Assembly: GCA_012932865.1 (NCBI GenBank)
Contig: SAXG01000016.1
Span: 248,001 to 312,000 of the forward strand
Direction of reading: 5' to 3'
DNA from: Amylostereum areolatum
Taxonomy: Eukaryota > Basidiomycota > Agaricomycetes > Russulales > Stereaceae
Length of the DNA stretch: 64,000 nt
The notes below the pieces were generated by a model, which ran no database searches, was not told where the DNA came from, and saw only the letters and a program-made list of their open reading frames with translations. This document shows, in pieces, positions 1 to 64,000 of this stretch. Position numbers and translations under genes: made by a program. Numbering within the stretch: the stretch's first letter is position 1; each line of letters begins with the position of its first letter.

Positions 1-465
1 GTACCGACGAAAGAGCGTGCGAGCCCGCGGTCAAAGCAAGTCCCACGCTCTCTCGCGTTCTGCGCTTGTCAGTGTCATGTCTCAGGTGATGTGGCATCTA
101 CCTCCTCGTACCACCGCCCACCTTTGCAGATGTCCAACCAGATCACCGCTGGAACGTTGACAAAGGCACCGCCTGGATCGACCCACCCGAACCGGGCTCC
201 CCATCTCGGCATTCACGCACACCGTCACGTCCGAGTCGCCGCGCGCCCAACAGAGCCCGGAAGGTCGAGGCGGCTCTCCAATCGTGTCTTCGTCCGTTGG
301 GTAATTTCTGGAAAGAAAACCCCTCGTTCGGCCGTCGCACGGGTGGCGCGGTGTGAGTATCGGATGTGATCATACGCGAAGCCCCCGCGGCGCTATACAT
401 ATACACAGTGCGCTCGCCCGCGGCTGATGCGCTCCTCATCCCCCTCTCACTTCTCCGTCGCGTCC

Positions 466-1740
466 ATGGAAGTCAGGACGTACTTCAGCCATATCCAGGG
501 CATCGACGAGGATCTGCCCGTCACCGTCCGTCGCCAGTGAGTCCTTCCGCTGGTAGTTGTCTCTTCTCCGTTGACTCGGACTGCACGGAGCGGGATGGCT
601 CACGCTGCGGGCTTGCTAGTAACAGGATCTACCCGACCATCGATCCCCAGGCCCACTTCGACGCGAAGACGTTCCGGGGCAAGACCGTCCTCATCACCGG
701 CGCATCCCGCGGCATCGGGCAGGAGACCGCGCTGTTCTACGCCCGCGCCGGCGCGTCGCTCGTACTCGTCGCGCGCCAGCAGGCGACGCTCGACCACACG
801 CGGGATATCGTCCTGCAAGAAAATCCCGGTGCGCAGATCCTCACGATCCCCGTCGACGTCAAGGACTGGAAGGAATCCGAGGCCGCCGTGAACGCCGCCG
901 TCGCACGCTTTGGAAGGCTCGACGTCGTGGTGGCGAACGCGGGCACGACGGCGCCGATGGATGTGCGTGAGTCTTTCCTCGCGTTCCCAGATATTCTTAC
1001 TCCACGAATGCCGCTGACGGGGTGCGATGGCCTGTATAGCTACGGGCGAGAAGGACCCCGTGCAGTGGTGGAACACGTTCGAAGTGAACCTGTACGGCGT
1101 CTTCAACTTCGTCCGGTCGGTCCATCCTTCCGTCCATGATGTAAATCCATTGCAGTCTGCTCACTCGTCGCATGCTTCCACCCAGGCCAGCCATTCCGCA
1201 CCTGCAGAAGACCGAAGGCTACATCGTCGCCGTCAGCTCCGGCGCGGCGCAATGCCGCATCCCCTTCGCGAGCGATTACTGCATCTCGAAGCACGCCCTC
1301 GGTCGCTTCGTGGAGCTCGTATCCATCGGTCAGTGCGCATCCAGGCGCATGCCTTCTCCAACTTGAAGCCTCGAGGCCCGTGACCGTTCTGATGTTCGTT
1401 CAACGCGCAGAATATCCCACCCTGAAAATCTTCTCCCTCCACCCGGGTGCCGTCAGCACGCAAATCTTCAAAGACGCCAAGGCGGAGTCGTGGCCGGTCC
1501 CGGACGCGATCGAGCTCCCCGCGGCGACGATGCTGTATCTGACCTCGGGCAGGGCGGACTGGTTGAGCGGAAGGTGAGGTCGTCCGCTGGGTTTCAGTTC
1601 AGCTTCGCTGTGACTCAAATAAACTCTGAATAAACAACAGATTCGTGTCGGCGAATTGGGATTTGGGCGAAGTGGAGAGGGAGTGGAAGGATAAGGTGGT
1701 GGAGAAGGGCGCGCTGGTTAGCAAACTACATATTCCCTGA
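466..1740 (+). CDS. Short-chain dehydrogenase/reductase (SDR), six exons
   Basis: This is an NAD(P)-dependent oxidoreductase of the classical SDR family; the substrate cannot be told. Exons read 466-536, 626-966, 1040-1115, 1186-1328, 1411-1573 and 1641-1740, all with GT-AG introns that keep frame. The Rossmann glycine motif TGASRGIG lies in exon 2, followed by the NAG motif of strand 4. Exon 4 carries the catalytic Ser (VAVSSGA) and the YxxxK pair (YCISK). Exon 5 carries the PG motif after the active site (HPGAV). The total of about 298 residues is normal for the family. The ATG at 466 is chosen because its 24 codons splice in frame to the Rossmann exon. No neighbour suggests a pathway. Confidence 0.88.
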
Positions 1741-2298
1741 CCCTCCCTGCGTAGGCTCGAATCGACGCGTTGCTTCCTTGGATCGCCTAAGGAGACCTCA
1801 CCGAATATCGTCCACCCATCCATCTGGTACGTATTACCGGTCAAACTATGTCCACTGGCAGTTGAAGCGAAACATTCCTTATGCATGCCATACGCTACAT
1901 ATGCATTCCAGTGCATTATGTATGGATCGTGAACATCTCTTGGCGTATGTACAAAGTTTGTGACGATATCAAGTACATAGGCTTTCAGCCATCCTCCGTT
2001 ATCTATCGATACAGACTGGTAGAAAGGAAATCATTTACACGCACAGAGGCCTCCCGAGCTCTCTATAACTTATGCCTAGACTTCGGGCGTACGCGGTACA
2101 CCCCCCACACACGACAGCACCTTCACAGACACGAAAACTTGAGGTCCCCGCTCCATCGTCCAAGAAGCCAGATATCGAAAGGGAGGGGATCGGCCACACT
2201 CGACCCTTCAATGCATTCATGTCGCCGTAGTACGCGGTGGCGTCGCCGTCACGATGGCGGTGCGCGGCCTCTCCGGCATGGGCTCGTGCTGCTGCTTC
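1741..2298. other. Intergenic, no gene seen
   Basis: This stretch lies between two convergent genes, the SDR on the plus strand and the membrane protein on the minus strand. It is less GC-rich than its flanks. I see no ORF with coding character, no RNA gene and no repeat. Confidence 0.5.
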
Positions 2299-3322
2299 TC
2301 ATTCCACCACGCAGGCGCTCGAGGCATCCGGTCGCGCGTACGACTCCGCGGACCGGCGCGGTGTCACGGTCTGACTCGCGACGCTCCCGGTCGTGCTCAG
2401 CGCGCGGCGCGTCGCGCGGGGGCTGGCAGGAAGGCCGTTGGCGGACCTGCCGCTGCCGACGGAGCGGTGGCGGGCGGGCGTGGGGGAGCGCGGGTCGATC
2501 GTGGGGGAGCGCGGGTCGGTGGTGGAGGGGAAGGGGTCGTAGCTCGGTGCTGGAGAGATGGGGCGCGAAAAGGAGGGCGTTCGGAGGTGCGGGGTGGGGA
2601 GAGGGCTCATGGCGAGGTCGAGGGTCGAGGAGGCGGGCGTGGTGTGGGGGGAGGTCGTCAGGTATGCTGTGTACTGCGGGAGGGGGGGTATGGGGGGCCG
2701 AGGGGACCGTTGCGGGAGAGAACGTTGGCGGGGAAGAGAGGGCGGCGTGACGGGGCGGAAGAGGAAAGACGAGGAGGCCCATTCCTGTGAGTTCCTCGTC
2801 CGAATGCTGTGAGCCGTAGACTCTTCCGATGGCGCGCTTGGGCGCGGGCTGTCGGGGCGCAGTACTACATTGGGTAGTACAGGGAGGGACATCTGGTGTC
2901 ATACAAACCGCCGTCAGTTCAAACGGAGGGCCTAGAAGACCGATTCTCGTACCATCTCCGGGGGTATGCTCTCCTTCAAGCTCGCCTGGCCCTCGAGGGT
3001 CCGATCGACCGACTGCTGCCCTCGTCGGTATCTGAAGTACAGAAAGACGCCGCCGAACACTAGGAGGACGGCGGCGCCGATGACGACGCAAGAAACGGCG
3101 ACAACCACGGTGTCGTTGCTGTTGAGAAAACAGTTAGACGTGGGAAGGAAGGCGCGCCGCTGGGCACATGCACCTTGGACCGCGTTTGGCCAGACGAGAG
3201 ACGAAGGGTTCCTCCGCCATCTAAGTATGCAGAGGATACACGTTAGAAAACATAAGATAATCGACGAACATGTCACGCACCTCGACGGAGGGCTCGAACG
3301 CGTCGACGCGGTGTGCGCTCAT
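2299..3322 (-). CDS. Single-pass membrane protein with Pro/Ser-rich tail
   Basis: Four exons (3322-3281, 3220-3174, 3118-2953, 2892-2299) join in frame to about 282 residues. The N-terminus is short (about 30 residues) and has no signal peptide. One hydrophobic helix follows (VVVAVSCVVIGAAVLLVFGG), ending in a basic stop-transfer stretch, YFRYRRG. The remaining roughly 225 residues are rich in Pro, Ser and Arg and look disordered, so a cytoplasmic tail is likely. This layout is common in fungal membrane proteins of unknown role. The start was chosen because exon 1 begins with ATG and splices in phase through a 47-base exon. I do not recognise a family. Confidence 0.6.
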
Positions 3323-4319
3323 TTCCACCAGGGATCTACGGGGAGCAGCAGTGGTCTACACTGGTGCACGTGCGGAAGGAACGGTGCTAGGGGAATGAGA
3401 GCGGTTTAAAAAGAACGGAAAGGTGCCCAGCACACCGAGAAGCGCAAAACGAGGCAAGTGGGAGGAGGGTGACCGTGCATGCTCGCGACTGGACTCCACC
3501 TACAAGTAGTCGTGGCAGACGCCGTGGAGATAGGGCGATGCAACGCTGCACCGAGAATGGTTCAGGGACCGTGGGCCATTGTAGGGTCAAAGCCCGAGGG
3601 CGATTCGCACAGCAGGGTCGACAAGGAGCCGATGGGGTTGTAAATCGCCGTATTGAGTGGACGAGTACACCACTTGGAAGCCGCGGTCGCAACGGTTGAC
3701 GTCGGTGTGGGAAACGATCGGACGCGTGGGTCGACCTCAAGGGAAATGCGTTGGTAGAGCTCGTCCATGGTTGCGGCCGAATCTGTGGGAGAGCACTCCG
3801 CGGAAAGGTTGGCAAGAAGCATGGAACGACGAAAACTCCAATGCGTAGATACGCGGTCTGACGGGTTCTGGCTTGTGTCACCTGGTGGCGAAGAGATGGA
3901 TGGGGTGCTTTGCCCACAAAGGCAACGTGGCGTCTACAAAGACGGTCGTAGTCTGTGTAGAGCGTGGACTCGCCGTCGCCATGCGAACGTCGCGTCGCGG
4001 GTCCGTGCACGTGTGGTCAGACATCAACTTGGAATTGGTTGCGGGCGTTCATAACATCGTGTGTTCCAGATAGTATATAACACGATATGTAGGTCGCAAA
4101 GATCATGGTCGGCGTCATGAATCTCGGACTTTGTGCCAAAAGGCCATTGTTCGGCGCGGAACAAACCACGTGGCCCGGATTTCCGAAGGCTTTTCGCTTC
4201 CGTCTCACGTGGTCTTCTGCGCCCGCGCGTTCGCGACCAGCTCGACGGTCTCTTTCCCAGTTCCTCACTGTCCACCGCAACGGCCGCGATCTTCCTTGTC
4301 ATCGTCATCCGCAACGACG
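3323..4319. other. Stretch with only weak minus-strand ORFs
   Basis: Nearly 1 kb separates the divergently transcribed membrane-protein gene and SIN3. A minus-strand frame (3822-3562) has moderate coding look, with residues such as MDELYQRISLEV, but no convincing splice partners or known domain. A short AT-rich patch (TATATAAC) lies near 4070-4082. The part next to 4320 probably contains the SIN3 promoter and 5' UTR. Confidence 0.3.
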
Positions 4320-7300
4320 ATGGAGGGCCCACCACCCGATGCGGTCATTGATCCCGCCCTTCAGGAGCTCGAATCACAACCAGTGCTAGCCGCGCCAGCG
4401 GGCCCGCCTCCTGCCCCCTACCCCGATCATCCCCTCCAGCCACCGCCACTGGTCAGCGAGGATCCTGACTATCCCATGAACGGGACGGCCCCGACGGCGG
4501 AAACGCTGCACACGATGGCCGACGCGCAGACAACCGCCAACGAGCGCCAACTCAACGTCAACGACGCTCTCACCTATCTCGACGCCGTCAAGGCTCAGTT
4601 CAACGACAGGCCCGATGTCTACAACGTTTTCCTCGACATCATGAAGGAGTTCAAGAGTCAGGTGTACGTCCCGCCCTCCCTCATTCCGCGCCAAAGTCTC
4701 ATCCCAAGGCAGCATCGACACCCCCGGCGTCATCGCGCGCGTGGCCACTCTTTTCCACGGCCACCCCGCCCTCATCCAGGGGTTCAACACCTTTCTCCCC
4801 GTCGGCTACCGCATCGACGTCGGCTTGGACGCCCTCTCCGATCTCATCACGGTCACCACACCCACCGGAACCGTGCTTCAATCTACAACCATGGACGCCC
4901 ACCCGTCTCCGCTCCCACCCGCGCCCCCGCCACCCGAACCCCCTCTTATACCGGTCGCAGGTCCTTCTTCGGACCCCTCATGGGGCCATATTCCCCCATC
5001 ACTCCCCCCCACCTCCATCGAACACACCAGCGCAACACCCAGATTCGGCTCACCGGAAGGCAGCAGCGACGAACTCGAACGTCGTAGCCTTGGCCCGGCC
5101 ATGGACTACGTTCAAAGGATCAAGACGCGCTTCCACGACGACCCCGACACCTACAAGCAGTTCCTCGAGATTCTGTCCAACCACAAGTCCACGTCCAACA
5201 ATGTACGTCGGCCAACCTAACGGTCCTCCCCACGTGGCTGATTCCAGTCTACAGCAGGCGGAAGTGTTTGCACAGGTCGAAGAGCTGTTCAAAGACGCAC
5301 CCGACCTTGCGGCCGCCTTCCGCGATTTTCTTCCCGGCGTAGGCAGCGGGCGACCGGAAGACTTGGACGATTACCAGGCGCGAGGGATGGCCAGTCTCGC
5401 AAGCACCTCGGAGTCTCGGAGCGGGAAACGGAAGCATCCGGAGCCGCCCCTCGCCTCTTCCAGCTCCCAGCCCGCGAAACGGAAACGCAAAGCGGGCGAA
5501 AAAGAAAGGGAACGCGACCGGGAGGCTGCGCGTGTTGCCAGCAAGGTGCGTAGATGGGCTCCAGTGTGCGATCTCGCTCTGACGTCCCCATCCAGTCCAA
5601 AAAAACCAAGCAGTCTCACTCGCAAGCCGAGCCTTCCTCATCCTATCCATATACCACCGTCCCTGGCCCATCTTCTCCACGACGAAACCAACAAAACGGC
5701 CAGGGCTACGCTCCCGGCGGGGACGTCCAGTCCAACGGACAATCGCGAGGGGGCCGCGAAGACCCGCAGTTCTTCGACCGCGTCCGCCACGCGCTCGACT
5801 CGCGCGACACCTACGACGAGTTCCTCAAGCTCGTCAATCTCTTCACGCAAGACTTCATCGACCGGGCGCGCCTCGTGCGCGAGAGCCGGAGCTTCCTCGG
5901 CGACGGCGAGCTCATGCAGCAGTGGAAGGAGATCCTGGGCTGGGACGAGAACATGGAGCGCGCGGCGTTTCATCGCGAACGCGAGGAGGCGTATCCGCCC
6001 CCCGGGAGGCCGATGCCATTCATCGACAGGCCGAGTCGGGAGGAGCTCAACATCCGGTACGGCAGCTACCGCAAACTGCCCAAGGACGTGAGTGGCCTCG
6101 ATTTCGCTGCCCGCTGCTGGCATGCACTGACGCGTTCGCCGCAGGAGCAAAACGTCATGTGCTCCGGCCGCGACGACATGTGCAAGGCGGTGCTGAACGA
6201 CGAGTGGATCTCGCACCCGACGTTCGCGACCGAAGACGCGGGCTTCGTCGCGCACAAGAAGAACATCTACGAGGACGCGCTGCACCGGAGCGAGGAGGAG
6301 CGGCACGAGTACGACTTCCACATCGACGGCCTCGTGCGCACGATCGCGATGCTGGACCCGATCGCGGCGAAGATCGCGCAGCTGAGCGCGGAGGAGCGCG
6401 CGGTGTTCAAGCTCAAGCCCAACTTCGGCGGGTCGGGCAAGGCCATCCACCAGCGGATCATCAAGAAGATCTACGGGCGCGAGGCCGGGCTGGAGGTGAT
6501 CCAGGCGATGCAGGAGACCCCCGCGCTCGCGATCCCCGTCGTACACGGGCGGCTGAAGCAGAAGGAGGAGGAGTGGAAGCGCGCACAGCAAGCGTGGAAC
6601 CGGGTCTGGCGCGAGGTCGACGCGCAGAACTACTACAAGGCGCTGGACCACCAGGCGATCTCGTTCAAGGCGGCGGACAAGAAGGCGTTCACCACCAAGG
6701 CGTTCGTGAACCAGATCGAGGCGGCCATGGAGCAGCAGTTCGCGAAGCGGGCCATCCTCATCCACCCGGTGTTCGCGCGCACGCGCCCCCGCTATCAGAT
6801 GGAGTACGCGATCGTGGACATGGACGTGCTGCGCGACGTGCTGAAGCTGACGTTCTCGTACCTCGCGCGGCTGTCGAACACGCAGGCACGGCTGGACAAC
6901 ACGAAGCGGACGTGGGTCGAGACGCGGCTGTACAACATCGTGCGGTCGTTCTTCATGCTCCCCGACGGCTGGTTGAACGTCGAGGGCGGGCGTCGACTGC
7001 AAAATGGCCACGACAACAGCGCGCAGGACCACGGGGCGGCGACGAACGGCGCCAGCGGATCGCAGAAGGGCAAGTCCGCGCTCGGGAGCAACTTTTCGGG
7101 CGACCTGCGGAAGCATCTGCTCAAGAGCGAACAGGCCAAGTCGACGCGTGCGCAGGCCAGGTCGATGGGCTCGCCGTCGCCCATGGCATCTCGCATGGCG
7201 TCCCCGGCGCCTCCCGCTTTCGACGATGAGATGGCTGAACCTGCCGTGGATATATCGGCGTCGGCGTCGATCGGGGACGGCGTGGACAAACGTCCAGTAC

Positions 7301-8516
7301 GGAGGTCGTTCTTTACCAATACCTGGTTCTATACCCTTCTACGCATGATTGAGGTACATTTACGCCTTCCATTACATGGTATGGTTTCCTGACCGTTTAT
7401 ACGCAGGTCATATATTCCCGCCTGGCTCGCTTCAAAGCCATCGCCTACGAACGTGCCAACAATCCCATCTACTCTTCGCGGCACAACCTCGTGGCGCAAG
7501 AGTATGGCCTCCTCCCCAACAGCCCCATTCTGGACGACGGCGTGTCGGGGGCGCAGTACTACGAGCTCCTGCTGGAATCGTGCGAGAAGCTTTTCGACAA
7601 CCAGATCGAGCAGCACGCGTTCGAGGAGCAGATGCGGCAGATGTTCGGGCTTCGCGTACGTCCTTTCGTTCCTCCCATACATGCGGCGAAGGCTCAGTGC
7701 ATTCGGTTGGACAGGACGCGTACAAGATCTTCACGATCGACAAGGTGCTCGCGGCGATGATCAAGCACGTGCAGGGCTGGGAGCAGGACGGCAAGCTTGA
7801 CAAGCTGGTGAAGGTCCTGTGGGACGAGCGCCATCTGGACACTCCCACCACGGACGACCATCGCAAGCTGAGGCGGCAAACCGAGGAGATGCTAGGCGAG
7901 GAGAACCTCTTCCGCATCGACTGGGTGCGTATATGCGTGCGTATCCCTTGGAGCGTAGCTCACCATGTTGAATGTCTAGGTGCCCTGACGCCAAGGTCAT
8001 GACCTTCCAGCTGCTCAGCAAGGACGGCTCCAGCTTGGACGACGCGGAGATCATCTCAGGTCGCTGGCAGTCCTACGTCGAGTCCTTCGTGGCGGTACGT
8101 TTTCCCACCCTTCTCGTGTCATCAAACCCGGTCTAATGCTCCAGTGCAGGAGCCGGATACCAAGGGCATTCCCGCGGCTAAGATGCGGCGACCATATCTG
8201 CACAAGTAAGCCCAATTAACGCTTCGTCGTCCACCCTCCCTGATCCCGTTTTCTCTCTACAAGGAGTCTTCCCGCCTCGCGTCCCGAGACCCCTTCGGAC
8301 GTGGTCGCGCAGGGCAACCTCGAGATCAAAGTGTGCGTGCGGACGTACCGGCTCTTTTACGTCTCCAAGTCGGAGGAGGCGCTGTGGAAGGTGTCGCCGC
8401 CTCCGTCCACGGAAAAGGAGCGCGTGGAGAAGCGGGAGCGACAGAGGCTGGAGTGGTTGGATAAACTCAAGTCTGGGGAGGTGGCGCTGGGAAAGGGCGT
8501 GCGTGTGCGTACATAG
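4320..8516 (+). CDS. SIN3: SIN3 transcriptional corepressor
   Basis: SIN3 is the nuclear scaffold of the Rpd3-type histone deacetylase complex. Ten exons total about 1236 residues, normal for fungal SIN3. PAH1 is split by an intron after [11 protein letters not shown] and continues as [23 protein letters not shown]2 begins [19 protein letters not shown] and ends [11 protein letters not shown]3 begins [13 protein letters not shown]. The HDAC-interaction region starts [11 protein letters not shown] and spans the 1.2 kb exon 6145-7353. The C-terminal SIN3 domain starts [15 protein letters not shown]. Between PAH2 and PAH3 is a Lys/Arg-rich nuclear-localisation-like stretch. One anomaly: at about 7980-7987 the reading frame needs one base fewer (GTGCCCTG, where GTGCCTG would give W-V-P-D-A-K) to join exon 7 (7715-7924) to the last exons. 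Confidence 0.95.
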
Positions 8517-9002
8517 ATCGAGGTGGATCCGTAGTACTGTGGGTATTGATTGGTTGGGTTGGGTTGCTGCTCTGTTGTTATTTTTACTTTGTATTCGCTT
8601 TGGATGTGCCGTTACGATACGTTCTGCTACTTGCATAACATCGCAGTACTGCATAACGTTGCACGTCCTGAGGAGAAACGCCCGACGAGTGCAGGCTGCA
8701 GCCTCCATGCGTTCCATCGCACACTTTATATTCCTCCCTTTGAGGATAATCGCCTTGAAGCAACTCATAGGGCGAGACCGCAACGGCGAAGGCACGAGGA
8801 TAGCTGTTGACGGGAAAATAGTAAACAGTACCCTGCGCCGTAGCCATGCTCCGCAAACATATATTCTTCGTCCTGTAGAGTTTCATCTGTCGGCGCACTA
8901 CAAGGTCCCCGAGGGCACACCTATCATAACTGCATATCCTCCGCTATCGTACATCGGAACTCGTCGAATTTCCTAACACTTTCAAACTTCAAGCTTCACC
9001 GG
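8517..9002. other. Intergenic between convergent genes
   Basis: This holds the 3' flank of SIN3 and the 3' flank of the minus-strand microexon gene. It is AT-richer than the genes. No ORF, RNA gene or repeat is supported. Confidence 0.5.
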
Positions 9003-11790
9003 TCACCCTCTCCCGCTTTCCTCTCTCTCGTTAATGTCGCGTGGGTTCACTTTGCTTCGAGCGATCATCAGTATGAATTTGGGGAGAAACACCGAGTGAC
9101 AATATGTGAACGTACCTTCCGATTCGTCAAGTAAATGTTCCTCCACAATCTCCGTCAACCTCCGCGCCATGGGCTCTATATCCGCATCCGCGAAGTTGTA
9201 GATGTTTCCGTTTTTCCCGGTCAAGCCATAGCTCTCGGTGATCTTCCGTTCAAGTGATGACAATAAATTATTGACGGCAGGATGGTCCACAACCTTCTTC
9301 AGCCTGATTCCGCAGGGCTCTGACTCCCTGTCCGCCGGTGGAAGGTTTGATGCGAGGATAACCTTGCGTTGTATGATAACGAGAACTAAAATGCAATGAC
9401 AAAATCAGGCTGCACGATGCAGAGGTCACGACATTCGTACATGCGGCGAAAACCACGGCCCTTCTACGGGACAACGACTGATGGAATACTTCTCATGAGA
9501 TCACATAGAATACGTAGCACAGCAACAACGGACTCACCACGTTGTTCGGATCGAGCTTTGATGCGCAGTGCTCGAGTAAAGCCTGAGCAAATCGTAAGTA
9601 AAAACAAACAAAGGAACGGACTTCATCAGTTTTCTTTCGTCGACATAGTAAGCTGACTTGCCCCCTGCATGTGCGTGGGTACACCACGGGCCTGATCAGT
9701 CATTGATGGCCAAGACTGTTGCTGGCCCACTTACAGCCTGGATGTCCACGCGTGGGAAATTGCCGTGATCAGCTCTCGACGACCGAGAGATTCACCGGCA
9801 CACTCACTGTCTGGATGTCCACACGGGCGGAATTGCCATGATCAGCTCTCGACGACCGAGAGACTCACTGGCACACTCACATCCTGGATGTCCGGGGGTA
9901 CAAAATCGCCGTGATCAGCTCTCGACGGCAGAGAGAGTCACTGGTACACTCACTTCCTGGATGTCCGCGCGTGCGGAATCGCCGTGATCAGCTCTCGATG
10001 ACCGAAAGAGTCACTGGTACACTCACGGCCCGGATGTCCTGGCGTACACAATCGCCGTGATCAGCTCTCGACGACCGAGAGATTCACTGGCACACTCACA
10101 TACTGGATGTCCGCGCGTGCGGAATCGCCGTGATCAGCTCTCGACGACCGAGAGAGTCACTGGTACACTCACTGCCTGGATGTCCGCGCGTACGGAATCG
10201 CCGTGATCAGCTCTCGACGACCGAGAGAGTCACTGGTACACTCACTTCCTGGATGTCCGCGCGTGCGGAATCGCCGTGATCAGCTCTCGACGACCGAGAG
10301 AGTCACTGGTACACTCACTGTCTGGATGTCCGCGCGTGCGGAATCGCCGTGATCAGTTCTCGACGACCGAGAGAGTCACTGGTACACTCACTGCCTGGAT
10401 GTCCGCGCGTACACAATCGCCGTGATCAGTTCTCGACGACCGAGAGAGTCACTGGTACACTCACTGCCTGGATGTCCGCGCGTACACAATCGCCGTGATC
10501 AGCTCTCGACGACCGAGAGATTCACTGGCACACTCACATACTGGATGTCCGCGCGTGCGGAATCGCCGTGATCAGCTCTCGACGACCGAGAGAGTCACTG
10601 GTACACTCACTGCCTGGATGTACGCGCGTACGGAATCGCCGCGGTCAGCTCTCGACGACCGAGAGAGTCACTGGTACACTCACTTCCTGGATGTCCGCGC
10701 GTGCGGAATCGCCGTGATCAGCTCTCGACGACCGAGAGAGTCACTGGTACACTCACGATCTGGATGTCCGCGCGTGCGGAATCGCCGTGATCAGCTCTCG
10801 ACGACCGAGAGAGTCACTGGTACACTCACTTCCTGGATGTCCGCGCGTGCGGAATCGCCGTGATCAGCTCTCGATGACCGAGAGAGTCACTGGTACACTC
10901 ACTGTCTGGATGTACACGCGTACGGAATCGCCGTGATCAGCTCTCGACGACCGAGAGAGTCACTGGTACACTCACTGCCTGGATGTACGCGCGTACGGAA
11001 TCGCCGCGGTCAGCTCTCGACGACCGAGAGAGTCACTGGTACACTCACATACTGGATGTCCGCGCGTGCGGAATCGCCGTGATCAGCTCTCGACGACCGA
11101 GAGAGTCACTGGTACACTCACGATCTGGATGTCCGCGCGTGCGGAATCGCCGTGATCAGCTCTCGACGACCGAGAGAGTCACTGGTACACTCACTGCCTG
11201 GATGTCCGCGCGTGCGGAATCGCCGTGATCAGCTCTCGACGACCGAGAGAGCCACTGGCACACTCACGGCCCGGATGTCCTGGCGTACGGAATCGCCGTG
11301 ATCAGTTCTCGACGACCGAGAGAGCCACTGGCACACTCACATACTGGATGCCCGCGCGTGCGAAATCGCCGTGATCAGCTCTCGACAACCGAGAAATTCA
11401 CTGGCACACTCACGACCTGGATGTCCGCGCGTGCGAAATCGCCGTGATCAGCTCTCAACGACCGAGGGTTATTGGCACACTTACTTCCTGGATGTCCGCA
11501 CGTACACAATGGACGCAATAAATTTTCAATGAATACAACAAAGTGCGAAAGGCAAAGGCCTCAGACTTACCGCCTGGATGTTCAAGCGTATGTGATTAAC
11601 TCTGCACTGTCATGGTTACACGCTGACACACCTCCTGTGTTTCGGCGCATTCAATGTTATCGTGATTACGTCCCGACTACTGAGGCTCGTAGGCAGACTC
11701 ACATACTGTATATCCGGTGCGTTCGTGTTACACTGAGTTTCAGTAAACACGTATGAGTCGACTCACTTCATGGGTGTCTCGAACCTTCAT
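9003..11790 (-). CDS. Microexon-array gene, copy A
   Basis: Reading on the minus strand, a 24-base leader exon (11790-11767, starting MKVRDTHE) is followed by about 29 tiny exons. All but two are exactly one codon long, each flanked by CAG (or a variant) and GTGAGT or GTAAGT. The first six encode Y, E, A, E, V, Y. After the array comes exon 9582-9538 (ALLEHCASKLDPNNV), then exons with RAVVFAA, VIIQRKVIL and the C-terminal helical part (HPAVNNLLSSLERKITESYG; DADIEPMARRLTEIVEEHLL). All of these have counterparts in copies B, C or D. Stop codons directly upstream of the ATG in the leader frame suggest this ORF starts here rather than being fused to the upstream GTPase, but one long transcript cannot be excluded. 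The exact 3' end is uncertain. The function is unknown. Confidence 0.62.
9720..11490 (-). repeat. Tandem array of 73-base intron-like units (array A)
   Basis: About 25 near-identical units recur with exact 73-base spacing. Read on the minus strand each unit is GTGAGTGTACCAGTGACTC..., then GAGAGCTGATCACGG (a branch-point-like CTGAT), then GCGCGGACATCCAG, then a three-base exon. The three-base exon is the most variable part (GCA, GAA, TAT, ACA, ATC, GTC, GAT, GCT), while the intron body is almost invariant. Because 73 is not a multiple of 3, the plus-strand ORFs crossing the array change frame at each unit and are not coding. Confidence 0.85.
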
Positions 11791-11805
11791 TAATCATCCA
11801 TCGTT

Positions 11806-13280
11806 TCACACCTGCATATCAGCCCAATTCCATAAATACGTGCGCTTCAAATACGTACAGGAAGGAAGACCGCCGCGTGCCTCGCCACCGTCTGCTTTGT
11901 GATTTTTTTCACGCGGGAGGAGTGGTCTATATGCCGGCATTTGAGAGCTGAGCGTCGAGCCCACAGTTTGAACGAAGCGGAGGACACACAGATTCGATTT
12001 AGCAAACTGGTTGGAATGGTGAGCCGCGAGAACACTTCAGAGCATTGCGTTGAAACTCGCCTGCGAAAAACCCAGACAGTGCGCTCTGAAATATTGTTTC
12101 TCCATACTGTGACGAGTAGGGCTTGCATCTTGGATGACGGGAGGAGGTTTTGCGTGCGTGATATCAGATCTTGACAAAATGCCTCGCACTTCTCTTTGTG
12201 TTTTCGTTGTACGTTCTCATTGGGTTTTCGTAGACGTACGTTCTCGTCGGGGTTTCGTAGATCTATGCTGGCATGAACATCTTCACCGTGACGGGAAAGA
12301 GGAACCTACCTGGAGCTGTTATGCAGTTGGACTGCCGAAAACGGCCCGGATCGAGATTATTCCGGATCTTTTCTATACCTTGTTTGATAGCCTCTTCAAC
12401 AGCTGTTTTGGCCTTCTTCGATGCCTCCAGGGCGGTGCTCCCACCGTTGTTGCGTTCCTTGTTAAAAATATCGTTGTATATTGCGTCGGATTTCGTGAAG
12501 ATCGCGATGACGGGAACTGTCGTCGACCTTCAGTAAATCGCATGAGGAGATGAGGAACACTACCAGACCGCCGTGTGAGTCAACCCGGCAGAGTTTTTTC
12601 TCTGCATCTGAGAGCGGCCTATCGTTGTCGTCGAGTGATAGGCATATCCTGTTCGGTGGTGGCACGGCCCGGATGAGATCGATTCTATTCGGAGGGGGAA
12701 GCACAGGCTTACCAAATCGCGTGTAGTTGCTGGCGCTTGTCCTTCACCGACTGCGTGCGATCCCTCACAAACACCTCGATTGTGGTCACCTCAGTGTCTG
12801 CGCCTGACTCGAGGCCACGCGAGTCGTGAAAGACAAACCCGGGTAAAGATGGGAATACCATTGCATCCTCTATGTCATGGTTTCCCCGCTGCGCGTGTTA
12901 CTTTCAGTTCGTGAAATTGCGTAGGGGAAGAGGAGCGCCTTGGCATACCCCGCATTCTCCCTTCTCCATTCTCCGCTCGGTCTGTCGTAGTTGAAGATAG
13001 GGCATACTGAGAACGAGCTCATCGAAGACATATACAAACACACCAAGACTCCGTTTCGAAATATCTTGGCTTCTTCAACAGTGCTTTCGCAGAGCCTCTC
13101 GAGGATAGTCGTCTTCCCAGCGTTGGCTCGACCAATAATGAGAACGCGGAAGGGCACTCCACGGTCCACTATGTCTTCATGCATCCACTCTTCGGTCTCG
13201 GCTTCCTCGGCCATCGAATACTGCTCATCTCCGGTCGTAGGGGAAGGAGAATCAGGGGGTGAGATCTTGTTTTCGTTCAT
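11806..13280 (-). CDS. P-loop GTPase, microexon-linked type, copy A
   Basis: This is a predicted GTP-binding protein; its cellular role is unknown. Exon 1 (13280-13044) ends its domain start with the G1/P-loop RANAGKTT. A later exon has G3 as FHDSRGLESG and another has G4 as FTKSD. Further exons carry ITAP and LLPSSKMQALLVTVWRNN, shared with the copies at 53.8 and 59.8 kb. One intron after VFRR starts with GCGAGT, a GC-AG intron. The last exon reads ITKQTVARHAAVFLP and, after a final intron, GTG TGA stops the frame. It is transcribed divergently from the GTPase at 13,815. The microexon ORF starts 16 bases downstream of this stop, so the two may share a transcript. Confidence 0.72.
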
Positions 13281-13814
13281 GACGAGGGGAGAGGGAAGGG
13301 CGGTAGGGTCAAGGGACCCGGACGAGTGGACGCCGCTTGAGCCTGAGCCTTCGAAGTTCGGACTTGGAAGCTTGAAGGTTATTCATATTGATTCAATGTA
13401 GAGTTCCACCTGCGATTCAATCTCCGCTGTCCGATATACTAAGCGCTCATGCTGCCTCATGCACATTCCTGCCTCAAGTTCGCGCACATACGACACCGCG
13501 ACTTGTCCTTGTCGGACACTCTGATAGACTTGCACTCAGGAGATATAGACCGGCGGTGGATGTACTATCTGCTTGTCTCGTCAGTACCGTTTTTAGAGCT
13601 GGTTACGAGCCTACGGTGGATGGACTCGCGGATAAACTTTGGACGAACGAGGGCGCTCCTCATCTCCACCGAGTCTTTCTAGATCGGTATACTTGGACAG
13701 CCAGGTGACAGCTCTACGCCCTCCGATATGGCACGTCCGAATGTCTGGCGATGGCGCGGAACGAAGACCCTTTATCAACGCGATCTCTCGCGATAACCCA
13801 TCCTCGTAGCGTCC
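13281..13814. promoter_or_regulatory. Shared intergenic region of a divergent GTPase pair
   Basis: This 534-base gap separates the ATGs of two head-to-head GTPase genes. The same arrangement recurs at 53,292-53,757 (466 bases). A bidirectional promoter is inferred from position only; I could not define conserved sites. Confidence 0.4.
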
Positions 13815-15920
13815 ATGTCGTTCCCCTCGTCCCCCTCGCCCCCCTCCCAAGCACCGACCGAGCTCGTCCCCACCACCGACGAGCTCCTCCGCCAATGTCC
13901 GAAGTACGTGCAGTCCCCCGCTCCGCCAGATACACTGTAACCAGAGGATACTCTCCCGCGTCCTTGCAGACTTCGAATCTTGGTCCTAGGCAAGGTAATA
14001 GCCATCTTTCACTGTCCGCATTGTCTTCGACTGACGACCTGAAACAGTCCGGCGCTGGGAAATCCTCACTAATCAACCGCGTTTTTGGCGTCGGGGCCAA
14101 CGTTGCCGTGAGTGATAAGCTACTAGCATCCGTCATTGAGGGTACTGACGAGTCGTCACGCTAGAACGTCGAGCACGGCAAACGGGGCGAACATGATATC
14201 AACACCCCGCTTAAATGGCCTGGAAACAAGCACTTTATATTGCACGATTCGCAAGGCTTCGAGAGCGGAGAGAAACAAAACCTGCAGACAGTCCTCGATT
14301 TCATCGAGGAACGATCCAAAATGGACGCGCTCCAGGATCAGCTCCACGCTATCTGGTACGTGGCAGGCATGTCTTTGTTATCGATAGGCCTCTCTAAGTC
14401 CTCCAATAGGTTGTGTATAGCAATACCCTCCTCAAACGGAAGGGTGTTCGAGGCAGGCGATGAGCGACTCTTGAAAGACGTCGCAGGGACAGGTACGCAG
14501 TTTCTTCCCAGCCGTTCTATCACTCACCCGCGCGCACGCGCCGCATGTTAGTTCCGATCTTCGTGGTATTCACCAAGCTGGATGGCCTCTATACGAGCCT
14601 TGAAACTGAGCTAATGGACGAGAATGAGGCGGACTCTATTGACATGTCTGAGGAGGAGTTCAAGGAAGTTATTGATCAATCTCTGAATGATCAGGTTCAA
14701 AAGCTTTGCGTCGCTCCCCTCCGTGATATGAAGCCGCATGCGCAGTGGGCAGCGGTGTCAGGTGCGTATCTGATGTGTGGATCGATTGAACTTGCTCTTA
14801 TATATGATGTCTTTATCCATCCCGCACACGTTGTTCAGTCACGCCACTCCTCGAGGAAAAGAAAACTATCGAAGACTTCGTTTCGAAAGTTCTGGAGAAC
14901 CTGCCTGAGAAAGTATGGCTCACATGGGCTACGGCGCAGCGCGCCAACGCCAGCGAGAACATCAAGGCGTCCATTGTGTACGTTTTTTCATGTGCCCATC
15001 ACGAGTTCGACTGACGTCTGGCGTTCACGTACCCAGAGTTGGAAGGAAAAGTGCGCCCTTCTCTTCTCTCATCATATCGCTTCCTCAGTGATGCTCACCT
15101 AGAATATTGGCGTGGTCTCCTTTCCGATATCTTTATCGGCTTCTCGATGAAAAAATGCTTGGGTGTCCTTTGCAAAGACATCCTGCGCGTATGGAACATG
15201 AATGACCCTGATGGGGTACGCAAGCCTGTCGCTCACCGCTTCATGCACCTCACTGCTTATCCTGCGTAGCATCTGCGCGGCCCCGAATTTGCCGCTTTGG
15301 TTTCCATCATCGTGCAAGACCTTGACGACACCAACCCCACTGAGTGAGTTCGCATGCATGGCTACCCACACATCTGTGACGCAAATATCCTGGATTTTCA
15401 GATACACATGGACAAAACACGCTCTACGGGCGGCAGAGAATCACCCAGCGGCCGTCGTCTATGCCGCACCCGCCGCCGCCGTTATTTTCTTCGCCGAATG
15501 GGCCTGCATCACATTCAAGAAGAGGTAAGCATTTCTCGAGCCGACAACTTAAGATGATGACCGAGCTCCTACTTCAGCAAAAATTCCCTCCGATGTCTGA
15601 TGGGCTTCATCGTCGACCTCACGCTCACGTTGGACACGGTCTTCTGGCTCACGCAGCGCGCACCTGTCACCCGCAGGTCAATCAACACCGCGCTGAAGAT
15701 GTACAAGGATCGGAAGGGTCCGATTCATTTTAGCATCAAGACGTGGGTCGATGAGCTGGGCACATTGGAGCATCGAAAGTCGGACTACGTGATCGAGAAG
15801 ATCGAGAAGCTTATAGGTGAACATCGATTCGATCCAGAGGGACGCGCACGCGAGGGGATGCAGGGCGCGGATGAGGCGTGGTTGGATCCTCAGGAGCTTT
15901 GGAGTGCACCTGAACGGTGA
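13815..15920 (+). CDS. P-loop GTPase, second type, copy 1
   Basis: A predicted membrane-associated GTPase of unknown role. The P-loop is split by an intron: LRILVLGK, then SGAGKSSLINRVFG. G3 is FILHDSQGFE and G4 is VVFTKLDG. Later exons contain QWAAVS, a 14-base exon (about 15031-15044) before YWRGLLSD, then SMKKCLGVLCKDIL. A hydrophobic hairpin-like region (VVYAAPAAAVIFFAEWAC) and a second hydrophobic segment after GFIVDLTLTLDTVFWL lie in the C-terminal half. The last exon ends WLDPQELWSAPER. All splice phases agree with the paralogue at 51,176-53,291. The start ATG (MSFPSSPS) matches the paralogue's start region. Confidence 0.75.
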
Positions 15921-16057
15921 ATCTTGACACGCCGAGTGTGTAAACCACCACATTCCAAGAGGATTTCGATGCATGTGAACATCTCACATCGGCGAGTCCT
16001 TGGAAGCGTGTCGGCGGGTACGGGTCGCTCTTCAGTATTTGACTCCTCGCGTAGCGG

Positions 16058-17923
16058 TTCAGTTCGCCAGATGCATCTGACCCGACTAATAGTCGGGGGT
16101 CAGATGCATCTGTCCCAACTAACCCCACAGGGCGGCCGTGACACGGTCCCATCTGGCCGGGGGCGACAGATCTGTCTGTCTCCCCCCGGCCAGATCCATC
16201 TGTCGCGCCCTCCCTGACAGATCCATCTGGCCGGGGGCGACAGATCCATCTGTCTCCCCCGCGGCCAGATCCATCTGTCGGGACGCGTCCAACGCCTGGA
16301 CGCGTCAGCGTCAACCTCGCTCGCCACGCGACCGACGTCTTACACGCGTGCTTCGCACGTCGTGCCACCGTCGGCCGCGTTCAGCCGGGTTGAACGCGTC
16401 CCAATAGCGTGGCGGGAGGAGGGGGGGTTCGCGAGCGTGCGCGCGCGCGTTGCTCGGCGGTGGCGGCGGCGGCGAACGCGAACGCGTCCGAAAAGCGTGG
16501 CGGGAGGAGGGGGGAGGGGGGTTCGCGAGCGTGCGCGCGCGTGTTGCTCGGCGGTGGCGGGGGCGGCGAACGCGAACGCGTCCCAATAGCGTGGCGAGCG
16601 TGCGAGTGGGGGACGGCGGCGGCGGGATGCGAAAACAGAGTGGTGATTGAGAAACCTAGATACATACACATCCACCTTAACCTCCCCGTGTCTCGACCAT
16701 AACCGCTCCTTTCCCCCCCACCCACGGCCTACTCGTCTCCGCACACGGAGTCTTGCACCGCGTCGAGCGCCGCGTTGCCGGCGGTTTCGTCGAGATCCCC
16801 CTCGGCGATTTTGATGCTCCTAAGGGGACCGCCCTCGCACGCCCCCCCGCCCTCCCTCGCCTCCGTCGCACCCCGCCGCCCCGCTGTCCCACCGCCCCGC
16901 CGCCCGGCCGCCCCGCCGCCGCCTCCGTCGCACTCACTCGCACCCGCCGTCCCTCCGTCCCAACTACGCCACCTCCCTCGCTCCCGGCCCCTTCTCTCCC
17001 CGCTCCCTCGGTCCCCTCGTCCGCCTCATCCCCCTCGACCTGTTGCCGCGGCGCCCACGCCCAGTATGGGCGGTGGACAGCGTGCACGGGCGTAGGAAGG
17101 GCCGGTGCGACGACCGTGCGCGCGCGGAGGGGGAGCGTGCGCGCTCGCACGAGCAACGGGGGGGGGGGGGGTGGTGCGCGTGCGGGCGGCCGAGTACCCC
17201 GCAGAAGAGCAGAAGATGGAGCGGGGGGGGGGTTTAAACGCGGCGTGTCCAGCGGCCGCGTGCGACACACGCGCCGACTGACCTGCCGCGTAGCAATCCC
17301 TGGGATGGGACAGGTCGCTCTGACCGGACATAACGATCTGTCCGTTCTGGCGCGCGACGCGTCGGGTGCAGCGGCGAACGGGAGCGCGCCCTGTGGGCCG
17401 TCGAGCGGCGCGTCGGGAGGGACATGCGGCGCAGACGAGGGAACCGGTCGCACTGCGGGAGCTCATCCCTCATTTGCGCGTCCCTGTCCGCGATCGCGCT
17501 CAACGTGACCTTCCGCACCACGATGTGCGACGCACGGGCGGGCGTGGGAGGTAACATAGGTGTGTAGGCGGGATGTGCAGGGGAGCGGGATGGAGGAGGA
17601 GTCTAAAGGGAGAGTGAGTCCATGATAACTGGGTGTGTACTCAAGGGCAAATGGCTGAGTGGCTGAGCTGTAAAATGGTAAGTTGGGTTCGACCCCGTCG
17701 GGGCGCATTTGTTTTGCGGGCGTGCTCGCTGAAACGGCCCGGACAGACTTGTCTGTCCAGACTCGAGACAGATGGATCCGTCCAGACAGATTGATCTGTC
17801 CAGACAGAGCCGTCCGTCCCTGTTCGGCCACTAGTCCGGAAGCCCTCGCCCCCTTCAGACAGTCGGGACAGATGCATCTGACCCCCGACTATTAGTCGGG
17901 CCAGATGCATCCGGCGAACTGAA
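16058..17923. mobile_element. Non-autonomous DNA element with 63-base terminal inverted repeats
   Basis: Positions 16058-16120 (starting TTCAGTTCGCC) and the reverse complement of 17861-17923 match at about 60 of 63 positions. Each TIR holds its own palindrome, CCGACTAATAGTCGG, between two ATGCAT-centred motifs. Inside both ends are clusters of the short palindrome ACAGATCCATCTGT and variants. The 1.87 kb interior is GC-rich and low-complexity, with G-runs and no credible transposase, so the element would depend on an enzyme supplied in trans. I could not find a clear target-site duplication. The superfamily is unknown. Confidence 0.72.
16391..16590. repeat. Imperfect tandem repeat inside the TIR element
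   Basis: A GC-rich unit of about 90 bases, containing GAACGCGTCC..AAGCGTGGCGGGAGGAGG and TTGCTCGGCGGTGGCGG, is present about twice plus a partial third copy. Arg/Pro-rich ORFs on both strands here are by-products of the base composition. Confidence 0.65.
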
Positions 17924-18092
17924 GTGGCTCTCCTCGCAAAGTGCTCGACTCGACTACTCGGCGCTGTCCTTTGTATTTCGTACATACGCCCCACCAGGCA
18001 TCGAGACCCTACTGCTTGCTTCGACCAACCAGCTTCTTGAAAGATCTATATCAATCTACGCGCATGTCAATTAGCTACGCACGACATCCGAA

Positions 18093-18454
18093 TTAAATGC
18101 GATGGACCAGACCCGACTTGTGTGCCCTCGCAATGACTACCTTGTGACTACCCCACCTACACGGCTGCAAATGAACACTCACTTCACGGAACCTCGTCTT
18201 CCAGCTCTCTCTATTTCTGAACTCTTTCGAGTACTTCTGCATCCTCTCGAACCTCCCGCTCCGAGTCTCCCACAAAACTTCACGTGTTTCCTTCTGCACA
18301 TCCTGCTCAGGCTTTCGCTTCCCTCCCACGGCCCCCCCGCCTCGGAAGGCGTCACAGAGAGATGATCGATGTACGGCTCCGTGAAGGATACAGTCTGATG
18401 GTACAACCTCGGCCTCATGATGCGCCGCGTCTTGAATATTTCATGCTTGAGCAT
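18093..18454 (-). pseudogene. Possible small gene broken by a frame shift
   Basis: On the minus strand an ATG at 18454 opens a frame (MLKHEIFKTRRIMRPRLYHQ) that looks coding up to a run of seven G. After it, the next frame continues with a charged stretch (EQDVQKETREVLWETRSGRF and KYSKEFRNRESWKTRFREV). The two halves would be one protein of about 100 residues if a single base in the G-run were miscounted or mutated. I do not recognise a family. Confidence 0.3.
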
Positions 18455-18912
18455 CACGTGCTGTGCTTTATCGCCGAGCTACGGTCGGCCCTAAGCGCCA
18501 TAAGCACCTTCCTTCCGACTCTCACCACTTCTACCTTCCTTCTCCCAACCTTTTCTCCAGTGATCACAGTCTGCTCATCTTCCCAATCTCTCCCGCTCTC
18601 TACGAAGTCATATATTATGGTCACCCCCGCCATATTTGAAGCCGCTTCCGACTTTAGCTTGGACGACAAGCACTCCTTCAGTACTTCAGTTCTACGTCCC
18701 CACCCCAGGATCAGAACGAGGACAAGGACCATCTCGCTGACCGGCGTCCGTATAACTGTGGGAATGGGACCATTGCGCGCAATTTCCGCATACGCTGAAG
18801 GGTAAGTCATACGTACATTCGTTTCATAATCCCTACGGTGCGGTATGACGGTGGGGAAAGGAAGGGGGTAGAGGTGGGTTGCTGAAGGATTCCCGTCAAC
18901 CCCGCCGACCAC
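18454..18912 (-). CDS. Hypothetical ORF of uncertain reality
   Basis: A minus-strand frame of 152 codons includes a short hydrophobic run (MVLVLVLILG) and mixed charged residues (EVLKECLSSKLKSEAASN). A possible intron ends at about 18803 (CCTTCAG). It may belong to the same unit as the broken ORF just downstream. There is no recognisable domain; the evidence is open reading frame and composition only. Confidence 0.25.
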   Translation of the reverse strand: MVGGVDGNPSATHLYPLPFPTVIPHRRDYETNVRMTYPSAYAEIARNGPIPTVIRTPVSEMVLVLVLILGWGRRTEVLKECLSSKLKSEAASNMAGVTIIYDFVESGRDWEDEQTVITGEKVGRRKVEVVRVGRKVLMALRADRSSAIKHST

Positions 18913-19141
18913 GGGCCCAGCTGTGGCAAGGGAAAAACTTAGGCTGGATTTTACCCACTTCCCGAGGACGGCGGCTTCGCCCTACCCCGCTCCCCAAGCC
19001 ACTCTTTTCATCCATCCGTCCCTTCATCAGCTCTCTCTGTCTGCCCCATTTCATCCTCTCCCGCTTCCACCATATGGGTCTACGCTCCTTTTCGCTCATC
19101 TCTTCGACTCGATGCACCGTACTAATGCGTCGGGATTTCAG

Positions 19142-19922
19142 AGTACATCGACATTCTCGAAGATGACACCGTCGAGCGCTTCGCCCGCCCTCTCGCAAGC
19201 ATCAAGCCCATCGGCGGACGGCGCAGCCCCATGCTCCCGGAGAACATCAGCTGTCGCTCAACACGGGTGCACCGGCGACTCCCTTCGGCATGGGTGGTCA
19301 GCAGCCGACCAAGCCTTCGCTCGACACGTACGTTCGCGGAGAACAACTCGTTCGCGATGAAGATGCTCGATGCGTAGGTGTCGGTTGCTCTGCTGATATA
19401 CCTTGGACTGATGTCATTTATTGGGCATTGAAGTACCGTATGCAATCCTGGACTCGGATGGCCCAACAGCAACAGCAACAACGTCGTACCAACCATCTTC
19501 ACCCTTTTCCCTTCGTCCAACAACCCCACGCCCCCACATCACCGGTCTTACCTCGAACCTCCGCTTCACCGCTAATGTCAACGGCCCCCTCTCCGCTCTT
19601 CTCTCCGGAAAGCACTTCTCATCCGCCTCCTCCTCTTACTCCCCCGCCTCCTCCTACCCAATGCCCCCAACCTCACCCGAAGCCTCCACCGCATCATTAC
19701 CCCGATCTTCTCCTCCACGGACGTCAACCCGCAACACGCACTGCTGGCCGCCATGGCCTCCGAGACCCTCTTCTAGAAGCTTGGCCCCGCGTTCTGGGAC
19801 GTGCTCTCCGGGTAGGGCGCGGGCGCGCATTCGTTCATCTCGTTTTCATTCTCGTATTCGTTGGTCCAAATCATCCACCCACTGTGCACAGTAGTCTCCA
19901 TACTCTACGTCTCCCAAGTTAA
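19142..19922 (+). pseudogene. Decayed copy of hypothetical gene X (paralogue at 58.2-59.3 kb)
   Basis: The exon beginning EYIDILEDDTVERFARPLAS follows a pyrimidine-rich tract ending in CAG. It continues IKPIGGRRSPMLPENI, closely matching VKPIGGRRSPMLQENI in the 58 kb copy. The roughly 80 residues that lie between the EYID and ARPLA motifs in the 58 kb copy are missing here, and the downstream part (FAENNSFAMKMLDA) is in a different frame, so the copy is internally deleted and frameshifted. A distal part (SWTRMAQQ, then Gln/Pro-rich) also matches. The function of gene X is unknown. Confidence 0.5.
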
Positions 19923-20649
19923 TCTGCATATATCCACCCCCTCTCTCTTTCTGCCCCCGGCTTCTCGTTGTCTTTGCTCATCATCGTCTTGCGTCTCGCG
20001 CTTCCCATCGAGGTACTTTCAAGTCATCGATACTGATAGTACCGAAATCCCCCGCTCAGACGACTCTTTTTTCTCCAATTACTATTGTATGGTGGTGATT
20101 TGGAATGGGTCACGGTGTACGTTACGGGTTGGGCGAATAAGGGCGAATATAAGTTATCTCTCGGATGAAGTGCAAGCCTGGTGGTTGTGGCCCGCGGCCT
20201 CGACTCTGTCACGACTCGCGACCACCGTCATCCGTCTCTTCTGCATCTACATCTACATCTACATCTAACTCCCCTCGCTCACCAACTCCCGTATCTCTCC
20301 ACCATGTCGCCGTCGACGGTGCTGAATCAGGGACGGAGAGCGTTCATCCACGCGCCTTGATCGCATTGACTCTCCGTCCTGGCGGAGAAATCGCTGGACG
20401 GGCTCGACCTAGCTCATCGCAGGCTACAACATTCCTGCGTTCCATCGAACGCCTTATCCATGTCGCTTCCACCCAAGGGGACGTCTATTCTTCTCCCGAC
20501 CGGCCGCATACTCGTGTTGGCATCAAGCGCCTTCAAGCCGTCGCCTCTGCGCCGAGGTTTAAACGGTGGGGTTTTAGACAGTGCTGGCGCGTTTTGCATA
20601 TAAATATCGTCCCCCCTTTCCCCGTGTTCTGCTCTCCCAGTACCGCGCT
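19923..20649. other. Intergenic with a TATA-like site
   Basis: No gene is seen. A TATA-like sequence (CATATAAATAT) at 20598-20608 lies about 45 bases before the ATG of the next gene. A short (ATCTAC)n microsatellite lies at about 20243-20268. Confidence 0.4.
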
Positions 20650-21877
20650 ATGCACTCCTTAATCATGAACGAGGACGGGACGATGCTCACCTACACGGAT
20701 AGTGGAGTGCCGCGGACTCGCTCTGAATCGGGTGCGCCCTACACGACGGTGTTCGCAGTCCACGGTATGGGGTTCAACGCGAGTACGTCCGTCCGTCATC
20801 ATCCCTCCTTTCAACCCGACGCTGACCCTCCGCTTGGCTCACAGACATCTTCAAGCGCCTTTCCGAACGTGCCTGGACAGCCAACCTGCGCCTTGTCGCG
20901 GTCAACCGCCGTCCTTACGGTGGCTCCACCCTATTCACAGCGGACGACCTCGCGCCGCTCGACGGCTCGGACGAGGAGAGACGCGCGTTCGTCGTGGCCC
21001 GCGGGGTCGAGCTCGCTGCCTTCGTCGATCGGTTCATACAGGACTTTGATGTCCCGCCGGTTTCGGAAGACGGGAAGGGCGGGGGCGTGGCGTTTTGGGC
21101 GTGGTCGGCGGGGCATGGGCCCGTATTCGCCGCACTTTCCAATATGAAGGCTCTGTCCGAGGCGACGCAGGCGAGGTTCACGTCGCATGTCCGTGCGCTG
21201 ATCATGTATGGTCGGTTGTCCTACCTCCTTTCCATACCGGCTGCGTGTTGACTTGGCGGCTGGCCTTTCTAGAACCGCCGACGTCTATCCTTGGTCTTCC
21301 CGCCCCACCCGCGACATGGCCCGCCTCGGTCGATCTCAAGGCCATGTCGACTTTCATGAGCAGCGTGCAGCTCTCCTGGCTCACCTCCTATTTCACTCAC
21401 GGTGCCCTCTCCACGCGCGACGCGGCAGTCCTGTCATACGCCGGTGGTGCAACGCCGCGCGTCCCTACCGTTGAAAATATGACCGTGGAGGATATTGCGA
21501 GCATCGTCGAACGGGACGGCGGCGCGGTCGATGTGCAGGCGATGCGTGCGACGAAGGGGCCTGCGCTAGGGATGTACCGCAAAGCCTGTTTTGACAGAGC
21601 GACAAGGGAGATGGTGCCGAGGATGAAGGTGTGCGTGTTGTGTGGGACGAATACGGTGCCGGAATGTATTGCGGGGTTTTGGGATGTGATGGAGGACGAC
21701 GAGGGAAGGGGGGGAGGGTTCGTTGAGGGCAGAATCGTACCCGGGATGAACCATTTCGTAAGTCTTTTGAGGGCTGGAAAGGACAGGATGACAGTTGCTG
21801 ATTGGGTGGTTTAGATACACTGGGATAACGCGGCGGTCGCTGTGAAGCTCGTGCGGGAGGTTATAGACGGGGTGTAA
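20650..21877 (+). CDS. Alpha/beta-hydrolase fold protein, copy 1
   Basis: A predicted soluble hydrolase of unknown substrate. Four exons (20650-20782, 20845-21210, 21273-21757, 21815-21877) join in frame. Early residues VFAVHGMGFNA form the oxyanion-loop region of the fold (HG motif), and NRRPYGGST follows strand 4. The nucleophile elbow is probably WSAGHG, with Ala in place of the usual first Gly. The C-terminal catalytic His is probably MNHF or the following IHWD, split by the last intron. A paralogue with the same intron positions is at 34,064-35,281. A minus-strand microexon-gene remnant lies just downstream. Confidence 0.8.
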
Positions 21878-22292
21878 TAAAGGAAGCCTCGTCTTATTTT
21901 ACCTACCCCCGAGACCATATATGAGCGGCGGCGAGTTGACAATCCCGCAGTCCGACGTTGCCCGTCTGGCCTTTGTCTTACACTCATATCGCCATTCTGA
22001 AGATATTATATGCGACACCTGTGCGCCCATGTCATACACCCCGCCTGTGTCGCATTCGTACCCTCTATCGTACAGCGGATTCCGAGAAATTACCGAACCT
22101 TCTCCCTCTCCCGCTTTCTTCGTCGTCGACTCCTCACACCCCTCTACTTTCTTTCTTTTCACTCCACGAGATTGTGCGGGATGTTTTCTTCGCTATAGGT
22201 GGCACGTCAGCGCTAATGTCCTCCCGTTTCAACTACCGCCGCCAAGTTATCATGAATCTAGGGGAAAACGGCAGGCGGTTAGACTTACTATT
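21878..22292. other. Intergenic, no gene seen
   Basis: This gap lies between the alpha/beta hydrolase and the convergent microexon-gene remnant. It is pyrimidine-rich on the plus strand; no ORF or RNA is supported. Confidence 0.4.
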
Positions 22293-23010
22293 TCACTCTT
22301 CATGAAGAAGATTGTCCCCGACAATCTCCGTCAACCTCTGTGCCGCAAGTATCACATCCTCCTCTGCGAGTTGGCTTCCGTGTTTCGCGTCGGCGCAATA
22401 GCTCTCCGCAACCTCCCGTTCGAGCGCAGATAGAGCATCCTCGACGGCGGGATGGCCCATGACCTTCTTCAGCTCGCGTCCGTAGGGTAACATCCTGCCA
22501 GCTGGCAATTTTGTCGTGAAGATGACTTTGCGTTGGATGATAATGAGGACTGAACCGCGATAATGAGATAAGGGCACACGAGGGAGACGACACAGAATTA
22601 AAATCCATACACGCAGTGAAAATGACAGCCCTTCCACGAGACAGCACCTGAAGGAAACGCCTTCCGTGAGCGTCCAGAGCGCAATACGACAATTTGCAGC
22701 ATGGAGAGCTCACCGTGTCATTCGGATCGAACGCCGGTGCACAGTGTTCGAGCAAAGCCTGGGCCGATCATCAGCGAAATTCAGAAGCGACGGTCGAGAT
22801 GGTCATTTAATGTACACGGTCCGTCAGTCACCTGGAAGTTGAGAGAACTTACCGCCTGTGATGAAAAATACCGATCTGAGTCAGCGAGTTACTTCATAGA
22901 GTACGATCCATGGTACATACCGCCTGGAGACCGGTGGGTGACGGAATGATCAGTTCTCTACCATTGATGTGGTCACAGGCAAGCCCACCTCCTGTATGTC
23001 CGCGCGTACA
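22293..23010 (-). pseudogene. Truncated microexon-array gene, copy D
   Basis: On the minus strand this is the 3' end of the same family as copies A, B and C. Three single-codon exons (GAG near 22991, GCG near 22921, GCG near 22850) precede the exon ALLEHCAPAFDPNDT. Next come RGRAVIFTA, LIIIQRKVIF, and the C-terminal part HPAVEDALSALEREVAESY ending NLLHEE. There is no leader exon, no full array and no adjacent GTPase: upstream the sequence turns abruptly at about 23010 into transposon-like DNA. The C-terminal half is intact, so truncation by insertion is more likely than gradual decay. Confidence 0.6.
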
Positions 23011-23614
23011 TCTGTAAAAACCTCTCGTGCGAATTGGATCTTTTTGGAGGATATTGGACCTAAACGGCGAGTTAGAGGATTTGACGTGTTTAGGAAGGTC
23101 CTCTTACTACTAGATCTAATTTAGCGGCTAATGGTTTCTCAAGACGGTACAATCTCGGTCCAGCCGCACACCAACAGTGGTCTCAAACTGATCTCAACAG
23201 CATCCAAGCATTTTCACAACATAGGTTTGGTTCACTTTTAGATACCGTTGTCCTGCCTTTGTCACGGCTTTTGGGGCTTGCTCAGACACCATTAGAGAAA
23301 CCGGGTATCCATTTTTCATACATTAGCACGAGGCACGGATTGTAAACTAAGCGTTAATGAATGAGCGGAGGGGGGGGATGAAGCTACGGATGCGAGGGGA
23401 AATAGAGCAGGAGCGAGAACCATTGTACACGAACACATATTACGAGAATCGACTAAAGCGGAAGTGAACGTAAGCGTAGCGGGAGGGGGACACACATCTA
23501 CTCATCATTATAGTCAATCAATGCAGCAGGAACACCGGGGGCGGGCAGCACCGACAAAGGGCCTGTTCTAGACAGATAAATGAGTGGAATGGATTGAAAA
23601 GCTAGGGAAACAAC

Positions 23615-26032
23615 TTACAAAGCCGCCGTGTACAAACCGGACATGAAGCTGTGGTAGAACGGGGGGCGAGTGTTCTCCATCTCGTTCAAAGTGGCAATAT
23701 GGCCACCGTACACATCCAGGTATGTCCCCGCCGAGAAATCGGACTTGACATGATGCCCGGATCGACGCTCGTGCAGAGATGCGTAAACCTACACAAGGAT
23801 AAGCAAAGGTTTATCATATTGAGATCAAAATGAGTCACTCACCGCTGTAAATGCCAGTGCAACCATTGCCTTCGGGAGCTCGATGCGACGCTCGTTAGTT
23901 ACCGAGTCAATTGTAAACGGGAGCCTATCGCGGAAGCCGTCCGGAATTCCCTTTGCGAAAATGGTCTGGTGAAGAATTGTGATCCCGATTGGGTGACGGT
24001 AAGGTTGACCACGGCGCACAGCCCCAGTCAACCCATCCTACAGTATGATACTATAAGTCAGTAGAAACCCACAGAGACATGACCAGTGAAAACACACCGG
24101 AGAGTTGCGACGGAATATGTAGTTATAATCCCGGACAGCGAAAGCTACTGCCGCTTGACTCTGCTCCCCTTCAGGAAGCAGGTTGTACATTCCGACGATG
24201 TGATTGTCGCTGGATTCCTTGAACTTCAAGCGAAAGATACCAATGCGAGCGATGGGCTAGTACAAAATGGTCTGAGAACCGTGCTGCCAGGAAAAATCCA
24301 AACTGACTTACCAAGGGAATGAGACGGTTGATGTACCCGGGTTCCTGGAGCAAACGGCGGTGCATGTCGATACAGACATCGCGGAGAGACGCCGCTCGGA
24401 TCAGTGCATTGCGCGAGAATGTCTCACTGAGCGTCGCATCGGGAAACCCGTGGACTAGAAGGATCTCGTATATAATCTGAACGAAAGCGCCGCGGATTCC
24501 AAGTTGAACGATGTGCGATTGCACTCGAAGTGACATCCGCTGATGTGGGCCTCCCAGCACCAAGTTTGTATTCTCCGGAAACTCGCCTCCGACCGTTGCT
24601 GGTGGAAGGTTGATCACGCCGGCCGCTAGAGGACCTTCAGCATCAGAGACAAATCGGTCGCCTATGAGACCTAAAATTCGCCAAAGGTATCTCTGGCGGA
24701 CATTACCTCCAGTGGTATCTTCGTTAACTTGGACCTGCTCTCCGAGGGCAGCATCAACAGCTGTGACAGGAAGAGCCGTGGAAGGAGCCGTGGCAGGAGG
24801 AGGAGCCGTGGCGGCGGCGGCGGCAGCGGCAGCGGCAGCGGGTGGAGCGGCGGCAGCGGCGGCGGCAGCGGATGGAGCGGCGGCAGCGGTGGCAGAAGCA
24901 GCGGTAGTGGCAGCGGATGGGGCAGCGGCAGCGGTGGTGGCAGCGGCAGCGGATGGAACGGCGGCGGGGACAGAAACAGGAATGGGTGGAGGAAGAGGAG
25001 CCGAGACCGGGGCAACAGGAGGGACGGCGGACGGAGGAGAAGGAGCTGTGTTAGAAGTCGACGGTCCCGCAACGGCTTGAGGGGCATCGAGGCGACTCAG
25101 GCAAGGATCAATGGGAACGAAAGATGGGCTTGAAGACGCAGCCGAATTTGCACTGGAGAGCCATGTAGGACGCTATAGTATCCGTTAGCATGCTGCACTT
25201 GAGGAGGTTAAGGACAACACATACCTCGAGGTTCACCTGACGCTGGAACTGCGTCGGGTTCGTCTTCGCCAACTCGTCCCCGTCGTCATCTTCGATCGCG
25301 TCAAAATCGTCTTCGGAGAGCGGCGAGAGGCCGTTATCGTCGTCATCGTCGTTTTCGTCCTACAAACAAATCCGTCAATCAGCAACTCGGAACCTGATAC
25401 AAAGTGAAAGTTATGTACCTCAATCATGGCAACACCTGTGTGACCCGAGGTAACCGCCTTTGCCTTGCCTTTCGTCCCGTCCACGTAGAGCTTGAGTGCA
25501 ACCGGTGGAAGCTCGTCCTCTTGAAGAACAAGCTGAGGAGCGCGCGCTAAAGAAAGTGGAACGACAATGTCAGCCCGTGGGAACACACGCGATTGAACGC
25601 GAACGTACTCACACTTCCGAGTTTTTGACTTCTTCGCCGCTGGGCCATTGGCCTGAACACCTTTCCCCCCCTTTCGTTTCTTGCCCGCAGCTAAAGGAGG
25701 GAAGTGTGAGCGTCGGAAGACACCAACAAAGACAGCAATACAACATACCGGCAGTAACAGGCTCGGATGCAACATCTATTTCGGCCACGGCCCACGGAGC
25801 CAGCGGAAAAAAAATGGTAAGTGGTCTGTGATTCGATGGGAAAAGCTATTGACGTACCATCCACAGGAGCTTGCTCTCGCTGTAATTGCGCTGCAGCGGC
25901 AGCCTTCGACGCCTTGGTGCGAGCACGAGTAGCAGCAGCCTTCTGCGCTGGCGAGAGTGCCGCGCTGGCGGTCCCAGAGGCCGAGGAAGTGTTGCGCTGC
26001 GACGTTCTCAATGTGCGTGACTGGTAACTCAT
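23615..26032 (-). CDS. DUF6532-type protein with Ala-rich linker
   Basis: A multi-exon minus-strand gene starts at 26032 (MSYQSRTLRTSQ). The N-terminal part is basic (AAATRARTKASKAAAAAQL, then KKRKGGKGV) and acidic (DENDDDDDNG), as in nuclear proteins. A Pro/Ala-rich linker (25080-24780) leads to the domain: LVLGGPHQRMSLRVQSHIVQ, GFPDATLSETFSRNALIRAA, AFAVRDYNYIFRRN, then KAMVALAFTAV and FYHSFMSGLYTAAL at the end. I read this as the fungal DUF6532 domain from memory of the family; its role is unknown. Its position beside, and divergent from, the transposase suggests it travels with the element. Confidence 0.65.
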
Positions 26033-26348
26033 GCCGTTGACGGGGGGGACGGAAAAGAAAAAGAGGGGAGAAGGAAAGTGGGGAAGAGGAAGAAGAGCGA
26101 GGATGCCTGTCGACACGGCGAGGTGAGCGTACAAATATAAGTCCTGCGCCGTTTGCTGACATGGCCGTAGGTTTCGTAATAGTGCGGGCTCTGCGGAGCG
26201 TGAGCACTCTCACGTCTGGTGGGGTCTTGGTGAGTTTTAGACGGACTTGGTGAATTTAGGCGGCTGATTTCCTCCGCGCATAGTGAAATTGGATATAACG
26301 CACCCTTCTCTCCTCCACATCACGACCTCCAACACACGCTGTATCCTC
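26033..26348. promoter_or_regulatory. Intergenic between divergent DUF6532 and transposase genes
   Basis: This 316-base gap separates two divergent start codons within the transposon region. No ORF is seen. A shared promoter is inferred only from layout. Confidence 0.35.
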
Positions 26349-29300
26349 ATGGCGTATCAGCTGCCCACAGCCAAGGCTTCCGTAGTTTGCAACGGATGCA
26401 GCAAAAACTTCTCGCCGCGCGGGCGTACAAACCACTGGAGACAGACTGCGCGCGAGGAATGCAAAGCTGCTCACACCGCATACCAGGCTCTTCAAGAAAG
26501 CCTGTTCCCCGGTCTTATGGCACCGCCAAATCCTCAAGTTGCGGAGAACCTATCAGCAGAGAACACGGGCGTCGGCGCAGACTACTTTTCGGAAAGTTAT
26601 ACACCTGCCGAACTCGGACTCGACAATCCAGCTGGCAACACTGCCGATAATCCTCGTGCAACTCCTATGGATGTCGACAATGTTTTTCCGGCTCCTATGT
26701 CGGTCTCTGACAGGAATCAAGGAACCACGGAAGAAGATGAAGCGGATGAAGAGGAGGATGTGCGAAACTTTGAGGAGCTCGGGCGCGTCTTGGAGCCCGT
26801 AATCAACCCGAATGCACCCCAATCGGCGCCAGGAGAACTGCCTGCAGACGAACTAGCGGCTCCGCAAGATACTTCTGGCCGCCTCTTTACACCCGAAGAA
26901 CGGCAACGTGTTGAAGGAAAGCTCTGGGTGCACCCGACGATCGTGCCGTTCCCGAGCGAGAGCGCTGGCGCACCTCTCACTTTAGAGGTATCTGCGTCAC
27001 AGTACGACACTCTGCGTTCGCATTTGGAATCTGGGAGTGCGGGAAACATCTGGGCACCGTTCAAGTCGAAACTCGACTGGTCCATGGCTTACTGGGCCAA
27101 AACACGTGGGCCAACATCGACCGCGGTCTCTGAGCTCCTCCAGATGGACGAGGTATGCATCCAATTGCCAGTGATCACGCGTCAAGTTCAATGCTCATTA
27201 CCCTCTTTTACTTAGCTTGCCGAGAAACTCGACCTCTCATTCTGCTCGTCGGCTCAGCTCAACAAGATCATCGACGAACAACTGCCTGGTCGGCCGAAGT
27301 TCACGATGGAGGAGATCCAGGTCGGTGGCGAGAACTTTGAGGTGTACTTTCGCGACATTGTTCCTTGCATCCGCGCGCTGTACGGCGACCCCGAATTTGC
27401 GCAACACCTGATCACGGTCCCGGAGCGCCACTACCAAGATGCCGACATGACGATTCGGATGTACGATGAGATGAACACGGGCACTTGGTGGTGGAACGTG
27501 CAGGTGCTTGGCATCATCTTCTACGGTTCCCTCCTCCGACCTAACACAAATTTTCTCTTCCGCAGACAAGCATTGAGGCAAAACTCCCTGGCGCAACAAT
27601 CATCCCCCTCATCATATCATCAGACAAGACTCAGCTCACGCTCTTTCACGGGAAGACAGCATACCCGGTCTACATGACAATCGGAAACATCCCGAAGGAC
27701 ATCCGTCGCAAGCCCTCCCGTCGGGCGCAAGTCCTCATTGGCTACCTGCCCACAGCAAAACTGGACCACATCTCCAACAAGGCTGCCCGACGCCGTGCAA
27801 CCGGCAACATTTTCCATGAGTGCATGCGTCGGATTCTTGCACCCATCAAGGACATCGGAGAAACCGGAATCGCCATGGTCAGCGGTGATGGCGTTTGGCG
27901 TCGCTGTCATCCCATCTATGCTATATTCGTTGGGGATTATCCGGAGCAGGTTCTTGTGACGGCAACACTCTATGGTGACTGTCCAAGATGTCCGATTCTG
28001 CACGCTCTTCTCGGAGAGTACGATGATGACACAGACCTCGATTTCCGTGATGCCGACGACGCATTGGACGTCTTTGAACTGGCCGATGGTGATCCCACAA
28101 CCTACCACGCTGCATGTCGTGAGGCGCGCCTCCGCCCTATCTTCCATCCGTTCTGGGAAGATTTGCCCTATGTAAACATCTTTGCCTCATGCACACCCGA
28201 TATCCTCCACCAGATGTATCAAGGAGTCATCAAGCATGTCATTGCATGGATTTCGGACCCGCAAGCATTTGGGCCCGACGAAATTGATGCCCGTTGTCAT
28301 CGGATGCCACCCAACCACCACGCTCGCCTCTTCACACATGGGATCAGCTCGCTTGTCCGGGTGTCGGGTACAGAGCACAAGCACATCGCGCGCATTCTCC
28401 TTGGTCTGATTGCAGATCTTCCTCTCCCAGATGGCCGCAGTCCTGCCCGCCTCATCCGCGCCGTTCGAGGAATTCTCGACTTCCTCTACCTTGCCCAATA
28501 TCCATCCCATACCGATGAAACCCTTGCGCAGATGGACGATGCTCTTCGGCGCTTCCACGACAATAAATCGATCTTCATTGATCTCGGAATCCGGCTGGAT
28601 TTCAACCTTCCGAAAGTTCATGGTGCACGGCACTACTCGCCAAGCATCGTGCTCTTCGGTACAACAGATAACAGCAACACGGAGCAATCGGAACGCCTGC
28701 ACATCGACTTTGCGAAAGACGCGTACAGGGCTACCAACCGAAAAGATGAATATCCACAAATGACGGCATGGCTCGAACGTCGCGAGAAGGTCAACGCGCA
28801 TGCGGCGTTCATTCAGTGGCGCTCTTCGGGGCACCCTCCTATCACTTCGGAACGGACACCAGAGGTGCACCTTCACATGCACACCCAGATGACGAAACAT
28901 CCAACACTCCCAGCCGTCTCGTTCGATCGACTCCATGAACTGTACGGCGCCGTTGACTTTTCCGATGCACTCGCAGCATTCATTGTCAAGTGTAACTACC
29001 CAGATCTCGGTCCTGGGCCCGCGCGTCACGAAGCTGATAACACACTCATCCCGACCAGACCTATCGCCGTGTATCACAAGATTAAGCTCTGGAATCACGA
29101 CGCTCTGCAACGCGAGGACGGAAAAGACGAGCAAGATGCTGTCCATGTTCGCCCTCAGCGGCGGGACACCCGTGGACGTATCGTTCCCGGTCGGTTTGAC
29201 ACCGTGTTGGTTAAATCGGGAGCTGGAGGTGCTCGCGGCGTAGCAGGTGAGCTTTGCTGCTCGTCTGAGATTTCACCGCTGACCGGTCATGACCAAGGCT

Positions 29301-29656
29301 ACCGCGTCGCACAAGTGCGCGTGGTCTTCCGACTATCTGCCAAGACGGCCGACACCGTCTACCTACCCACACGTCCGACACCCCCACAACACCTTGCCTA
29401 CATCGAGTGGTTCACGCCGTTCGCAAAGGAGCCAGAAGATGACACACAGATGTACCGTGTGTCTCGTTCCGTGCACAATGGGCGACGCGACGCCGAAATC
29501 ATCCCTATCGAAGACATCCAACGGAGTGTCCAGCTCTTCCCGCGTTTCGGTGCGACCGCTCCCCGTCATTGGACAAGCTATAATGTCCTTGAGGAGTGTA
29601 CTAAATTCCGTGTCAGCTCATTCCTCGATCACCATACATACAGGACCGTATTTTAG
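26349..29656 (+). CDS. Plavaka-family transposase
   Basis: A cut-and-paste DNA transposase. The N-terminus holds a CxxC zinc-finger-like stretch (VCNGCSKNFSPRGRTNHW). Exons are 26349-27152, 27216-27503 and 27566-29656. The last holds the family core: YMTIGNIPKDIRRKPSRRAQ, AIFVGDYPEQVLV (including the intervening D-rich segment), PDILHQMYQGVIKHVIAW and FTLERSERLHIDF-like positions (here EQSERLHIDFAKDAYRATN). A 51-base segment near 29248-29298 starts with GTGAGC, ends in AAG and is a multiple of three, so it may be an optional intron. The frame is fully open, so the gene may still be active. A near-identical partial copy is at 62,999-64,000. Confidence 0.85.
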
Positions 29657-29770
29657 CCCGAGAGTCCGTACAATGACAATGTGTGTAACCTCTAAAAACC
29701 TCGGACTTGACTTAGACACCTTTTGACGTACTAGACCGCCTTAGAGGGCACCATCTAAACGGCACGCTAA

Positions 29771-31145
29771 TTAGAGGACCTTGGCGCGGCATTTGCGGGA
29801 GAGGCTTTCCCTGATGTCTTTGTACAGCGCCTTGACGGCCTTCGCCAGGCCCTTAGGGCATTTCGGCGAGGATGGCGCGGTTCTAGTTATGATGGAACCA
29901 TAATGCAGACTCTGCTGAGAAAGGCTCAGTACTATGGCACACTAGATTTGAGGATAAGGAACGCACATCAAAGCCCTCGATGGTTTTCACATGGCGCATG
30001 GCGAGCTCCGGAGTGACCACACACTTGTACGTGCCGAGGTATTGAAAACCAGAACTCTTCGTGTGGAAGAAAACATCGCGCGTTTTGCCTTCTGAGACCG
30101 GGAAGACTGTTTTATTCCAGCCGCAGCCGCCCTCGTCGATACCAGCTTTGGAGGTGAAGTGGAAGGCGGGCATGGTGACGACTAGGTGCGTAAAATCGGA
30201 TTTGGGAAAGATAACCTCGCTATAGCGAAGTATGAGGGTGCCATCGACGCATTTCGACGCGCTGTACACTTAGCTTTAGTAAAGCTTCTCAGAATGACAA
30301 GAAACGCGTGGTTTACTTAACGCCGGCATCCTAGGATCCGGGAAGAGTTTACACTCAGTTCGATGGTTCACCGAGCCAGGTTTACCGACGTAACTGACCT
30401 TCGCCATATTGAAGCTCGAGTTCCCGGATTTGGGAAGGGTTCGAAGCGCAGAAGGTTTGGGCTGCTTGCTCATTGGCTCATATGCTTTCGAAAGGAATTC
30501 TCGCCATCGTTGCTGTGCCTGGCATTTTGTTAGAGCATACGCTCCTGCGTGATGAAGATCGAGCTCACATGCTGTGGTGAGTCTTGGAGAGCGATTTCCG
30601 TCGCTGCGATAGCATTGTCGCGTTCCGTGCGCAAGACTTCTAGTGACTGTCGGGGCCGGTCAAGATCTCTGTTCAGCTCCTTCGACGACGGCTTTCACAA
30701 ACCGTGATTTTCTCCTGATGGGATGTCTTCAGAGCCTTGTATTTTTCGCGGACCGAGGAGAGCTTGTCTTTTAGCTGGTTTACTTCGGCGTTCTGCCAAC
30801 CCTGTCAGACGATATGGAGGACGGAATGGGAGGCGCAAGTGTTACATCGCTCTGCACCGTGGACGCGTTTTTCAGCTCGGCGAGCTCCTTCTTCAAGTCT
30901 TCAACATTCGCGACGAGGGCATGGTTCACGCCCCGAAGTCTCTGAAGTTCCTCCGGCTGTCCAGAAGCCTCTGTTTTTACACCAGAACACTGCAAGGACA
31001 GGCGGATGAACTCGCGAGACTACGAGAGTCGTCGTGAGTGGAAACCAGTGCTCACCTTACAAGCTTGCAACTTTCGCTTTAAGATATCGATCTCACTGCT
31101 CTGATACTTACATAGGTCTCGGAAGAGCTGGGGATCATTCTGCAT
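29771..31145 (-). CDS. Coiled-coil protein with DUF6697-like domain
   Basis: On the minus strand the gene starts at 31145 (MQNDPQLFRDLCKYQ). The N-terminal exons are heptad-rich (RLRGVNHALVANVEDLKKEL; LKDKLSSVREKYKALK), so a coiled coil is likely. The C-terminal half (WREFLSKAYEPM; TKSSGFQYLGTYKCV) resembles the fungal DUF6697 domain, a family of unknown function recalled from memory. The frame needs a one-base change or an unusually short intron near 30690-30712. The last exon (about 29925-29771) ends DIRESLSRKCRAKVL. Its final 15 codons lie inside sequence shared with the transposon copy at 62.8 kb. The gene is convergent with the transposase. Confidence 0.5.
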
Positions 31146-31423
31146 GACACACGCCGCCTAGAAAGCTAGAGAGTTTGAGGTGGTAGATGTTGAAGTTTTG
31201 AACATTGAACGGGAACCTGAGGATAGCGCGACAAAGCACAGCATCCCGACCCGCCGGCCCGCAGGATCAGCTAAATGGCCGTCGACATCTCTACGACAGT
31301 CCATCGAACGTCGACGTCGAACGTCGAACGTCCCGGCGGATCAAATGCCTTCTTTATACAGCGGTACAGATGGCATTCCAGTTATATAAGAAACAAGAAC
31401 AGCTATTAACAGATTCCAGAAAT

Positions 31424-32607
31424 CTAAACGTCGTAAATCTCTCCCAGCCATCGCCCAATCTTCTTCACCGCGTCCGACCTCTCAGGTTCGACCCACGGCA
31501 ACATGACGAAGTCGTGAAATGCATCCGGATACTCCAAATAGGTGATCATATCCGCCCCGTTGTCATCTGCGAGCCTCCCCTTGAACGTCCTCATCGCATC
31601 CACGGTCTGCTCTGCTCCCCCCGCTACAATGCATGTGCGCGGGAACCCGGCGAAAAGCCCGTCCGGCTCGGGAATTTTGAGCGAGGCGGGAGAGATTCAC
31701 GGGTTCGTAAGGAGATCCTCTTTCGGGAGCGCGCCGCGAACGCTGGCGGCGCTGTATCCTGAGTGGAGGATCTTACGCACGAAGTCGGTGTTCGCGTTAG
31801 CCTCCATGGACGAAGTCGGGCTTCCGTCGTCGTGCGTGCACCCCCAATTGAGAGTTGGGGAGAATAGAAGAAGAGCTCCCGGTTGTGGGAGAGAAGGGAT
31901 GTTTGCGGTGGTAAGGTACCGCGCGAGGGACACGGCGAGGTGGCCTCCAGAGGAGTCTCCACTAACGATGATGTTCTGAGGGGAAAAACCAAGTGTTTCG
32001 ACGAGATAGTGGTATCCAGAAAGTACGTCAATGAGTGGCACAGGAAAATGGTTACCAGAGGGGAACGGGGAGGACGCGCATGACCGGAACTCGGGACAGA
32101 ATGCCCTGTCGACGGTGTGTGCACATTTGTCTAGGACAGCGCGAGGGATGTTGGCGGCCATAGACTTTGGGGAGCCTGAACCCATCTGCGATTGCAAATC
32201 ATTGGAATAAACGATACGGAGGAAGGGACCCACACACCACGTATCCGCCACCTGAAGCAAGCACCTCTGAGTTAGACGTCTCATGAAGTTGGGAGATTTT
32301 TGGACATACCGTGAAAGTAGTAGAGTACACGCTCCTCCGGAGACGCTTTCTGACCGTGTTTTCCGTGATCGTCCCGCTTCCCATACCAATATCCTGAGAT
32401 ACGGGTCGACGCCACATTGTTCGTTTTGGCCATCGCGGCGATTTCTCCAGTGACGGCACTGTCGGGGACCGCGTCAACCCAGACAAATCCTGTGGCGTCC
32501 GCTGCCAATGCGTCCTTCTCCACGTTCCCCTCGGGACGAGGAAAGCCGATATTGTAAAGAAGGTCACTCAACGCGGTCATGGCGTGAACGCTGAGGGAAC
32601 GCGTCAT
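31424..32607 (-). pseudogene. HSL-type alpha/beta-hydrolase (esterase) with in-frame stop
   Basis: This belongs to the hormone-sensitive-lipase-like esterase family. The oxyanion motif HGGG is split by an intron (YYFH, then GGGYV). The nucleophile motif is GDSSGG, and the distal part has EYPDAFHDF with the likely catalytic His. After LLTNP, at 31693-31695, there is TGA where the family usually has an aromatic residue. The same frame then stays open for about 90 codons (ISPASLKIPEPDG to GRWLGEIYDV) to a TAG at 31424-31426. The frame upstream of the chosen ATG is open and hydrophobic (LLYIIVSTLLIRLPYW), so an N-terminal anchor and an earlier start exon are likely. It could be a young pseudogene, a sequence error or an edited transcript. 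Confidence 0.7.
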
Positions 32608-32789
32608 CGACCATGATCGCCTTGGTCTGAGCGCGGGGATGGCGGAGGAGATAATCCAGTATGGGAGACGTATGAGAAGGGTGCTGACGATGATGTAGAG
32701 AAGGTATCCAGATTTAAGAGGTTGGGTCCTGTATAGTCTGGGCGTATGTGCATGGGGCCGACCGTAGCTCGCGCTTCGGTGTTAACACG

Positions 32790-32864
32790 TAGCACGTGGT
32801 TCGATCTTTTTTTTTTATTTTATTTTTTTATTATTTTTATTATTTTTTAGCACGTGGTTCGATC
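32790..32864. repeat. A/T tract flanked by a 16-base direct repeat
   Basis: AGCACGTGGTTCGATC occurs at 32791-32806 and again at 32849-32864 (with a preceding T at both). Between them are about 42 bases of almost pure T with scattered A, that is, a poly(A)-like tract on the minus strand. This looks like a target-site duplication around the tail of a severely truncated retrotransposed insert. Confidence 0.7.
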
Positions 32865-34063
32865 AACAAAGCGTCGACGCGCGCATCTCGAGACGCGTTT
32901 GTACTCCTTCCTCGCTATCCATGGCGTCTCAGGCTGGGACCTTCCTAATCTCGCCTCCATATCAACCAATGACCGAATGAACGGTTGGGGGAAAGTGTTT
33001 TTATTCTTCTGTATATCTCTCAACAATGAAATCAACCAAAATCTCTACTCCCGGCGCTGTCAAGAATCACTTTTTGAAGAACTCATTGTGGTGGCAGGTT
33101 TTCCGACCATAAGCTCGGAGGTGGAGAAGATGTGTGGTATGCGACTCTCGTTGTAGCTGCCAGCCATTTTCTTCCCACTGTGATAACAGGAAATTGTATT
33201 TCAAGAGCTTGGGAATCGTGAGGCTCTGGTCCTCAACTCAAAAACCCTCCGTCTCACTGCTCCTCCTCTCCCCGGAACAAATCATATCAACCAACACACA
33301 CCTCTGCCATACCCACATCATTCCAATGATCAGTCCTGTCGCAAATGAGACTGACAATCCTGTCTGTACTGCTGCTGGTGTGAAAGTTCCGCAGGTTGTA
33401 TTTTTTTTGTTGATGCTCACTAGACGGCAGATATCCTCGAGGTTTGTTGATGACCGAAGATGGTACTTATTCCTTACATACCATTACTTTTTTAATGCAT
33501 GATTGTGTTCGAAATAAACCATGCACTCGGAGTCTTCTGACTCTTCTCGCGAGTCGCACTGTGTCGTAAGGCCTCGGAAGGACATCGGAATGGCTCGGAA
33601 TTAGTGTACAGCTAATGGGAAATGTGGGAAAGCGTTAACGCCGCGCTCGCGACATCTGTACACGAACATGGTGGCTATGGAAGGGGGTTGTCAGGGGTTG
33701 TCCAAGCAACGCCCAAGGGTCTGAACAAGGGCCGGCAATTCCCGGATAGGCTTGATGCGAACCACCACCGCTTCGTCCGACCTGCCAACCAAGATCCAAC
33801 CCTTACATGCGTTCCAATGTTCGGGCACCCTCCGAAACTCCGTCTCGACGTATACTTTCTGACAATGTTGCACTAGTTTGCGTCCTCGCATTCGATACTC
33901 AGAAGAAGACTCGCGTAAACGGTACGTTTTTGTTCCCGGGCCCACTGTTTCTGCAGCTGGTCCTGACTTGTGATCAGCTTCTTGGCCGGACGGACAACGG
34001 TATAAAGACACATGAGAATTTTCCATACACTACCATTCACATTATCGCCCTGCTTTTCTTATC
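32865..34063. other. Stretch without a convincing gene
   Basis: Nearly 1.2 kb shows only short ORFs without domain or splice support. Base composition is less GC-rich than in the genes. The last 200 bases probably include the promoter of the hydrolase at 34,064. Confidence 0.4.
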
Positions 34064-35281
34064 ATGGAATCTTTGGTTTTGAACGAAGACGAGGTGAAGC
34101 TCACGTACACCGACAGCGGAGCCCCCCAGGGTCTCTCTGACGCGCTGCCTTACACGACCGTATTCGCCGTACATGGCATGGGATATAACGCAGGTATACC
34201 TTCCTGTTTCTCTTTTTTCATACGCACCTCTCACTCACAACGATAGGTGTCTGGAAACGCATCTCCGAACTCTCCGCCACCGTCAACCTACGCATCGTTG
34301 CGATTAACCGCCGTCCGTATGGAGGCTCGACCCCCTTCTCTCCAGAGGAGCTTTCCCTACTCGCTGGGTCGGACGATGAAAAGCTCAAGTTCATCACCAA
34401 TCGAGGCGTCGAAATCGCCACCTTCATCGACCAATTCATCCAGAAGTTCAACATCCCCCCCATTCCGGCCGACGGCAAGGGCGGAGGCGCGGCCATTCTC
34501 CCGTGGTCTGCAGGGCACGGTTCCGTCATTTCTGCGCTTTCCAATTTGAATAATCTCCACGAAGACACGCGGGCACGTTTCGCCTCTCACATTCGCGCCT
34601 TGATCATGTACGGTCAGTTCGTTTCCGTCATCTCTTTGCGTCGTCCGAATGATGCCAATGTTCCCACCAAAAAGAACCGCCGTCCATTGTTCTTGGTACA
34701 CCGATCCCCGCGGCGACGTGGTCTCCAAGGACTGATCCTAGTATCCCCGATAACATGAAGGCCCCTATGATTTCCTCTTGGCTCACCTCCTACTTTGATC
34801 ATGGTGATCTGTCGACGCGCAACAGAGATGACCTATCCTACATCGTCCCAAGCACCTTACGCGTCCCGACCATCTACCACATGTCCTCTAACGAAATCGC
34901 CAGCATCGTCGACCATGACGGCGGCGCGCTCGATGGGCGAATATTGCGCGCCGCCAGCCCGCATGCGTTGAACCTGTATCACAGGGCATGTTTCGACGCG
35001 GAGGCACGGGCGATGGTTCCAAACATGCGAATCCGGGTGATATACGGGGAGCGCACGGTCTCGTTTTGCATCGCGGGGCCCTGGAGCATCGAAGAGGATA
35101 ACGAGGCGCGTGGGGGCGGGTTTGTCGAGTCTAGGATGGTCCCCGGGATCAATCACTTCGTGAGTCTATGCCTAGGACGAAGAGAGTGGACCCTCTGAAT
35201 CTGACATACCACCTATAGATGCAATGGGACGATCCGGAAATTGCTTTGAAGGTTATCCGAGAGGCTGTTGATGGCGTGTAG
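34064..35281 (+). CDS. Alpha/beta-hydrolase fold protein, copy 2
   Basis: Paralogue of the gene at 20,650. Four exons (34064-34193, 34247-34612, 34675-35159, 35219-35281) sit at the same positions; exons 2, 3 and 4 have exactly the same lengths as in copy 1 (366, 485 and 63 bases). Shared motifs are YTDSGAP, VFAVHGMGYNA, NRRPYGGSTPF, WSAGHGS and MVPGINHF. Here the elbow is PWSAGHG. The intron 2 acceptor is preceded by a purine-rich stretch (CCAAAAAG), a weak site, but frame and homology both demand it. Substrate unknown; a soluble enzyme is likely as no signal peptide is visible. Confidence 0.8.
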
Positions 35282-35628
35282 ACATTGTTCTGTTGTCAAA
35301 GTTCGACCTGTTTCGACGTCGTTTCTCTGTCGTGCGTCGTGTAATATGCTTCTTGCACTGTATGATCAATGAGTCTTGGGGATACGAACCTCGAAGATTA
35401 TTGGCCTGTTCTGTGTTCACTTCACTTCGGATGACGCAACTCGATGGAACAAAAGTTGAATACAAAACACGTGCTCCGGACTTCCGAAGCTGCGGCCGTT
35501 TGCTTCGTCTGAACTTCAAGGGTGTCCTTGGGTCCCGGTCAGCGTCCCATATTTCTCCTGCTTCCTTTTGATCCCGAACCTCTTCTCATCCCTGTAATGT
35601 GCAATCTTTCGTGCCGCGCTCATCACAC
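35282..35628. other. Intergenic, no gene seen
   Basis: A 347-base gap between two plus-strand genes; no ORF, RNA gene or repeat is supported. Confidence 0.4.
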
Positions 35629-36926
35629 ATGTTCGACTTCGCATCTTACCTCTACACCCTAACCGGAGAACATTGGTCCATCCACGAGCTTTCCGGAGGG
35701 AACGCGAACTTCGTGGTCCGTGCAACCCCAATTTTTGAACCTAGGGTCAACTTGGATGGATCCACGCCGGAGAAGGACCTGCTACGAGCGCACGGGTCGG
35801 TTGTTCTCAAGCAAGCTCCACCTTACTTCGCCAAGTTTCCCGAGGTCGCGTTTTCGCAGCGGCGACAGGTGCGTCTATCGCCTGCATGCTTCCTGGCCCA
35901 TGTTCAATGCGTATACATTCACAGAACGTGGAAGCGACCGCTCTCGCTTATTTCGAGTCCCAGGAGCCTCTTCGAGACGTACTTCACGCGCACCCGTCCA
36001 TCCAGGTCCCCAGCCTTCTCCACCATGATCGCTCCCAGCATGTCATCATTCAGTCCGACGTTGGAACCTACCCTACCCTGGATATATTCCTCTCGTCACC
36101 AACGACCACCGAAGCGAACGCGTCTACTGCAGGGCACGCCCTTGGGTCCTTCCTCGCCGGGCTCCATCACGCGTATGACGATCCATCCTCACAGCCTGAC
36201 CTCTTACGCGTCTTCTCGAACGAAGACGCAGAACACGTCATGCAAGGTGTCATAAAGAGCGCTATGAAGTATATGGAAGACGCCGGTGTGGGCGATTGGG
36301 ACGTGTTGGGCTCGAAGGCGCTGTCGCACTGGAAGGACCGACGTAAGACGGCGTTTTCCCAAGGGGACATTTGGTTCGGGACCATCCTTGTCGACGGAGA
36401 GGCTGCACACGATGCTCCCATGCTCAAGATATGCGACTGGGAATTTGCAGGGCTGAACGAACGGGCAGCGGATATCGCGCAGTTGGGTGAGTAGCTTCTT
36501 ATCTCGCAGTGGATCTTCCGCTCATGGCCGCGTTTTCCAGGCGCATATCTCCATCTTACTTCACTATCCTCTCTCACCTCCCCCCATATGCATCGCACCC
36601 TCGAAGCGTTCTCTGCGTCGCTTTACAAGGCTTATTTCTCGACACACAGCCACGAGGACGATCCTCGCTTCCACCATTCATGGTTGGTCATGCACGGCTG
36701 GGAGCTCGTTAACGCCGCGGCGTGGAGGCACGAGCTCTGGTGCGCCTGTCCTGCAACGGGGGTGAAGTGCGAACACATCGCTGAGATGGTGCGCGAAGGT
36801 GCGGCGGTTTTGCGAGCAGCGTTGGATGAAGACGAGGGTTCGGGCACCTTGGGGGGAAAGCTGTGGGAGATCCCGTGGTTTGCGAGCCTTGCGAGAGAGA
36901 GCGGGAAGGTGCTTGGACATCTTTGA
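35629..36926 (+). CDS. Aminoglycoside phosphotransferase-fold (APH-like) kinase
   Basis: A small-molecule kinase of the APH/choline-kinase fold, close in layout to methylthioribose-kinase-like proteins. Exons 35629-35868, 35925-36486 and 36541-36926 give about 396 residues. The glycine-rich N-lobe reads LSGGNANFVVR. The likely catalytic lysine is in SVVLKQAPPY. The catalytic loop is SQGDIWFGTIL, where Gln replaces the usual His before GD, and the metal-binding motif is ICDWEFAG, the DxE variant of DFG. The last exon is the helical C-lobe. The substrate cannot be named from sequence. Confidence 0.75.
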
Positions 36927-37170
36927 CCAGTGTGTTTGTGCAGGGGATATATTCATGGATTTATTAGTATGTTATGAGTGTGTAGACCTAAGCTTGTGTC
37001 TGTTCGTCGCAGTAGAGGGGAAGGTTTCCGTGTCGCCATCAGCTACCCGATAACGGTCTATTAGCATCGGTAACACCGAATCATATCCCTCTATGCTCGT
37101 TCCGTGGTCGTTCCCTAGATATGTAGTCCCAGGCTGTACATCATCCGAATCGTGTGAGGTTTCGAGTGCT

Positions 37171-38241
37171 CTAAGCGCGCATATACCTCCAGTAGCCCGG
37201 CAGCGCATGTGCAAACGAGAGCCACACCTAACGACACCCAGTAGGTGTATATCGAACAATCAGATCGACAAGGCCTCTTCGGCAGGTATGAATACGCACG
37301 TTATAAATGTAAAACGACACCTGGTCCTCTGCCACCGATTTCAGCAGCAAAAACCGACCCCCGACGAGGGTTGCCAGTGAAAGAAACACCGTCGCAGTAA
37401 TGGCAGTCCACGTTCCACGCCGCCACAAGGAGCAGCGACCAGGACCAGAGTCCCGCGAGAACTGTTTTGCGTGCGTGGTTTGGGCTGACGATGGGGAGCG
37501 TGCGCCGGCCTACGAGTCGGTCGCCTTCGATGTCTTTGAAGTCCTGCGTGTGGATGGTGCTCGCGAAGATCCCTGCGCTCAGACAGACAGCCAAGACGCC
37601 CGCGTCGTCTAAATGGGACCGACTCGCACCTATAAAGACGAGGGAAGGTTGGTAAGTAAGGACGGATCGATACACGCCGGAATATGGCCAGAATATGGCG
37701 AAACTAACCTGCGACGAGGGTGGCGCCCCACTCAAACGACGCAAATCCTGCAGCATTGATGATATTCCGGACTGCCCTAATGGGCAGCGTGTGCATGCAG
37801 CTCGTCATATATGATGGTAAAGGTCACGAGAGCGACGCTCGCGTAGAGTGTCTGTACGCTGTATGCGATGGAGAGGAGAAAGCAGGTCGGGATGAGCGCC
37901 CAGCGGAGGACGAGTGCATTGGGCAGGGTGATACGGCCGGAGGGCAGTGGTCTGTCGACCTTGTTGTGCGCGTCTTCCTCCGGAGATAGTGTCTGGTTCG
38001 AAACGTTGAATTGGAGGAGGTGGAGCCAGATCCAGAACACGACATGAGGGACTCTTGAGATATCCTTCACGGGGGCGGCGACGATTGCAAACACCGTCTG
38101 ATGGGAGGGCAATGAGCACTCAGACGATCATAAAAGCGAGGGAAAAGTACATACCACTGGGATAAGGGTCGTCTTGATGTCCGACTTCGTGAAGAGGAAG
38201 AGGGTGGTAAGATGGTAAAAAAGGGTCTGTAGTGCTGTCAT
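37171..38241 (-). CDS. UbiA-like prenyltransferase, two frame conflicts
   Basis: A polytopic membrane prenyltransferase related to fungal UbiA enzymes. Exon 1 is 38241-38155 (MTALQTLFYHLTTLFLFTKS). The first polar motif is EEDAHNKVDRPLPSGR and the second is DFKDIEGDR, both needed for binding prenyl diphosphate in the family. Hydrophobic segments include LPNALVLRWALIPTCFLL and TVFLSLATLVGG. The last exon ends HALPGYWRYMRA at 37171. The frame must shift by one base near 37775-37785 (a CCC) and again near 37415-37425. It is either decaying or affected by sequence errors. The product and pathway are not identifiable. Confidence 0.68.
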
Positions 38242-39554
38242 GGTGGCTCTCCGACTCGACTGTAGAGGATGCGAGCTTATATGCGTCGGATTGTGACTGC
38301 GAAGTCAGTACGTTCCGAGTTCACCACGGCCTACCGTTTCGGTGATGTACCCTGAGCAGCTGAATATCCATACCCATGATTCAGAGCCATTGGCGCGGCA
38401 TCGTTGCTCGGGAAATGACCGGTCCTGTGCGGACAATTGTGCGTAATTTTGTCTTCTCCGGAAGCCCTGAGCCTGAGGAGTGATAGTCTGATACCCTCGC
38501 CGTCGGCGTTCCGAGCAGCCGAGAGTTTGAAGGGTCGTCTGCTTCGTCCGAACCTACCGCCGCCTAGAGGTCAGAGATCGGGTAGAGTTCTCCATACTGA
38601 ATGGCAGGAACCCGTCGTCGGTCTCAATTCCAAGGAGGTAACGCAAAACCTGGCGGTGCGTACACATCCAGTGTGATCATAGATATATAATAGCGCCAGA
38701 TTAGCGCGCATGTGCAGCAGGAGGCTGCCAGGAGCCTCGCTCACACGCACATTCAAGCATCTTTGTTCGAAACGGGGTCGTGAACGGAATCCGTCACAGC
38801 CTGGACCTCAGAGCCAGACGGGTTGGGTGTTCGGCGCGTTTGCGACTGTTAGAGCGATCCGAATCGTGAGCGAAGACTGGGAAGGTAATTAGATTGTTAC
38901 TTGGCCATGTCAGAAAAGGTCCGGGATAGGTGACCTGTATCATATACGAGTGAGTCGGTGAGTCGGCGCGGCACAAGTGACGACCGCACAAGGGACAGTT
39001 GAAAGAAATCGGAACTTCTTGGGCGATGTGATCGCAGCTTAGGGAGCATACAGTTCTTGATGCCATCCGCAAAGTTGCACCACCGTCGTGGGTTGCAGGA
39101 GTCCACGCCGGTCTTCCACCCAAGTGCGAAATAGCCCCGAGCCGCCCTTGAACCTGAAACTTAAGCACAATCGTTTTTGCACGCGCGAGTTGGTGGGCCT
39201 TTCATCAAGTAAAGATACAAGATAGAATTTCGAGGAGGGGGTGGCTGCTTTGGTGAAAGACGTTGCATCGTGGATGAGGAAGTACTCTCGGGACTACAGC
39301 CGGCCTTTGCCGCGTCAGAGACTCGCTGAGGTGCACGTGGTGGGAAACATAGACGCGTACAAGTTACATCTGACTCTGAGTTAAGTACAACGCCAACAAT
39401 ACTGTGGCCAGAGTGAACTTCGCGGAGCAGAAAACAATGCGTTTTATCCAAGTCGTGCCGTCTGAATGCTGCGTAATATTACGCAGCAGTGGGCCCCAAC
39501 CGGGCCCAAAGGCATGATGAGTGCACGCGAAGTTCATGAACGTTCACATGGACG
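38242..39554. other. Stretch without a convincing gene
   Basis: 1.3 kb with only short, unsupported ORFs. No transposon ends or RNA genes were recognised. Confidence 0.4.
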
Positions 39555-40225
39555 TCAAACATGGATCTTCTCTTCATCCGACCCTCTTTGGATGCGCACT
39601 GGGTTCCCAACACGTCTGATACCAGCCTTCATCATCTTCCCATCCCAACTGATAGTCGGAACAGCATCGACCGCGCGACGCCTCGGACCTCCCCTCCAGA
39701 AGTCTTCGCCCAAATCGCCCGCAAGCCGGCGAATGCGACTGTTCACGAGCACAGGCGCGATGATTCTGTGCTCCACGAGTGCCTGGACAAAAAGCCTCTC
39801 AAGCCATCATCGCGGAGAAAGACGAAGGGGATCGTGCGCACGTTGATAGCCCACTGGCACCAGGTGGACCCTCCTCTCCTTTCGGGCACGTCCGAGTGCG
39901 GAAGAGTGACCCTGGAGAGCACCTCGTCCACCGCATCTGGGGTGGCGCAAACTTTTCCCAAGAATATGAGTGATACGACGCAAGGAGGGCGGTTGGTGAT
40001 GCTCGCAGTGCAGTATGTCCACTGACGTTCCTTGCCTCTCGGATGGCCCGACACCGTGTCGCATTCGACATACATATGGCGCGAGAGAAGCTCCGTACTG
40101 TCTGGATCGGGATCCTTGGGCGTGAGGAAGAGCGCTGGCCGCATGCGTCCTTCTCCGAATATATAAAAGGCGATGTAGAGCCGGTGCTTGTTGCGTCTGG
40201 GGATGCGGAGGTCCAAGGCGGACAT
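39555..40225 (-). CDS. Small conserved fungal protein of unknown function
   Basis: Two exons, 40225-39842 and 39782-39555, join with a 59-base intron to about 203 residues. Motifs include RLYIAFYIFGEGRMRPALFL, the segment HMYVECD, V-rich core SLIFLGKV, and WCQWAINALVEHRII across the splice. This order (a strand pair, a Trp/Cys-containing WC..W motif, then an alpha helix after the intron) is typical of small lineage-specific Agaricomycete proteins I have seen annotated only as DUFs. No signal peptide and no catalytic motif are visible. The intron is supported because it restores the helix; reading through gives a divergent tail. Confidence 0.55.
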
Positions 40226-40644
40226 GGCGAGAGGTAGTAGGAAACGGGGCTGTGGCTGGCTCGTCTTTTAAGGGTCAGCCAGGAGACGGAGAACAATGGA
40301 GAGGAAAGTGTCATTGGCTAGGTGTGGGGACCTTCACGCTACCTTTGTGGCCATGGGTTGTTTATTGTCCAACGTGTTTCAGAAGTGAAGGAAGCCAGCA
40401 CAGCACTTACATGGACCAAAGCACCAGGCAGAAACCTTCGTGGTCGCAACGATCAGAAAGACAATCAGGAGATCGAACAACGAATGTTCATCTTCAACAA
40501 GGCAGCGTCGTCTCGTACTTCCCCGACCCCACTTTTGTCGACGATTGTACATTGGGGTTTCTTCTGCGGCTATCGCACAATCATCAGGACAACCCCAAGC
40601 GAGACTACGAACCAACCAGCATCTTTGGACCTGCCGACATCCCC

Positions 40645-41484
40645 CTACGCGATCGTCTGCCACTTCTCAAAGGCCCGCAAGTACCTCTCGAACCTGCCGC
40701 CGTCCACCTCCATGATTTGCTTCCACAGCGCCCCCTCCTTCTTAGCCGTCACCCTCTCCCAAAGCGTCAACCAGGCCGCCAAATCGCAATCCGCGCCCGA
40801 CGGCGCGTCTCCCCGTCAGAAACACCGCGCCGTCGCCGTTCGCGCCCATCGCCTTCCCGACGGCGTCCAAGCGCGCCAAAAACGCCTCGATCGTCCCCGC
40901 GCGCTGCTCGCCCTGCGGCACGATCTGCTCGAGGCGCGCGCCGACCATGTCCTCGGCCATCGCGCGCCAGACGGGGGCGCCGGTCTCCGTGTTCATCGCG
41001 AGCATGTCCAGGACGAGCACGGGGAAGAGCGTCAGCGCAAGCGGGGTGGTCACGTTCTGGATGAAGGCCTGTTGGAGCGCGCGCGTGCCCGGAGGGAAGA
41101 GCGCGGGCGTGTCCGGGTATTGCGCCTCGAGGTAGTCGAGGATCTTGTAGGAGTCCGTCACGGTGCGCTTGGTGGAGGGGTCGTAGATCGTCGGGACGGT
41201 ATAGCGAGGTTCGCCGGAACGCGAGGTGCCCGACGGCTCTGCGCCGAGGGCCTTGATGGTTTCTTTGATCTCGGCGTAGTCGAGCCAAACAGTCTTGTAC
41301 GGGATGCCCTTGATGTTGAGGGCGTACCTGCGGACGACGTGAGCAGGATGCAGGCAAGCGTCACGGTAACGAGCGGGGCAGCATACCGAACACGCCAGGT
41401 GTTGACGGAGACCGCGCGTTGGGAGTCGTGCGTTATCCCTTCGTCGTTGCAGGTAACGTCGTAGAACACAATCGGGCTTGCCAT
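40645..41484 (-). CDS. Glutathione S-transferase-like protein
   Basis: A cytosolic GST of the fungal type. Exon 1 (41484-41387) has FYDVTCNDEG and ends SVNTWRVR. Exon 2 starts at 41327 with YALNIKGIPYKTVWLDY. The glutathione-site motif is YTVPTIYDP followed by VTDSYKILDYLEAQYP, where V-P and the DS pair bind glutathione in the family. The helical C-domain includes DLAAWLTLWERV and ends RAFEKWQTIA. At about 40800-40805 one base too many separates VFLTG from DAPSGADCDL, so the frame must shift. Length is about 245 residues, normal for the family. Confidence 0.8.
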
Positions 41485-42429
41485 GGCGAAGATAGGTAAG
41501 GATGATGTTGACGGAGGACGCGGTTTTTATGTGCGTTCGACAAGCACTGGACGGACCTGTGACAGAGACCGTGTTGTCCTTCGACGCTGGCGCGTTCCGA
41601 CGGCATCGTCGCCGTCAGTACTTGACGTAATGAAGGGTATTGTGGTGGGAGAAATCGAAGCAATTCACTTGGGAGCGCAGAATCCGCATGTTGATGTCAG
41701 TAAGCGCAGATATATTGGAACCTTGGTGCCGGGGATTGCGATTCGTGGCGGCAGAGTTGGTTGCATATGCCCAAGGCATGCTGCAGTGCTGGTCCTGAAG
41801 CTTGAAGCAGGTCTGATGACTGGGCAGGCCGGGCAGGTCCTTTGGCTCTACACGCCGATCCGCAGCTGGACAAGCCGATGAGAACAAGCAGTCATTTTCA
41901 CCGACGGCTTCGCGCCTGTTGGAGATTTGAGGTCGGGAACCAGGGATGGCCAGGGTCGTTGACAGAAAGGTTGTTGGATTGTTCTCACAGGTGTACATGT
42001 ATCGCAGAACGGACGGTGAGCACAGTATCAACGAGACCTGTGGGAAACAGTGGTCAGCTCATGTCGGATCTGATGGGGAAACGAAACACACCTATTTAAA
42101 TAGTAGGCTCAACGAGCTCGACGCGGAAACGAACCTGCGAACAAAAAGTCCAACGCGTAGGTAGTACGTATGTGGATTGCAAGATGATCAGCGTACACAT
42201 TGGATCCTCCTTGATGACATATATAGTGTGGAGAACAACAGGTGGTTTCAGCCTCTGAGAGTGAAACGGGTATAGCTCGATTCGACGTCGAGAAGGGAAG
42301 GGGTGAAGGGCGACGGAAGCGTAGTTCGTGGATAGTGTACTTGGTGGTTGGAAGGGGTCATTACGTCGAGAGGGGTAGAGTACAGAGGTTTTCGTTCCGA
42401 GTCATCGGAGTGGCGGAGATGAAGGGGTA
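41485..42429. other. Stretch without a convincing gene
   Basis: About 0.9 kb between two minus-strand genes. A 138-codon minus-strand ORF at 42031-41615 has no coding signature that I trust. No repeats or RNA genes were recognised. Confidence 0.35.
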
Positions 42430-44251
42430 TCAGAAAGTAGGGGAGGGGAAGCCGACGCCCCACTCCAGGGCCTCAAATGCAGCGGGTGTGAGCATCGTCG
42501 CAATAACCCCGATCCCGGCGTACACGACTACCTTGGTGAGCACTGTGAACCATCTTCCTTCAGCACCCACCCAAGAGAAAGCAGGAGAAACACCCACCAT
42601 CGGCATCATAATGCTTTACCACGATCGCATCTTGCAGCTGGTCCTCCTTCACCTCCCTAAACTCAACCGTCTTCTCCGGCTGCCCTCCACGGCGCTTCAC
42701 CGCGCCATTCCTGAGCTTGTCCGCCGTCCCGCTCGCGTAGCCGTCCGCGTCGTCCATGTTCAGCGTCATGTCCAGGTCAATAACACTGGGGATGGCACGG
42801 AGATGGTGCGGGGGCCCGTGCGCGTACTCCGTCGCAGGGGTGTAGTGCCTGCGGTTGGGGAAGATCGACGGGGAGGCGGGCGAGGAAGCGGAAGAGCGGT
42901 GGGAGCACGGTCTGTGTTGTCGGCTTGGCGAGGATGCGCCAGGCGAAGATGGCGAGGATGCCGGTCGCGAGCTTGAGCAGCGCGAAAAGGGTCCAGGTGA
43001 GCCACGCGCCGGTGGTGTCCAGCGTGTGTCCTGGGGTGACCGTGGTGAAGAGCGCGGCGTCGAGGCTGGGGACGCGTTTGGAGACCCAGAACGAGATGAG
43101 GATGCCCATGACGACGGAGATAATGGCGATGGCGTCCTCGAAGCAGGGACAGTCGTCGACGGGTTGCGGGTGCTGGTTCACCATGAGCAAGCACACGGCA
43201 AGGACGGTGACGGGGCCTGCGGAGGATATAAGAAAGGTTCGAAGGGAGAGGTGGGGAAAGAGCCGTACCGATCCAGCCGCTGCCGACGAGCCATCTCTCC
43301 ACCACCGGCATCGCCGAGAATTGGACCAACCACATCAGCGCGCCGAGGACGATACCAACAGTGCAGTCCATAAAGCCGTGCATCCCGGTGTAAAGTCGTC
43401 CGCCGACGATGGTCAAGACGTAGAGAAGAAGGATGGCGGAGATGACTTGGAAAGCCGTGTTGGAATCGTGCCGGCGGAAAGAAGTGTGTAGGCGTTGGAA
43501 AGGAGGAAAAGAGCCATGGAAGTGCTGTTGGTGGAGTGTGTGGAGGGGAATCCGTATTCAAGGTGGTGGGAACCAATGGCTGTAAACGATGTCAGAAGAG
43601 TATCAAGAACAGATGGATGGACTCACTGAGGCGGGTGATGGGTGGTGCGTAGGGTCGAGGGGAGCAAACGAGATCTTTGAGGAACGAAGAAGCGTATATT
43701 CCCAACCCGAGAACGTAGCAGAGTCTGTTCGTGTGGTCAACTCATGAGCCGCGGGTCCTGAACGCCGCGCACTCACCCTCTCCCCGCGGCGTCGCCACCA
43801 AAGTAGAAGAACATGGGCAAAAAGACCATGAAAAAGGTATGCGTTCCGAGAGTCGAGGTTAAGACAAAGTACGTGTCTAGCCACGGACGCCGTACTTTTC
43901 CCTTGGTGTTCATGAACACGACGTGGGCAGATAAGCGTTGGCCTGACATACCTGCCATCCCGCGAGCACGACGCTCTCCCACTCCACACACCGCACGAGT
44001 TTTTTCCGGAGGGCGTTCCTCCATCCCGACATGGTGTTCGCATACACCTCCTCAGGCAGCCTGCCCGCCGCGACACCGACTTGCTCTCCATCAGGACCGA
44101 CGTGGATGCCCGCGACGTGATTGTCAGAGAAGAACGCGGTCGTTTTCTCGGAGATTGGCGAGGGGTATTCGGAGCCCGCCTGCGAGGATTCCGTAACGTC
44201 GTCCGGGAAGAACGTCTCGAGGGAGAGTGGGGATGGTTTTGAAACGGGCAT
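42430..44251 (-). CDS. LCB3: Sphingoid-base 1-phosphate phosphatase (Lcb3-type)
   Basis: An ER membrane phosphatase of the PAP2 superfamily that removes phosphate from dihydrosphingosine/phytosphingosine 1-phosphate. The three catalytic motifs are in order: KDLVCSPRP, then FPSTHS, then GRLYTGMHGFMD. The upstream part has LDTYFVLTSTLGTHTFFM, typical of the first membrane region, and the C-terminal half has several hydrophobic spans (LLKLATGILAIFAW; YAGIGVIATML). The start at 44251 (MPVSKPSPLSLETF) has no better upstream alternative. One base must be skipped near 42868-42876 to join RLPVD to PNRRHYTPAT. The gene ends at 42430 after a short intron. Confidence 0.85.
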
Positions 44252-44599
44252 GAGGAGGGTCCAACGTCCAGCGGTCGTCTGCAGGTCGTGGTCCGGGATG
44301 AAGGAGATCGGGAATTTCCCGGGAAACGGGCGCCCGTTGCATGCACCATCACGTCACGTGTATTACGAGGTTTCCACCGTTCCGCTCGACATTCAACTGG
44401 AACCTCACTCCGACCACTCACCATAATATCGTCGGCTACCACGGTGGGAACTTAAGCGTAAATGGCCCTCTTTCCTCCCCAGAAACCCCACATTCCCCCG
44501 ACGCGCAAAGCGTTGCGGCGCCCTTCGCTCTCTGAAGGTCTCTCCGCCCTCGGGAACCCAAGACATCCACCACTGGCAGCAAGGACAGGACAGGACAGG
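44252..44599. other. Intergenic between divergent loci
   Basis: A 348-base gap upstream of LCB3 and of the decayed DUF6535 copy. A short tandem AGGAC repeat lies at about 44583-44600. No gene is seen. Confidence 0.35.
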
Positions 44600-45430
44600 A
44601 CATGGAAGGATACAGATTCAATCAGGCGGACTTCGTTGGGACAAGGACGCGCCATACCTAGACTGTACGTTCAATATCAGCCCTGGTCTTCGAAGTCCCC
44701 GACTGACTTCTCTCTTTGTCGGCAGCACTCACAGATGACTTCACGGACACATGGACTGAGGAAACAGACATGGAGAATTCTGGGAGAATATGGTCTCGTT
44801 ACCTTTCCCAGGCGGACAAAGTGGACAAGACGCTCATCGAGAACTAAAAGGGCGACGCCGACGACAGTTCACTCCCAAGGCCGCTCCAAACCCGTGTCGG
44901 CCTCAAACGTGTCTAGACACCTCCCTCCCACTCTTTCCCATTCGATCCTGCGACAATACAAGGCCGATTCCACACTCTCCATCGTTTTGTCCTCCCCCCA
45001 CACCCGACTTGCGTTCGGCAATACATCAAACATCAAGGATGCTGAACGGTGTATCCCTTTGTGCGTACCGTTCAGCCCGTTCTCCTTTCACTTTCTTACT
45101 TGTATATTTGTGCGGTATAGACTGGTCTGCTCGCCGCAATCGTAACGGCAGTTATCGTGGAGAGCTACCAAGGACTCAGCTCAGACCCCGCCGACGTCAC
45201 CGTCGCGCTCGTCACTCAACTTGTCGCCCTGGCCAACGGCATCCAGCCCCTCCCCGCTCCTCCAGCCTCCTTCTCATTCGGCGCCCCCAGCTCATCCATC
45301 TGTCCCAACATCCTCTGGACCGCCAGACTCATCCTCGGCCTCGCGTGCACGCTCGGCACCACCCTCGCGCAACAATGGGGGCACGCATACACCCACCAGC
45401 CAAGACGTCTTGTGACCAGACCCAGATGAA
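44600..45430 (+). pseudogene. Decayed DUF6535-type membrane protein
   Basis: The frame LRWDKDAPYLD splices to a segment ending RIWSRYLSQADKVDKTLIEN, which is the typical start of the fungal DUF6535 region. TAA follows (44845-44847) where the family has Trp, so the copy is broken. A second piece (45130-45428) reads LLAAIVTAVIVESYQGLSSD, then PADVTVALVTQLVAL and WTARLILGLACTLGTTLAQQW, matching the membrane part of the domain. The family function is unknown. Confidence 0.55.
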
Positions 45431-45576
45431 ACTCTGGAGTCGCCGCGGGAGCTGCGCTAGATTGCTCGCTTCCTGGTCGGGGGATCCTTCGGGCCACACG
45501 ACCTGGGCATACGAGATGCACAACGCGCAAACGCTAGAGACGTCGCCTCCAAGGATTTTCTTCAAGAGGTCGCACA

Positions 45577-45972
45577 TCATTAGATGGGCGAGAGCTACCG
45601 AGAACTCAACTCAGATCCCGCCGACGTCACTGTCGCGCTCCTCAAACCCACTCGCGTCGTCCCTCGCCATGGCACTAGCCCCTCCTTCCCGTCCTCCCGC
45701 TTCCTCCTCCTCATCCGCCCAACCTCTTCCGTCCGACCCACACATTTGAACATCACCTCCACCTCCGCGCTCGACACCACCCCTCCTGAACACTTCACGC
45801 GCTGGCGGCACTGCATACTTTACACCCAAATGGTGTTCGTAGAACACTTCGGAGACACTGGCATGGTAGAGAAGTTCGAGGCTCTATGCGTACGTTGTGA
45901 GTCAGGATCTGCTCAGCTCTTTCGAGCTTCATACACCTCGTCATCTCTTCAGACATACTGCGATCGGCTATA
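45577..45972 (+). pseudogene. Second fragment of the DUF6535-type gene
   Basis: GESYRELNSDPADVTVALL repeats the ESYQGLSSDPADVTVALV segment from about 400 bases upstream, so part of the gene was duplicated in tandem. The downstream part (FTRWRHCILYTQMVFVEHFG) is open for about 60 codons. No start codon or complete domain remains. Confidence 0.45.
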
Positions 45973-46058
45973 GTCCTCAATGATCGCATACAACTTCCGC
46001 GTTGAAGTCCCACCACGGGTAAAGTTCGATTCAAGTCCATCCAACATGTCTACCGCCG

Positions 46059-47856
46059 TTATCCTACAGTCTCTCCTTCAGATCCACTCTCGCATCCCAA
46101 ACAACCTCCTGTCCTCTCCCACTTCTCGCCCGCCCACAACTCATTGAATCTCTTTTTTGGAAGTATTCTTTCATATTCCACCTCTTTCCGCCGCTCGCGG
46201 TGGCGGCTGCAGTGGTCATGGACGATACAAAGCGATTCCAATCGCGGAAGAAGAACGCCATCGGCCGTCTGGACGCTCGCTGCGAGAACACAAAGGACGT
46301 GCTGGAGTGCGCTCTCCGTGGTGTAGATTCTCCTCACCTCGGGCAGGCACGCGAACACGCTCGCCCACGTTGTGTCTGCATACCAAACCAGAGGCATCTT
46401 GAAGTAGAGGTCAACGACGCTGTCAAAGCGGAGGCGGTCATGTAGTGTAGGGAGCGACACGAAGACATGGCTGCGGTCCGGCTCCTGCCATGCGATAGTG
46501 AAGTCTTCGTAGGGAATGCGGCGACGACCAGGAGATGCGCCATGCTCGTTGGTGACGGGCCACTGCTCACGGCCACGCTGAGGGTTATGATCGCTCCGGG
46601 TATCCGTGGGTGAGCTCGGGTACGAATCGAGAGCGCTTTGTATGGTCCCTCGCCAAACTTCGAGAAGCATTGCGCTATCTTGTCGGCGTTGGCCTTTCGA
46701 GCGACACCCACTGTTATGCGGGTACGAGACGAGGTCGGAACGAGACGCTGTACGAAGTTTAGCAGAGGCCATTTGACATAGCGTAGCTTTGTGCTTCCAA
46801 ATTGTCTGTTACAGTTATATGCTTGAGTTGGCGTGGCAGTTGTATGGGGAAGTCACCGGCGGCTCCCGAGACAGAGCTTATCCCCCCTCCAGCGTAGACG
46901 AGCCAAGGGGCAGCGGAGGGCGGCTAGGTCCAGCTCGATGCGCCGCACGCGACGCATGCGTGCAAACAAATCGTGAAGCTTGTAGTCTGCAAGTAAGTAT
47001 TCTCCCGTCGCGCTCTTTTCCCATGGCGAGTAGTCGAGCCTGATGCGTGTGAGGTTCTCCAGCGCTGGGCAATCGAGGTTGACAGAACAGCCGTAGAGCT
47101 TGAGAGACGTGAGGCGGATGTGTGTCGCAAGGGCAGTAGAATCGTAGCAATGACTTTCGGGCGCGGGAATGGGCCCAGTAGCCTTGGTAGGATAGGCAAC
47201 ATCCAACACCTCGAGGGAAGGAAGCGGGTGACTGAAGAGGGAAGAGGCGAACGAAGGGTCTTTTGTGATAATGTGAAACTCTTTGATGCGGTCCTGGTAA
47301 TTGCGCACCACCTCCTCCATACGCCTTTTGCGACTCTGCTCCAGGGGAACCACTGTGATGGGACTTGGAAGGGTGTCGTTGCGGCAGTACAACGCGAGCT
47401 TCGCGTCCCTCGAGCGTGAAATCATCGTCTCCGCCATTTTAGGATGTATTGATGGGAGATATATATCCGTCCATAGGTTTCGATCCGCAAGTGCAATCTG
47501 GTAGAAAAGCGTGAGTACGATACTATGAGGTACTAGTACGCAGTAGTGACTGACCTGACGCCAGTCGTGGCACACAGAAACCACATCCAGCCATTCAACG
47601 CAGGGTAACTGCCCTCCAGGACTCATATATACATACTTCTCTGGGCTATGTTTTTTGGTATCCTCGTTGCGACAAATACGAAAAATGATGGAGAGGATCT
47701 CGGGAGGAGGCGAGCTATGGGCAACTTCTGATTGTGATATCGTTTCATTTCGATAAGTGCACCTTGCAGCGCGACGTCGTCGTCGTTGTCCGAGAGTCCT
47801 CCACTGGATTTAAGGACCATGGACATGATGTCGATCACGCGCGCGGTGGTCCTCAT
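46059..47856 (-). pseudogene. F-box/LRR-like gene, broken copy
   Basis: Paralogue of the gene at 48,153-50,048. It starts MRTTARVIDIMSMVL and has the F-box-like stretch RLLPEILSIIFRICRNEDT, but only after a one-base correction: CTCCTCCCGAG here, where the paralogue has CTCCTCCCCGAG. After ALADRNLWTDIYLP the repeat-like part runs well (ATHIRLTSLKLYGCS; LTRIRLDYSPWEKSATGEY) and then stops early at 46853. The remaining sequence matches the paralogue's C-terminus in two other frames (PYKALSIRTRAHP; LLPRLESLCIVHDH). At least three frame breaks make it a pseudogene. Confidence 0.65.
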
Positions 47857-48152
47857 TGACGAGCAGTCCGATTCGAACCCCTGAGTCGATGATGATCTGT
47901 TGTGTCACAAAGGGGATGCAGGTGAGTGCCATGTCGCGTCGGATGAGAACCTCGTCTCACATCTCAGTCGCGCTCATGGCTAGGCGTGTCGCTGTTGTGC
48001 TCGAAATTTCGGCGGGCGTTCTTATGGAACGAGATAGACACCACTAACTACTAATGGTACTCACACATATTCTGACTTGACAAAAGTCTGCATACTCCGG
48101 GGGGGGGGGGGGGGGGGGGGGGGGCGTCTGTCGTTATCTCCGTCTAGATCCC
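47857..48152. other. Intergenic with a 26-base G run
   Basis: A run of 26 G lies at 48099-48124, just before the 3' end of the F-box gene. The flanks hold no gene. Confidence 0.6.
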
Positions 48153-50048
48153 TCAGAAATACCCCTCTCGACTATACCTCAAGACCGACACAACTTCCCT
48201 GAAGTCGTCTACCCACGGCTCACCCTCCCACTGCTCCGGAATCTGAAGCTCCTTGATACCCATACCCTTCACCTTCCTCGCCAACAGGTACTTCTTCAGC
48301 CGGTCATAGTCGACTTCTCTCTGTCGCTCGCGGTTGGAAGGGCCGCATACGATGCAAAGCGACTCCAAACGCGGAAGAAGGGGGCCGTCTCCCGTCTGGA
48401 CACTCGCTAGGAGAGCGTCGAGAACATCGAGAAGCGTCTTCTCTGTGATGTAGAGCCTCTCCAGTGAGGCCATGCACCGGAAGAATTTCGTCCGCACTTC
48501 GTCGGATTTCGAAGCCAAAGGAGCTTGCAAGAAGAGGTCGCCGATGCTGTCGAGATGGAGGCCACCTGTCGTGGAAAGCGCCGTGAAGATGTCGGAGCCG
48601 GCTTGTTCTCTCCATGAAACTGTTACGTCCTCTGGGGTAAGCGGGTTGCGACTAGTGGAAGATGCGTCATGCGCGTTGACGAGGGGCCACCGCTGACGAT
48701 GCATCCCGACGGATATCACGGTTGTTGGTAGTGACAAGTCCCAGGTGGAACGAAGTGTGAGCCCTTTGTAGAACCCGTCGTGGAAATGAGAAAAGGAAGA
48801 TGCGACTGTGGTGACGGTAGCCTCTCGAATGGGGCCTATGGATATACGAGTTCGAGGCGAAGAAGGGACGAAACGTTGCACGAACTCGAGCACAGGGGAC
48901 GCGCCGTTCTTGTAGCTCCCCGAGGGTAGCCTTTCCGACAAAACTATCTCCTCGAGAGAGGCTGGAAGGTGAATACGGCAGTCTTCAAAGCGGACGGTGG
49001 TGTCGTTACTCTTGTTCCTATCGGGCCCGGATATGTCGAGTTCGATGCGTCGTACATGAACCATGCGTGCGAGCAAATCGTTCAGCTTGGTGCCGACAAT
49101 CGATTTCTGGCCCGTCGGGCTCCTCTCCCATTGCGAGTACCCGAGTTTGAGGTGCGTGAGATTGTCCAACGCTGGGCAGCATGGTGTAACAGTGTATTTA
49201 TCGAGTTTGAGCGACGTCAGGGAGGGGTGCCGGGTTAAGGTGGAAGAGTCAATGTGCATGCCTGATCCGAGCCCGGGAATCATGTTGATGATACGCAATG
49301 TCGTAAGGGAGGAAAGTGGCCGGGAAAAGAGGGCTGAGAGGTAGGAATGATCGTCTGTGGCAATGTAAAGCTTTCCTACCCGATCCGGGTAGGTACGCAC
49401 AGCCTGTTCGATGAATGTTCTGCAAACACCGTCCCTTCGTGTTCCGTATGGTGTGCCGCTGTTGTTGGTGCGGTAGTACAGCGCAATCTCAACAGAGCCA
49501 GAGCGTTCAATCAGCATCTCTGCCGCTGTGGGGCTCATCGATGGGAGATATATGTCCGTCCACAGGCTTTTGTCGGCAAGCGCGATCTGGACAACGGCAT
49601 GAGCACAGACAGAATGAGAAAAGCTTGGTCGCGCTCACCTGATACCAGCTGTGGCATGCAGAAATCGCCTTCATCCAGTGGACGGGCGGCTTGTAGTTTA
49701 TGCCGTGATGCTGCCGATGCGAAAGGTCCTGTTGTTCGGTGTCCTCGTCACGGCACATATGAAATATGATGGAAAGAATCTCGGGGAGGAGGCGGGAGAC
49801 CGGTAGACGCTGATTTCGATGCCGCTTAATCTCAATAATCGCAGCTTGCAGGATGAGAATGTCATCGTCCAAGTCCTGTACCGAGAGCCCGCTGCTCGAA
49901 GACAGCACCGTCACGGTGGAGATGACTTGTTTTGTACGAGCGGCCGAGTTGGATGGTGAGCGGTCGATAGTGGGGCATCTGATAATTCGGGTTAGTTGAT
50001 ATAAATACAACCAGCGAGAGGTTGAACTCACGCTGCTGTTACGCTCAT
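48153..50048 (-). CDS. F-box/LRR-like protein
   Basis: A probable substrate adaptor of an SCF ubiquitin ligase, as is usual for this large Agaricomycete family. Exon 1 is only 17 bases (50048-50032), exon 2 is 49978-49639, and exon 3 is 49586-48153. The F-box-like stretch reads LPVSRLLPEILSIIFHMC and is followed by WMKAISACHSWYQ, the intron, and IALADKSLWTDIYLP, a layout common in these proteins. Leucine-rich segments follow (LTRHPSLTSLKLDKYTV; LDNLTHLKLGYSQW; LPRLESLCIVCG). The protein is about 590 residues and ends YSREGYF. Substrate unknown. Confidence 0.75.
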
Positions 50049-51175
50049 GACTGAATGGTTTGTGCTGCCACCGAGGCAACCAGGCTGCCGCCCGCCGTGA
50101 CTCTCCCACGTGGCTCACACGCCGGCTGAGTCCGCAGCGGCGGCGGCATATATCTATCTTGTAACTTATTGACTCCCCACCATAGGCTCATCCAAACGGC
50201 AATATCTCTCGCCTTCGTCAACCATGGCGACCATGGAGTCAGAGAGCTACCACACTCTCATGTACGCAGAAGACTTCAGATCATAACTGCTATCGCCACT
50301 AGGACCCCCGCTTCCCGCCTTCCCGTCCAGGAACTTCTCCGTCTTCTCCACCAGTGGGCTTTAGTCAACGATCCAGACCTATATATCTCAATAGCGATCA
50401 ATAGCTCGACGTTAGAGACCTCGGAGACGATGGCCGACACCCAGACCCAGCGCAGACCCATCGACGAGCGCCAACTCACCTATCTCAACGCCGTCCAACG
50501 ACGGGCCTGAACGAGTTCACAGGATTAGATGTGAGTCCCGTTGCCATTATTTCTTTGCTCGCCGGACTCGACTACAATAGTATCAACAACTCGACGTCAT
50601 CTCCCTCACTCAATCCTCCACGACTAGCACGTCGATGGAAAGGTCCTACCTTCGAGGTCCACTTCGTGTACGCTACTCACATCGCTGCTCCCTCCTTCGA
50701 CCTCCCCCGTCGTGGTGCCTTCCCCTTCCTCTCCTGTCTACAAAGACGACCGCTGGTCTCTCTTGGACCTAGCCCTTTTTTAACACCAGCCTCGAGTTTT
50801 GTCGTCTCGCGTGGACCAAATTTTTCCATGTCCTGCATCGTCCTGTCTCAGATGACATGGCGGCGCAGAAGCCCTTCAAACCCTTGTCGGACGGTCACTC
50901 GAGGAAGATGGGCCCCACGCAAAGAACGTAATGTTAGGATTCGTGGCGACCCTGATACGTATTAGTATCTCGTCTCTTGGATGTCTTTAGGTGTATGCAT
51001 GTGGCAGTTTGTTGGGCTGCACCTGTCGCAGGTTACATCTTGCGCGTTTCCCCCATCATCCTGTAGCATAGATTTGTCTGAGCGAGCTACAAGAATACAC
51101 ATTATGAGTCCCTCTCGGTAGTGCTCAGATGGCGGTATGGCTAAGCAATCCGTACACCGAGCTGTACCGTATCGC
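50049..51175. other. Stretch with a fragment resembling SIN3 PAH1
   Basis: At about 50430-50509 the plus strand reads MADTQTQRRPIDERQLTYLN followed by AVQ. This matches the SIN3 sequence at about 4515-4600 ([25 protein letters not shown]) with a gap. The frame stops soon after. Other short frames in this 1.1 kb have no support, so I read it as gene debris. Confidence 0.4.
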
Positions 51176-53291
51176 TCACGCTGTTCCCGTCGTCAGAAGC
51201 TCCTCGGGATCCAACCACGCCTCATCGGCGGCTGACACTCCTCCTCGTGTGTTCCCTTCCGGATTGAAGCGATGCTCCTCGATAAGCCTTTCGATTCTTG
51301 TGATCGCGTGGTCCGGTTGTAGACGCTCTAAGGATCCCAGTCCTTCGACCCATGTCCTAATGCTGGTATGAATGGCGCGCTTTCGACGGTTGTACATCTT
51401 CAGGGCAGTGTTAAGCGATTTGACCGTGAGAGGTTCGTCCGGATCTTGTTGCGTGAGCCAAAAAACCGTGTCCATCGTGAGCGTAAGGTCGACGATGAAG
51501 CCCATGAGACATCGAAGCGACGTTTTGCTGATATAATCATTAATGTTTGAAGCAATGGCCTCGAGGGATGCTTACCTCTTCCTGAACGTCTCGTAGACCC
51601 ATTCGGCAAAGACAACTACGGCGGCGACGGGCCCGGCATAGACGATCGTCGCTGGATTCTCTGCTACCGCCTGTAAAGCGTTTTTTGATCGCTTGTACCG
51701 ACTGAGACGAGAAGGATATTCAAGCTCCAAATGTATGGATGCTGGGCGGAGGGCGGACTTACTCTCTTGTCGCGGTGTCATGGAGATCCTGTACTACGAC
51801 GGAAACCAAAGCGGTGAATTCGGGGGCGAGAAGATGCTGTGATGGTGACGGAGGAGTACTTAAGATAGGCGAACAGACCGACGGATGCGCCGACATACCT
51901 CGTGAGGATCGTTCATGTTCCATACGCACAGAATGTCCTTGCAAAGGACGTCTAGACATCTTTTCATCGAGAACCCGAGAAAAACGTCTGAAAGAAGACC
52001 GCGCCAGTATTCTGTGGGGATGTCATGGCAGCGAGAATGAAGGAGAAAAAACAAACAGGCATACTCTTCTTTCCAACTCTGGGTACATCAGCGCCGGGCA
52101 TCAGTAAAGCTCATGATAAGAACACGAATACGCACATGATGGATGCCTTGATGTTCGCGTTGGCGTTGGCGCGCTGAGCCATGGCCCATGTAAGCCACAC
52201 TTTCTCCGTCAGGTGTTCCAGAACTGTCGAGATGAGACCCTCGATCGTTTTCACATATAGTTCTTGCTTGGTCTTAACTGAACAGCGTGCACGGAATGGA
52301 CGCGGAATATCAGAAGATCGTCATGTTCCAGCCGCCCGTAGTTGAGAGTACGTACTTGACACCGCTGCCCATTGATACGGCCGCACTGCCTGAAGAGCAT
52401 AAAGCGGCTCGATGCATAGCTCCTGAACTTTATCGTTCACGGCGCTGGAAACAGCCTTGTCGAACTCTTCGTCGGACATGGATTCCGCCTCTTCACTCTC
52501 ATCAAGAGCCTGCTGGATTCGCATGCGAAGGATGTCAAGCTTGGTGAACACCACGAATATCGGGACTAAGGGATGCGCGCGCGGGTCAGGAGTCAGTATA
52601 CCAAGGAACGGCTTGGGGAAGATGCGTCACACCTTTTCCCTCTACTTCTCGCAGAAGTCGTTCGTCGCCTGTTTCGAGCGTCCTTCCGTTGGCGAATGGT
52701 ATTTCTATACACAACCTGGTTGTATCGTTGGATCATTGAAGGTCATCCGTCGACATGAAAACAGACAGCGCACCAAATAGCATGGAGCTGGTCCTGAAGG
52801 GCAGTCATCTTGGCTCGTTCGTCTATAAAATTGAGGACTGTCTGCAGATTTCCTTCCTCTCCGCATTCGAAGCCTTGCGAGTCGTGCAGCACAAAGCGGT
52901 CGTTTCCTTTCGATGTAAGTGGAGTGGTGATATCATGAACACCCGAGGAGTCGAACTGGACGGTCTAGTAGTGAAATGCATTAGTATTGCCTCTTGACCA
53001 CAGGAGGAAAAGATAATTTACGGTGGCTTCCACGCCAAAAACGCGGTTTATCAGTGCGGTTTTTCCAGCCCCAGCCTTTTTGAGCTCCTCAATCGTGGTG
53101 AAGACACAGTAGACGGCGAGAGAGTGCTGTTACCTTGCCTAGGACCAAGATTCGCAGTCTGCGTGGATATGATATACCGTCAAAGAAGCATCACGAAGTA
53201 GAGAATGCACATACCTCGGACATTGACGGAGAAGCTCGTTGGCGGTGGGGACGAGCGCGGTCGGTTCTTGAGGATGGTGCCAGTGAGACAT
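51176..53291 (-). CDS. P-loop GTPase, second type, copy 2
   Basis: Minus-strand paralogue of the gene at 13,815. It starts at 53291 (MSHWHHPQEPTALVPTANEL). The split P-loop reads LRILVLGK, then AGAGKTALINRVFG. G3 is VLHDSQGFEAG and G4 is FTKLD. A 14-base exon precedes YWRGLLSDVFLG; the intron after it (GTATGCC...CCCACAG) is conserved in position with copy 1. The hydrophobic C-terminal part (FIVDLTLTMDTVFWL) and final exon (WLDPEELLTTGTA) match. The role is unknown; membrane association is inferred from the hydrophobic segments. Confidence 0.73.
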
Positions 53292-53757
53292 GGATGCTGG
53301 GAGGACATGCTGACACGAAAGACCCAGAGCCTCCAGCTTTGTGTATGTTTGATGCTGTCCGTTCTGTTGGTATCACGGAAGACAGTCCCTGCGAAGACAT
53401 TGAGCGCCGAGGGGCATGGGAACGGGAGGTGCATATCCGCTTCAAGAAATCCTAGTACAACGAGTGTCAGCAGGTTCGCCGGTCCAACTATCCGTTTGAG
53501 CATGAAAACAAGTCAGCGCGGCGGGGCGAGTCTTGCAGGTAGGATGTCACTACTAAACAAACAGAGATGTCGATTTTCGAGTCTGTAGACGTCGTTGACG
53601 CCGGTAAAATTTGCGGCGGAATGTCTGTTGGCGGAGATTGAATATTGAACCACGGGCGGATGCCGGTGGCGCTGTCCGAGTCCCGTCGCTGGCCGGGCCC
53701 GGCGACGGTTTCTGTCACCATACCGCTCTCTTATCCCTGTATCCTGCCCTCCTTACC
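53292..53757. promoter_or_regulatory. Intergenic region of the second divergent GTPase pair
   Basis: This 466-base gap separates head-to-head start codons, repeating the layout at 13,281-13,814. A shared promoter is inferred from this recurring arrangement. Confidence 0.4.
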
Positions 53758-55102
53758 ATGTACGAAAGCAAGGTTGAACATACCGACCTCTCAATGGCAT
53801 CGGAAGACTACGAAAGGTATACATTGTACTTGGAGGAAGAGACGGAGACGGAAGGGTGGACACAAGCCGTAGTCGACCCCGGAGTGCGCTTTCGCGTTCT
53901 CATTCTCGGGCGAGCCAATGCGGGCAAGACAACTATCCTTGAAAGGATCTGTCAAAGGACTGTTAGCGAAGCCCAGATCTACCGGAGTGGGCAACTGGTA
54001 AGGATGTTCACTTTGGCATGGATATATTTTATCACACATACCCATTAGACTGCCCAACGGATGCAGAAGGGCGAGCGTGGGGTATGCCAGTCCATTTCCT
54101 ATCTTATCAGTCACTCGACACATATAACAGCGTGGGCAACACAACTTAGCAGATGAAATCGCATTCCCGTCGTTACCCGGATTTATCTTCCATGACTCGT
54201 GCGGTATCGAGGCGGGTTCATCCAACGAGACGGCCGCAATCGAGAGATTTGTGAAAGACCGCTCCCTTTTAATGAAGGATAAGCGTAAGCAACTACATGC
54301 TATCTGGTACTCTTAGCCCTCTCCCACTGGAATCTGAACTGATTCGCATCCAATCGGACACAGGATCTGCCTGCCACTCGACACCGACAGACCACTACTG
54401 CAAGCAGAGAGAGACCTATGTCGACTCGACTCCGGAGATGGTGAGTGCTCTTGACCACGTCATGCGACATACTGAAGACGATCGCAGTTCCCCTTGTCGT
54501 AATCTTCACAAAACACGATGCGCGATACACGAAAGTTCTTGCGGAACTGAGCAGGCAGCGTGTCCGATTCCGCCGGCCGCGCGGCAATGAGGAAGGTCAA
54601 AGCAGACGCTCAAGAACACGTCAGACAATGGATAGAAAACATTCGGACCACTTTGGATGCGGACCGTCTTCATCCGTCCGCCTACATGACGGCTCCAGGT
54701 AAAGTATGTGTCTCCTTCGTTGCGGAGCTAATATCCACGCCATTTTAGATCTACAAGAACCTAGCGAGACGAGCGAGACGTTCTGCCAGGATCTGATATC
54801 ACGCACGCAGAGCCTCTTACCGTCGTCAAAGATGCAGGCGCTGCTTGTTTCAGTCTGGAGGAATAACATCTCAGGACGCAGCGTCTGGATTTTCCGCAGG
54901 TATGTTTTTGCGTGGTGCTCTGACCCGTGTGACGTCGTGGCTGAAATGCTGAACTCCTCTACCAGTTTGCTAGATCAGATTCGTGTGTGCTCTGCCACTC
55001 ACAATGTCCACACCAAAATCATGTCGACGTTTAGGTGGATTTTCTCCAATAACAAAAATCACAAGGAGAATCGTGGCAGGATTCGTCGTGACCTTCCTTC
55101 CG
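53758..55102 (+). CDS. P-loop GTPase, microexon-linked type, copy C
   Basis: Same family as the GTPases at 13,280 and 59,765. Exon 1 (53758-53997) contains FRVLILGRANAGKTTILERI (P-loop). Then come an exon with AQRMQKGERG, an exon with FIFHDSCGIEAGSS (G3 as DSCG), CLPLDTDRPLLQAERD, and VVIFTKHDARY (G4 as TKHD). Next are RAAMRKVKADAQEHVRQWIE, SAYMTAPG and LLPSSKMQALLVSVWRNN. Between TKHD and RAAMRK the sequence is four bases longer than in copy B, giving a frame conflict near 54545-54580. The last recognisable exon ends TFLP at 55102; the true stop is uncertain because the next exon is shared territory with the microexon ORF. Confidence 0.65.
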
Positions 55103-55156
55103 GTACGTATTTTGCGACAAGCCGTCGATAGCATTGCTCTAATATGCAGCGTGTAA

Positions 55157-57669
55157 ATGAAGAGAAGAGAAGCTCGTTCGGTGAGTTGACTTCGTCCGAC
55201 ATTTTATCCATTATGTGCTAATTGGACGCGGACATGTTACGCGAGGAAATTCAGTATGTGAGTCCTCCGGCGATGGTCACGGCAGCAGTGCCAATAGGTT
55301 GGTCGAGCTGACTCGCTACTCCTGTATCTACAGGAGGCGAGTCTACTCATGGCCGCAATCCTGACATATGAGCACTAATAAAGCCAATGAATTACTCCCA
55401 CCGTCTAGGAGGTCAGTCTGGTGATGGTCTCTAAGGTCAACAGCTGATACAACCAATGCCTCGACATCAAGGATGTACGTTTCAATTCACGTGACAGTTT
55501 CGATGTTGAAAACCAATAAAGCCGCCGTTGTGCACGTCTAGCTAGTAAGTCTGCTCCGAATTATCTCAAAATTTGATATCTGATCAGGTCAACATCACAC
55601 GGGCACGGATATACAGGGAGTGAGTCTTCTCGCACCTGTCTTGAACTTCGAGAGCTCATCAGGCACACACCTTACTCGCGGACATCTAGTTTGTAGGTCC
55701 GTCCATGGCTGGCTTGAAAGTAGAGAGCTGATTTGTCCACCACCTTACGCGCTGAAATTCTAGGAGGTGAGTTTGCCAAACACGGGTTCTAAAGTCGATC
55801 AACTTGAGAGAACTGAGTACGCGTGGTCATTTAACAGCGAGTGAGTCCTTTGCCGTCCCAGAGTTGATACTTTCGTAGGCCGACAGATGACTCCTGCACA
55901 TCCAGGATGTAAGTCTGTCCATAACTGCGTCCGGGTCAACGGTCAACAGCTGACCAGGGTGATATTTTCCGCGTGGTCATCCAGTTTGTAAGTTCTCCCC
56001 TGATTCTTGTGACCATCTCGAAGACTGGAGCATTGATTATGCCAATCTCTTATGCACGGGAATTTAGGCGGTGGGTCTCCCATTGTCCCTCTTGGCGGAT
56101 GAGAACTGATGATACGCTCGGACGTCCAGTTTGTGAGTCGGTGTACGACCGTCTCACGATCGAGAACTGATGATATTGATGTCAACACCTCGTGTCAATA
56201 CAGCAAGTGAGTCTTTCTGTCGCTGTCTCGATGGTCGAAGATTAATAAGGCCTACCATATGCACGGACTACTAGCGAGTGAGCATGCCTGTGACTTAATG
56301 GCCAGGACCCGGAGCTGATCAGGCCGACGTGGTACGGGCGGATATGTAGCATGTGAGTCGGGTAATGAGATTCACCATCATTGATAACTGATCAGGCCGC
56401 CGTGACGGTATATGTACGGAGACACAGGATGTAAGCCTTCCATGACTAGACGCTGAGATCTGACGATGCCAACACAGCCCGCGCGGACAATTAGGGAGTA
56501 AGTCTGTCTGTGACTGTCGATGGAGAGCTGAAACGCTGACGTCTTGCGCCCTATGAATATCTAGCGAGTGAGTCTATCTGTGGTGACCTCGAAACTCAAG
56601 AGCTGATCAGGCCGACATGTGCGCGCGGATAACCAGCTCGTGAGTCCAGAGGTCAGCACCCAGCGGTTGACAACTGATCAGTCCCGCACGACGTGTGTGA
56701 ACATCTAGTTTGTGAGTGTACCTGCGTCTGTTTGTCTCGGAAGGTGATATCTGATTATGTCGGTATGGATCACTGTGTGTACATCCAGGGAGTAAGCCCG
56801 TCTCTGATTCTCTGGCCAATTGGGAACTAATTGAGCCAACTATATTCAGGACGTGGGTGTCGTCGTGGCTCTCGAAAAAGCGACATGCTGACTATGCCGC
56901 CGTACTTGGGAAATACAGGAGGTGAGTCCACTATGATTGCGTCAACAGCGGAGAAGTTTTTCATATGTGAACATTGAACATGCAGGTGGTACGTAGGCTA
57001 ACACGGTACTGGAAATACTATTAAAGGCTACATTGCTTTATCGCAGGATGTAAGTGGTCGTCGTTTGTCGAGGTTTCCAAGTCAAAGCTTGAATGCTGCT
57101 GCTTCTACCGGTCCGACTAATGATCTGTGTAGGATCTGCTAAAGTACGGCGCACAAGTGTATAATCCAACCAACTTGGTGAGTTTCTCATACATGTTTGG
57201 TCTATCGCTACTAACGAAAGGCGAACTTCCAGTCGTTATCCCGCGAAAAGGCCGTCATTTTTGCTGCCTGTATGGTTCAAGTATATCACGTCCCTGTGCG
57301 AACTGATCATCTCAACTGTGCTCAGTCCTTATTATCATACAACGCAAGGTTGTCGTAACATCGACACTGGGCAACATACCAGTGGATAAAACGGAGCCGA
57401 TGAAGACCATGACTGATCGTGAAGTTGATAGCCTGAAGAACATCCTGTCCTCGCTGGAATCACAGATCACGGAGAGCTATGGTATGGATGGGAAAGCCGG
57501 AAATATCCATAACTTCACAGAGGCAGATGTGACCCCCATGGCGCGCAGGTTGACAGAGATTGTCGAGAACAATATGCTTGATGGGTCAGATGGTGGGTCC
57601 AAAGTCATGCGTGCTGTTTGTTTCGAACATCATGATAACTTGCCAGCTGCAGGTGCCCGTGTGGGTTAA
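55157..57669 (+). CDS. Microexon-array gene, copy C
   Basis: The leader exon is 55157-55180 (MKRREARS), preceded in frame by TAA. Then 26 successive single-codon exons lie between introns of variable length (about 60-85 bases): TAT at 55255-55257, then GAG, GAG, GAT, CTA, GGA, TTT and so on, ending with GAT near 57047. None is a stop codon. After the array come DLLKYGAQVYNPTNL, LSREKAVIFAA, LIIIQRKVVV and the C-terminal part (LKNILSSLESQITESYGMDG; EADVTPMARRLTEIVENNML), ending at TAA 57667-57669. The unit sequences are strongly diverged from each other but keep donor, branch-like CTGAT in most units, acceptor and 3-base exon. Function unknown. Confidence 0.66.
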
Positions 57670-58163
57670 GTAAAGCGGGAAGTTACCACATACTGAAGAA
57701 AGTAACCTGTGTACGCAACCTCTTCGATGGCTATAAACCCGATTTCATTGTTTGTCATGCGGCGAGACATAAAGCAACCTTCATCTCGACCTCTCCATCC
57801 AAGAAAGCCCCCGCAACCATCTTCCCTACAATGAACCCTCCTCCCCTCCTTACGTCGGACGTCATCACATTCCAAAAACCCACGACACACTATGGCACCG
57901 AATTCTCCCCACACACCGCGTGGACCATTATCCTTGGTTGGGATCGATATCTGAGTGTGAACGAGACGATGACGAGAAGAGATGATGAGAAGAGTAAGTC
58001 GGAAGGAGAGGCAGTGGATAGCCCGATTCAGAAGGTGCATGATGGAAATTATGTAGCGAATGAACATTGGTGAAGGATTGATCAACGAGGACGAGAATGA
58101 GGACGAGACGAAGGAGAATCGAGGAGGGCACGAGGCTCCACCGCCCGCGGAAAGAGAAGGGAA
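57670..58163. other. Intergenic, weak ORFs only
   Basis: About 0.5 kb lies between the microexon gene and the convergent decayed gene X. A plus-strand frame (57831-58073) has the residues HTAWTIILGWDRYLS, but no splice partners or family could be found. Confidence 0.3.
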
Positions 58164-59289
58164 CTATAGTGAGATTGAGAGCGGAGGTTCGACGCAAGGC
58201 CAGTGATGGGAGCGTGGGGCAGTTGAACGAAGGATGAGGCCGAGGGTGAGGATGGGTGGTACGGTTTCTGTTGGCTCCTGTTGCTCGCGCGTCTGTTGGG
58301 CCATCCGAGTCCAGAGCTGCATAAGGTACCTACAAACCCATCGCGTCAGTCCAAGGCATATCAACGAAATGTCGACACGTACGCGTCGAGCATCCTCGTC
58401 GTGAACAGGTTGTTCTCCGCGAACATGTTGATGAGAGGCTTGGTCAACTGTTGTCCATCCTTGTTGAACAGAGTCGCCTGGGAAACCGGTGTTGAACGAC
58501 GGGTTGATGTTCTCCTGAAGCATGGGGCTGCGCCGTCCACCAATGGGCTTGACGCAGGCGAGAGGGCGCGCGAAGCTGTCGGGGATGATCGTCAAGTGCA
58601 CGGACGTGATCCCGCCAAGACCCATTGTGCTACAGCCCCAGAAGACCATGTTCGCCATCGCAGGGGGGACGACGGTAGGTCCTTGCGAACGTTTGATGAG
58701 GAAGAGGAAGGCGCGCGCGCGCGGGTATGGGCGCCATGGCGGCGAGAGTGGGGAGGAAGGCAGGATGGACGCGTCGTCGGCATTGAGGAGCGCCTTCTGG
58801 AGCGGAGGAATGTCCTGGCGGATCGCAGCGTTCTCGGACTTGGTCCTGTCGAGCTCGGTACGAATGACGTCGATATTTGAGAAGGTCACGCTCGACGATG
58901 TCACCTTGAGTGTGTCGATGTATTCTAAGATAACGATGGGTTAGTACGGGACATCGAGACGAAGAGGAAGACCAAGAGCGAAAGGGAGGGTGGATGGGTT
59001 TAACGATGGGAATGGCGAGGGTGGAAAGAGATGGAGAAAGAGCATAAGGGAACGGATGGATAGGAACAATTAGGGAGCGGGGCAAGAGGTGGCGGGAAGG
59101 AAGACGGCGTTATCACCCAACACATCAACCAACACAGGCAAGCCATACCACCGTAAAAGCTCGCACAACAACACATCAAAGTCGAGACATGGTTCATAGG
59201 GCTGATACGAGATATAAAAGACGGGGAAGAAGAACAAACGCGGAGAGAAGTGGTTTTGGATTCTGCGTGACTGAGTCGTCATCGTGTCA
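58164..59289 (-). pseudogene. Hypothetical gene X, frameshifted copy
   Basis: A likely first exon starts at 59289 (MTTQSRRIQNHFS) and contains PYEPCLDFDVLLCELLRW before a GTATGG donor. A later exon begins EYIDTLK, followed by NIDVIRTELDRTKSENAAIR (helical). Further on are ANMVFWGCSTMGLGGITS and VKPIGGRRSPMLQENI. After SFNTGFP the matching sequence jumps frame (FNKDGQQLTKPLINMFAENN), a one-base difference relative to the partial copy at 19.2 kb. I do not know the family. Two damaged copies near two microexon/GTPase modules suggest segmental duplication. Confidence 0.5.
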
Positions 59290-59764
59290 TCCTCGAGACA
59301 GCAAGTCACCACAATGCCGCTCCCTCCCCCGCCGTCATCCGCTCCGTAGAAAAAAATGAGATGAAAGACGACTTACCCTGACGGCCTACGTTTAGATCTC
59401 GTGCATTGATTTTCGTCCTCAGCTAGAGCTTTCCTTGCTGCTCATCGTCTCGTATTCATCGGGTGACGGACGCGCATCGTCGGCATGGTCTTTCCACGGG
59501 GAGATGAGGGAAGGCTTGTCGTCCGAAACAAAATCGAGGACATCTTGGAATGTGGTGGAGGTGTCCATGAGATGCGTGTCGGTGCCAGGTGGAGAAAATG
59601 AAAGATATATAGCTCAGATGAGGAGGCGGTCGCAGAAGAAAGTTGGGGTAAGCTGAGCATAGAGGCGACAGTACTCGGTAGCGTGATGCCCCCGCTGTCT
59701 CGACCGTGACGTCGCTCTCGAGTTTACAACTTGAATTACTCTCATCCTTTCCATCCGCCTTACC
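59290..59764. other. Intergenic, no gene seen
   Basis: This lies upstream of the third microexon-linked GTPase. Unlike the other two loci it holds no divergent second-type GTPase; gene X sits there instead. Confidence 0.4.
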
Positions 59765-61159
59765 ATGAACGAAAACAGTACCACCCATTCTTATTCTTCT
59801 TTGACAGTGAACACTCTCAAGAATCTCAGAACGGTGTCGGACGAAGAGAAAACAGGACAATGGGCTGCTCAAGCCGCTCGCGCTGTACTAGACCTTGAAG
59901 TGCGGTTTCGCGTTCTCATTATCGGTCGAGCCAACTCCGGAAAGACTACTCTCCTCGAGAGGCTTTGTCAAAGCTCCTTCGAAGAAGCCGAAGTATACAG
60001 GGACGGCAAGCTGGTGTGTTTGCATCTGCTCTGGGGACTGAGTCCGTTCTAGTGTGAATGCCTTCAGAACTAACTGTGATACGGTAGACCGACCGGCGGA
60101 TGAAGGGCGAGCATGGGGTATATCAACCCACCCATATCTTCCTCCAGACTTCTTTCTTAGCTGACTAAATTAATGTCTATAGCGTGGGGCGCATGAGATT
60201 ACGGACGAAACCGTCTTTCCCTCTTTGCCAGGGTTTGTCTTCCACGACTCGTGCGGCATCGAGGCGGGTTCATTCGACGAGGTGGTTGAAATCGAATGTT
60301 TTGTGAAGAATCGCTCGCTGTTGGTGAAGAACAAACACAAGCAACTGCATGCGATCTGGTAAGTCTGTGCTACCCTTGCCGCTGAACGACCTAATTCGTA
60401 GTGCACTGCAATTGCACAGGATATGCCTACCACTCGACACGGACAGACCGCTACTACAAGCAGAGAAAAGCCTGTGTCGACTCAACTCGGGCGATGGTCA
60501 GTATCGTCAAGCCTGGCATACGACTTACTGAAGAGCGTTCACACTGCAGTTCCTATTATCGCGATCTTCACGAAATACGACGCAAGATACACCAAATTTC
60601 TTGCAGAATTGATAAACTGTGCACCTGTTCCGGGACGTGCAGCTATGAGGAAGGTCAAAGCGGACGCGAATGAACGTGCGGGGCGATGGGTAGACGACCT
60701 TCGACGTACTCTGGACTCGGATGAAGAGTGTTCCCATCCGTCCGCCTACATGACGGCGCCAGGTATATATACTAATGCTTCTTACTCTCTGTAGAGCAAA
60801 TACTTACGCTAGTCCAGACTTACAAGAAGCCAGCGTGGACAACGAGACGTTCTGCCAGGCTCTGATGTTGAACACTCAGAACCTCCTGCCGTCGTCAAAA
60901 ATGCAAGCTTTGCTCGTCACAGTCTGGAGGAACAATGTTTCAGAGCGCAGTGTCTGGCTATTTCGCTGGTGAATTTGGTCTCTGCAAGGCGCTGTCTCCT
61001 AGCTTACCATTTATGTCAGCATTCTAAACGAGAATAGTTCGTACTGTGCTTAGGCTAGTATGCAGGACACGAACGTAACATCGACATTCAGACGGCTTGT
61101 TTCCCACCGGAGAAATCACAAAGAAAGCTGTGGCAGAGCTTGTCGCAATCTTTCTCCCA
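59765..61159 (+). CDS. P-loop GTPase, microexon-linked type, copy B
   Basis: The cleanest copy of this family. Exons are 59765-60013, 60088-60117, 60183-60358, 60420-60496, 60549-60762 and 60818-60968, with at least one more ending at 61159. Motifs: FRVLIIGRANSGKTTLLERL (G1), FVFHDSCGIEAGSF (G3), LPLDTDRPLLQAEKS, and IAIFTKYDARY (G4). Then RAAMRKVKADANERAGRW, YMTAPG, LPSSKMQALLVTVWRNN, and the final EITKKAVAELVAIFLP. All introns keep frame to 60968. A predicted GTPase of unknown role. Its downstream partner is the interrupted microexon ORF. Confidence 0.75.
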
Positions 61160-61213
61160 GTATGTGTTTCAGTAACAGGTATCGGTAGGATGACTCTGAA
61201 TCGCAGGATCCAA

Positions 61214-62837
61214 ATGAAGGCAACGCATGGCAATCCAGTCAGTCGACTCGCCAGACATGCATATCATGTTGGTACTGAGTACTGATTACCTGACACGTGG
61301 TACGCGGGGACACCCAGAGAGTGAGTTCATCCATTGCGGCCCCGATGATCAGGAGCTGATCAATTCGACATGGTGCTCGTGGACATGCAGGAGGTGAGCC
61401 TTTTCCCGACTCTTTTGACTTTCTCGCGCTACTAATGCAATACGGTACGCGCGCGGCGTGAACAGGATATCCAAGAGGTCAGCGTCTCCGCGTCCATCTC
61501 AGAGATTGAGAGCTGATCACGCCGACGCTGATCCACGCACGAACATCCAGTTTGTGGGTGTTCCCGCGGCTTTCCTTACGGTTGAGAACTTATCGAATCA
61601 ACACCGTACGCACGGACACACAGGAGGTGAGTCCGCTCTCAAGGGTCTCTGCGTCGTCCGAGAGCTGATAAGACCAACGCCGCCATACGCGCGGGTATCT
61701 AGCAGGTAAGTCTGCGTGTGGCGGTCTCGCAAGCCGAGAGCTGATCGCCCTCCGACAAACGCAGAGGACTGATTCGATGGGGCCTGTGTGGCGCGATATT
61801 CAGGTATGTTTTAGGACCAGGAATTGATAAGATTGCTCTGATATGCGGAATGAAAACGAAGACGATATATGGCATGAGTCCAGTTAGTCGACTCAATGCA
61901 CGCAGCTTACTCTGGTACTAATTGCGCTGTATGCGGGGTCTTTCACCAGGTAAGTATGCCGCCGGTGGCGATCTTGACAGTCGAGACTCGAGAGCTAATC
62001 AGGCTGACATTGTGCTACTTGTGGACATGCAGGAGGCGAGTCTTCCCGTGACTTTCTTGGACATGTAGACATCCGGAGCTGACCAAATTGACGTTGCACG
62101 CACGGACATCCAGCATGTGAGTCCATACTCATGTCGGCGTCGAACGTTGGGAGCTGACCCTGTCGATGATGTTCGCATGGGCTCGGACATCCAGGTTGTG
62201 AGTCTTCCCGTGGCTGTCTCAAACGTCGAGAGCTGCTCAGACTGACCTTTTACATGTGGATATCTAGGATGTGAGTCTTCCCGTGAGCCGTGGCTGTGTT
62301 CAACTTCGAAGTCGAGGGCTGATCAAGCCGACATCGTGCGCGGACATCTAGATTGTGAGTTTGTCCTTGACTTTTCCAGAGCTAATCCGGCTTACATGCA
62401 TACCGGACATCTAGTACGTGAGTCTGCCCGCGACCGGCCCAGCAGTCGAGAGCTAATCAGGCCGACACCGTGCGCGCGGACATTCAGCCTGTGAGTCTGT
62501 CAGTCATCCTTTCAGCGGTCAAAACCTGATCAGGCCGACATCGCGCGTGCGGACATCCAGTGGGTGAGTGCGCCCGTGACGGTTTCTGCGGACGAGAGCT
62601 GATCAGGCCGTCATTACATCTTCGAATACCCAGGAGGTGGGTCGGCGTCGAACATATTGTTTGTGGAGAGCTGATCAAGCCAACTTCGTCCGCGCGGATA
62701 TCTAGCGTGTGAGTCTGCCTGTGACCGTCTTCGATAGTCAAGAGCTGACCAGGTCAATACCGTATATGTGGATATTCAGAAGGCGAGTGTGTTCGTGACA
62801 ATCTCCGCAAGTCAAGAGCTGATCAGGCCTACCCTAT
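61214..62837 (+). pseudogene. Microexon-array gene, copy B, cut by a transposon
   Basis: The leader exon starts at ATG 61214 (MKATHGNP). Single-codon exons follow: AGA (61318-61320), GAG, one 12-base exon (GATATCCAAGAG, D-I-Q-E, at about 61466-61477), TTT, GAG, CAG. A partial second copy of the leader region (about 61795-61900) follows, with a damaged acceptor (ATGCGG). More units then give GAG, CAT, GTT, GAT, ATT, TAC, CCT, TGG, GAG, CGT and AAG. Two donors are GCGAGT (near 62038 and 62783). At 62838 the array stops inside an intron-like unit and the Plavaka copy begins; the conserved C-terminal part is absent. Confidence 0.62.
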
Positions 62838-64000
62838 ACATCAGGGAAAGCCTCTCCCGCAAATGCCGCGCCAAGGTCCTCTAATTAGCGTGCCGTTTAG
62901 ATGGTGCCCTCTAAGGCGGTCTAGTACGTCAAAAGGTGTCTAAGTCAAGTCCGAGGTTTTTAGAGGTTACACACATTGTCATTGTACGGACTCTCGGGCT
63001 AAAATACGGTCCTGTATGTATGGTGATCGAGGAATGAGCTGACACGGAATTTAGTACACTCCTCAAGGACATTATAGCTTGTCCAATGACGGGGAGCGGT
63101 CGCACCGAAACGCGGGAAGAGCTGGACACTCCGTTGGATGTCTTCGATAGGGATGATTTCGGCGTCGCGTCGCCCATTGTGCACGGAACGAGACACACGG
63201 TACATCTGTGTGTCATCTTCTGGCTCCTTTGCGAACGGCGTGAACCACTCGATGTAGGCAAGGTGTTGTGGGGGTGTCGGACGTGTGGGTAGGTAGACGG
63301 TGTCGGCCGTCTTGGCAGATAGTCGGAAGACCACGCGCACTTGTGCGACGCGGTAGCCTTGGTCATGACCGGTCAGCGGTGAAATCTCAGACGAGCAGCA
63401 AAGCTCACCTGCTACGCCGCGAGCACCTCCAGCTCCCGATTTAACCAACACGGTGTCAAACCGACCGGGAACGATACGTCCACGGGTGTCCCGCCGCTGA
63501 GGGCGAACATGGACAGCATCTTGCTCGTCTTTTCCGTCCTCGCGTTGCAGAGCGTCGTGATTCCAGAGCTTAATCTTGTGATACACGGCGATAGGTCTGG
63601 TCGGGATGAGTGTGTTATCAGCTTCGTGACGCGCGGGCCCAGGACCGAGATCTGGGTAGTTACACTTGACAATGAATGCTGCGAGTGCATCGGAAAAGTC
63701 AACGGCGCCGTACAGTTCATGGAGTCGATCGAACGAGACGGCTGGGAGTGTTGGATGTTTCGTCATCTGGGTGTGCATGTGAAGGTGCACCTCTGGTGTC
63801 CGTTCCGAAGTGATAGGAGGGTGCCCCGAAGAGCGCCACTGAATGAACGCCGCATGCGCGTTGACCTTCTCGCGACGTTCGAGCCATGCCGTCATTTGTG
63901 GATATTCATCTTTTCGGTTGGTAGCCCTGTACGCGTCTTTCGCAAAGTCGATGTGCAGGCGTTCCGATTGCTCCGTGTTGCTGTTATCTGTTGTACCGAA
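62838..64000 (-). mobile_element. Second Plavaka copy (partial in window)
   Basis: This is the reverse complement of 28,655-29,817 with exact one-to-one coordinates over 1163 bases and no difference seen in the parts I compared. The element enters from the right edge of the window. It is inserted in the intron-like array of microexon gene B. Confidence 0.88.
62999..64000 (-). CDS. Plavaka transposase, C-terminal part
   Basis: The frame runs off the window's right edge and stops at 62999-63001. It is the same protein sequence as the C-terminal third of the transposase at 26,349-29,656 (for example MTAWLERREKVNAHAAFIQW and the final DHHTYRTVF). The frame is open throughout, so this copy may also be intact beyond the window. 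Confidence 0.85.
   Translation of the reverse strand, partial: FGTTDNSNTEQSERLHIDFAKDAYRATNRKDEYPQMTAWLERREKVNAHAAFIQWRSSGHPPITSERTPEVHLHMHTQMTKHPTLPAVSFDRLHELYGAVDFSDALAAFIVKCNYPDLGPGPARHEADNTLIPTRPIAVYHKIKLWNHDALQREDGKDEQDAVHVRPQRRDTRGRIVPGRFDTVLVKSGAGGARGVAGELCCSSEISPLTGHDQGYRVAQVRVVFRLSAKTADTVYLPTRPTPPQHLAYIEWFTPFAKEPEDDTQMYRVSRSVHNGRRDAEIIPIEDIQRSVQLFPRFGATAPRHWTSYNVLEECTKFRVSSFLDHHTYRTVF

Follow-up and report, generated by a model that had tools for sequence, protein, structure and literature searches.

Copy A of a P-loop GTPase gene family in Amylostereum areolatum carries an array of 29 predicted microexons, nearly all of which are a single codon long, and these are very probably spliced unit by unit, each intron-plus-codon unit adding one residue to the protein. 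The gene lies on the minus strand of the window, the whole 64,000-nucleotide stretch of DNA that was analyzed (C66:248001-312000; the genome comprises 57.1 Mb in 182 contigs). We infer the splicing itself and the inclusion of the codons in the mRNA from the DNA. The initial annotation proposed consecutive one-codon exons in an open frame. Comparison of the paralogs strongly supports this core, whereas the leader exon, the precedent, and the comparison with schistosome micro-exon genes (MEGs) need changing.

Array A extends from 11705 to 9662 on the minus strand, with TAT (11705-11703) as the first microexon and GGG (9664-9662) as the last. Introns of 58-83 nt separate its microexons, which together are predicted to encode YEAEVYDIRAAIYATEIEAYAATEAYDIRAEDTAG. 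Tandem Repeats Finder detects a 73-bp tandem array at 9728-11503 (24.4 copies, 90% matches). A run of about 29 microexons had been placed at 9538..11790; both the tandem-repeat analysis and the splice search confirm the run, and the observation as a whole reaches past this interval. The stated number of 27 single-codon exons is correct; the other two microexons (11279-11268 and 10038-10027) are 12 nt long. In these two units, the acceptor CAG is changed to CGG, and an AG located 9 nt upstream gives the 12-nt exons GACATCCGGGCC (DIRA). Replacement of a lost acceptor by an AG at this distance preserves the frame. Such units are found twice in array A, where they are likely to be related, and once in array D1 of copy D. 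The donors vary and do not read GTGAGT in every unit as had been claimed; one of the 30 donors in A is GC. The tryptic peptide AAIYATEIEAYAATEAYDIR of copy A is spread over predicted exons 7 to 24, 18 in all.

The gene of copy A starts at 13280. Its GTPase part consists of eight coding exons on the minus strand within 11859..13280 (13280-13044, 12981-12949, 12888-12713, 12648-12569, 12516-12310, 12262-12061, 12006-11990, and 11947-11859) and ends in phase 0 after ...ITKQTVARHAAVFLP. Together with the leader exon, it encodes 353 amino acids without a stop. The C-terminal coding exons (9116..9582, minus strand; 9582-9538, 9477-9441, and 9385-9116) are entered in phase 0 and are also free of stops; their sequences start with ALLEHCASKLDPNNV (9582-9538) and continue with SLSRRRAVVFAA.... 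The acceptor at 9582 was placed by homology, the splice search having put it 27 nt later. The other introns of the gene are 42-74 nt long, judging from the model coordinates.

The identity of the GTPase part should be noted. Pfam MMR_HSR1 scores 24.0 bits in copy A and 23.1 bits in copy D (cut-off 21.9), and the P-loop motif GxxxxGKT is found as GRANAGKT and GRANSGKT. Neither NACHT nor ankyrin is listed by Pfam up to E=1, and nSTAND_NTPase5 is far under its own cut-off (E 0.038 in A and 0.15 in D). Many fungal G-domain proteins are found among the 120 listed of 460 database relatives, and the best relative among these listed matches is the Amylostereum chailletii protein P0001 (94%). The C-terminal tails of the GTPase relatives from Mycena align poorly with those of the Amylostereum copies. 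A fold search with another A. chailletii protein, P0002 (mean pLDDT of the structure model, 79), gives EngB at the top, followed by immunity-related GTPases, MxA, and mitofusins, with TM-scores over the query of about 0.3-0.4. These matches of the modeled structure point to a G-domain at a general level only.

The same anatomy is present in copies C and D of the window, and three further copies, one of them damaged, lie outside the window. Copy C is on the plus strand, with the GTPase exons and leader at 53758..55180 (a frame disturbance is found in the exon 54488-54698), array C of 26 3-nt microexons at 55255..57049 (introns 58-83 nt, predicted peptide YEEDLGFERDFAFQRHDGRLFGDEVD), and the C-terminal coding exons at 57133..57592 (57133-57177, 57233-57269, and 57326-57592). 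Twenty-three of the microexons came from the splice search and three were set by hand, where the search favored exons of 22, 30, and 20 nt; the first acceptor after the array was set by homology, 12 nt before that of the search. An alternative frame for the last GTPase exon of copy C seemed conserved until an extra intron was found after a 17-nt exon. This intron is recognized in A, C, D, and P1 (a copy outside the window), and is spliced in P0002 but not in P0001, which keeps the 42 nt (11989-11948) taken here as the intron with the frame unchanged.

Copy D, also on the plus strand, has an open frame of 333 amino acids in its GTPase exons and leader (59765..61237). Its microexons are divided into array D1 (61318..61705; five of 3 nt and one of 12 nt) and array D2 (62033..62782; 11 of 3 nt). 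Nine of the microexons in D2 came from the splice search; the first and last, which have GC donors, were set by hand, and a 4-nt exon of the search was dropped as a zero-length one. The array is cut at 62838 by a 6.8-kb mobile-element-like repeat, the inverted partner of which is at C66:271005-277817. On the minus strand at 22293..23008, fragment B contains three microexons (GAG 22991-22989, GCG 22923-22921, and GCG 22855-22853) and C-terminal exons. Judging from the sequence, fragment B is the 3' end of D's array with its C-terminal exons, moved by a rearrangement. In the 13-kb contig C86, D's array runs uninterrupted into B, though C86 is itself rearranged in the 5' part of D.

The genome holds six copies of the family on one contig, five with readable arrays and one damaged. 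The numbers of microexons in the readable arrays are 53 in P1, 29 in A, 26 in C, 18 in P3, and 17 plus the cut-off end in D. In P1 (C66:199239-205.05 kb), the GTPase part is open, and the microexons are of 3 nt (52) or 9 nt (one). P3 (C66 239-242.4 kb) shows several frame disturbances in the GTPase part by eye. P2 (C66 229.5-232.2 kb) has a damaged array in which several splice sites are lost, and decay of splice signals is seen there. Three of the 18 microexons in P3 and one of the 53 in P1 were set by hand, and the acceptor after the array of P3 was moved by homology. The copies with frame disturbance (C and P3) or a damaged array (P2) may be pseudogenes or reflect assembly errors. Matches at E <=0.001 number at least 30 for the GTPase part and at least seven for the C-terminal part, and all are on C66 and C86.

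The arrays were searched for reading-frame evidence using 143 curated microexons (A 29, C 26, D1 6, D2 11, P1 53, and P3 18; P2 and the three of B were excluded). All 143 have lengths in multiples of three, 138 being of 3 nt and five of 9 or 12 nt, and no stop occurs among them in frame 0. Given the base composition of the 138 triplets, about 4.4 stops would be expected in these (P 0.012, which is approximate since the units are related). In frame +2 stops appear in all six arrays, and in frame +1 in three of the six. The introns in the curated arrays are 53-106 nt long. The coding exons on both sides of the arrays are in phase 0 and under purifying selection. The dN/dS values are 0.30-0.31 before the array (three pairs; 0.31 for A versus D and versus P1) and 0.23-0.45 after the array (ten pairs; 0.25, 0.28, 0.35, and 0.45 for A versus C, P1, P3, and B, respectively). 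High synonymous differences in most pairs (0.48-0.67; 0.24 for A-P3) make these values rough.

It can be asked whether the amino acids matter at all. The microexons might be spliced while the array works at the RNA level, as a slow-splicing timer or a source of unproductive transcripts. The predicted array peptides range from 21 residues in P3 through 26 in C and 35 in A to 55 in P1 and are also very different in composition, and retention of an intron usually introduces an in-frame stop (28 of 29 introns in A, 21 of 26 in C, four of five in D1, and eight of ten in D2), both of which fit such a role. However, the lack of stops in the 143 microexons does not. Moreover, the arrays of A, C, P1, and P3 all begin with the microexon TAT, though D1 has AGA and P2 has GAT at this place. 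At the other end, P3 (E-V-A), C (E-V-D), and B (E-A-A) finish with similar residues, though P1 (K-L-A) and A (T-A-G) do not. Judging from these residues, the array ends look constrained in part. When 20 units of array A are compared over their 73 columns, variability is highest in the three exon columns, which would be odd if the residues were irrelevant; in 27 units of P1, they rank 1, 2, and 11. We therefore regard a purely RNA-level function as unlikely.

The position of the leader exon is related to the question of whether the array belongs to the GTPase gene. In copy A, the leader is an 18-nt exon (VRDTHE) at 11767..11784 on the minus strand behind the acceptor AATGAAG. The initial annotation took the leader as an ATG start exon, a reading that we replace: on the sequence evidence, the leader is more likely to be an internal exon. 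Measured from the AAG acceptor, it spans 18 nt in A, C, D1, and P3, 21 nt in D2, and 15 nt in P1 and P2, a multiple of three in all seven cases. The splice search agrees on this acceptor for five leaders (A, C, D2, P1, and P2), and chose a 31-nt exon behind a CAG in D1 and an 11-nt exon behind a later TAG in P3. P0002, a public A. chailletii model matching P1, splices at the AAG acceptor to read ...FLPISYHE across the junction.

An alternative is that two genes meet here, the GTPase gene ending at the array and a second gene starting at AATGAAG with its own ATG and running through the microexons. Consistent with this, AATGAAG is found in six of the seven leaders, D2 having AATGAAAACGAAG (ACGAAG in the acceptor context), and the ATG in each is in phase 0 with the leader donor. 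Public A. chailletii models also end or start near the array: P0001 ends at the array, reading through the donor after FLP, and P0121 is the C-terminal part of another, P3-like copy annotated as a separate gene. If spliced as predicted, the arrays would account for gene models stopping or starting there. Against two genes, the leader behind the AAG acceptor is a multiple of three in all seven cases and continues the GTPase frame, and P0002 splices there. The nearer CAG, which was tried as the leader acceptor and rejected, gives inconsistent phases (45, 31, 31, 28, and 32 nt in A, C, D1, P2, and P3, respectively, with a stop in A) and is missing in P1 and D2. Two separate genes are thus quite unlikely. 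The C-terminal part gave one protein match, from A. chailletii, among 81 candidates, and no relatives were found among 598 longer candidates. Consequently, no intron-free relative displays the joined peptide.

The splice signals were evaluated by a splice-site search that makes no assumption on exon length, with 20 shuffles each for C and D. The scores are 328 for A, 274 for C, and 198 for D, while the best shuffles reach 82.8 (C) and 72.5 (D). In 50 stretches of 2.5 kb (25 per strand), those free of any array part score 40.0 or less, the one containing fragment B scores 64.1, and one with the edge of array A scores 47.9. Exons of 3 nt make up 27 of 33 in the recovered chain of A, 23 of 31 in C, and 14 of 23 in D, in comparison with four of 229 (C) and six of 138 (D) in the shuffles. 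The intron interiors of array C should be noted. They are 0.509 alike versus 0.472 when shuffled, and the introns range in length from 58 to 83 nt. With hardly any repeat left but the exons still at 3 nt, copy C is the most telling case as far as the sequence goes.

This case bears on the possibility that the array is a satellite within one 2-kb intron, the GTPase exon being joined to ALLEHC and the inner splice sites being inactive leftovers from the duplication of an intron. The tandem repeat in array A is a clean one, and both flanking exons are in phase 0, so that skipping the whole array also keeps the frame. In an intronic minisatellite, splice signals would decay with the repeat; instead, the chain is recovered in C. 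The introns of C, and to a lesser extent those of D and P3, have diverged, but donors, acceptors, and the 3-nt spacing stay usable. In addition, the losses of acceptors are accompanied by new acceptors that keep the frame. An intron as long as 2 kb would, to our knowledge, be highly unusual in a fungus of this kind, which we also count against a satellite. Judging from these points, a satellite of inert units is very unlikely, and removal of the introns one after another is the preferred reading.

Genome-wide searches were performed with intron patterns, the counts being lower bounds and the reversed pattern serving as the control. Successive introns separated by 3-nt exons (two-step pattern) give at least 85 matches versus 0 in the control, and all of them are in the GTPase family or its copy in C86. 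The one-step pattern GTGAGT-N50-80-CAG-Nx-GTGAGT with x=3 gives at least 73 matches (72 in the GTPase family or the C86 copy and one elsewhere) versus at least four in the control. The matches number at least two versus at least one for x=4, at least two versus at least one for x=5, and at least one versus at least seven for x=6. A search of IMG/VR for the array pattern gave 10 contigs, with at most two consecutive unit spacings in any of them.

Comparison between units gives a clue to how the arrays evolve. Thirty unit pairs in array A have identical 30+30-nt flanks, and 24 of them differ in the codon, 12 at all three bases; units with the same codon have somewhat closer flanks (permutation, 0.0075). 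In P1, the codon differs in 10 of 42 identical-flank pairs, and the linkage between codon and flank is clear (permutation, 0/2000), which fits plain duplication of units. Array units thus seem to multiply locally, and in A the codon diversity seems to have outlived homogenization of the introns, as far as can be read from the sequences. The diversity in A could result from selection for different codons or from short conversion tracts within the introns. That the near-identical introns are introner-like elements inserted between the codons of an older exon is extremely improbable: the frequent codon differences between identical-flank pairs in A look as if codons and introns had separate histories, but the A consensus intron has no matches beyond arrays A and P3 and one stray fragment on contig C96, with no spread over unrelated genes, the P1 consensus matches P1 only, the exact 3-nt spacing is unexpected from dispersed insertion, and codon and flank in P1 are linked as in unit duplication.

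In splicing unit by unit, introns of about 70 nt would be removed one by one, and residues would be added to a segment joining the GTPase and C-terminal parts. A spliceosome can barely define an exon as short as three bases, and the microexons are presumably recognized by intron definition. The array introns are close in size to the other introns of the gene, suggesting that each is probably recognized on its own. A donor located 3 bases past an acceptor can hardly be bound together with that acceptor. Neighboring introns are thus likely to be spliced sequentially. Tandem duplication of one 73-bp unit would add one residue without shifting the frame, and skipping of a 3-nt exon would likewise leave the frame intact. 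Loss of a unit would likewise change the product by one residue. The segment, its length being set by the number of units, can therefore vary in length and sequence between paralogs and possibly between transcripts. It may act as a fast-evolving surface for interaction or recognition, as proposed for the truffle NACHT-ankyrin genes. Such a recognition role is plausible by analogy with those genes and with the Podospora WD-repeat genes.

If spliced as predicted, rows of up to 53 microexons would provide a natural system for testing ordered, intron-defined splicing and the strictness with which the frame is kept over more than 50 junctions. Codon-sized exon arrays would then no longer be confined to the truffle receptors but extend to a different phylum and a different nucleotide-binding family, a hint that fungi may have come to vary a protein in this way more than once. 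A broader proposal is more tentative. The arrays might represent a second, independent fungal system of codon-by-codon splicing, with duplication of units, homogenization of introns while codons are kept different, free skipping of up to 53 microexons, variation at both DNA and RNA levels, and a nonself-recognition surface as the product. We consider this full combination possible but rather doubtful.

An array of this kind had been called extraordinary, but a precedent is described for Tuber melanosporum, in which alternatively spliced 3-bp microexons are reported for the nank (NACHT-ankyrin) genes (PMC4986451, PMC9815663, PMC10197012, PMC3689799, citing Iotti et al. 2012). In the parts of these papers that treat the genes, the shared features are a filamentous fungus, an expanded nucleotide-binding family, and dozens of 3-bp exons, to which diversification of the C-terminal part is ascribed. 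Dozens of such exons in one gene are likewise predicted here (P1 53, A 29, C 26, and P3 18, nearly all of 3 nt). The truffle proteins, however, are NLRs with NACHT and ankyrin, whereas the Amylostereum protein is a P-loop GTPase of a basidiomycete; alternative splicing is reported for the former, and the arrays of the latter are predicted from DNA. No report of such arrays in basidiomycetes was found among the papers listed by searches of the open-licence PMC literature.

The MEGs of Schistosoma mansoni resemble the Amylostereum genes in having many very short exons per gene and in forming gene clusters. Their exons had been described as longer, which is only roughly right: the abstract of the source gives 3-81 bp, and its introduction 6-81 bp, mostly 15 (PMC10526429). 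MEGs encode secreted proteins and have introns of 0.1-5 kb, in contrast with the 53-106-nt introns of Amylostereum, where 138 of the 143 microexons are of 3 nt. Single microexons of 1-3 nt in plants, Drosophila, and mammals indicate that spliceosomes can include them (PMC8831610, PMC8042270), but in the examples given these stand alone or beside one or a few others, unlike the chains of 18 to 53 found here. In the basidiomycete Phanerochaete chrysosporium, cytochrome P450 genes have microexons of 2-10 amino acids (shortest exon, 6 bp) and short introns of 45-55 bp; these are spread over the genes, and the part of the paper that covers them describes no array (PMC1184071).

The two remaining comparisons concern the repeats. 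In the account available, the tandem units of the Podospora WD-repeat (HNWD) nonself-recognition genes are kept alike by concerted evolution while containing variable codons, but the unit there is a protein repeat, whereas that in Amylostereum is an intron plus one codon (PMC4986451). Introner-like elements share the presence of many near-identical introns, but, as far as the source describes them, they are spread over genes, whereas the introns found here are confined to the tandem arrays of one family (PMC4457414). The microexon array is thus a kind of structure that is already known, and the Amylostereum arrays are a separate case of it, in another host family and another phylum.

The GTPase gene copy D (plus strand) and B, the 3′ end of its microexon array with the C-terminal exons (window 22293-23008, minus strand), are contiguous on contig C86, with no 6.8-kb repeat between them. 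In the window, two copies of such a repeat with 99.97% identity lie inverted relative to each other at 23005-29817 and at 62838-64000, the latter running on to C66:317650 on the contig holding the window. The segment between the two repeats looks inverted, an event that would have separated copy D from B. A third, partial copy of the repeat is located at C66:168001-171026. The same contig carries a further inverted pair of approximately 6.8 kb (C66:321750-328515 and 329434-336199; 99.97% identity).

Since a second duplicated stretch (69% identity) is found upstream of copies A and C, at window 13829-15899 and 51197-53289, respectively, the duplication unit is larger than the GTPase gene. The array of copy P2 (C66:229500-232200) is damaged, with donors and acceptors lost, and P2 was excluded from the microexon counts for this reason. 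One isolated array-unit fragment, consisting of an acceptor, CGA, a donor, and most of an intron, is present at C96:686.47-686.54 kb (L032 ~4471-4540) on another contig; no convincing GTPase match was found in the surrounding 9 kb.

The acceptor motif AATGAAG precedes the leader exons of A (window 11791-11785, minus strand), C (55156-55162, plus strand), and D1, the first array of copy D (61213-61219, plus strand). It is kept in six of the seven leaders, a conservation exceeding what an acceptor requires, and the motif might additionally provide an internal start codon. By eye, the consensus intron of array A contains a perfect 6-bp stem, CTCTCG/CGAGAG, directly ahead of the branch-like CTGATCA (for example, window 10829-10760, minus strand).

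Copy D is internally duplicated: at window 61703-62035, its first six microexons give way to a 39-nt exon and a second leader, with a second array behind them. The final D1 microexon is seemingly changed in the C86 version. At window 61949/61950, CACCAG directly adjoins GTAAGT, and this junction resembles a zero-length exon as for recursive splicing.
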